A DNA stretch of 37,352 nucleotides from an uncultured Victivallaceae bacterium. GTDB taxonomy: Bacteria > Verrucomicrobiota > Lentisphaeria > Victivallales > Victivallaceae. A program made the position numbers and the translations under genes. The stretch lies in contig CALXOD010000025.1 in NCBI GenBank assembly GCA_944389925.1, forward strand, positions 1 to 37,352, given 5' to 3'. The notes beneath the pieces were generated by a model. That model did no database searches and was not told the origin of the DNA. It worked only from the letters and a program-made list of their open reading frames with translations. Below, in pieces: positions 1 through 37,352 of the stretch; the first letter of the stretch is position 1; the number at the start of each line of letters is the position of its first letter.

Positions 1-2
1 TC

Positions 3-98
3 CAATATCAGACGCCGGATGAAGTCTATTTCGGAACTTGTAATCGGCATACAATGGCATATAGTAAACCAAGGGTCTTTACACCAATCTTTTCATAA
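3..98 (+). mobile_element. C-terminal fragment of an IS3-family (rve-type) transposase
   Basis: The plus-strand frame that enters from the left edge reads QYQTPDEVYFG and then about 20 residues to a TAA at 96-98. The YxTPxEVYF motif is the usual C-terminal end of IS3-family orfB integrase-type transposases, just after the catalytic domain. The catalytic DDE residues would lie left of the window, so it is unknown whether the copy is intact. A minus-strand open frame over 26-241 is only its antisense shadow. The family call rests on one short motif and is moderately sure. Confidence 0.65.
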
Positions 99-115
99 AA
101 GTTGTCCAACCTAGG

Positions 116-133
116 GGAGAGGCGCACCTCTCC
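116..133. repeat. Perfect 7-bp inverted repeat just after the transposase
   Basis: GGAGAGG (116-122) and CCTCTCC (127-133) pair around a CGCA loop, 18 bp after the transposase stop. The hairpin probably belongs to the IS element's 3' end or stops transcription leaving it. No T-run follows on either side, so it is not a canonical intrinsic terminator. No target-site duplication can be checked because the left end of the element is outside the window. Confidence 0.45.
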
Positions 134-441
134 ACACGCTTGCGCCAATCCATTTCCGGATGACTGCATGGAAGCTGGAGGGCAACTCCCGAAATAGGCA
201 AAACCAAAACAGGAAATCACCTCATGCTCTTGTTTATTCATATTCCCCGGTGTATTCCGGCTGCTAGTTCCTTATTCTGAATGAAAAACAACAGAAAATT
301 CTAACAGTAAGAATAGAGATATTGGGAATTTCAGCTGCAAAAATTTCGTAGATAAAATTGATTCCCCCCACGAGAGAACCAGCAGTATATGCCCCAAGCG
401 ATCACACCATCTATGTTTTGCAGTCAACGCATGTATTCACC
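134..441. other. Stretch without a recognisable gene
   Basis: No open frame here has a ribosome-binding site or a recognisable product. A TTG at 358 is in frame with the following gene, but nothing like a Shine-Dalgarno site stands before it. The stretch is A+T rich and probably contains the IS boundary and the upstream region of the next gene. I could not place a promoter with confidence. Confidence 0.3.
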
Positions 442-1026
442 ATGCAGATGCATACAGAAAGCGTTAGAAAAATGTCACCACTAATAAAATTTTTAGCCAT
501 CATTTTCAGCGGCATTTTAGTCTATTCTGCAATCAGCATGTTTTTCACTCAACCTGTCATAAAGGTGATATCCGTACCTGTACCCAAATCAGAAAAAGTA
601 TCGTTTGAATTTGGCGTTGACAATAAAATTGATGCTATCTCTATTAGTTTTTTGATCACGGAGAAAGTGCCGGTCGCTCAAAATAAAAACATTCCAATCT
701 GTACCGTTACCGCCATAACCGATAGCGGGGAAAAAATTCTTGAAAAGAAAATCTTTTCCAACAATGTTTCTCAACACAGCATGAGCAATCACTGGATGTT
801 GAAAGTTTACAATGATTGTTTCTCATATAGTTTTCAGCAAGATCATCATCTGGAAAAACAGTCTTGGTTTTTAATATTCAATTTTGATATTGAAAATAAT
901 ATTTTACCCTATGAACTTCAGTTATCTCTCACCAGCACCTCGGGCAAAAGTGCCGGTCTAAAAAAAATCAACGAGGTTCACGACATTGAAAAAATACAAT
1001 GCCTAACTCGCCAACAAACAAAATAG
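442..1026 (+). CDS. Single-pass membrane-anchored hypothetical protein
   Basis: Not recognised. From the ATG at 442 the protein is about 194 aa. A short N-terminal tail is followed by one hydrophobic segment at roughly residues 12-33 (starting LIKFLAIIFSGIL) and a beta-rich, polar remainder that would lie outside the inner membrane. The open frame extends back to a TTG at 358. ATGs at 442, 448 and 472 are alternatives; none has a clear Shine-Dalgarno site, so the start is uncertain. Base composition is A+T rich, like the other small genes in 1-5800 and unlike the housekeeping genes to the right. It lies on the opposite strand to the Rhs remnants and their satellite genes. No catalytic motif is visible. 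Confidence 0.5.
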   Translation: MQMHTESVRKMSPLIKFLAIIFSGILVYSAISMFFTQPVIKVISVPVPKSEKVSFEFGVDNKIDAISISFLITEKVPVAQNKNIPICTVTAITDSGEKILEKKIFSNNVSQHSMSNHWMLKVYNDCFSYSFQQDHHLEKQSWFLIFNFDIENNILPYELQLSLTSTSGKSAGLKKINEVHDIEKIQCLTRQQTK

Positions 1027-1367
1027 ATGATTATTCTCCCAGGAAAACTCAATGATTTTTATTTACACCAGAGCAAAACTCATGAGCTGAACTACCTCGT
1101 ATCTCATAAAATGAATACCTGACAACATTCTGACTTTTCTCAATGCCCCAATCTCTCATGCATCCATTCGCCCCATGGCACGCCACACCAATGACTATCG
1201 GATGACAATCATCCATTTACAACCATCCCCTGCCCCGAAAATTCCGCAAACAACCGATCATTGTTAACGATATTCATGCCAACGGCAATTCGAAACAGCA
1301 CGATCGTAACTTCCGTCATCCCCTGGATGCGCTCTTTCTCTCCGCCCTCCTTGGATGCAACCTCCTG
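1027..1367. other. Gap with a possible 36-codon minus-strand reading frame
   Basis: No gene is recognised. On the minus strand the frame of the neighbouring lipoprotein gene stays open beyond its TAG stop for another 52 codons to a TGA at 1209-1211, with an internal ATG at 1319 preceded by CAGGGG. This could be a decayed C-terminal extension, a tiny separate gene, or chance. A small hairpin (GGATGA/TCATCC, 1200-1214) lies at its end. No conserved motif is visible. Confidence 0.25.
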
Positions 1368-2213
1368 CTAACGTCGATGTCCGGAAAGAGTCCAGACCTT
1401 ATCGCCTTTAGTCAAAATGACCTGAACCCCTGACGGCATTACTATCTGCCCGTCATCATACAATTTTTTTCGCCATTCGGAAAACTCTTCGGAAAAAACA
1501 AGAACATCGTAATTGCCGAAGTTCGGCATATATCCCTGGACCACCTCCGGTCCTTTTGCACCACGATTGCCACTCCATAGCAAATACTTCTCGTGATCCA
1601 CCCGATATTGAATGGGATTTCCCCATGCATCATGAGCCGCGGCTGTAACCTGTGTCAAATTCTGAGGCAAGGCCCCTGTCCGAAGGCGATATTCAACCAG
1701 CTCACGAGCCAGCAGCAACATGGCCGCATAGGTACGGAAAAATTTCAGTTTATCATCGTCCAAAAGCTCCGGAGAAAGGGCTTTTTGCAGTTGCTCTTTC
1801 GTTAAAAGTGACACACCAGGAGACTGGAGAATGCGCGCCAGGCTTTCCAGCACCAGGGCGTAACAACTTCGCAAAATAAGGACGGATGACGGATTTTTCC
1901 TGATCTCTTTCAAATCTTTCGCCAGCTGGTCAATTGCAGTTTCCCGAACCTTCGGATCAGAGTTTCTACATGCATTTTCCAGATGATATAAATCCGAAAA
2001 AAGCGTTCCGGCATTTTTTAAAAGAATATCCTCCAGCTCGACATCGTCCCGTTGCGCGAGCAGCGTGAGCTTATTCTTGACGGTATCTTCATTAAGATGT
2101 TGTCCTCCCAGAAAACGGAATTCAGACAGAGGATCAACCGACACGCCTCCCCCGGGGCAACTGCTGATGCCTAAGAGCAGTACCAATAAAAATAAATTTT
2201 TCTTACTCGTCAT
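1368..2213 (-). CDS. Putative lipoprotein with GspG-like C-terminal strand motif
   Basis: The protein is about 281 aa from the ATG at 2213, which has AGGGAAAG upstream; a longer frame starts at 2288. It opens with a basic tail, a leucine-rich segment and the lipobox ISSC, so it is probably a lipoprotein. The middle (about residues 35-190) is helical and charged. Near residues 205-245 come a GALPQNL stretch and DAWGNPIQYR, then YLLWSGN. That pattern is typical of the C-terminal part of type II secretion pseudopilin GspG and of proteins that borrowed this module. The usual prepilin N-terminus is absent, so it is not a pilin itself. It lies downstream, on the same strand, of the Rhs fragment at 2410-2720. 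Function unknown; envelope location is inferred. Confidence 0.6.
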   Translation of the reverse strand: MTSKKNLFLLVLLLGISSCPGGGVSVDPLSEFRFLGGQHLNEDTVKNKLTLLAQRDDVELEDILLKNAGTLFSDLYHLENACRNSDPKVRETAIDQLAKDLKEIRKNPSSVLILRSCYALVLESLARILQSPGVSLLTKEQLQKALSPELLDDDKLKFFRTYAAMLLLARELVEYRLRTGALPQNLTQVTAAAHDAWGNPIQYRVDHEKYLLWSGNRGAKGPEVVQGYMPNFGNYDVLVFSEEFSEWRKKLYDDGQIVMPSGVQVILTKGDKVWTLSGHRR

Positions 2214-2409
2214 GCGTTGTAACTTTCCCTGTTTGAGTTGCGCCGTAAACCATTTGCCCACTGGCCACACTATAAATATCAAAATCACTCGTAATCAAGC
2301 GACAACGCCAAAGTTTCTAAATACCCCAAATATGAAATTGTATCTAAAATGGAGCGAACCGTCGTTCGAAACAACTCCCTGCGCGCGCCAAACAGGTCGG
2401 TATAAACAA

Positions 2410-2720
2410 TTTGTTAGCCGCCATCACCGGATTGCCCTCCAGTAACCGCGGGCTCGTTCAGATAGTTCATACCGTCATGCCGGATCAGCGCAAGACCTTC
2501 CCACAGAAACGTTTCCACCCGGCGCCCAGCGCTCGCCGACGCCAGCTGCCCGTCCATGGACAGCGATAACTCCGGATCATCTCAGCCCCTTCCGTAATCT
2601 GCCCCCCCCTGCCCTATGAGTATAACTCTTATTTCTCTCTTTGGCAAGCCGTCCGACGGCATCCTGGTCATATTCGTAATTTTCTCGCTGCATTCGTTCG
2701 ATACAAGTTGATGGACATTG
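2410..2720 (-). pseudogene. Degenerate Rhs/YD-repeat fragment (copy A)
   Basis: The minus-strand DNA encodes pieces of an Rhs core in more than one frame: an ENYEYDQDAVGRLAK-like YD repeat near 2640-2700 and, further on, MIRSYRC, MDGQLAS and WEGLALIR-like pieces. The stretch 2410-2605 aligns base by base with 5119-5311 (copy B), with only scattered substitutions but a 1-nt insertion near 2440 and a 1-nt deletion near 2560. Both shift the frame. No start or complete frame remains. Known Rhs proteins are large secreted or wall-associated repeat proteins carrying variable C-terminal toxins; this piece is a relic. Confidence 0.7.
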
Positions 2721-2784
2721 CCGCAGGTTTGCCTGTGCTCCCGCAGTTATTAATCGCCATCAATCAAAAACCAAGATTTAATGG

Positions 2785-3282
2785 TTAGTTCAAAGACAAT
2801 CGGATGCCCTTTTCTCCTTTGAAAAGCCTTGAAAAATCAATCTTTACCTCAGACTTGCTCCCTTTCAATAAATAGGAGCCATTTTTCAGATTTCGTTCTA
2901 AATGAAACGCCAGCAATGTCGTTTCAATAAAGTTTTTATCCACCCTACAGGCTGTTGTATTTCCATTTTCTTCACAGATGAACAGAACAAAATCCTCACG
3001 CTGTCGCTGGAGAGCAATCATGACTTTTTGAGCGGAAGTATTAATTGTGAGAATTTTTTTTTGATCTTTCGTGTCAAAATCCTCAGCAAACAGGCAGATC
3101 CTCTGAGGCGTCTGTGGAATATCAACGATCCAGTACTTTAGTACAATTCCACGAAGAAATTTTTCTATCAAAACTTCATCTTGGAACTTGGCATTCGTGC
3201 GCCTATTGCAATGGATGAATAACCATGAAAACAGAAAACATGCAAACAAAACCAGGAGTCCGTATTTTATATACTTATTCAT
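2785..3282 (-). CDS. Small membrane-anchored hypothetical protein
   Basis: About 165 aa from the ATG at 3282, chosen because AAGGGG stands 8 nt upstream; a longer frame begins at 3318 without such a site. After MNKYIKYG comes one strongly hydrophobic segment (residues about 7-24), then a soluble mixed alpha/beta region of about 140 residues. This includes a cysteine-containing stretch near the middle and a basic C-terminus (FKGEKGIRLSLN). I recognise no family. It sits between a secreted 316-aa protein and Rhs copy A, all on the minus strand. This placement and size would suit an immunity protein or anchor of an Rhs-type toxin, but only position supports that. Confidence 0.55.
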   Translation of the reverse strand: MNKYIKYGLLVLFACFLFSWLFIHCNRRTNAKFQDEVLIEKFLRGIVLKYWIVDIPQTPQRICLFAEDFDTKDQKKILTINTSAQKVMIALQRQREDFVLFICEENGNTTACRVDKNFIETTLLAFHLERNLKNGSYLLKGSKSEVKIDFSRLFKGEKGIRLSLN

Positions 3283-3389
3283 GGAGTATACCCCTTTTCC
3301 CGTCCATGACGTTAGCAAATAGAATCATCCCAATCCCATTTTACGGTAAAAGCTGCACATTGCCAAAAAGGCATAGAAAGAACAGACGT

Positions 3390-4340
3390 TTATTGCCTCA
3401 CAGTATCCTCTCGGGCCGGATAGATGACTCTAAACGTTTTCCCCTCTTTTCGCATCATCGAAGCACTGGAGGAAATCGCATGTTTCATAAGGGCGGATCG
3501 AAGCTTTTTCCATTCTCCGGCCTGATCCTGATACTCCGGCAAAACATCATATTTTTCATCAAAATACCGCTCCGACACCGCATCGCTCAAACGCCCGGCC
3601 GCCACGCTTGAAACGTTTTCAATGTCAATACCGTCCCAATACCGCAAAACCAGCGGCAGATAAGCTCCGATGAAATCCCACTCTTGCGGCATTTGATAAA
3701 GCATGTCGAGGTTTTGACTCTGCCATTCGAACATATTCAGCGTTTTGGTGGGATTGGCGGCAAAGGCCTTTTCCAGGTATGGGAAATATTTCTCATTCCG
3801 GATGGAGAGCCACCCCAATAGAATCGTGGCCCCGTAATCATCTGGATTCTTCTCCACCAGCGGCAACAGAATCCGCTCGGCCTGCTCATAGCGCCTGGCA
3901 CACAGCAGCGCAAAAGCATACTTGACAGTGTTCGTATCGAGGAACACTTTGTTGCCGGTCAGCGACGGCAGATTCGCGTACAGCACCCCCCATTCCCGAG
4001 TCCCCCCCGGAGAGTTGCAGACAACGGTCTCACGATTGAGAAGTTGCTCCACAGCTTTTTCATAGTATTCCATACTTCGGCAAATGCCGTCAAGTCGATC
4101 CGCGACGGGACGGGGATCTATGATCTGCGCGGGAGGATACTTGAAATAATGCCCGGAATCCGTCAAAATCTTGCGTTTGGAAGCTGTCGGGCGGGAGCGC
4201 TCTTTCGCCAAATAAATCGCGCCTCGGGTCTTCCCGTCTTCCGAAACGATCATCATGTCCGCCCCCGGAGGCATATCCGTCTCCACGGCACCCCCCAATA
4301 CAGCCGGCAGAAATGCACACATGGAAAAAGTTTTCTTCAT
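3390..4340 (-). CDS. Secreted protein with TPR-like helical repeats
   Basis: 316 aa starting at an ATG with AAGGAAAAGG just upstream. MKKTFSMCAFLPAVLGGAVE looks like a Sec signal peptide, placing the mature protein in the periplasm or outside. Residues about 155-235 read as tetratricopeptide-like helix pairs (FALLCARRYEQAERILLPLV, then NPDDYGATILLGWLSIRNEKY and FPYLEKAFAANP). The C-terminal third is charged and unassigned. TPR regions mediate protein contacts; no enzyme motif is visible. The gene lies 107 nt before the 165-aa membrane gene and directly downstream of Rhs fragment C. Function unknown. Confidence 0.6.
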   Translation of the reverse strand: MKKTFSMCAFLPAVLGGAVETDMPPGADMMIVSEDGKTRGAIYLAKERSRPTASKRKILTDSGHYFKYPPAQIIDPRPVADRLDGICRSMEYYEKAVEQLLNRETVVCNSPGGTREWGVLYANLPSLTGNKVFLDTNTVKYAFALLCARRYEQAERILLPLVEKNPDDYGATILLGWLSIRNEKYFPYLEKAFAANPTKTLNMFEWQSQNLDMLYQMPQEWDFIGAYLPLVLRYWDGIDIENVSSVAAGRLSDAVSERYFDEKYDVLPEYQDQAGEWKKLRSALMKHAISSSASMMRKEGKTFRVIYPAREDTVRQ

Positions 4341-4404
4341 TCGCCCTTTTCCTTCTGCTTTCTTCAGGAAGACATAACAAACAGAAACTGCCTCTCTCTT
4401 ATGA

Positions 4405-4500
4405 TCACCAGCATCTTATCCTGGCAGCCATACAGATATTCCCGATTCTCCTCTTTTACAAGGCGCCCAGGACATCATAGAGGCATTTTCCCAAACTTCC
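4405..4500 (-). pseudogene. Short Rhs fragment (copy C)
   Basis: About 95 bp on the minus strand align with 5314-5410 of copy B. The shared landmarks are the block ending CTCTTTTACAAG and the flanking block around CAGCCATAC. In copy B this part encodes the WLVKEGAREYQYGWLDKVL-like YD repeat. Copy C has substitutions and a small deletion and encodes no continuous frame. It ends near the start of the 316-aa secreted gene. Confidence 0.55.
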
Positions 4501-4580
4501 CAATTCATCTGATGCTGAGTAAACATACCGGAGCCAAGGAACTTGATTGCGGCTTAAAAACTATAATTCCAATATAAATA

Positions 4581-4922
4581 CTAATTTATATACAATTCAG
4601 AAATAACACTAAATGATATTGTCAATATAATGAATATGCCTAAAAGTAAACTTATAAGCAAAGCTAATATTAGCATACATTCAACATGGAGCCAGCATCT
4701 GTATACACTGAAAAATACTTTATTGCTTTGGGCGATCGAATGAAAATACTTGCAGTAACGATCATGATTTCCTGTCGCATGCAAATAAATAAATCTCACT
4801 TGCTCCATGAAGGAAGGATTCCATTGAACTTTATTCTTTCTTAATAAAAAAAGTGCGTAACGGTGCATGAACCATTGAAATAAAATTATGCCAATAATGA
4901 GAGTAACAATAAAAATCCCCAT
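4581..4922 (-). CDS. Small integral membrane protein
   Basis: 113 aa from an ATG with AGAGG about 9 nt upstream. One hydrophobic helix lies at the N-terminus (MGIFIVTLIIGIILFQWF) and a second, longer one at about residues 80-108 (MLILALLISLLLGIFIILTI). The basic, aromatic loop between them would face the cytoplasm or periplasm depending on topology. No family is recognised. It follows Rhs copy B by 82 nt on the same strand, the position where Rhs loci usually keep an immunity gene. The base composition is strongly A+T rich, suggesting transfer from elsewhere. Confidence 0.55.
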   Translation of the reverse strand: MGIFIVTLIIGIILFQWFMHRYALFLLRKNKVQWNPSFMEQVRFIYLHATGNHDRYCKYFHSIAQSNKVFFSVYRCWLHVECMLILALLISLLLGIFIILTISFSVISELYIN

Positions 4923-5004
4923 ATCCCATTACCTCTGCCAGGATAAAACAAATCATAAAAAAACAAACAATCAGTCGTCCTGAGAATCACAACCGACATC
5001 AATG

Positions 5005-5557
5005 TCATTGAACAACAAAGGTATCAGAACTTTCGCCGAAGGCGGTCATCTTTGACGGGGCATAACCTGCGGCGCTCTTCGCCCCCGGCGTGCTACCCAG
5101 CAGGTCGTTGAAAAAGACTTTGTCGCCCGCCATCACCGGATTGCCCCCCGTAACCGCGGGCCCGTTCAGGCAGTTCGTACCGTCACGCCGAATCAGTGCA
5201 AAACCTTCCCACAGAAACGTTTCCACCCGGCGACCATCGCTCGCCGACGCCAGCTGCCCGTCCATGTGGCAACTGTAACTCCGGACCATTCCCGCACCTT
5301 CACTCATTTGCAGAACCTTATCCAGCCAGCCATACTGATACTCCCGCGCCCCCTCTTTTACAAGCCACGCCGTGGCTCCATAAGCGTATTTTTTGATATT
5401 TCCCCACTTCTATGCTCGATACCAATCGCAGATAAATGTCGTCCCGCCAGAGCTGGTCATACCTGTAGCGCTGCAGGTCGCCACCGACCTCGCGCACCAC
5501 GATCTCATATGACCATTTCGAATCACTGTATATACAATCACCTTGAAGCATGTATGA
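5005..5557 (-). pseudogene. Rhs core fragment, frameshifted and truncated at the core/tip junction (copy B)
   Basis: Two minus-strand frames together give one Rhs-like stretch. The upstream part (about 5557-5405) has EIVVREVGGDLQRYRYDQL; the downstream part (5404-5005) has EYQYGWLDKVL, DGQLASASDGRRVETFLWEG, VTGGNPVMAGDKVFFNDLL and ends TAFGESSDTFVVQ. A frameshift near 5405 separates them. In intact relatives, as I recall them, the FGESSD block continues into FTGKP and the hyperconserved RHS core end. Here it stops after four unrelated residues at 5005. No N-terminal region or signal exists nearby. It is the best preserved of three copies in this zone. Confidence 0.75.
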
Positions 5558-5613
5558 GTATTTTCTTCAACAGCCTCCTTCAAAGTGTGCCCAGAAGATG
5601 ATCCATTATTCTC

Positions 5614-5805
5614 CTATTCTGTAAGATTTAGTATACTAACAAGCAATAATGCGATCATGCATGCAAGAAAAAGTTTTTTATACTTTTTATAAAAAATCTC
5701 ATTATCATCCTTATTTTTTTTGATTGGTAATCTTTCTGTATATAACAGCCAGAAAATAATGGCGCCTGATAATGGAATTGCAGCATCAAAGATTTTTATA
5801 AGCAT
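5614..5805 (-). CDS. Small two-helix membrane protein
   Basis: 63 aa. An ATG at 5805 has GGAG about 11 nt upstream, inside the tail of the decayed frame that ends at 5814. Two hydrophobic segments (ISGAIIFWLL-like near residues 10-22, and LFLACMIALLLVSIL near 45-60) flank a lysine-rich loop (PIKKNKDDNEIFYKKYKK). No family is recognised. The close coupling with the preceding remnant recalls effector/immunity or toxin/antidote pairs, but that is only a positional argument. It could also be a fortuitous open frame. Confidence 0.45.
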   Translation of the reverse strand: MLIKIFDAAIPLSGAIIFWLLYTERLPIKKNKDDNEIFYKKYKKLFLACMIALLLVSILNLTE

Positions 5806-5813
5806 TTTACAAA

Positions 5814-5966
5814 TTACTCCACACCGAAATCTTCCAGCAGAAAAGCAATGGCATCTACTACATCCTGCAGAGCGTCATCTAATGTTGTAAATCATCAACA
5901 TGCATCGATCAGTTGTGTTACAACATCTGCAGCGGCCTTAATCGATGAGCCTGGGCATCTGGCTGA
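5814..5966 (-). pseudogene. Decayed gene remnant ending 8 nt before the 63-aa membrane gene
   Basis: One minus-strand frame reads KAAADVVTQLIDAC, two consecutive stops (TGA TGA), then TTLDDALQDVVDAIAFLLEDFGVE and TAA. The amphipathic, protein-like composition on both sides of the two stops suggests a once continuous coding region. Upstream frames are interrupted too. No homology can be named. Confidence 0.3.
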
Positions 5967-6200
5967 TCAACAGCTCTTTGGGTAATATTGGCACGACCTA
6001 ATCCGACACGCTTTCATCCATTCCCCCTGTCATTATTTCGGCGTTTCCGCAAACAAAAACACAAAGGCAAGCCGTTGCCATCGAAAACGCAGGAAAGTGC
6101 AGAATAGCCCCCGCCCCTGCTTGCAACCAAGAATGCCGGGAAATCCCCCCTCCAGATTCAAGAACGGCGTCCCGGCATACTCCGCTCTGCTGCCTGCGTT
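5967..6200. other. Stretch without a supported gene
   Basis: Only interrupted frames are present. A minus-strand frame continues past the TGA at 6201-6203 for about 55 further codons to a stop near 6032. So the short gene at 6201-6419 may be the first half of a longer, nonsense-interrupted one. No ribosome-binding site, hairpin with T-run or repeat was found. Confidence 0.25.
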
Positions 6201-6419
6201 TCAGAAAACGTTCAGCCCCAAAGTTCGCATCTGCTCCCCTTGCACTCCATATCCCGACCCAAACGAATGTATACGGCCTCCCGCATAGAGCATTTCAGAC
6301 GTCTTCCAGCCTGACCTGATACTCGCTGTGAATGCCTCCAGCAACGTCGTTTCCGCAATCATCGCGGCGCCCAGCAGCAGCCTCATGACCGCACGGGCAA
6401 TCGCAGTCCGCTTGGGCAT
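6201..6419 (-). CDS. Possible small hypothetical protein after the MBL-fold gene
   Basis: 72 codons, with the ATG 10 nt after the stop of the metallo-beta-lactamase-fold gene, so it could be translated by coupling. The N-terminal half is mildly hydrophobic (ARAVMRLLLGAAMIAE), the rest glycine-rich. There is no recognisable motif. It may be spurious, or half of a gene broken by the TGA at 6201-6203. Confidence 0.3.
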   Translation of the reverse strand: MPKRTAIARAVMRLLLGAAMIAETTLLEAFTASIRSGWKTSEMLYAGGRIHSFGSGYGVQGEQMRTLGLNVF

Positions 6420-6428
6420 ATTCCGTTA

Positions 6429-7049
6429 TTACAGATGCTGCAGCAATTCCCTGAATTCTTCTGGAGAAACACAGGTCAAAAAGGGGTTGTGCCGCTTCTC
6501 TTCTCCCAGCAGCGCCTTGGGGGTCGCCCCATAGTCATGTCCGGAATAAACCCAATTCGAATCCGCCAGCGGCAGAATCCGTTCCGTCAACGTCCGGTAC
6601 AGCACCGCCGCATCGCCATAACCACAGCACCCCACAAACAATGTGTCTCCGGTAAAAAGCCCGCTGTCGTCATCCAGACGGTAACAGACGCTGTCGGCAC
6701 TGTGGCCCGGCGTAAACAGCACCTCCAGCGTCCCCTCCCCCAGCGGCAGATGCTGCCCGTCAATCAACGGCATTGCTCCCGGAATATCGGCTTCCGGATG
6801 CGCCAGCACCGGCGCAGGAAACAATGTCCGCGCCTCCGTCACTTGTTCCCGGTGATCCCGATGACCGTGTGTCAACAGAATGTATTGCGGCTTCAATGCC
6901 GATTCCCGGGCCAGAGCAGCACGAATAACTTCGAGGTCACCAGTAGGATCAACCAGGGCGGCTTCTCCCCCATTTCCTACGATCAGGTAGGAAAAGTTGT
7001 GGTCGAAGCCCCCCACCGCCAGCTGTTCCACCCGGAAACGGGCCGTCAT
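6429..7049 (-). CDS. MBL-fold metallo-hydrolase (glyoxalase II-like)
   Basis: 206 aa, cytosolic. It has the full set of metallo-beta-lactamase-fold metal ligands: THGHRDH at about residues 59-65, a PGHS histidine near 114, GDTLF (bridging Asp) near 134, and SGHDYG near 170. Short length and spacing match hydroxyacylglutathione-hydrolase-like (GloB-type) thioesterases, which hydrolyse S-D-lactoylglutathione or related thioesters. The C-terminal substrate-binding helices of true GloB are reduced, so the substrate is open. It starts 2 nt after the glyS stop, so it is cotranscribed and probably translationally coupled. The functional link to aminoacylation is unclear. Confidence 0.85.
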   Translation of the reverse strand: MTARFRVEQLAVGGFDHNFSYLIVGNGGEAALVDPTGDLEVIRAALARESALKPQYILLTHGHRDHREQVTEARTLFPAPVLAHPEADIPGAMPLIDGQHLPLGEGTLEVLFTPGHSADSVCYRLDDDSGLFTGDTLFVGCCGYGDAAVLYRTLTERILPLADSNWVYSGHDYGATPKALLGEEKRHNPFLTCVSPEEFRELLQHL

Positions 7050-7051
7050 TT

Positions 7052-8389
7052 TCAGATTCCGATCGCTTCTTCGAGATAGTTCCGCAACTGGTCGATGCTG
7101 ACGCGTTCCTGCTCCATCGTATCACGGTTGCGCACCGTTACCGCATTGTCTCCGGCGGAATCAAAGTCAAAGGTGACGCAGAACGGCGTTCCGATTTCGT
7201 CCTGCCGCCGGTAGCGCTTGCCGATGCTGCCGGTTACGTCGTATTCTGCACGGAAATGACGATTCAGGTCAGCATACAGCTTTTCAGCGTTTTCCGAAAG
7301 TTTCTTAGACAGCGGCAGCACTGCCACCTGCACCGGCGCCACCAGCGGCGGCAGATGCAGCACCACCCGGACATCTTCGTCCATCCCTTCCTTGGCGGTG
7401 GCCGCGGTATCCTCATCATAAGCGCTGCTCAACAGAGCCAGGATGGTCCGGTCCAAGCCGACGGAAGTTTCGATCACGGTCGGCATGATCCGCCGGCCGT
7501 TGTCGTGGTCCATATACTGCAAATCTTCTCCGGAGAATTCGGAATGGCGTGTGAGGTCCCAGGTGCCACGATGGTGCACGCCTTCGAGTTCCCCCCAGCC
7601 GAAGGGGAATTTCACTTCGATATCGATGGCGGCCTTGGCGTAATGCGCAAGTTTTTCATGCACATAAATCCGGAAGAAGTCATCCTTGAACCCGAGTTTT
7701 TCCCGATAATAACGGATCCGCTGTTCCTTCCAGTACTCGAACCACTCCATCCCCTGTTCCCCGTCACAGAAAAATTCCATTTCCATCTGGGTAAACTCCC
7801 GGGAACGGAAGGTGAAATTACGCGGATTGATCTCATTGCGGAACGCCTTGCCGATCTGCGCGATCCCGAAGGGCAGTTTCTGCCGCGCGGCCACACGCAC
7901 ACTCTGAAAATCCATGAAGATCGGCTGACAGCTTTCTGCGCGCAGCCAGGCGGTGTGTTCTTCATCGAAAACCGGCCCGACAAAGGTTTTCATCATCAGA
8001 TTAAATTCCCGCGGCTCGGTCAAATTCTTCGATCCGCAGTTGCTGCAGCGGGTCGGATCCTCCATCTGGTCCACCCGGAAACGGGCCTTGCAGTCGCGGC
8101 AGTCCGTCATGAGATCACTGAACTGATCCAGATGCCCTGAAGCCTTCCAGGCGCGCGGATGGCAGATGATGGTGGAATCCAGCCCTTCGACATTGTCGCG
8201 GGTTTCGACCATTTCGTGCCACCAGAGGTTCTCCACCGCGCGTTTCATGCGCGACCCGTAGGGGCCGTAATCCCAGAAACCGTTGATCCCGCCATAAATC
8301 TCCGAACTCGGGAAAATGAAGCCGCGCCGCTTGCAGAGGCTGACGATTTTCTCCATCAGGACGGAATCCTTCACATCTTCTTCGCTCAT
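7052..8389 (-). CDS. glyS: Glycyl-tRNA synthetase (alpha2, class II)
   Basis: 445 aa. It charges tRNA-Gly with glycine in the cytosol. It is the single-chain homodimer type, not the two-gene alpha2beta2 type of many Proteobacteria. Visible landmarks: GFIFPSSEIYGGINGFWDYGP at the N-terminus, motif 1 region WWHEMV, a zinc-binding cluster CRDCKAR...CSNCGSKNL around residues 96-120, motif 2 FRNEINPRNFTFRSREFTQMEME near 187-210, the VGLDRTILALL motif 3 near 315, and a C-terminal anticodon-binding domain with VAVLPLSKK. AAGGAAAA lies about 8 nt before the ATG. Length is normal. A candidate promoter stands at 8435-8462. Confidence 0.97.
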   Translation of the reverse strand: MSEEDVKDSVLMEKIVSLCKRRGFIFPSSEIYGGINGFWDYGPYGSRMKRAVENLWWHEMVETRDNVEGLDSTIICHPRAWKASGHLDQFSDLMTDCRDCKARFRVDQMEDPTRCSNCGSKNLTEPREFNLMMKTFVGPVFDEEHTAWLRAESCQPIFMDFQSVRVAARQKLPFGIAQIGKAFRNEINPRNFTFRSREFTQMEMEFFCDGEQGMEWFEYWKEQRIRYYREKLGFKDDFFRIYVHEKLAHYAKAAIDIEVKFPFGWGELEGVHHRGTWDLTRHSEFSGEDLQYMDHDNGRRIMPTVIETSVGLDRTILALLSSAYDEDTAATAKEGMDEDVRVVLHLPPLVAPVQVAVLPLSKKLSENAEKLYADLNRHFRAEYDVTGSIGKRYRRQDEIGTPFCVTFDFDSAGDNAVTVRNRDTMEQERVSIDQLRNYLEEAIGI

Positions 8390-8434
8390 GAATCGTTTTC
8401 CTTATCAATTGCAGGGGTTTGCTTTCATCCTGTT

Positions 8435-8462
8435 AATCTATCATCTTTTGCGCTTTTTACAA
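8435..8462 (-). promoter_or_regulatory. Candidate sigma70 promoter of glyS
   Basis: On the minus strand TTGTAA (8457-8462) and TAGATT (8435-8440) are separated by 16 bp, with the start codon about 45 bp downstream. It lies immediately after the terminator of the upstream operon, where a new promoter is expected. Both hexamers differ from consensus, so confidence is moderate. Confidence 0.5.
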
Positions 8463-8463
8463 G

Positions 8464-8511
8464 GTAAAAAACAACAGACGGAAGCCGGAGATGCCATCTC
8501 CCGCTTCCGTC
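8464..8511 (-). terminator. Strong intrinsic terminator of the glycan operon
   Basis: GACGGAAGC (8477-8485) pairs with GCTTCCGTC (8503-8511), and after one mismatch GGAGAT pairs with ATCTCC around a 3-nt loop. On the minus strand the hairpin is followed by TGTTGTTTTTT. It ends the five-gene transcript whose last gene stops at 8541. Confidence 0.9.
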
Positions 8512-8540
8512 CGCCGGGCGACGGGGCTGGTCGGCCCCGG

Positions 8541-9386
8541 TTACTGTATGCCGGCCCATTCCCGCCAGGCCGCGCGATCCGGAACGACCCGAAATTCGGT
8601 CGTCATCGCGTAACGCCGCACCGCGCCCGCCGGAAGAACGGAGTTGTAACAGTCGCGCACGTAATCCTTGCGATAGTTTTTGACGTCCCAGACCATGCGG
8701 AGAATCTTTTCCGGCTCCGGCGCTTCAGTCAGGCGGCTGACCACTCCCATGCCGAGTCCGGCGTGATGAAACCACACGGTGCCCGCGGCACAGCGCAGCG
8801 GGAATTGGCCGCTGGTAGTCAATTCAACTTCCCCCGATTCCGGACTGTAGCAGGAGGAAAATTCCGGCAGCCAGGGGTGCATGAAAAAATAAAGCAATTT
8901 CAATTTCGTCTCCCGGGGAGCGCTGATTTCGTACGTCTCCAGGAGTTTGCCGTCCCGGAGCTCGATGCGGGTGAAGAGGCGCAGACCGCGCAATCTGGAA
9001 ATCTTCTCCACCAGCAGCGATGATCCGGAAAGCTCCGCCCCGTCGGCGATGCTTTCCGGATCAATCTCCCGACCGTCGATGCGAATGATGTAATCACGTA
9101 TTTCCTCTGCGAATCCGGTTTCCCGGTGCCCTGATCCGACAAAACCGCTCCGATCCGGAAAACTGGCGACGACGCCGAAATGGGATCCGGCATTGTCTAC
9201 GGTCAGAGGTGTCCCCTTGTAATCAATCCGGTTGATGTTCCAGCATTTCCGGCTATCGAACTTCAACGTGACGTCCCCGCAGGAAACGGTGAAACTCCTC
9301 CCCGGCGGCAGTTCCACCGCCACCGCGGCGCTACGGACAAGCGCCAGCAGCGCCACGGCAAAACCGATTCGCAACAGCATCTTCAT
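8541..9386 (-). CDS. Secreted beta-sandwich protein, mutarotase/glycoside-binding-like
   Basis: 281 aa with a clear signal peptide (MKMLLRIGFAVALLALV, then AAVAVE). The mature part is almost entirely beta-rich: GDVTLKFDSRKCWNINRIDYKG near the start, RIELRDGKLLETYEIS, KLLYFFMHPWLPEF, and WFHHAGLGMGVVSRL. The layout (a template strand followed by mutually similar beta hairpins and conserved His/Asp-rich loops) resembles the galactose-mutarotase-like super-beta-sandwich of glycan enzymes and lyases. The exact family is not recognised and no catalytic pair is proven. It overlaps the preceding 953-aa gene by 4 nt (ATGA), with GGAGG just before the ATG. It is the last gene before the terminator and probably acts on the same glycan. 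Confidence 0.65.
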   Translation of the reverse strand: MKMLLRIGFAVALLALVRSAAVAVELPPGRSFTVSCGDVTLKFDSRKCWNINRIDYKGTPLTVDNAGSHFGVVASFPDRSGFVGSGHRETGFAEEIRDYIIRIDGREIDPESIADGAELSGSSLLVEKISRLRGLRLFTRIELRDGKLLETYEISAPRETKLKLLYFFMHPWLPEFSSCYSPESGEVELTTSGQFPLRCAAGTVWFHHAGLGMGVVSRLTEAPEPEKILRMVWDVKNYRKDYVRDCYNSVLPAGAVRRYAMTTEFRVVPDRAAWREWAGIQ

Positions 9387-12244
9387 TTTTCCTCCGTAAA
9401 CTCATAACAGGCGACCTTCGGTTCCGGCTTTTTCAGCCGGATCCAGCCCTGCTCCGCCGCAAGACGCCGCTCCGCGATCGTCCGCCCGTCCAGGTCGATC
9501 AGTTTCACCTGGTATGACGCCGCGGCGGGCAACCCGAGCTGCGCCGGATGAAACGCCAGATCGCGGAACGTCTTCTGCGGAAACAGCAGGAAACGCCCCG
9601 CCCCGTCCGGCCGGAACGCCGCGCCGCCGGAAGCGACGCGGATGCCGGGAACATTCACAGGCGCGTTCCGGGTGTGAATATAGTGGTATTCCGGCGATTT
9701 GACAAGGTCGTAATCAAGGGAGAACGCTTCCATTTTCCCATCCGGCATGACGGCGTAATAACCGGGCGCGGGAATGGTCCGTCCCGCGATCGTCCAGGGG
9801 TCGCCCTGTTTGTTCAAATTAACATACAGTTTGAGACCGTTTTCGTAGGCGACGTGGATGAACCCCTTTTTCCGGGCGGCGGTATGAAGCGCGGCGGAAC
9901 TCGGCATCAGTTTCTTTCCGTCGGAGTAGCCGATGCTGGAGACAGGAACGCCGAGATAACGGCGCTGCACCGCGTTGGTCAGAAAATAGACCCGCGCCTT
10001 GTCCGCCTCCGGCATCGCCGCGTGGCCGTAGGCCAGCGTCGCCGCGGCGAACTGCCGCACCCGGCTGTCGTCGGACGGATCGGCCTTTCCGCGGTAATAC
10101 ATGTTCCAGTCCCCCATGCCGAGCTGGATGGCGTGGGGTTTGATCCGGAGCAGATCGAAATCGACGATGTCGTCCAGTTCCATGAAACTGAGCCCGTGCC
10201 CGCAGTAACCGTAGGTGGCGTCGTAAAATCCGGCGTAGAGCCAGTTGCAGCCGCCTTCGGTGAAACAGGGGCCGTTGAAAAGTTCACGGTTACGCCGAAT
10301 CAGCGCCGCATGACCGAGAAACTCGCCCCGGAATTTGCCGGCCATCCAGGCGCCGGCGCGCATGTCGGGATTGCGCCACGGTTCGCGGCAACCGTGCACG
10401 TCCAGATAGGAAAAGGTCGGTTGATAGAGCCGGACGAATTCCGGCGCATAACGTTCCTGCAGCCGCTGAGCCGCCGCGGGAGTTACCTGATAGGAGCGGA
10501 ACTGCCCGTTCGAATCCCGCCGGAGATCGCGCACGGAAAACTCCGGCCCGAACGGATTCTGATCCATGTAGGAGTTGTAGGGCGCATATCCGAAACCGCG
10601 TTCCCGGAGCCCGCGGGAAAGATTTTGAATAAACGCCTCCCCTTTCGACGGAGCGGCGGCGGCACGATAGCCGTAAGACTCGTTGATGTCGCGGTGCAGG
10701 TCGGCGTGGCTGCGGAACTGGAAATCGCGCACTCCCTGCCAATAGAACTCCAGCGGCCAGTTCCATTCGCTCATTCCCCAGCGCCAGGAGGCGGCGGCAT
10801 ACTTTTCGATGTACGGGGAAACCGGATTAGGCAGTTTGGGCAGGATTTCGGAAAACTCTCCGGAGACGCTGAGCATGAAACGCTCATTCGGCGGATTCCG
10901 GGTTCCGTCGGTGAGTTTCTCATAGCGTACACCGCCGTTGACGCCAGCGGCGTTGCCGAAGAGCTTCGTCGCATCGCTGCGCCACGGATCGGCCAGCGCG
11001 CTCAGATAGTAATCTTTTCCAATCCATATCTTCGGTCCGTTCGGGTCGATTCTCAGGTAGGGAACGATCATCAGTTCGCCCGCATCGCCGTCGACGGCGC
11101 CGAAAGTGATTTCCGCCGTCCGGCCCTGCGGCGACGAGAAGTCGATATACAATGTTTTGCCGTGCAGCGACCAGGCGATTTCGTAATCGATCAGTTCATC
11201 GGTGTAACCGTCGCCGCCGACACTCGAGCGAGCCTGAAACCGCGTCCGGTAAACACCGTCCCGCCATTCCGTCCCCTTCAAAACGGTCTTCAGAAATTCG
11301 TCTCCCGGCCGCAGCAGTTCCTCCTCCGCCTCGAAAACCGGACCGCCACCGGCAAGCGGACGGAATTTCCGGCCGTTGAATTCCACCGTAAGATCGTCGA
11401 AGGTCCCGGTTTCCGGAGAAACCGTATAACGGATCGTCTCCCGGTCGCTTTCGGCCACGAAACTGACGTTCCGCCCGCGGCGTTCGATCCGGTTTTTCAC
11501 CGGTGTGACCGGTACCGGCCGGATCGTATCCTCCGCCGTCGGCTCCGGCAGCGGCAGCGGCGGAACCGCCGCCGGAAAGTCCAGCCGGTCCTCAAAAAGC
11601 TGCAGCGAATCGAGCAGCACGAAATACGGCGGCGCGATTTTCCGCCGGGGCCGGATCCGGCCGGTCACGGCGACGATTTTCCACGGCCGGGGCATGGCGG
11701 CGGAAGGCTCGGGCAGCCGCACCAGATACGGCATCCACATCCGGAAGCCGATCGGCGAATTCGTGAAGGCGACGGCATGGTCCCGGCCCCGGGCGTCCCG
11801 GATTTTCAACCCCAGTTCATAGACCGGACCGCCGGAATAGGAAAACTGCAAAGTCCGGTTCCAGAGCAGCGCCGCATTCTCCTGCTCGCCCACCGGCAGC
11901 GGCGCGGGCGGAATCAGTTCGAAAGTGGTGTTTTCGCGCCGGTTCAGCGACAATTCCGCGGCATATTTCCCATGGACGCGGGTGGCGGCGCTTTTTTTCA
12001 GCGTCATGCCTTCGGGGTTGCTCTTCAGCGTCCAGCCGTCGAGCGTCTCAAAACCCGCGATCTCATGAAAATCCGGCCGGGTCCTCCCGGCGGCAACCAT
12101 TTCCGGTGGATAGGCGCTGAGCGGAAACTCCACATGGTAATACTTCATCTGCTCCGTATCGGAATCGAAACGCGACACCGGCGCCTCCGCGGCGGCCGCC
12201 GCAAATCCGATCCCCGCCAATGCCCCCAGCATTATCTTTCGCAT
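9383..12244 (-). CDS. Large secreted glycosidase-like protein (possibly GH101-related)
   Basis: 953 aa from the ATG at 12244, chosen because AAGGA lies upstream and this start leaves a 7-nt gap after the previous stop; a longer frame starts at 12268. The signal peptide is KIMLGALAGIGFAAAAAEA. Approximate domain order: a carbohydrate-binding-like beta-sandwich (residues 40-220, with FETLDGWTL), a second beta-domain (260-460), an alpha/beta-barrel-like region (485-790) and a C-terminal beta-domain (810-953). In the barrel, YLDVHGCREPW (Asp about 615) and FTEGGCNW (Glu about 663) look like a nucleophile and acid/base pair, with spacing like that of retaining clan GH-R/GH101 enzymes. WNWPLEFYW and GMGDWNMYY add aromatic binding surfaces. 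The family assignment is inference; I am fairly sure it is a glycoside-active secreted enzyme. Confidence 0.6.
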   Translation of the reverse strand: MRKIMLGALAGIGFAAAAAEAPVSRFDSDTEQMKYYHVEFPLSAYPPEMVAAGRTRPDFHEIAGFETLDGWTLKSNPEGMTLKKSAATRVHGKYAAELSLNRRENTTFELIPPAPLPVGEQENAALLWNRTLQFSYSGGPVYELGLKIRDARGRDHAVAFTNSPIGFRMWMPYLVRLPEPSAAMPRPWKIVAVTGRIRPRRKIAPPYFVLLDSLQLFEDRLDFPAAVPPLPLPEPTAEDTIRPVPVTPVKNRIERRGRNVSFVAESDRETIRYTVSPETGTFDDLTVEFNGRKFRPLAGGGPVFEAEEELLRPGDEFLKTVLKGTEWRDGVYRTRFQARSSVGGDGYTDELIDYEIAWSLHGKTLYIDFSSPQGRTAEITFGAVDGDAGELMIVPYLRIDPNGPKIWIGKDYYLSALADPWRSDATKLFGNAAGVNGGVRYEKLTDGTRNPPNERFMLSVSGEFSEILPKLPNPVSPYIEKYAAASWRWGMSEWNWPLEFYWQGVRDFQFRSHADLHRDINESYGYRAAAAPSKGEAFIQNLSRGLRERGFGYAPYNSYMDQNPFGPEFSVRDLRRDSNGQFRSYQVTPAAAQRLQERYAPEFVRLYQPTFSYLDVHGCREPWRNPDMRAGAWMAGKFRGEFLGHAALIRRNRELFNGPCFTEGGCNWLYAGFYDATYGYCGHGLSFMELDDIVDFDLLRIKPHAIQLGMGDWNMYYRGKADPSDDSRVRQFAAATLAYGHAAMPEADKARVYFLTNAVQRRYLGVPVSSIGYSDGKKLMPSSAALHTAARKKGFIHVAYENGLKLYVNLNKQGDPWTIAGRTIPAPGYYAVMPDGKMEAFSLDYDLVKSPEYHYIHTRNAPVNVPGIRVASGGAAFRPDGAGRFLLFPQKTFRDLAFHPAQLGLPAAASYQVKLIDLDGRTIAERRLAAEQGWIRLKKPEPKVACYEFTEEK

Positions 12245-12251
12245 CTTATCT

Positions 12252-14414
12252 TCATTCCTTTCCCTCATGCCCCATGATCCTGATCCCGGTCAGGAAAAAG
12301 TGATTAACGGGATTGGCCCGGCGCGTGATCAGCCGGATCCAGCGGACCTGCCGGTCCACCGGAATCACCTGCCGCACAGCGGCAAAGCGTCCCTTTCGAT
12401 CCTCCGCGATCCGCGTCCAAGAAACGCCGTCCGTCGAAACTTCCACATCAAACGCATATTCCCAGCGGGTCTGCGCAAACTGCGGTGCCAGCGAGGTTAC
12501 CCGGTATACCCGCCCCAGATCATAGGTCAGCGACGACGTCGTACCGTCCGCGTTCCGAACCGGCACCGGCCAACAGGACCGAAAGTCCGAATAGCGTTTT
12601 TCCTGATCGCCTCGTTTCTCAATGGACTCCACCGGAAACAACAGCCGCGACCTTGCGGCCGCTCCGGCTCGGTCGACCGTGAACGTAAAGGCCGTTTCCC
12701 CTTTGAACGGCACTCCGGCGGAACTTTCCCAGCCGCCGCGCAGCACCATCCGGTAATCCCCGTCCGGGAGTTCCGCGTCCGGCACGAAGCGCAGCCGCAG
12801 CCCACCGTTCTCCAGGCGCCATTTTCCGGCAATCCGTTCCCCGCGTGCGTTGCACAGTTCCGCCCGGTTCGAATCATCCGGCACCGGCTTCATTGCCGGA
12901 AAAAAGTAGAATTCCGGCGTCACTTTCGGATCCAGCGTCTTCTGTTCGTTCAGCGGCAGATGATAAAGCAGCTCCGGTTCACCCGTCCCCTTCTTCATCA
13001 AAAAATGATCAAAGAAACGGCGTAACAACCGATCCCGGTCCAGTCCCCCCAGCCGCGAATCCCGTCCCTGCGGGAACGTGTGCGGCAAATCCGTCATATC
13101 CACCAGCGCCAGATGGGGAATATCGGACTTCTCCAGCGTGTCCCGCACCTTCACCGCGGCGTGATAACCGACATACGGATCCAGCTCCGAACGCCCGTAG
13201 AAAGCAGGCACGAATCCGGGCGCCAGCCACTCCCGGCTCATATTGCCGTTGAACATCGCCACACAGGTGATGTGGGCGGAGACGCCGGGCCAGGGCTGAG
13301 GATGGGTCATTTTCCGTGCTTCCAGCCGCTTTTCGCAGGCGGGATCCCCCAGAATGGCTCCTACCGGAGCGGATTTGGAGACGCCGCAGACGCCGATGCG
13401 GTCCGGATCCACCTGATAACGGGCGGCATCCAGCCGCAATTTCCGGATGGCCGCGGCATAAGCGTGGCGTTTATGCGCGGTCTCGGTGGGATCCCGGTGG
13501 GTGTAACATTCGAAGGCCTTGCACAGCGGCGTCATCGGATAATGAACGTTGGCATAGGCGTAGCCTCGAAAAAGAAAATTGGCAAGATTGATCCGCTCCG
13601 CCTCCGGAGGATAATGCGCAGCGTTCTCCCAACCGCTGTTGTACAGCACGAACAGCGGCACACTTTCCTCACACCGTCCGGGATAAATGATGTCATAACA
13701 CACCCGGTAATCCAACGGCTTACCGTGCATGTCGACCATGTCTTCCGACCGTGCCACTTTGCGGATGTTGAACTTCTTGTGCGATGGTCGATCGGCCAGT
13801 TCATTGTACAGCTGCATGGTAATCGCCAGACTCTCGGGAGCGGCGTGCTCACGCAGGTCGTAATACACCTGGTCCGTCGCCAGCCGGTATCCGGAGGGAA
13901 CCAGAAAAATCCGGAAAAATTTCGGCGGCTGCAAACCAGTTCCACTCAAAATGCCCGCGTCTTCCTCCCGGTAGATGTCGCGGTAAAGCGCCAGAAGATC
14001 CTGATCGAAATCAGGAGTCTTCGCCCGTGGGTGGTTTTTGAAATCGACCACCACCACCCAATGGCCGTCCCGGCACAGAAAATCCCGCAGAATCGTCGCG
14101 TCCGATTCCGTCCCGATCCGGGGGAAATTGCCGTTGATGAAATAGACCACACCATACCGGTAGCCGCGGTCCGGAACCGGCGTCGACTCATCGCAGAAAA
14201 TGGACAGCGTCGCCGTCACTCCGATTCCCCGGCACGGCCAGGACATCACTTTGCGGCAGAACGGTCGCAGTCCGTCCAATGTTTCCGGAAGCGTCTCCGT
14301 TCCAGATGCGCCGACGAAGCCTGCGCCACAGATCAGCCATGCGGCGATCAGGGGGCAAAGCCGGCATACGACACGTCTTCCCCAAAGAGATTTACCACTG
14401 CTCGTCAGCATCAT
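12252..14414 (-). CDS. Secreted alpha/beta-hydrolase with C-terminal discoidin-like domain
   Basis: 720 aa. It starts at an ATG with GGAGGAG 7 nt upstream; a hydrophobic segment at residues 17-36 is a probable signal peptide. Residues about 230-470 form an alpha/beta-hydrolase core: VPLFVLYNSGW (oxyanion side), GVCGVSKSAPVG with the presumed nucleophile Ser346, Asp412 in SELDPY and His445 in DLPHTF. The elbow is GVSKS rather than GxSxG. A small beta-domain follows (about 500-590). The last 120 residues (SLTYDLGRVYRVTSLAPQF...DVEVSTDGVSWTRI...VRWIRLI) match the F5/8-type-C/NPCBM carbohydrate-binding pattern. A role as carbohydrate esterase is likely; the substrate is unknown. It lies 18 nt after the pseudopilin gene and 7 nt before the glycosidase-like gene. 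Confidence 0.75.
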   Translation of the reverse strand: MMLTSSGKSLWGRRVVCRLCPLIAAWLICGAGFVGASGTETLPETLDGLRPFCRKVMSWPCRGIGVTATLSIFCDESTPVPDRGYRYGVVYFINGNFPRIGTESDATILRDFLCRDGHWVVVVDFKNHPRAKTPDFDQDLLALYRDIYREEDAGILSGTGLQPPKFFRIFLVPSGYRLATDQVYYDLREHAAPESLAITMQLYNELADRPSHKKFNIRKVARSEDMVDMHGKPLDYRVCYDIIYPGRCEESVPLFVLYNSGWENAAHYPPEAERINLANFLFRGYAYANVHYPMTPLCKAFECYTHRDPTETAHKRHAYAAAIRKLRLDAARYQVDPDRIGVCGVSKSAPVGAILGDPACEKRLEARKMTHPQPWPGVSAHITCVAMFNGNMSREWLAPGFVPAFYGRSELDPYVGYHAAVKVRDTLEKSDIPHLALVDMTDLPHTFPQGRDSRLGGLDRDRLLRRFFDHFLMKKGTGEPELLYHLPLNEQKTLDPKVTPEFYFFPAMKPVPDDSNRAELCNARGERIAGKWRLENGGLRLRFVPDAELPDGDYRMVLRGGWESSAGVPFKGETAFTFTVDRAGAAARSRLLFPVESIEKRGDQEKRYSDFRSCWPVPVRNADGTTSSLTYDLGRVYRVTSLAPQFAQTRWEYAFDVEVSTDGVSWTRIAEDRKGRFAAVRQVIPVDRQVRWIRLITRRANPVNHFFLTGIRIMGHEGKE

Positions 14415-14432
14415 TTCATGACTCCTCCGAAA

Positions 14433-15116
14433 TTATTCCTGCAGGGCTTCCATTTTGTGTCCCCACCACGGATAGCCGCCGCCTCTGGCCAGACTGATGT
14501 TGTTGCGCACATACGTGTAGGCGAAGGTCTGCACGTGCCCGTCCGTAAAGATGATGTTGAGCTGTTCGCCGTGCCGCGGATAAAGTTCATAGGTGCCGCT
14601 GAAGAAGGCCGTGGGATAATTCATGTAACTGGATCCGCCGCGTTCCACGATCGGACTGGTCGCGTGGCCGCTCTCGCCGAAAAAGAGACAGCGGGACGGC
14701 CGGGTGATCCGGGACATTTTGTAATACTGTTTCCAGTTGTTCCAGACGCCGTTGATTCCGTAGCTCGGAGCATCATAGCCGCTGAGGCTGTGAAAAGCCT
14801 GCAGATCGCTCGGGCAGGAAAGCGTATTCTGCGTCAGTTTCCGCTGCCGGCGGTAGGCGTTGTCACTCCAGCGCGAGCAGTTGCGCACCTCCCGGTAGTA
14901 TCCCTGATTGTCGGGAAAATACTCCTGGTAGTCCTGCGTGTACATCAGAAAATGGGTGCCGATCTGTTTGCCGTTGTTGACGCATCCGACCACTTTCGCC
15001 CGTTCCCGCGCCTTGCTCAGACTCGGCAGCAGCAGCGAAGCCAGAATCGCGATGATCGCGATCACCACCAGCAACTCTATCAGCGTGAAGAATTTCAATC
15101 CAGAAAACCGCATCAT
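14433..15116 (-). CDS. Prepilin-type (DUF1559-like) pseudopilin-family protein
   Basis: 227 aa. The N-terminus has a short basic leader, then [18 protein letters not shown], the classic prepilin peptidase recognition site with Glu at +5 and a hydrophobic spine. A soluble, Cys-containing domain follows, with a Tyr/Gly-rich end and [13 protein letters not shown], the FxDGHV signature found in the very numerous DUF1559-type proteins of Planctomycetes and Lentisphaerae. Such proteins are thought to be processed like type II secretion pseudopilins and held at the cell envelope. Their role is unproved; glycan capture or secretion is a guess from context. AAAGGA lies 6 nt upstream of the double ATG. 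It follows the regulator by 39 nt. Confidence 0.88.
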
Positions 15117-15155
15117 GCCGTCCTTTCCCGTTGTGAAAGTTCCATTGTCCGCAGC

Positions 15156-16286
15156 TCACTGCATATTCCGATGCCTCCGGTCGTATTGTCTCTGTTCCGC
15201 CGGAGTCATGGCCGGTCCCAGCGTTTCGCCCTCCATGTAGGAATACCGGGTAAAACGGTTGCCGAATTCCAGAAAACCATTCCGCAACTGCCCGACCAGG
15301 GCCTCCATGCACATCATCCCCTCCTCCCGCGATGAGGAATAGGTACTCGCGATCCGGAACACCTTGACGAAATAATCGAACCGGCCGCTGTCGATCACCA
15401 CGCTGAGCCGCTTCGGGATTTCGATCCCGGCCAGCAGCAGCCGCCGGTAGATCTCCAACGCGGTGGCGCCGCCGAACGGCACCAGCAGCGCCGTATGGTC
15501 CCCCAACGCAGCCATTACCCGGTCTCCGGCCTCCGGACGCGGTACCGAAGAGTCGGAATTGAGGGTCAACTTGACGAAATCCGCTTTCACTCCGTCCGGA
15601 ATCAGTTCCCGGACATAGCCGCCGAGTTCCTCGCTTCCGCAGGGCACCAGAATGCGGCGGTGCCCCAGTTCCGCCAGACGGGAGAACAGCATGGTCAGTT
15701 TCTCGCGCTGCGGCAGAAAAACCCGGAGAAAACGCCGTTTCTCCAGTTCTCCAACCCGGTAGGGCATGCCGAGTGCCACGCAGGGCTTGAGCTGCCGCTC
15801 CAGAAACTGCCGGAGCCCTTCCGAAAGAAACGTCAGGATGTAACCGTCCGCCTCCACTCCGGAATAAAGCTGTTCCGGCGACTCCGCCCCGGCAACGAAA
15901 TGCCGTTCATCCAGTTCGCGAATCAGCAGATTCACCCCGTTCATCCCGGCGGAATGGATCGCGCCGCCGAGAAAATCTAGAAACGCCTGGTCCTCCACCA
16001 GTCGGCGACTGCAGAACAACACGACATTCCAGGCGCGCCGCTCCGGCGGCGGAACGACGTTCCCGGTCCGCTCTTCCCGGGACGGCGCCGCCGGAATCAG
16101 GGTGTGCCCGCGGCGCGGGTCCGACACGAGACGGCCCCCGTTCTGCAGCTCCTGCAACGCGGCCCGGATCGTAGCCCGGCTGGCCACATAGCGTTCGCCC
16201 AGCCGCCGTTCCCCCGGCAGTTTCCGCACGTCGGCATAATCGGTGTAGATCTGCTCCGCCAGTTTCTTGAACAGCTGCGATTTCAT
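15156..16286 (-). CDS. GntR-type regulator with LacI-like sugar-binding domain
   Basis: 376 aa from the ATG at 16286, chosen for AGGGG 9 nt upstream; the frame is open to 16331. Residues 1-65 form a GntR winged helix-turn-helix (LAEQIYTDY, LPGERRLGERYVASRATIRAALQELQNGG). From about residue 80 on, the periplasmic-binding-protein-like effector domain of LacI/GalR regulators follows: WNVVLFCSRR, FLGGAIHSAGMNGVNLLI, VEADGYIL, ELGHRRILVPCG, RLLLAGIEIPKRLSVVIDSGR. These AraR-like hybrids bind a sugar and release or bind DNA. It is first in its operon and its own promoter carries a candidate operator, so autoregulation is likely. It is also well placed to control the divergent lyase/rhamnosidase genes. 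Confidence 0.9.
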   Translation of the reverse strand: MKSQLFKKLAEQIYTDYADVRKLPGERRLGERYVASRATIRAALQELQNGGRLVSDPRRGHTLIPAAPSREERTGNVVPPPERRAWNVVLFCSRRLVEDQAFLDFLGGAIHSAGMNGVNLLIRELDERHFVAGAESPEQLYSGVEADGYILTFLSEGLRQFLERQLKPCVALGMPYRVGELEKRRFLRVFLPQREKLTMLFSRLAELGHRRILVPCGSEELGGYVRELIPDGVKADFVKLTLNSDSSVPRPEAGDRVMAALGDHTALLVPFGGATALEIYRRLLLAGIEIPKRLSVVIDSGRFDYFVKVFRIASTYSSSREEGMMCMEALVGQLRNGFLEFGNRFTRYSYMEGETLGPAMTPAEQRQYDRRHRNMQ

Positions 16287-16315
16287 GGCCGTTTCCCCTC
16301 TCCTGGTTTTTTTTA

Positions 16316-16337
16316 ACCAATACCATACCAATAGTAT
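16316..16337. promoter_or_regulatory. Candidate operator overlapping the regulator's promoter
   Basis: Two identical 7-mers ACCAATA (16316-16322 and 16327-16333; TATTGGT on the minus strand) lie exactly 11 bp apart, one helical turn. The second is part of an inverted repeat, ATAC-CAATA-GTAT (16325-16337), which covers the -10 box and the expected start of transcription. Binding here would block RNA polymerase. The link to the GntR/LacI-type regulator is inferred from position. Confidence 0.55.
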
Positions 16338-16361
16338 AGCAAAAACTTTTCTTCATGTCAA
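16333..16361 (-). promoter_or_regulatory. Near-consensus sigma70 promoter of the glycan operon
   Basis: The minus strand reads TTGACA (16356-16361), a 17-bp spacer, then TATACT (16333-16338). The -35 box is perfect and the -10 box differs from consensus at one position. The regulator's ATG lies about 47 bp downstream of the -10 box. Such a strong core promoter fits a gene kept off by repression. Confidence 0.85.
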
Positions 16362-16429
16362 GAACAACCGGAAAAAAACCCGGATTTTCCCCACCGGTCC
16401 GGTGAACATCATGAAAACACACTCCGTTT

Positions 16430-16464
16430 TTGCATTTGCAATCGCACCTGACCCGCGATAGAGT
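16430..16464 (+). promoter_or_regulatory. Candidate promoter with palindrome for the lyase/rhamnosidase pair
   Basis: The palindrome TTGCA-TT-TGCAA occupies 16430-16441. Its right part doubles as a -35-like box TTGCAA (16436-16441), followed after 17 bp by TAGAGT (16459-16464). Each box matches consensus at four of six positions. This weak promoter would need an activator or relief from a repressor. It lies in the 300-bp divergent gap (16287-16587), which holds no gene. Confidence 0.4.
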
Positions 16465-16587
16465 AAGAAGCCCGGCTCCATAACGCGCGAGACCGGTCCG
16501 TGTGTCCGGCGGATTCCGGCAGAACATCGAACAATGCCGGATACCGTCCGGAAGATGAGTTCAGCAGCAAAGGAATATTTTTTCGTG

Positions 16588-18369
16588 ATGAATTTCAATG
16601 AGTTGCTTCCGCTATGGCCGCCGCTGGAGGAGGCGCTGCTGCGCCGCTGTTCGTTTTTCGAACTTTATGTGCCGGACGGCGGCGGTTTTTTCGTCACCCG
16701 GGATCTGTTCGGCACCCTGGATGACGCGACCATTGTTCACAAGCTGCTGAAAACGAATGTCATGGATGATTTCGGAGGACTCGACCATCCGGATTTTCAC
16801 CGCTTCGAACGCTGGCGCAGCATCGAAAAAACCAGCTGGATCAACCGCTGCTATTTTCTGGTCCCCATGGCCCGTCAGGCGTGGCTGACCGGCGACCGCG
16901 ACCTGGCCCGCCGGGTGGCGCGCGTCATCCGGCATTTTGCCCGCACTTGTCCGCCGCCGGCTGACCGCCGGGCGCTGGAGGAACATTGGCGGCGCGTTTC
17001 CCGACGCCTGGATGAAGACTACAACTCCCAGAGCTACGAGACCATGATCCGGAACGAAACCGATGTCGAATACATCTGGTACGACATGCAGCCGGGCATG
17101 CGTCTGCTGCATTTTCTCTACTCCCTCTGGTTTATCCGGGACATCGCCGACCTGTCGGAGGCGGATTGGCGCGAACTGCTCGAATGCCTGCGGCGACACG
17201 TCCGGGTGCTGGCAGACCAGGAACACTTTCAGCAGCCGCACCCCGGCAATCACCAGTCATTGCGCGCCACGGCGCTCTATCACGGACTGCCGCTGCTGGC
17301 GGCGGATCCGGATTATCCGGAAATCCGTACCATGGCCGTGAACCTCTGCTGCTGGCACATCGAACAGGAATTTGCCGTCAGCGGCATGCTGAAGGAAAAT
17401 TCCCCGTCCTATCATGCGTTCACACTGTGGCATGCCCGGGATTTTCTGGCCCTGGCCGATCGCCGGGGCGACCCGGTGCCTGCGGCAGTCCGGGAGCGTT
17501 TTGCAGCCGCCGTCGCCGCGATGAACGGCTGTCGCCGTCCGGACGGTCTGACGCTGACGATCAACGACTCCTATACGTTTAACCCGGATGCGCTGCTGGC
17601 CTCGCTGCCTCCCGCGGTGACGGCGCCCGCGGCTTGTTCCGTGCTGCAGCCGGGAGGTATGGCGACCGGCCGCTGCGGCGACTGCTATGCGGCCATGGAC
17701 GTTTCCGAATTCACCGGCGGGTGTTCCCATTACCACGGCGGCAAAAACGCTCCGGTGGTCCTGTGGCGGGGACGCGCCTTTCTGGAAGAGGTCGGCTGTC
17801 CCAACTACGATCTGCCGCAATTCCAGCAGTGCAAACAATCCTCCCGGCACAGTTCGCTGCTGGTGGACGGCGCGGGCGACGCCCATGCCTTCGGCCTGTA
17901 CGGATTCGACGGCTGGGCGACGCTGACCTACGACAACGCCTGGTGGGAGGAACCGGACGGCCGCAAAAGCATCAGCGCCACCGAAACCAGCAACGTCCCC
18001 GCCTGGCAGGGAATCGTCTGGCAGCGTCGGCTGACGCTCGGCCCCTCCGGTATCGAGTTGAACGACCGAATCGACGGCGACGGGAACCACCATGATTTCA
18101 CGCTGTTGTTCGTTCTCACGCCCGAAGTCGCCGCCACCCGCGACACACAGACGGATGAATGGGTGTTGGTGAACGGCGATTACCGCGGTGTCCTGACGTT
18201 CCGCGGCGACGTGCCCGATACGGTCCGGGTGGAAACCGTCGAAGACTGCCGGCAGCGGGAATGCCGTCCCGTGCGACAGCTGGCGGTGGAGTTCCGGCAA
18301 CGGCGGAGCCTGCGCGTCATGACCGGGCTGACGTTTTCAATCGCAGCGCAGGGAGAGCAACGGCCGTGA
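16588..18369 (+). CDS. Heparinase II/III-family polysaccharide lyase-like protein
   Basis: 593 aa from the ATG at 16588. Upstream in-frame ATGs at 16534 and 16558 are possible; AAAGGA lies 13 nt before 16588, so the start is not certain. The N-terminal half is an alpha/alpha-toroid, the C-terminal half a beta-sandwich, as in heparinase II/III and oligo-alginate lyases. Likely active-site pieces are NHQSLRA (about 221), ENSPSYHAF (Tyr about 275) and SHYHGGKNA (His about 381 and 383). Relatives usually have HxHxD at the last site; here the Asp position is Gly. No signal peptide is seen, so it probably cleaves imported, uronate-containing oligosaccharides in the cytoplasm. It overlaps the next gene by 4 nt. 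Confidence 0.82.
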   Translation: MNFNELLPLWPPLEEALLRRCSFFELYVPDGGGFFVTRDLFGTLDDATIVHKLLKTNVMDDFGGLDHPDFHRFERWRSIEKTSWINRCYFLVPMARQAWLTGDRDLARRVARVIRHFARTCPPPADRRALEEHWRRVSRRLDEDYNSQSYETMIRNETDVEYIWYDMQPGMRLLHFLYSLWFIRDIADLSEADWRELLECLRRHVRVLADQEHFQQPHPGNHQSLRATALYHGLPLLAADPDYPEIRTMAVNLCCWHIEQEFAVSGMLKENSPSYHAFTLWHARDFLALADRRGDPVPAAVRERFAAAVAAMNGCRRPDGLTLTINDSYTFNPDALLASLPPAVTAPAACSVLQPGGMATGRCGDCYAAMDVSEFTGGCSHYHGGKNAPVVLWRGRAFLEEVGCPNYDLPQFQQCKQSSRHSSLLVDGAGDAHAFGLYGFDGWATLTYDNAWWEEPDGRKSISATETSNVPAWQGIVWQRRLTLGPSGIELNDRIDGDGNHHDFTLLFVLTPEVAATRDTQTDEWVLVNGDYRGVLTFRGDVPDTVRVETVEDCRQRECRPVRQLAVEFRQRRSLRVMTGLTFSIAAQGEQRP

Positions 18370-19991
18370 GGCATGAAATTCAGGAACAACGCGCCGATAT
18401 CCACCTTCATGGTTTGTTCGATTTCGGCCGGGCCGCCTACGGCACGCTCGAAGTGGGACTGACCGGTGATTACACCGGAAACGTCGAAGTGGTGATCGGC
18501 GAGGTCGCCCGGAACGGCTGCATCGTGCACCGTCCCGGATTCACGACGTTCCTTCACCGGATTTTCGCGCTGCGGAACGGCCGCCATTGCTACCGCTTCG
18601 AAATTCCCCGCCACCTGCCGGCCTACAGCGGGTTCCCCCATTGTGAAGCGCCGCCGGAGGCGGGCGGCGAGGTGGCGCCGTTCCGCTATGTCGAGATCAA
18701 CCGCTATCACGGCGTCGCGGTGGTCCGCCGTACCGTGTGGTTCGGCGACTGGGATGATGATGCGGCTCATTTCGCTTGTGATCAACCGGCACTGAACCGG
18801 GTATGGGACTTCTGTCGGTATTCTCTGAAAGCGACTTCCCTCTTCGATCGTTACGTTGACGGAGAACGGGAGCGCATGCCTTACGAAGGGGACGCCTACA
18901 TTACTCAACTTGGTCATTTCTGCTGCAACGCCCATTACCGGACGGCGCGCGACACCCTCGAACACTTCATGACCGGTCCCGGCCGGATGACCTGGTTGAC
19001 CGAATGGCTGTTGCTGACACCGCTGCTGGTACGCGATTATCTTTTGTATAGCGGTGATCGGGAGTCGGTCGAACGATGGCTTCCGGGACTCGACGAAAAA
19101 CTGCTCCCGAACTTATTGACCGACAATGGGCTTTTGAGCCCGGCCTCCTTCGCTGAATACAGCGGGACAGGTTTCATCCGAAACCAGGAAGGGATCGTGA
19201 TTTCCGGTCCGATCCGCGACTTGATCGACTGGCCGGAAACAGAGCGCGACCATTATGAACTCGGCAAAATCAACTTCGTTCCGAACGCCTGCCTTTATCT
19301 TGCGCTGCTGGCCATGCATGAACTGACCGGAGAAAGTTCCTATCAAAGCCGGGCGATGGCGTTGCGCCGGGCCATCCGCGCCGTTCTGCTGCGCAACGGC
19401 AGGTTCGTGGACTCGGAAAACTCGCAGCACACCGCGCTGCACACCGCCATGTTCGCGCTTCATACCGGCCTGACCGAACCCGATGAAATCCCGGTCCATC
19501 GGGATTTGCTGTTCTCCCGTGGTATGGCCTGCAGTGTCTTCGGCGCCCAGTTCCTGCTGGAGGCCTGTTATTGCCATCGCTGGGGCGATCACGCGCTCAA
19601 ATTGATGACCGATGATGGAGAACGCAGCTGGCTGAACATGCTGCGGGAAGGCTCCACGATCACGATGGAAAGCTGGGGGGACCGCTGGAAACCCAATCAG
19701 GACTGGAACCATCCGTGGGGTGCAGCTCCGGCCAATATCGTCATCCGACATTTGTGCGGTATCCGACCACTGGCGCCGGGATTTTCCCGTTTTATCGTAG
19801 ATCCGCAACCGGCCGGTCTACAATGGCTGGAATGCCGCCAGCCGACACCACACGGTCCGATTGAACTGCGTCTGGAGGGTGATATTCTTGAATGGCAGGC
19901 TCCAGCCGGAACCGAAGCAGTCTATGCCGGCAGAATCCTGCCGGGCGGTCCCCGGAAACAAGTGCAGAAAATCACCCGCCCCTCCATTTAA
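18366..19991 (+). CDS. GH78-like alpha-L-rhamnosidase, short form
   Basis: 541 aa from a GTG at 18366 overlapping the lyase stop (GTGA), with AGGGAGA about 10 nt upstream. The frame is open further upstream but runs inside the lyase gene. The N-terminal 130 residues are beta-rich. The (alpha/alpha)6 barrel carries VDGERERMPYEGDAY (about residues 163-177), which corresponds to the DxxRDERxGWxGDA active-site motif of GH78, and later ESWGDRW...DWNHPWGAAP (about 435-455), matching the second motif. GH78 enzymes remove alpha-L-rhamnose by inversion. Full-length members are usually 700-1000 aa, so accessory beta-domains are missing. With no signal peptide it should act in the cytoplasm on the lyase products. 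Related unsaturated-uronate or other hexose specificity is possible. Confidence 0.75.
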   Translation: MRHEIQEQRADIHLHGLFDFGRAAYGTLEVGLTGDYTGNVEVVIGEVARNGCIVHRPGFTTFLHRIFALRNGRHCYRFEIPRHLPAYSGFPHCEAPPEAGGEVAPFRYVEINRYHGVAVVRRTVWFGDWDDDAAHFACDQPALNRVWDFCRYSLKATSLFDRYVDGERERMPYEGDAYITQLGHFCCNAHYRTARDTLEHFMTGPGRMTWLTEWLLLTPLLVRDYLLYSGDRESVERWLPGLDEKLLPNLLTDNGLLSPASFAEYSGTGFIRNQEGIVISGPIRDLIDWPETERDHYELGKINFVPNACLYLALLAMHELTGESSYQSRAMALRRAIRAVLLRNGRFVDSENSQHTALHTAMFALHTGLTEPDEIPVHRDLLFSRGMACSVFGAQFLLEACYCHRWGDHALKLMTDDGERSWLNMLREGSTITMESWGDRWKPNQDWNHPWGAAPANIVIRHLCGIRPLAPGFSRFIVDPQPAGLQWLECRQPTPHGPIELRLEGDILEWQAPAGTEAVYAGRILPGGPRKQVQKITRPSI

Positions 19992-20055
19992 CCACCACCA
20001 TACGGGGCGAAAAAACAGAATCGAACTTTGCCGCCCTCCTCCGCTGCGGACTGAA

Positions 20056-20091
20056 CCCGCCTGTTCGTTCCCGGCCGGCGGGCGGATTTTT
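20056..20091 (+). terminator. Probable intrinsic terminator after the rhamnosidase gene
   Basis: CCGCC (20057-20061) can pair with GGCGG (20081-20085), or the 6-mer CCCGCC with GGCGGG four bases earlier; ATTTTTC follows. It lies in the 110-bp gap between the rhamnosidase gene and the convergent kinase-like gene. The stem is short with a long loop. Confidence 0.45.
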
Positions 20092-20101
20092 CATTCTTTT
20101 C

Positions 20102-20977
20102 TCAATGCCGTTTTCTTTTCCGGCGTGCCGCCAGCAGGGCAAGAACCTGTTCCGGCAGGTTTTCCGGCGGCCGCCGCCGGGTTCGGCATTCCCGGTAGAA
20201 ACGGATGTACGCCGCCACCTTTTCCGGTGAAAGTACGAATGTTTCAAAAAAATCCCCGAGATCCCGTTTTACACACCTTCCCAGACTCCATCCAGACACC
20301 AGGCGCCCGGTGGCGACGTCTATCAGCACCAGCCGCATGGGAACATCAGCCGACGGCTTGCACCAGAGAATATTATAAGGTTTGAAGCCTTTGTGAAAAT
20401 AATTCAGATCATGCAATCCTGCCAGCTGGCGCAGACATCCCCGGATAAACTCGTCCTGTTCCGCCCACTGTTCACGGCCGCCGCCGTCCAGAAACGCCCG
20501 ACCGTCGCGACTCCCCGCGACGAAGCGGGTAATGAGAAACGCCTTCTGCCAACAACCGAATCGGCGTGCCTCTCCCGCCCCGAGCAGTTCCGCCATGGGG
20601 AAACCGGCCAATGCCAGCATCCGATAGTTGATCGATTCGGAGAGTGCGGGAGACGGTCCCGGAAGAAAACGGCGTCTGGGAGCCATTGATTTAAATACAA
20701 TCTCATCGCCTCCGGCTGCGGCGGGTACAGCAATTTTCGTCACCAGTTTACGCCGGGTCTGCCACAGAATTTCGCCCGCCTTCCGGGGGTCCGGCAACCC
20801 GCGCAGAAAATCAGCACCGGCACGAAATTCGGGAACATAATAACTCCAGCTTCGCCCTTTGCCAGCAGCAAACTCCTGCAGTACCCGGCGCCGGATCCGG
20901 CCCAAGTCCATGAGGCCGGATTCTTCCGAGTCCGGCCTCCTCGGCGGGCCGGAATGTTTTTCCTGCGATTTTTCCAT
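20102..20977 (-). CDS. WaaP/Kdo-kinase-family protein with altered catalytic loop
   Basis: 291 aa, cytosolic. It has the outline of a lipopolysaccharide-kinase (Kdo/WaaP, RIO-like) domain: EIVFKSM with the presumed ATP lysine K96, a helix-C glutamate at E114 (SESINY), a hinge ITRFV, the catalytic loop HKGFKPYNIL at 195-204, and the metal-binding Asp in LIDVATGR (D220). In active members the loop reads H-x-D-x-K-P-x-N; here Asp is replaced by Gly197 (codon GGC at 20387-20389) while Lys199 and Asn202 are kept. That suggests weak or no phosphotransfer, i.e. a pseudokinase, unless another residue substitutes. Related proteins phosphorylate lipid-A core sugars. The start is uncertain: an ATG at 20911 (residue 23) is an alternative, as no clear ribosome-binding site precedes 20977. 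Confidence 0.75.
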   Translation of the reverse strand: MEKSQEKHSGPPRRPDSEESGLMDLGRIRRRVLQEFAAGKGRSWSYYVPEFRAGADFLRGLPDPRKAGEILWQTRRKLVTKIAVPAAAGGDEIVFKSMAPRRRFLPGPSPALSESINYRMLALAGFPMAELLGAGEARRFGCWQKAFLITRFVAGSRDGRAFLDGGGREQWAEQDEFIRGCLRQLAGLHDLNYFHKGFKPYNILWCKPSADVPMRLVLIDVATGRLVSGWSLGRCVKRDLGDFFETFVLSPEKVAAYIRFYRECRTRRRPPENLPEQVLALLAARRKRKRH

Positions 20978-21066
20978 AAACGAACGATTCTTTTTTCTAT
21001 GCTCCTGCCCGGACTCTTCGCCATGGTGTTTCGGCCCGTCCCCAGCATCGGGAAAAACATGCTCTA

Positions 21067-21092
21067 CCGGGATTTCCGAAAACCCATCCCGG
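21067..21092 (-). terminator. Hairpin after the GH-A gene, possible weak terminator
   Basis: CCGGGAT (21067-21073) pairs perfectly with ATCCCGG (21086-21092), loop 12 nt. On the minus strand a GTTTTTCC run follows only after about 8 other bases, so it is a poor canonical terminator. It lies between the glycosidase stop at 21101 and the kinase-like gene. Confidence 0.35.
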
Positions 21093-21100
21093 CGGATTCT

Positions 21101-23044
21101 CTACCAGACGACTTCCAGAATCACTGCCTGCAACGGTGCCAATGTCAGACGATTTCCGGCAAAGTCTCCCTCTCCCGCAACCGGCCGCACCACAGTGGGC
21201 GGCTGCTGACAGAGCAGTTCACCGGAAACGCTTTCCCGGCGATGGTTAATCACAGTCACCCAGCCGTGTCCGGGCCGGTCCGGATTCCAGTACCGTTCGC
21301 ACTGCGGATCATCGAAATCCACCACCGGCCTCAGGCCGGCCATATCACGCAGCTGCCGATACAACCGCCATGCAGGCACTGTTTCGGGAGCATCGACAGT
21401 CGCCGCCAGGGATTTTTCCAGTGGCAGAGGGAGAAAACATGCGGTTCCCGTCCCACAGGCATGCCGCACCATAAGCGGTGCCCCATCAGCAGAGCGGGCC
21501 ATGATTTCCGCATCGCAGGCATGAATGCGGGCCCCAAATTCCGCCTGAATGGCGTATTCAAACCCGCAATCGAATCGGACATTTTCCCGTCCCTCCCGCA
21601 ATGGAATCTTCTCCATCTCCCGGATACCGAACAAGCGATCGCACCCGGTTAGACTGACCCCGTCCCCCGAAACATACAGCACACAGCCGGCTGCCACCGC
21701 CTTCTGCACCGCCTCCCAGGCGGGCACGGAGAGCGGCGCCAGACCGGAAAGCGATGGGGCCAGCAGCAACCGGTATGGCGAAAGATCATCATAGCCGGGC
21801 CGTACGATTGCCGGCGAAAATCCCGCCTGCGTGCACAATACCAGACAATTGAACGCCGCCAGCCAGTCATCATTCAGGTCGCTGACCAGAATGGCCGCCC
21901 GGCGCTCCTGATCCGGCAGCCGCCCGCCGAACTGCTCGACCACCTGGCGGAATTTGCGCATTTCCCCGGCCGCGGGCCGGGGACTGCCGTCGCTCCGGGT
22001 CAGGGCGGGACCGTTGTTTTCCATCTGTACGTCGCGGTAAGGCAGTTCGTCGGCGCAGAGGAAGTCGCTGTAACACCACCAGAGGCACCCGGCCACGCCG
22101 TTGGCGAACAGGCTGTACAGCCGCATCCGCAGATACGCCGCGCTCAACGGCTCTGAAAGAATGCTGCTGCCCAGCGTTCCCGTCTCCTCGCATAACGTCG
22201 GACGTTTGCCTAAATCCGCCACATAACGGCTCTCCGCCGTCGCATGCAGATTGGCCCGCAGCGAAGTCAGAGCATCCTTGAAACAGCCTGGAGTAAATTC
22301 CGGATATGGATGGGTCGTCAGAAAATCCACTGCGTCGGCACAGTCGGTAATCCCCCACGGCGCCTGCGGCGACGGTACCTGACGCAATCCGTGCATCCCG
22401 GCGCCGATGGGCGTTTCCGGATCGCGCAGACGCAGTTCCGCGGCGATCGCGTGCATCCAGACCCAGGCGGTTTCCGGAGAGTCGCAATGATCCACACAAT
22501 TCTGCTCATTTCCGTATTCCCACGCCAGAATCTCAGGACGCCCTGCGTAGCGCGCGGCGAACGCCCGACAGTAAAGCATCTGGTATTTCACCATGAAGGG
22601 ATCGCGGAAGAGATTGCGCCCGTTTTTCCAGGTGGGATTGAACAAGGTGCCGCTCATCCATGCCGTCATCAATGCCACGATCAACTTCAGGTGATGTTTA
22701 CCGGCAAGTTCCACAACTTTGTCGAATTTCCGGAACATCTCCGGATCCATCATTTCCGGATTGAGTCCCGGCGAGACCTTCCAGTCATGACGCATCCCGA
22801 CAGTCCGCGGCTGGTTTTCGCATCCCGGCAGTTCATAAATCGGTTGAAAGTCATCCCACAACGGAAAAACCCGCACCGTATCCATGCCGAGATCCCGGAT
22901 CTGGGCAAATTCCGCATCGATTTCCTCCGCATCAAACCGGCGCCACATCCGGACACCGCTCCGACGCGGCCAGTAATTGACCCCCAGCAGGAATTTTTCT
23001 TCCAGAAAACGCTGCGGCAGGTCTTTCCCATGGGAGAGATTCAT
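21101..23044 (-). CDS. Clan GH-A glycoside hydrolase (GH5/GH42-like), intracellular
   Basis: 647 aa from the ATG at 23044 (GGCGG 6 nt upstream); an ATG at 23056 and a GTG at 23089 are alternatives. It opens with FLLGVNYWPRRSGVRMW and AQIRDLGMDTVRVFPLWDDF, the first strands of a TIM barrel. ILAWEYGNEQN carries the acid/base Glu (about 180), and TLCEETGTLG the nucleophile Glu (286 or 287). An extra domain from about residue 375 (AAILVSDLNDDWLAAFNCLV, then LLLAPSL) resembles the glutamine-amidotransferase-like trimerisation domain of GH42 beta-galactosidases. A small beta-domain closes the protein. The enzyme is retaining, with beta-galactosidase- or beta-mannosidase-type activity expected. It has no signal peptide, so it acts on imported oligosaccharides. 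It lies 112 nt after paaK. Confidence 0.82.
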   Translation of the reverse strand: MNLSHGKDLPQRFLEEKFLLGVNYWPRRSGVRMWRRFDAEEIDAEFAQIRDLGMDTVRVFPLWDDFQPIYELPGCENQPRTVGMRHDWKVSPGLNPEMMDPEMFRKFDKVVELAGKHHLKLIVALMTAWMSGTLFNPTWKNGRNLFRDPFMVKYQMLYCRAFAARYAGRPEILAWEYGNEQNCVDHCDSPETAWVWMHAIAAELRLRDPETPIGAGMHGLRQVPSPQAPWGITDCADAVDFLTTHPYPEFTPGCFKDALTSLRANLHATAESRYVADLGKRPTLCEETGTLGSSILSEPLSAAYLRMRLYSLFANGVAGCLWWCYSDFLCADELPYRDVQMENNGPALTRSDGSPRPAAGEMRKFRQVVEQFGGRLPDQERRAAILVSDLNDDWLAAFNCLVLCTQAGFSPAIVRPGYDDLSPYRLLLAPSLSGLAPLSVPAWEAVQKAVAAGCVLYVSGDGVSLTGCDRLFGIREMEKIPLREGRENVRFDCGFEYAIQAEFGARIHACDAEIMARSADGAPLMVRHACGTGTACFLPLPLEKSLAATVDAPETVPAWRLYRQLRDMAGLRPVVDFDDPQCERYWNPDRPGHGWVTVINHRRESVSGELLCQQPPTVVRPVAGEGDFAGNRLTLAPLQAVILEVVW

Positions 23045-23156
23045 AGTTTCCGCCATTTCCCTTTGCTGTTGAATTGCCGAACCGGGCACTTGTTCTGACG
23101 GAGCGGTACGGCGGTCCGCCTGAATTGCCGCTTTCCCGCTCGTCCGGACTCATCTG

Positions 23157-24485
23157 TCAATCGATCTTGAGTCCCCGCTTATCGATCACCCGCTTCACTT
23201 TGCCGGTAGAACGCTCCAGCGAATTGGGCTCCACCAGCTCCACCTGGAAGTGAATTCCGGTAATGCCGGTAATTTCCCGCGAAATCCGATCGCGCAGCCG
23301 ATGCAGCTCCTCCATCTTGTCGGAAAATTCCTGCGGCCGCATTTCCACCTTGACCACCGCCTCGTCCAGATTGTGCGGACGGTACAGCTCGATCACGTAA
23401 TGCGGAGCGGTCCCCCCCACCCGGAGCAGCGCTTCCTCCACCTGGGAGGGAAATACGTTTACGCCGCGAATGATCATCATGTCGTCCGTCCGCCCTTTGA
23501 CCCGGCTCATGCGGCGGGTCGTCCGCCCACAGGGACAGTCGCCCTCCAGCAGCCGCGCCAGATCACGCGTCCGGTAACGGATAATCGGACAGGCCTCCTT
23601 GGTCAACGCGGTAATCACCAATTCCCCCTCTTCTCCCGGAGCAACCGGTTCCAGCGTTTGCGGATTGACACACTCGACGATGAAATGGTCCTCCTGAATA
23701 TGCATTCCAGTCCGTGCCGCGCATTCACCGCTGACGCCTGGACCGATGATTTCCGAAAGGCCGTAATTGTTGAATGCCCGGATTCCCAGCGCCTCTTCGA
23801 TCGCCTTGCGCATATCCTCCGTCCACTGTTCGCCACCGAAATGAGCATAGCGCAGCGCCAGATCGCCGGGCTTCAGTCCCTGATCCTGCAGTACGTCGAT
23901 CAAATTCAGTGCGTAACTCGGAGTGCAAATCAGGGTGTTGACTTTGGCATCCTTCAGCAGCAGCACCTGACGCTGGGTGTTCCCGCTGGACGCGGGGATC
24001 ACCGCCGCGCCCACCCGTTCAATGCCGTAATGAAGTCCAAAGCCTCCGGTAAACAGTCCGTATCCGAAAGAGACCTGCGCCACCTGATCCGGCGTCAAAC
24101 CGCCGCCGACCAGAAAACGCGCACACAACTCCGACCAGAGCTTCAGGTCATTCCGGGTATACCCCACGAATGTCGGTTTGCCCGTCGTACCGCTGGATGC
24201 ATGAATCCGCACCAGTTCTGAGCGCGGTACAGCAAAAAAACCGAAAGGATAATGATCCCGCAAATCCTGCTTGGTCGTAAACGGCAGCCGCCGGAGATCA
24301 TCCAATGATCGGATCGACTCCGGTGTAATACCCGCCTCCTTGAATTTCTGCCGGTAAAAAGGAATATTCCCGGCATGTCTGACCGCATTCCGCAGCCGTT
24401 CCAGTTGCAATCCCCGGCGCTCAGCCGGATCCATGCACTCCGCCGCCGGATCGAAAATCCGGTTCTCAATCAGAAATGGATTCAT
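23157..24485 (-). CDS. paaK: Phenylacetate-CoA ligase (AMP-forming)
   Basis: 442 aa, cytosolic. It activates phenylacetate or a related aryl acid to its CoA thioester using ATP. The adenylate-forming-enzyme P-loop is HASSGTTGKPTFVGYT (about residues 94-109); further conserved parts are YGLFTGGFGLHYG, NNYGLSEIIGPGVSGEC, the Asp of RYRTRDLARLL, and the hinge/C-terminal domain VKGRTDDMMIIRGVNVFPSQVEE with the final Lys region STGKVKRVIDKRG. Length is normal. In anaerobes and archaea this gene commonly travels with iorAB and an ACT-domain gene, exactly as here, linking it to conversion of aromatic amino acids to aryl acetates. The ribosome-binding site (GAGAG) is weak. It is last of the ior group. 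Confidence 0.95.
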   Translation of the reverse strand: MNPFLIENRIFDPAAECMDPAERRGLQLERLRNAVRHAGNIPFYRQKFKEAGITPESIRSLDDLRRLPFTTKQDLRDHYPFGFFAVPRSELVRIHASSGTTGKPTFVGYTRNDLKLWSELCARFLVGGGLTPDQVAQVSFGYGLFTGGFGLHYGIERVGAAVIPASSGNTQRQVLLLKDAKVNTLICTPSYALNLIDVLQDQGLKPGDLALRYAHFGGEQWTEDMRKAIEEALGIRAFNNYGLSEIIGPGVSGECAARTGMHIQEDHFIVECVNPQTLEPVAPGEEGELVITALTKEACPIIRYRTRDLARLLEGDCPCGRTTRRMSRVKGRTDDMMIIRGVNVFPSQVEEALLRVGGTAPHYVIELYRPHNLDEAVVKVEMRPQEFSDKMEELHRLRDRISREITGITGIHFQVELVEPNSLERSTGKVKRVIDKRGLKID

Positions 24486-24525
24486 TTTCTCTCAAAACCG
24501 GGCTCGTCTCCCGGCGCCCTTTTTT

Positions 24526-24957
24526 TCACGCAAAAAGTTCGATTTCAGAAACCGCCGGCACTCCGGCCTCGGTCAATACCTGCAATGCCTTTTCCGGTTC
24601 CTCGAATCGGAACACCATCACCGCGCTTTCACTGCGTCCAAAGGTGAACGCATACATGTACTCCACGCTCATCTGGTTGCGATCCAGCACATTCAGAATG
24701 TCCGCCAACCCGCCCGGCCGGTCGCTCACCGGCAGCGCCAGCACATCGGTTGATTTCACAATAAATCCCGCTGCCTCCAGCGCTGCGCGAGCCTTCTCAT
24801 GCTCCTTTACCAGCAAACGGAGAATGCCGAACTGCTGCGTGTCCGCCAGCGACAGCGTCCGGATATTGATCTGGTGGTCCTTCAACACCTGGCAAACCGC
24901 GTTCAGGCTGCCCGGCTTGTTTTCCACAAAAAGCGACAACTGTTTGCTCAATTTCAT
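24526..24957 (-). CDS. Tandem ACT-domain protein
   Basis: 143 aa with AAGGAG 7 nt before the ATG. Two ACT domains in tandem: residues 1-68 begin KQLSLFVENKPGSLNAV, and residues 70-143 contain VSDRPGGLADILNVLDRNQM. ACT domains bind amino acids; the PGSL and PGGL loops are the usual ligand contacts. No catalytic domain is attached. It stands between iorB and paaK with gaps of about 40 nt. This ACT protein is a frequent companion of these genes and probably senses an aromatic amino acid, although its target is not known. Confidence 0.9.
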   Translation of the reverse strand: MKLSKQLSLFVENKPGSLNAVCQVLKDHQINIRTLSLADTQQFGILRLLVKEHEKARAALEAAGFIVKSTDVLALPVSDRPGGLADILNVLDRNQMSVEYMYAFTFGRSESAVMVFRFEEPEKALQVLTEAGVPAVSEIELFA

Positions 24958-24999
24958 AATACGTCTCCTTAGCCTGTTCTCATCTATCTTCGGAGCAGA

Positions 25000-25494
25000 T
25001 TACCGGTCCGCGTTCTTCCCCCGCCGTCCCAGACGGAATGCGGCGATATTTACCTCATGCACCTTCTCCGGCAGATTGCGGCAAACATGCTTCAGCCACA
25101 ATTCCTCCGGCAGGTCGAAATGACGGCTCAGTGCCCCCAGCATCAGAATGTTTGCCGCTTTCGGATTTTCCAGCTCTGCCAGCGGCACGTCGTCGGGCGT
25201 GATCAACACGCCGCCGGCACGCAGTTTGCTGAGATTGACTTCCACCTGAGTCGAATCCAGCACCAGCAGATAATCCGTCTCTCCGGCAGGCACCATCGGG
25301 CTGAACACCCGATCCCCGAAACGAACTTCACTCGATACGGATCCTCCCCGCTGACTCATGCCGTGCACTTCGCTTTTCTTCACGTCAAATCCGGCATCAA
25401 ACAACGCTTCCGCCAGAATGTCTGTTACTTTCAGCACCCCCTGGCCGCCGAGCCCGGCCACGGTGATATTCACAACTTTTCCCATAACGCTCAT
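25000..25494 (-). CDS. iorB: Indolepyruvate:ferredoxin oxidoreductase beta subunit
   Basis: About 164 aa from the ATG at 25494, which overlaps the iorA stop by 4 nt (ATGA). Another ATG at 25485 is better spaced from GGGAGGA, so the true start is one of these two. The gamma-type 2-oxoacid oxidoreductase domain is clear: NITVAGLGGQGVLKVTDILAE, KKSEVHGMSQRGGSV, and DYLLVLDSTQ. With IorA it oxidatively decarboxylates aryl pyruvates to aryl-acetyl-CoA. The tight overlap suggests 1:1 synthesis of the two subunits. Confidence 0.95.
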   Translation of the reverse strand: MSVMGKVVNITVAGLGGQGVLKVTDILAEALFDAGFDVKKSEVHGMSQRGGSVSSEVRFGDRVFSPMVPAGETDYLLVLDSTQVEVNLSKLRAGGVLITPDDVPLAELENPKAANILMLGALSRHFDLPEELWLKHVCRNLPEKVHEVNIAAFRLGRRGKNADR

Positions 25495-27074
25495 TTTCCT
25501 CCCAGCTGATAAGCCTTGGCTTTCACCGCGGCCAGAATGCACGGACGGCGTGCAATAATGACGCTCAGATCGTTCGATGCCAGACGCTCCTTCAGAATAC
25601 CCGCGAAGTGTTCCCGATCCAGCGTCGGATCGCAGATATCCACATGGTCCACACCGATCGCCCGGACCACATCCTCAATCACCACCTTCGGTGCGGGCGT
25701 ATGGTCCAGCTTGCGGCCGGTGGCGGGATTTTCCTGCATCCCGGTCATCGCCGTAATAGAATTATCCAGGATAATCACCACGTGACCGGTCTTCGGCCGA
25801 TTGTATACCATTTCCACAATGCCGTTGATCCCGGTATGCAGAAACGTACTGTCGCCGATGACGCTGACCACCCGGCGCGCCTCCGCCTCCGGCAGCGCGT
25901 GCCGCATTCCCAGCCCGGTGGTAATACTCGCCCCCATGCAGACGCAGGTATCCACCGCTTCGAACGGCGGCAGCACTCCCAGCGTATAACATCCGATGTC
26001 GCCGGCTACAATGCAGCCGAAATCCCGCAGCACTTCATATGTGCGACGATGCGGGCATCCGACACAGAGCTGCGGCGGCTTGCCTGCCGGCGGCGCGGCT
26101 TCCGGTGTCGTGTCTCCGGCCAGGATCCGCCGGACCCGCCCCACCGAAAGCTCTCCGAAGCGATACATCTCCGCCTTGCCTTCCACCTTGACTCCGGCAG
26201 CCAGACAGGCTTCCGCCAGAATCGGGTCGCCCTCTTCCAGCACGACACAGCGTTTGACACCGGCGGCGAATTTCCGGATCCGCTCCATCGGCAGCGGGTA
26301 CGTCATCCCCAGCTTCAATACCGAAGCTTCGGGGGCGGCATCACGCGCATGCTGATAGGAAATTCCCGTAGCGATAATACCGAGTTCGCTTGAGCCGTGA
26401 TCCTCATGAATGAACTCCCCTTCTTCATTAAAACGGGCCAGCTCCGCAAGTTTCGCCCGAAGCTTCCGATGGGCAATGCGTGCGTAAGCGGGAATCATCA
26501 CATTGGACTGCACGTCCTTCTCATAAGCGATGGCCGGCGCCGGAGAGGCATTCGGACGGCGAATCAGCGCCCCTTTGGAATGGCAGACCCGGGTCGTCAT
26601 CCGCAGCAGCACCGGGCAACGATAGCGTTCAGCCAGTTCGAACGCGCGAATCGTGAAATCATACGCCTCCTGCGAATCAGATGGTTCCAGCATCGGAACT
26701 CCCGCGGCAATGGCATAACGCCGATTATCCTGTTCATTCTGGCTGGACGCCATGCCGGGGTCGTCGGCGGAAACGATCACCAATCCCCCGGGCGTCCCCG
26801 AATAGGCAATGGTGAAGAGCGGGTCGGCCGCCACATTCAACCCCACATGTTTCATCGTCACAATGCTGCGACCGCGGGCGAAGGCAACGCCGATCCCGAC
26901 TTCCAGTGCCACCTTTTCATTCGGCGCCCATTCAGCCTGACCGCCGAGCGCCGCCACATTTTCCAGAATCTCCGAAGAGGGTGTCCCGGGGTAGCCCACG
27001 CCCAGGCACAGACCGCTGTCCAGAGCGGCCCGGGCGATCGCCTCGTTGCCGCTGACCAATTCTTTTTCAATCAT
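25491..27074 (-). CDS. iorA: Indolepyruvate:ferredoxin oxidoreductase alpha subunit, lacking the ferredoxin domain
   Basis: 527 aa from the ATG at 27074 (GGAG 8 nt upstream; a GTG at 27083 is in frame). N-terminal pyrimidine-binding domain: ELVSGNEAIARAALDSG, GYPGTPSSEILE, and HVGLNVAADPL. The C-terminal thiamine-diphosphate-binding half contains LCVGCPHRRTYEVL, GDIGCYTLG, and the ThDP motif GDSTFLHTGINGIVEMVYN with IILDN. Typical IorA proteins are about 600-650 aa and end in a domain binding two [4Fe-4S] clusters through CxxCxxCxxxCP repeats. Here the protein stops after IIARRPCILAAVKAKAYQLGGK, with no such cysteines. Electron delivery must therefore use a separate ferredoxin-like subunit, or the gene is truncated. 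First of the ior-paaK group; it follows the unknown 493-aa gene by 47 nt. Confidence 0.93.
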   Translation of the reverse strand: MIEKELVSGNEAIARAALDSGLCLGVGYPGTPSSEILENVAALGGQAEWAPNEKVALEVGIGVAFARGRSIVTMKHVGLNVAADPLFTIAYSGTPGGLVIVSADDPGMASSQNEQDNRRYAIAAGVPMLEPSDSQEAYDFTIRAFELAERYRCPVLLRMTTRVCHSKGALIRRPNASPAPAIAYEKDVQSNVMIPAYARIAHRKLRAKLAELARFNEEGEFIHEDHGSSELGIIATGISYQHARDAAPEASVLKLGMTYPLPMERIRKFAAGVKRCVVLEEGDPILAEACLAAGVKVEGKAEMYRFGELSVGRVRRILAGDTTPEAAPPAGKPPQLCVGCPHRRTYEVLRDFGCIVAGDIGCYTLGVLPPFEAVDTCVCMGASITTGLGMRHALPEAEARRVVSVIGDSTFLHTGINGIVEMVYNRPKTGHVVIILDNSITAMTGMQENPATGRKLDHTPAPKVVIEDVVRAIGVDHVDICDPTLDREHFAGILKERLASNDLSVIIARRPCILAAVKAKAYQLGGK

Positions 27075-27121
27075 CGCTTCCACTCCATATCATCTGTCAT
27101 AAGATTTGCGATTCATCTCCC

Positions 27122-28603
27122 TCATTCCGCCAGATGGCCGTCGAGGTGTTCCAGCAAATGTTCCTGTGTTTCTTCGACTCCGGCGATGGTTTCGCTCATC
27201 GCATCGGCCTCTTCCGGCTCAAGGGTGTGCTCCGGCGAATTCAACAACCGCAACAGTTCATCCAGATACAAAGCCAGTTCCGCCAGCCGGCGCATCTCCG
27301 GCTCCGGCAGTTTCGAGGCCGCATCTGGAGCTCCGCGAAGGGCATTCAGAAACTCCAGCCGCGTCTCCACCAGATCCAGAATGGAGCTGCGCAGTTCGGC
27401 CTTCGGTTCATCATCCGTCCGGTTGTAATTGCCGGTCAAATCTTCCCAGCGGTCCTCCACGTAATTGCGGAAAACCGCCTCCTGTGCCTCATCCGCAAAG
27501 GTCAGCGGTTCCCGTCCGAAACAGCGGGCAAAGAAACTTTCAAAATCAAATTCACGATAATAACAACAGTCCAGAATAAATCCGTCAATTTCCACCGGTG
27601 TGATCGCCAGCCCAAGCTCCTGCAGTATCCCCCCCAAACTGTCCGTCATCCCGCGCGAAACCCGTACGCCTTCCGGTATCATAGCACCGCCGTCATCCGC
27701 GTCCGCCTCCTCGTCACCACTCCGACGTGTCAGCGCGGTATGCCCGGCATCATAAGCTACTTCAACCCGATCGGTCATCCGGATGAATTCATCCAGCGAG
27801 GCGGCTTGATCACCGTTCCGCAGCAACGCTCCGTCTTCAAAAAAACTCCATGCCAGCTGTTCCGGAATGTCAAAATACTGTTCAAAACGATCAATCACCC
27901 GTTCCAGCGCCTCGGCAAAACGTTCGCACCAGCCTCGGGTCGCGTCATTCCGACGATCTTCTCCGGAGAGGAAACGGCAGCGTATCTTTCCTTTGCTCCA
28001 ATCCTGCACAGTACACCACAACGCATCGCCGGAGGAAAAAGAGTGCTTGTCATAAAAAGCCCGCATATCAAAGACATGCAGCGTCAGCTCTTTCCCACTT
28101 CCGGAGCGGGAAACCACCTCCTGATTCACCGGGTCCTCTGCTATGAAAAAGTCAAACACCTGTTCCGACCCCAGCAACATATGATAAGGGAACAGAGTCG
28201 TCAACTCTCCTTCATATTTCCGCCGCGGCAACTCCTGCCCGTCGGCAGCATCCTTCAGCACCACCTCCGACGGAAACACCTCTGCCGAAACAAACGGCGC
28301 AAAACGGTGTCCGGGAATCAGAATCCCCGCTTCTATCTCCAGTTCATCTGGTGTGATTAAAAATTCCGCACCGGAAAAAAACTCCGCACGCCCGACAAAC
28401 TGTTCTCCGGACTCGTCCCAGAACAGTGTTTCATCCGACTCCAGCAGTCGCGACACCCGTTCCGCCAGCTCGTCCCGCACGGCCTCTTCCGGCAACCCGG
28501 CCAAGACTTCCGCCAGTGTAAATCGTCCGCCTCCCCGCATCCGCGCTGCCGCAGCCGCCGCTTCGATCGCGGCGGCGGAAATCCTCGTCTGCGATGTAGC
28601 CAT
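27122..28603 (-). CDS. Acidic hypothetical protein between truB and iorA
   Basis: 493 aa, not recognised. No signal peptide or membrane segment, so it is cytosolic. The N-terminus (ISAAAIEAAAAAARMRGGGRFTLAEVLAGLPEE) resembles a helix-turn-helix-like or winged-helix segment. The centre is rich in Asp/Glu and aromatic residues (FDMRAFYDKHSF, LWCTVQDWSKGKIRC). An acidic linker with DEEADADDGG lies near 300, and the C-terminal 130 residues are helical, ending in a charged coiled-coil-like tail. AGGAG lies about 9 nt upstream, inside the end of truB, with the start ATG right after the truB stop; the two are translationally coupled. Its place behind ribosome/tRNA maturation genes suggests an RNA- or translation-related role, but nothing in the sequence shows one. 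Confidence 0.8.
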   Translation of the reverse strand: MATSQTRISAAAIEAAAAAARMRGGGRFTLAEVLAGLPEEAVRDELAERVSRLLESDETLFWDESGEQFVGRAEFFSGAEFLITPDELEIEAGILIPGHRFAPFVSAEVFPSEVVLKDAADGQELPRRKYEGELTTLFPYHMLLGSEQVFDFFIAEDPVNQEVVSRSGSGKELTLHVFDMRAFYDKHSFSSGDALWCTVQDWSKGKIRCRFLSGEDRRNDATRGWCERFAEALERVIDRFEQYFDIPEQLAWSFFEDGALLRNGDQAASLDEFIRMTDRVEVAYDAGHTALTRRSGDEEADADDGGAMIPEGVRVSRGMTDSLGGILQELGLAITPVEIDGFILDCCYYREFDFESFFARCFGREPLTFADEAQEAVFRNYVEDRWEDLTGNYNRTDDEPKAELRSSILDLVETRLEFLNALRGAPDAASKLPEPEMRRLAELALYLDELLRLLNSPEHTLEPEEADAMSETIAGVEETQEHLLEHLDGHLAE

Positions 28604-28606
28604 ACC

Positions 28607-29359
28607 TCAAACTCCTGCAATCCGGGAGAGTTTTTCAAAAAGGAAACGCCGCAGATGCGCCTCCAGATCCCCCTGTTCAAAGGTCTTGAGCTGCTCAATC
28701 GTCAATGCGTCGGCTACGTCAAATGAACCGCTGCGCAGCCGCCGCAATTTTTCCAACACGCCGCCACAGCCAAGACGGCGACCGGCATCGGCGCAGAGTG
28801 TCCGCACATACGTTCCTTTGGAACAGCGCATGGTAAAATCACACCGCGGCAGTTCCACTCGCGAAATGTCCAGACTGAAAATGGTGATCTCCCGGCTTTC
28901 CCGCTCAATTTCCACCCCTTGCCGGGCCAGCTCATACAATTTTTTCCCGCCTTTCTTGACGGCGGAAACCATCGGCGGCGTCTGTTGCTGCACCCCGATA
29001 AACGAGGTCAGCGTCTCACGCAGCATCTCTTCCGTCACCTGCGACCAGTCGTGTTCCGCGACGATCTGGCCGTCCATATCTTCACTGTCAGTTTCCAGCC
29101 CGAGCCGCATGGTGGCTTCATACACTTTGTCTTCGCCGCTGAACTTCTGGCTCAACAGCGTGAATTTGCCCAGCACCAGCACCAGCAAACCGGTGGCGGC
29201 GGGATCCAGCGTCCCGCAATGCCCCACTTTCGGGATATTGAATCTGGCGCGAACAAAGTTGACCACATCAAAACTGGTCCATTCTACCGGCTTATCGATC
29301 AGCAGCACGCCGTTGGCGTTAAAAATCGGCAGCCGGTGTTTTTTGGGATTATACCGCAT
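28607..29359 (-). CDS. truB: tRNA pseudouridine-55 synthase
   Basis: 250 aa. Converts U55 of the tRNA T-loop to pseudouridine. The catalytic aspartate is in GHCGTLDPAATGLL (residues about 46-59). Other conserved parts are NGVLLIDKPVEWTSFDVV, KVYEATMRLGLETDSEDMDG, QQQTPPMVSAVKKGGKKLYELARQG and SKGTYVRTLCADAGRRLG. E. coli and B. subtilis TruB exceed 300 aa because of a C-terminal PUA-type domain; that domain is missing here, a shorter form also found in some bacteria. It overlaps nrnA by 11 nt. Confidence 0.96.
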   Translation of the reverse strand: MRYNPKKHRLPIFNANGVLLIDKPVEWTSFDVVNFVRARFNIPKVGHCGTLDPAATGLLVLVLGKFTLLSQKFSGEDKVYEATMRLGLETDSEDMDGQIVAEHDWSQVTEEMLRETLTSFIGVQQQTPPMVSAVKKGGKKLYELARQGVEIERESREITIFSLDISRVELPRCDFTMRCSKGTYVRTLCADAGRRLGCGGVLEKLRRLRSGSFDVADALTIEQLKTFEQGDLEAHLRRFLFEKLSRIAGV

Positions 29360-30350
29360 GAGCTTCTTCCAAAGTTCGGGTTACCTGTTCCAGCAGCAGC
29401 GCTTCCACTTCGGCAAACGAACCGGCGCTCACTGTCGCCCCCGCCGCCATCTGATGTCCACCGCCGTCAAACGTCCGGGCGATCGGTCCCACCGGATAGC
29501 GGCCGTCCTTGCTGCGCAGCGACAGTTTGAACGCTCCGTTTCGCCGGTAAACCAGCGCGGCAATCACCACGCCCTTCACCTCCCGGAGCAGATCGATCAC
29601 CGTTTCGCCGTCACGCATGTCAAATTGATATTCCGCAAACAACTCGTCCGGAATCAATGCATAAAGGAATCGGCCATCGCAGGCGCTTTTCACGCAATCA
29701 CGCAGCATCGCCGCCTCAAACCGCTGTTGCCGGAGCGGCTTTGAGAAAAAAGCCGCATTCACCACCGACTCCCACTGTGCCCCGCAGTCACGCAACATCG
29801 CTGCAGTCCGCAGCGTCGCCCCCGTCGTGTTGGAAAAGCGGAATGAACCGGTATCCGTAATGAGTCCCAGCAGCAGCCACGTCGCCGCGGCCGGAGAAAT
29901 TGTCCAGCCATTTTCTCCGGCCAGATCACAAACCAGTTCCGCCGTGGCCGCCGCATCGCCGGCAATACAGCTCCAGTCCGCCTGTACGGAATTATCCACA
30001 TGATGGTCGAGATTCAACATTGGTACGTTCAACGCCGAAAGCTGCAGCTCCGGTCCCAGCGCCACCCGGGAATCCCGTGCGGAATCCAGTGCGATAAAGC
30101 CGTCAAAATTCTGCAGATCCAATCCCACGGCAGAGGTGATAAAATCATCCCCGGCCAGCTCCTGGAATTTCTCCGGCAGCGGGTCCGGCAGCAGAACTGT
30201 CGCCTGCCGCCCATTATCCCGCAGCAACCGTCCCAGTCCCAGGGCTGACCCGAGCGCATCACCATCCGGCTTTTCATGCGTCGCAATCAACACCCGGCGA
30301 AAACCAGCCAGAATTTCCGCAGCCTCCCGCCGTTCAATTCTGCGGTTCAT
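29349..30350 (-). CDS. nrnA: DHH-family oligoribonuclease / pAp phosphatase
   Basis: 333 aa, cytosolic. It degrades nano-RNA and dephosphorylates pAp. Motif I is THEKPDGDALGSALGLGRLL (about residues 24-43), FIALDSA carries the second Asp, NLDHHVDN is the DHH motif (about 113-120), and GLITDTGSFRFSN follows. The DHHA1 end has FDGGGHQMAAGA. Length and layout match NrnA. The start ATG has GGAGG 6 nt upstream, and this site lies within the perfect palindrome GGAGGCCTCC, which could dampen translation unless the upstream ribosome opens it. The rbfA reading frame ends 17 nt inside this gene, so coupling is likely. Confidence 0.95.
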   Translation of the reverse strand: MNRRIERREAAEILAGFRRVLIATHEKPDGDALGSALGLGRLLRDNGRQATVLLPDPLPEKFQELAGDDFITSAVGLDLQNFDGFIALDSARDSRVALGPELQLSALNVPMLNLDHHVDNSVQADWSCIAGDAAATAELVCDLAGENGWTISPAAATWLLLGLITDTGSFRFSNTTGATLRTAAMLRDCGAQWESVVNAAFFSKPLRQQRFEAAMLRDCVKSACDGRFLYALIPDELFAEYQFDMRDGETVIDLLREVKGVVIAALVYRRNGAFKLSLRSKDGRYPVGPIARTFDGGGHQMAAGATVSAGSFAEVEALLLEQVTRTLEEAHAV

Positions 30351-30711
30351 CGGAGGCCTCCACGCCGGCTTCTTCGTTCAACAGCTCCAGCACCCGATCG
30401 CCCCGTTCCATCCGGTCGTCCAACCGGAATGTCAGCACCGGTGTATGCTTGAAACTCAGATCGCGGGCAATCCGCCGCTGCAGTTCCGACCGGAAACGGG
30501 CCAGATGTCGCAACACCTCCGCACCGGCATGCTCCCCGCCACCGAACACACTGACATAAACGGTAGCATTCCGCAGGTCCACACTGCAATGGACCGTCGT
30601 AACCGACACCAGCATATTACCGGCGCCGGGGCAAGGATTCCGCTCCAGCAGTTCCGCAATCTCCCGCTTCAACAGTTCGTTGATTCGCGTCAGACGATCC
30701 ACTGCACCCAT
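30334..30711 (-). CDS. rbfA: 30S ribosome-binding factor A
   Basis: 125 aa from the ATG at 30711 (AGG 8 nt upstream; an upstream frame reaches 30738). Single KH-like domain: RLTRINELLKREIAELLE, then MLVSVTTVHCSVDLRNATVYVSVFG, and ELQRRIARDLSFKHTPVLTFRLDDRMERGDRV, the typical RbfA blocks. It helps 16S rRNA 5'-end maturation and 30S assembly. It stands 40 nt after infB in the conserved nusA-infB-rbfA order. Confidence 0.96.
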   Translation of the reverse strand: MGAVDRLTRINELLKREIAELLERNPCPGAGNMLVSVTTVHCSVDLRNATVYVSVFGGGEHAGAEVLRHLARFRSELQRRIARDLSFKHTPVLTFRLDDRMERGDRVLELLNEEAGVEASDEPQN

Positions 30712-30751
30712 GATGTACCTGCCTCTCCCGCTCCGCACACCGGATTCGGCG

Positions 30752-32872
30752 TCAGAGCGTGGCTTTTTTCAATTCAATTTCATACACTTCAATTTCATCG
30801 CCAGGGGCAAAATCATTGAAGTTGTCAAGCCGGATTCCACATTCCAGTCCGGACTTCACCTCTTTGACATCGTCCTGGAACCGGCGCAGACTGGCAATGA
30901 CCCCATTGTAAATCAGTTCGCCGCCGCGCCGCACCCGGGCATGAGCACCAACCTTGACCAGACCGCTGTCCACCCGGCATCCGCAGATCTTCGGTCCCTT
31001 GGACAATTCGAAAATCTGCAAAATCTTGGCCGCACCGATCTGAGTTTCCCGCTTTTCGGGAGCCAGTTTCCCCGCCAGAGCATCGGAGATATCTTCCAGC
31101 AGTTCGTAAATAATACTGTACAGCCGGATTTCCACATTCTGGCGCTTGGCCAGGTCGTTGACGCCCGGATTGACCCGGACGTGGAATCCAACCAGAATGC
31201 CATGCGCCGCGGCAGCCAGCATTACGTCATTCTCGGTAATGGCACCGACGGCATTGAGAATCACTTCAGCTTTGATCTTATCGGACGGCAACTTGGCCAG
31301 TGACTGGGCAATCGCCTCGCCGGATCCGCGCACATCGGACTTGATCAGAATATGCAGGGTATCCTGAGAGGCGTTATTGAGTTTGCTGAACAAATCTTCC
31401 GCGGTCATGACCGAACTGCCGCCGGACATGGCACTGCGTTTTTCCGCAATCCGGCGTTCGACTTCCTGGCGCGCGGCCTTTTCCGACTCCATAACGGTCA
31501 GGAACGCACCTGCTTCCGGCGCACCGGAAAGCCCCACTACTTTGACCGGCGTACTCGGTCCCGCCGCCTTCAGGCGTTCCCCGTGGTCGGAAATCAGCGA
31601 ACGCACCTTGCCGTAACAATCGCCGCAAATCGCCGCGTCCCCCACATGCAGGGTGCCGTTCTGAATCAACACATGAGCCGTCGGTCCCAGCCCCTGCTCG
31701 ATCTGAGCTTCCAGCACGATTCCTTCGGCGGGTTTCTTCGGATTCGCACGGAGCTCCAGCATTTCCGCTTCCAGCAGAATACGCTCCAGCAGCGCGTCCA
31801 ATCCTTCTCCGGTCTTGGCTGATACCCGGACCGTACCGACACTGCCGCCCCAGTCTTCACTGTGCAGACCATTCTGCTGCATATGCAGCAGGACCTTGTC
31901 CGGATCCGCATCGGGCAGGTCTATCTTATTGATCGCTACAATAATCGGCACTTTCGCCGCAAGCGCATGGTTCATGGCTTCCACGGTCTGGGCCTTGAAG
32001 CCTTCCGTCGCGGAAACCACCAGCACGGCAATATCCGTCGAATTGGCACCGCGCGCCCGCATACTGGTAAACGCCTCGTGACCGGGAGTGTCGATGAAAG
32101 TGATCTGCTTGCCGTTGAACTTCACGGTTGACGCTCCGATATGCTGGGTAATGTGCCCGGCTTCGCGGTCTACCACGTGGGTCTTGCGCACGGCATCCTG
32201 CAAAGAGGTTTTACCATGGTCGACATGGCCGAGAAACGTCACAACCGGTGGCCGTTCCACCAGTTTTTCCGGCGGATCCTGCGGCTTTACTTTGACCGGA
32301 GCGACCGGAACGGGCGTTTTTTCCGCCTTGCCGATCTCCAGTTCATAACCATAGTTCCGGCAGAGTTTGCGTGCATTCGCTTCGCTGACCGCCTGATTGA
32401 TGCCGGCCAGTTCCCCCAGCTTGATCAGATCGCTGATCAACTCATTCGGTTTACGACCGACCGCTTCGGCAAGCACCTTGACGATAATGGGGGTTTCCAG
32501 CTTCACAGTCCGCCCGGAAGTCTCCACCAACTCCGGACGCTCGGTAGTGCCGGCACTGTTGCCGTTTCCTTTGGCTGCCTTGCCGGCCTTGCCGCCTTTT
32601 CCGGCGGGCTCACGGGAGGGCCGACTGCCTTCCCGGCCACCTTTTCCATCCTTCGGCGGACGCGTTTTTCCACCTTTCGCGTTTTTCACCGCCGCCGGCG
32701 CCGATGGTTCCTCTCCGAAAAGCTCGGCGAAATAAGCCTCCACCAACTCCGCCATATCCTCCGGAATCACATCTCCATCCGGCGTCACCCCCTGCCCGGC
32801 CAATTCATCGAGAATGACCTGATCCTTGACATGGTATTGCCGCGCAATACTCTTGACACTCAGTTTCTTCAC
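30752..32872 (-). CDS. infB: Translation initiation factor IF-2
   Basis: 706 aa from the GTG at 32872, preferred over the in-frame GTG at 32878 because GGGAGG stands 5 nt before it; at the first GTG the site would abut the codon. N-terminal IF2_N-like helix (SVKSIARQYHVKDQVILDELA), then a low-complexity Gly/Lys/Arg-rich linker (about 68-105), a second IF2_N domain (about 125-180), the G domain (GHVDHGKTSLQD P-loop; DTPGHEAF; NKID), a beta-barrel domain II, domain III, and the C-terminal fMet-tRNA-binding domain ending EVYEIELKKATL. It places initiator tRNA on the 30S subunit. It follows nusA with a 55-nt gap. Confidence 0.98.
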   Translation of the reverse strand: MKKLSVKSIARQYHVKDQVILDELAGQGVTPDGDVIPEDMAELVEAYFAELFGEEPSAPAAVKNAKGGKTRPPKDGKGGREGSRPSREPAGKGGKAGKAAKGNGNSAGTTERPELVETSGRTVKLETPIIVKVLAEAVGRKPNELISDLIKLGELAGINQAVSEANARKLCRNYGYELEIGKAEKTPVPVAPVKVKPQDPPEKLVERPPVVTFLGHVDHGKTSLQDAVRKTHVVDREAGHITQHIGASTVKFNGKQITFIDTPGHEAFTSMRARGANSTDIAVLVVSATEGFKAQTVEAMNHALAAKVPIIVAINKIDLPDADPDKVLLHMQQNGLHSEDWGGSVGTVRVSAKTGEGLDALLERILLEAEMLELRANPKKPAEGIVLEAQIEQGLGPTAHVLIQNGTLHVGDAAICGDCYGKVRSLISDHGERLKAAGPSTPVKVVGLSGAPEAGAFLTVMESEKAARQEVERRIAEKRSAMSGGSSVMTAEDLFSKLNNASQDTLHILIKSDVRGSGEAIAQSLAKLPSDKIKAEVILNAVGAITENDVMLAAAAHGILVGFHVRVNPGVNDLAKRQNVEIRLYSIIYELLEDISDALAGKLAPEKRETQIGAAKILQIFELSKGPKICGCRVDSGLVKVGAHARVRRGGELIYNGVIASLRRFQDDVKEVKSGLECGIRLDNFNDFAPGDEIEVYEIELKKATL

Positions 32873-32927
32873 ATTCACCTCCCATCCGTGTGCTCCCGTA
32901 CGCTCATCTCATCCCGCACCGGATCTC

Positions 32928-34148
32928 TCAATTTTCCAACCGGGCCAGGGCCTCTTCCACCTCCCCGCGGTCGATCCCCTCAATTTCCAGCAGGGCTTCG
33001 GCGCCGGCGGCACGCACACCGTCAATCGTTACAAACCCGTTACGCACAAGTTTATCGGCGGTCCCAGTGGATATCTTCAATGCCTCCGCCAGCTGCAAGG
33101 CCGCCCGATTGATTTTCTCTTCAATTCCCCCTTCCGTCAGAATGCTGATATTCCAACCGATCAGCCGGGAACACAACCGGACATTCTGTGCTTTTTTGCC
33201 GAATGCCAGCTTGGACTGTTCCTCGGTCACATGCACGACCAGCTCGTGCCGGTCCTCGCGCACCTCTACCGACTGGACATGAGCAGGCAACAGGGCATTC
33301 ATCGCGTATTTGCAGATATCCTCGTCATACGGCACGATGTCGATGCGTTCGCCATTCAGTTCATTGGTAATATTCCGCACCCGGGTCCCGCGGATGCCGA
33401 CGCATGCGCCAACCGGATCGACCCGCGGATCCTGACTCTGAACGGCAATCTTGGTCCGGCTGCCCGCCTCACGGGCAATTCCCATAATTTTCACCACGCC
33501 GTCCCGAATCTCCGTAACTTCCAGTTCAAAGAGCCGCGTAACAAATTCCGGACAAGTCCGCGAAACAATCAGACTCGGTCCGGAACCGGAAATATCCACC
33601 CGCTGCAGCAGAGCGTTGATCCGGTCTCCGGGCATATACTGTTCGCCATGCATTTTGTCCCGGGAACTCATCAAGCCTTCGGCGCGCTGGAAGTCAATGA
33701 TGGTATTGCCGTTTTCAAAACGCCGGACCGTGCCGTTGATAATATGCCCGACCCGGTCGGCAAATTCCTCCTGCACGGTTGCTTTTTCCGCCTGACGGAG
33801 CTGCTGCATGATCGCCTGTTTGGCGGTCTGTGCGGCGATACGGCCGAAATTGCTCGGCGTCACCTCCCAGTCGACCACATCCCCGACCCGAACGTCGGGA
33901 AAACGTTCCCGGGCCCGCGCCAGCAGCAACTGGTCATAATTCGGATTTTCCTCCACCACTTCCAGCTGCGCCCAAGCCTGAATATTACCGGTATGCGGAT
34001 CGATCTTCACCTGAAGATTGCTGGCCGGATGGATACTTTTACGCGAAGCGGACAGGATGGCTGCCTCCAGAGCTTTGATCAAAAGCTCCCGACTGATGCC
34101 GCGCTCCTGCTCGATGTACTCCAGAATCGTCAACAATTCGCTGTTCAT
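32928..34148 (-). CDS. nusA: Transcription termination/antitermination factor NusA
   Basis: 406 aa from the ATG at 34148 (AGGGG 6 nt upstream; a longer frame reaches 34163). N-terminal RNA-polymerase-binding domain (LLTILEYIEQERGISRELLIKALEAAILSA), then the S1 domain (VGHIINGTVRRFENGNTIIDF), KH1 and KH2 with GACVGIRGTRVRNITNELNGERIDIVPY, and a C-terminal helix-hairpin-helix region (FVTIDGVRAAGAEALLEIEGI). It modulates pausing, termination and antitermination. The rimP gene that usually precedes nusA is not here; upstream DNA is a leader and promoter instead. Confidence 0.97.
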   Translation of the reverse strand: MNSELLTILEYIEQERGISRELLIKALEAAILSASRKSIHPASNLQVKIDPHTGNIQAWAQLEVVEENPNYDQLLLARARERFPDVRVGDVVDWEVTPSNFGRIAAQTAKQAIMQQLRQAEKATVQEEFADRVGHIINGTVRRFENGNTIIDFQRAEGLMSSRDKMHGEQYMPGDRINALLQRVDISGSGPSLIVSRTCPEFVTRLFELEVTEIRDGVVKIMGIAREAGSRTKIAVQSQDPRVDPVGACVGIRGTRVRNITNELNGERIDIVPYDEDICKYAMNALLPAHVQSVEVREDRHELVVHVTEEQSKLAFGKKAQNVRLCSRLIGWNISILTEGGIEEKINRAALQLAEALKISTGTADKLVRNGFVTIDGVRAAGAEALLEIEGIDRGEVEEALARLEN

Positions 34149-34187
34149 GTTTTCCCCTTTCAACCGGGCGGCGCCGGTCCTCTGTTT

Positions 34188-34208
34188 CCGCCTGACTCAT
34201 GCAGGCGG
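34188..34208 (-). promoter_or_regulatory. Second hairpin in the nusA leader
   Basis: CCGCCTG (34188-34194) pairs perfectly with CAGGCGG (34202-34208), loop 7 nt, 40 nt before the nusA ATG. No T-run follows it. It may be an RNA processing site or a structure competing with the attenuator upstream. Confidence 0.5.
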
Positions 34209-34215
34209 CCGGCCG

Positions 34216-34248
34216 TAAAATAAAAAAAGCGGGCAAAAGCACACCCAC
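34216..34248 (-). terminator. Candidate attenuator in the nusA leader
   Basis: On the minus strand AGTGGG (34243-34248) pairs with CCCGCT (34227-34232) around a 10-nt loop, with one G-U pair, and is followed directly by a run of TTTTTT-A-TTTT. It has the shape of an intrinsic terminator. It lies about 55-90 nt downstream of the probable transcription start and 68 nt before the nusA ATG, hence inside the leader. Confidence 0.6.
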
Positions 34249-34311
34249 TTCCCCACTTCGGCCGCTCCATCTGTTTTGTTTTATATTTACATATTGTTTA
34301 CCCTTGATGGT

Positions 34312-34340
34312 AATATAGTACGGTATATATAAAGTATCAA
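34312..34340 (-). promoter_or_regulatory. Sigma70 promoter of the nusA-infB operon
   Basis: The minus strand reads TTGATA (34335-34340), 17 bp, TATATT (34312-34317). Each hexamer differs from consensus at one position, and the spacer is ideal. Transcription would start near 34305, giving a leader of about 157 nt. Confidence 0.8.
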
Positions 34341-34430
34341 GCAAAAAATCTCCTTTTTTTCCAATGCACTGCAAGAATCACCTCAACCGGCTCATTTGCG
34401 GCTTTTTATGTCAAAAAACAGGGAAAAAAC

Positions 34431-34460
34431 TTGATTTTTTCATTTTCGGAGATATATGTA
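34431..34460 (+). promoter_or_regulatory. Candidate promoter of rpsT
   Basis: TTGATT (34431-34436) is followed after 18 bp by TATGTA (34455-34460) or after 16 bp by TATATG (34453-34458). The region is A+T rich with T-runs, and the rpsT ATG lies about 100 bp downstream, so the leader is around 95 nt. Confidence 0.5.
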
Positions 34461-34561
34461 ATGGTTCGTACAGGCGCAGCACGTCTGTCCGTTAAAAAAA
34501 GATACAATCAGCAATTTAATGATCATCAAAGCATATTCAACGAAATTTTGAGGAAAACATC

Positions 34562-34828
34562 ATGGCTCACTCCAAGTCCGCTCTGAAACGGCTGCGTACC
34601 AGCAAGCTCGCCAATCTTCGCAACCGCGCCCGCAACAGTGAACTCAAAACGCTGGAAAAACGCTTCCGCGCCGCCGTCGCCGCCGGAGAAAACGAAAATG
34701 CAGCCAGCCTGCTCAAGGAATGCTGCAGCCGTGTCGACAAAGCCGTCAAAGCCGGCGCCATCCATGCCAACAAGGCGGCCAACAAGAAATCCCAGTTCGA
34801 CAAGCTGCTTCATACGCTCAGCAAGTAA
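34562..34828 (+). CDS. rpsT: 30S ribosomal protein S20
   Basis: 88 aa, normal length. It binds 16S rRNA early in 30S assembly. Typical S20 features: MAHSKSALKRLRTSKLANLRNRARNSELKT at the N-terminus (basic, helical), GENENAASLLKECCSRVDKAVKAGAIHANKAANKKSQ in the second half. GAGG lies about 8 nt before the ATG. It is monocistronic: own promoter candidate and a strong terminator 20 nt after the stop. Elsewhere S20 is autoregulated through its leader; no such site is demonstrable here. Confidence 0.97.
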   Translation: MAHSKSALKRLRTSKLANLRNRARNSELKTLEKRFRAAVAAGENENAASLLKECCSRVDKAVKAGAIHANKAANKKSQFDKLLHTLSK

Positions 34829-34847
34829 CCGGGATGCATGTTGCAGG

Positions 34848-34886
34848 ACGGCGTTCGCTTCTTATGGAGGTGAACGCCGTTTTTTT
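34848..34886 (+). terminator. Intrinsic terminator of rpsT
   Basis: ACGGCGTTC (34848-34856) pairs perfectly with GAACGCCGT (34872-34880), loop 15 nt, followed by TTTTTT. It lies between rpsT and priA, so priA should have its own weak promoter or depend on read-through. Confidence 0.9.
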
Positions 34887-34919
34887 GTCGGTTGTTTTCC
34901 CTGTTGACGGACCCTTCTC

Positions 34920-37148
34920 ATGGATATCGCCCAGGTCGTTCTTGATGTAGCGCTGGACAAGCTTTTCGATTACCGGATTCCTCCGGAACTGGCTCCGGCC
35001 ATCCGGATCGGAGTGCGTGTAACCGTACCCTTTGGACGAAGCGTGCGGGAGGGGTATGTCCTGGCCCTTGCCGACCACAGCGATTATCCTGAAATACGCC
35101 CCCTGCTCGGCGTCACCGAAGGCGTGGCGAATCTGCCGGAGAAACTGGTGGAGCTCGGCAACTGGATGGCCGATTATTACTGTTGTTCCCGCGAACAGGC
35201 GATCCGAACTCTGCTACCCGCTCCAGTCCGTCAGGGCAAAATCCGGGAAAAGCTTCGACTCTACGCCGTGCTCCCGGATTGCAATGCCGCCGCCGCCTTC
35301 ATCTCCACCCATGCGGGGAAAAAAAATGCGGCCTCACGCAGCGCCCTGCTGGAAACCCTCCTCGCCGCCCATGATCATATTCTGCCACTGGATGAACTTC
35401 TGGAAAGCTGTACCGCATCCCGGGCCAGCGTCCGCACTCTGGAAAAAAACGGCCTGTTGCGCCTGGAAAAGCATCCCGTCCGCCGCGATCCCTTCGCCGG
35501 GCGAGAGGTCATCCCCGCCCAACCTCTGACGCCATCGCCCGAACAAGCCGCCGCGCTGAACCAGATCAACCGGATGCTGACGGGAGAAGACCGGCGGCAC
35601 GTCCTGCTGCTGCACGGTGTCACCAACAGCGGCAAAACCGAAGTCTATTTGCAAGCCATCGCCCGAACGCTGGAACTGGGGCGGTCAGCCATCGTCCTGG
35701 TTCCGGAAATTTCCCTGACCCCGCAAACCGTCCGCCGGTTCCGCGCCCGGTTCGGTGACCGGTTGAGTATTCTGCACAGCCGGCTCTCCGACGGCGAACG
35801 ATTCGATGAGTGGCACCGGATCAGCCGTCACGAAACCGCCATTGCCGTCGGAGCCCGTTCCGCATTGTTCGCCCCTTTCCGGAACCTCGGGCTAATCGTC
35901 GTTGACGAAGAACATGAAAGCAGTTACAAACAATCGGAAGCGCCCCGCTACTCCGCCCGGGATGTCGCCGTTATGCGCGGACGGCTGGAAAACGCCGTGG
36001 TGATTCTCGGCTCCGCCACCCCTTCCGCCGAAAGTCTTCGCAATGCAGAAACCGGAAAATACGCGCTGGCCACCTTGTCCCGACAGGTTTCCGCCCAGCT
36101 CGCCCCCCATGTCCGGATCGTGGATCTGCGCCTGGGAGGCCCTCCGGAAAAAGGAAAATCCAATTTCTTTTCCCCCCTGCTGATCGAAGCGGTCCGGGAA
36201 CGGCTGGAACGGGGAGAACAATCCATCCTCTTTCTGAACCGGCGCGGCTATGCCCGGATGCTGCTCTGCGAACAATGCGGATACGAGGCTGCCTGTCCAA
36301 ACTGTTCCGTCGGCTTCACCTACTCCCGCCAGCGCCAGACGCTCAGCTGCCATCTCTGCGGCCTGGTTGTCCCCGCACCGGAAACCTGTCCCGACTGCGG
36401 CTCTCCGGAAATCCGTTACAGCGGCGTCGGCACAGAAAAAATTGAGGCTGCCGCCACTGCCGTCTTTCAGCACGCTCATATCGCCCGCATGGATTCCGAC
36501 TCCATGCGCGGTGCCGACGATTATGAAACGGTTCTGGAAAAATTCCGTCGTGCCGAAATCGATATTCTGATCGGCACTCAGATGATCGCCAAGGGCCTGC
36601 ATTTCCCCAACGTCACGCTGGTCGGCATCATCAATGCCGACAGCGGGCTGATGCTGCCGGATTTCCGTGCGCCGGAACGCACCTTCCAATTGATCACCCA
36701 GGTAGCCGGACGGGCCGGACGCGGCGATGTGCGCGGCGAAGTCATCATCCAGAGTTACAATCCGGACAACGAAACCATCCGGTTTGCGGCGGAACAGGAT
36801 TTCGAAGGCTTCAGCCATTATGACCTGGAAGTCCGCGAAATGCTGGCTTACCCGCCCTTCACCCACTTGATCGCGCTTCACTTCCGGGGAGAAGACGAAA
36901 GCCGTGTGGCAAATTTTGCCGCCGAATTCACCGAGGCCCTGCGTCCATATTGCGGGGACACCGTTAAAATTTCCGGTCCCATGCCCGCTCCCATCGAACG
37001 TATCAAAGGGAAATTCCGCTACATGACCCTTCTGCGCGGTGCCGCCCTCGGACGGGTCCGCCCTCCGTTGCGGCACATGGTTCTCCACGGGAGACCACCG
37101 CGCGGCGTGGAGGTGTACGCCGACGTCGATGCCCAGTCCCTGCTGTGA
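34920..37148 (+). CDS. priA: Primosomal protein N' (replication restart helicase)
   Basis: 742 aa, normal length. DEXH helicase that reloads the replisome at stalled forks. N-terminal DNA-binding domain with VALDKLFDYRIPPEL and VPFGRSVREGYV; Walker A GVTNSGKTEVY (about 237-247); VDEEHESSYKQSE; GSATPS; zinc-binding cysteines LLCEQCGYEAACPNCS, CHLCG, CPDCGSPEIRY (about 448-500); helicase motifs IGTQMIAKGLHFPNVTLV and QVAGRAGRG. The ATG at 34920 has no clear ribosome-binding site, but the N-terminus fits the family. It lies 33 nt after the rpsT terminator. Confidence 0.97.
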   Translation: MDIAQVVLDVALDKLFDYRIPPELAPAIRIGVRVTVPFGRSVREGYVLALADHSDYPEIRPLLGVTEGVANLPEKLVELGNWMADYYCCSREQAIRTLLPAPVRQGKIREKLRLYAVLPDCNAAAAFISTHAGKKNAASRSALLETLLAAHDHILPLDELLESCTASRASVRTLEKNGLLRLEKHPVRRDPFAGREVIPAQPLTPSPEQAAALNQINRMLTGEDRRHVLLLHGVTNSGKTEVYLQAIARTLELGRSAIVLVPEISLTPQTVRRFRARFGDRLSILHSRLSDGERFDEWHRISRHETAIAVGARSALFAPFRNLGLIVVDEEHESSYKQSEAPRYSARDVAVMRGRLENAVVILGSATPSAESLRNAETGKYALATLSRQVSAQLAPHVRIVDLRLGGPPEKGKSNFFSPLLIEAVRERLERGEQSILFLNRRGYARMLLCEQCGYEAACPNCSVGFTYSRQRQTLSCHLCGLVVPAPETCPDCGSPEIRYSGVGTEKIEAAATAVFQHAHIARMDSDSMRGADDYETVLEKFRRAEIDILIGTQMIAKGLHFPNVTLVGIINADSGLMLPDFRAPERTFQLITQVAGRAGRGDVRGEVIIQSYNPDNETIRFAAEQDFEGFSHYDLEVREMLAYPPFTHLIALHFRGEDESRVANFAAEFTEALRPYCGDTVKISGPMPAPIERIKGKFRYMTLLRGAALGRVRPPLRHMVLHGRPPRGVEVYADVDAQSLL

Positions 37149-37156
37149 AGCCGGCA

Positions 37157-37185
37157 TTGACAGAAAGCGGCGGTGGATGTATTAT
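37157..37185 (+). promoter_or_regulatory. Near-consensus sigma70 promoter of the epimerase-family gene
   Basis: TTGACA (37157-37162), 17-bp spacer, TATTAT (37180-37185), beginning 9 bp after the priA stop. The -35 box is perfect and the -10 box has one mismatch. It drives the partial gene starting at 37237. Confidence 0.85.
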
Positions 37186-37236
37186 TATATATTTTAGAAA
37201 AGAAAAACCATTGCAACATCAATTCCGGGAACAACC

Positions 37237-37352
37237 ATGAAACGGATTCTGATCACGGGCGGCAGCGGCTTTCTGGGAACGCACCTCTGCGAAAGACTGC
37301 TGGCACAAGGGAATGAAGTCATCTGTGCAGATAATTTTTATACCGGCACCAA
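37237..37352 (+). CDS. NAD-dependent sugar epimerase/dehydratase, probably UDP-glucuronate decarboxylase (partial)
   Basis: Only the first 38 codons are inside the window. [21 protein letters not shown] is an extended short-chain dehydrogenase Rossmann start (GxxGxxG), and [13 protein letters not shown] matches UDP-glucuronic acid decarboxylase (UXS), which makes UDP-xylose for envelope polysaccharide. Other extended SDR sugar-nucleotide enzymes, such as UDP-glucose 4-epimerase, share the first motif, so the specificity is likely but unproved. The ATG has only a weak GGGA upstream. The gene runs off the right edge. Confidence 0.8.

Follow-up and report, generated by a model that had tools for sequence, protein, structure and literature searches.

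The window, a 37,352-nucleotide stretch of DNA from an uncultured Victivallaceae bacterium, carries a Kdo/WaaP-like open reading frame in which the catalytic Asp of the kinase HRD motif is replaced by Gly. The replacement is a fixed trait of a whole family, of which the 72 distinct members compared form one clade and all lack Asp at this position, and the frame itself is under purifying selection. Reading the residue pattern, we hold with moderate confidence that these proteins constitute an expanded clade of putative ATP/Mg-binding pseudokinases, found in one bacterial class (Lentisphaeria) and descended from lipopolysaccharide-type kinases, in which bound ATP would probably serve some purpose besides the usual phosphorylation.

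The frame (P0001; 20102..20977, minus strand) is open over 291 codons from an ATG start. Kdo/WaaP (PF06293) is the only Pfam family that it matches, and the match is marginal (21.7 bits with a curated cut-off of 21.3, E 1.5e-4); at E<=0.001 the same family is matched by 12 of the 14 members of the family alignment. Of the residues that go with PF06293, P0001 has the ATP Lys, the helix-C Glu and the metal Asp and lacks the Asp of HxD. Sequence profiles support a probable kinase fold for the ORF; an AlphaFold2 model, whose input was only two sequences, reached no more than pLDDT 43 and pTM 0.36. The sequence-only reading had described the catalytic loop as HKGFKPYN with Gly197 at the place of the catalytic Asp and the remaining ATP and metal residues intact, and the translation bears this out: Gly197 is encoded by GGC at 20389-20387, and K96, E114, the loop residues K199 and N202 and the metal-binding D220 are all present, although the family as a whole does not conserve K199, which is Lys in just 2 of the 72 members. 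The features are listed in Table 1.

Table 1. Coordinates of the pseudokinase-like frame and of its key residues in the window.
Feature	Position	Strand	Evidence
Kdo/WaaP-like pseudokinase ORF (putative), 291 aa (P0001)	20102..20977	(-)	PF06293 21.7 bits; dN/dS 0.14-0.18
Catalytic loop H195-K-G-F-K-P-Y-N202 (kinases: HxDxxxxN)	20372..20395	(-)	ORF translation and family tables
Gly197 codon GGC, HRD Asp position	20387..20389	(-)	Asp in 0/72 family members
Lys96, beta-3 (ATP) lysine	20690..20692	(-)	72/72 members
Glu114, helix-C glutamate	20636..20638	(-)	71/72 members, remaining one Asp
Asp220, metal-binding Asp (DFG equivalent, IDVA)	20318..20320	(-)	71/72 members
Asp239, C-lobe structural Asp	20261..20263	(-)	72/72 members
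Lys77, Gly-rich-loop region, family-specific	20747..20749	(-)	70/72 members; Lys in 0/20 Asp-bearing homologues

The nearest relative of P0001 is an orthologue with 82% identity from a congeneric genome (L041 in G002), and it too has Gly in the Gly197 column, encoded there by GGG; close relatives with Asp, for which the sequence-only reading had proposed that orthologues be aligned, were not found. Over the 289 codons compared between the two genes, dN and dS are 0.137 and 0.778 by NG86 and 0.127 and 0.908 by YN00, a dN/dS of about 0.14-0.18, which is the mark of purifying selection. A paralogue in the same genome as P0001, at 34% identity, has the loop HKAIHPRN and with it Ala in the Asp column.

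A profile built from 14 family sequences was run over 197 genomes of the class and 387 of the phylum, where family members score about 150-350 bits and other proteins 122 and below. At a threshold of at least 145 bits the class search yielded 108 matches in 76 of the 197 genomes. Of these genomes, 59 are in the order to which P0001 belongs and 17 in another family-level group of the class (f21), and 30 carry more than one family copy, with either two or three; the family counts given here rest on 72 distinct sequences from among the 108 matches. Among the matches listed for the phylum sample of 387 genomes, none from outside the class reached 145 bits. Profile matches of any kind at E<=0.001, ordinary Kdo-type kinases included, occur in 169 of the 197 class genomes and 182 of the 387 phylum genomes.

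A quick IQ-TREE run on 93 rows, from which the eight loop columns had been removed, gave a tree with SH-aLRT as its only support, a midpoint root and a number of long terminal branches. In it the 72 members form one group (SH-aLRT 98), and the kinases that adjoin this group have Asp and come from the same class and phylum. Duplicates were left out of the tree, as were ten non-family homologues of the 31, all of which have Asp and score no higher than about 60 bits. Loss of the Asp, when labelled on this tree, needs two changes, the second of which is that of L124, a sequence kept in the tree and counted in neither the 72 family members nor the 20 Asp-bearing rows. This protein (from G158) is a Kdo-type homologue with the loop HRTLRFRN, which sits on a long branch of its own, separate from the clade, and apparently lost its Asp independently.

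Across the 72 distinct members the Asp column holds 39 Gly, 30 Ala, 2 His and 1 Thr, so that one of the two smallest residues stands there in 69 of 72. Homologues outside the family have Asp in 30 of 31 cases in one table, the exception being L124 with Thr, and WaaP proteins newly fetched by a PF06293 search have it in 29 of 29. The genome of P0001 itself has seven PF06293 matches, namely two family members, three Asp-bearing proteins outside the family (L005 with HRD in HRDCYICHFLL, L007 with HGD in HGDLSLRN and L008 with HPD in HPDFHGGN), among which L005 is a canonical WaaP, and two below the cut-off that lie outside the comparison. The absence of Asp from the family is more than chance.

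A pseudokinase is a kinase fold without the beta-3 Lys, the HRD Asp or the DFG Asp, and of these three motif residues at least one, the HRD Asp, is gone in all 72 members. The other functional positions are largely kept, with K96 in 72 members, E114 in 71, H189 in 72, H195 in 70, N202 in 64, D220 in 71 and D239 in 72. When one nine-member subclade of f21 (L105-L113) is set apart, only K96, E114, H189, H195, N202, D220, D239 and Y261 are invariant in the remaining 63, here called the main members. The available text of PMC1821047 gives ten residues common to kinase families (in its own numbering G52, K72, E91, P104, H158, H164, D166, N171, D184 and D220); with columns paired by hand, eight of these recur in 62 or all 63 of the main members, and the family lacks the other two, D166 and the Gly of the loop.

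The f21 subclade departs further from this pattern. At the Asn202 column its nine members have Lys (six), Ala (one), Ser (one) and Asn (one), D220 is replaced by Asn in L109, and H195 is gone in L112 and L113. A Lys in place of the loop Asn is also described for TRIB1, where, according to the part of PMC4718504 available, no nucleotide binding was seen. The subclade may represent a second step, away from metal binding, and ATP-Mg binding would not be universal in the family, because the Asn is lost in eight of the nine subclade members and the metal Asp in one.

Several positions changed together with the Asp. Lys77 is present in 70 of the 72 members and in none of the 20 Asp-bearing rows; in the near Asp-bearing sisters a basic residue already precedes position 77 by one or two places, and the shift is therefore alignment-dependent and perhaps small. 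A Fisher test on these columns counts related sequences as independent and is given no weight. G159 is found in 59 of the 63 main members as against Leu in 10 of 10 near Asp-bearing relatives, P200 in 55 of 63 as against Trp in 8 of 10, and A222 in 59 of 63 as against Pro in 10 of 10. An acidic residue (Glu or Asp) occupies position 136 throughout the 63 main members, as it does in half of the 20 rows that have the catalytic Asp; this position aside, the 63 contain no invariant acidic column that is new relative to the Asp-bearing relatives. Immediately before Asn202, none of the 72 members has an acidic residue. The suggestion that the base had moved as in AMPylating pseudokinases, in the form known from SelO, fails on these two observations, whereas the companion suggestion, a pseudokinase that still binds nucleotide, agrees with the fixed Gly/Ala and the retained Lys-Glu-Asn-Asp set, from which binding would follow.

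The gene lies between a GH5/42-like gene upstream (21101-23089, minus strand) and an alpha-L-rhamnosidase-like frame (18159-19991, plus strand). The latter stands together with GntR-type regulator and heparinase II/III-like frames at 15156-19991, a group beside the pseudokinase-like gene that resembles a polysaccharide-degradation cluster. Elsewhere in the window, two frames at 25003-27083 (minus strand) have domains of the pyruvate/indolepyruvate ferredoxin oxidoreductase type and are adjoined by an AMP-binding (phenylacetate-CoA-ligase-like) frame at 23157-24485, and a 961-aa frame at 9386-12268 (minus strand), overlapped by a 909-aa frame on the opposite strand, has no Pfam match at E<=0.001. 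When ORFs were called greedily in the surroundings of members and sisters (39 stretches), no operon partner proved to be conserved family-wide, and the position of the gene differs even between the genus's two species. The neighbours tallied by Pfam (90 of 93, three long frames of L162 and L165 being left out) have scattered functions, the commonest being HTH_AraC (5), Kdo (4), GFO_IDH_MocA (3) and Glycos_transf_1 (3). A GFO/IDH/MocA gene is directly upstream in two members (L166 and L169), and the Asp-bearing sister in G109 adjoins peptide-transport genes, not sugar genes. All four Kdo neighbours come from two stretches of one genus, g36 (L168 and L173, in G081 and G084), where three kinase-fold genes follow one another: the Asp-less gene, oppositely oriented, is flanked by waaP on one side and by a Kdo-like gene on the other, both of which have the Asp; in a third g36 genome (G076) waaP is next to the family gene by coordinates. 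These three genomes with the gene beside waaP provide a weak tie to lipopolysaccharide.

Based on these data we propose that the ancestor was probably an Asp-bearing small-molecule kinase of the Kdo/WaaP type and that, in the ancestor of one clade, the base Asp would have given way to Gly or Ala while Lys96, Glu114, Asn202 and Asp220 stayed fixed. ATP-Mg would then be held in the kinase cleft without canonical base-assisted phosphoryl transfer, and the ATP-loaded state may signal through its conformation or act as a regulator, probably in the sugar metabolism of the cell envelope. Binding of ATP-Mg is suggested by the invariance of the Lys-Glu-Asn-Asp set. In Pseudomonas aeruginosa WaaP the substitutions D163A, H161A, K51A and D188N resulted in no growth and R162A was mild, as the accessible portion of PMC6147952 describes; as D163A abolishes WaaP function, canonical phosphotransfer is unlikely in the family, and by this analogy kinase activity would have been lost. 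The coexistence of Asp-bearing WaaP/Kdo proteins in the genome of P0001 also speaks for a pseudokinase. The regulatory role is an inference, and since no neighbour is conserved family-wide, no partner supports it.

That P0001 is a normal Kdo/WaaP-type sugar kinase in which Gly197 is a sequencing error or arose by a mutation that recently inactivated the enzyme is hardly credible: nothing speaks for it, and the alignment refutes it through the Gly written with another codon in the orthologue, the Ala of the paralogue, the lack of Asp throughout the 72 members and the low dN/dS. Against the pseudokinase reading it can be objected that a full ATP and metal set in 63 divergent members exceeds what a pure scaffold needs and could mean catalysis. 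The main rival, which we consider unlikely though deserving of attention, is a catalytically active, base-free ATP-dependent enzyme on a re-used kinase fold, acting either on an acceptor that is already ionised (phosphate or carboxylate) or on ATP bound differently (AMP transfer, ATPase); the small Gly or Ala would make room, and Lys77 over the nucleotide would hold the phosphates. It draws on the eight invariant columns of the main members, among which is every ATP and metal residue, on the confinement of 69 of 72 substitutions to Gly or Ala, on the changes at Lys77, G159, P200 and A222 that accompany that of the Asp, and on SelO, which transfers AMP without an HRD Asp (PMC12409994, in the text available). 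Against it are the want of a relocated acid of the SelO kind and of a SelO Pfam match, the basic residues of the sisters near 77, given which the change there may be small and a matter of alignment, and the loss of the metal Asn from most of the nine-member subclade. Taken a step further, the family might amount to an enzyme class so far undescribed for the Kdo/WaaP fold, a transferase that uses ATP with neither the HRD Asp nor a SelO-type replacement and that transfers AMP, or phosphate to an ionised acceptor, or something else, with Lys77 as a new phosphate contact; we find this doubtful, slightly more so than the base-free enzyme at large.

The opposite departure, a non-catalytic scaffold with vestigial nucleotide binding whose fold serves contacts with proteins or with lipids and sugars, fits the scattered gene positions and the subclade that has mostly dispensed with Asn202 and also, in one member, with the metal Asp and, in two, with His195. 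A vestigial site would not keep its nucleotide-site residues invariant in the other 63 members, however, and we regard this explanation as quite improbable. We thus retain the candidate pseudokinase that binds ATP-Mg as the reading of choice.

Searches of the open-access literature for Lentisphaer with pseudokinase and for KdkA with pseudokinase found no paper, and PF06293 with pseudokinase led to the SelO prediction paper only. Among known bacterial systems, the Ser/Thr pseudokinases ActPs1-3, CP1, DYD and DLHK are likewise conserved bacterial families of unknown function, but they are relatives of Ser/Thr protein kinases (PMC12599244); the terms Kdo, WaaP and lipopolysaccharide have no occurrence in the available text of that review.

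The closest structure is WaaP (RfaP, the LPS core heptose(I) kinase), whose entry 6dfl came first in a PDB sequence search with the family profile (E 4.3e-9, profile 89-259). The Glu, the HxD loop and the metal Asp follow one another in it as they do in the family, and its HRD Asp is aligned opposite the family Gly; unlike the family, where Gly or Ala is found and the Asn is mostly kept, WaaP has HRD and a His (H168) where the Asn stands. The closest sequences are Kdo-type kinases that have the Asp and belong to the same class (L114-L119 and L121, with loops such as HFDLHWRN and HYDLKWRN); they come next below the family in profile score, from 122 bits down, and in the tree are grouped beside the clade. 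They share the Lys, Glu, Asn and metal Asp and differ in having the Asp, in lacking Lys77 and in having Leu for Gly159, mostly Trp for Pro200 and Pro for Ala222.

SelO, the AMPylating pseudokinase, resembles the family in being a kinase fold without the HRD Asp that keeps the Lys, Glu, Asn and metal Asp, and differs from it in an Asp directly before the conserved Asn (D338-N339 in the human protein), as far as the available text of PMC3281104 goes; the portion of PMC12409994 at hand describes the catalytic Asp of SelO as shifted and AMP transfer as possible for a kinase fold without the HRD Asp. The SelO profile (PF02696) has no match to P0001 at E<=1 in the Pfam scan and none in its genome, and SelO is present in 1 of the 41 genomes searched. 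A divergent, multi-copy clade in which only the HRD Asp is missing and the remaining ATP and metal residues are invariant shows the pattern from which SelO emerged as a previously unknown type of enzyme. Here this pattern arises within a family of lipopolysaccharide sugar kinases, and it offers a concrete way to test whether selection can maintain ATP use in a kinase fold that lacks its base.
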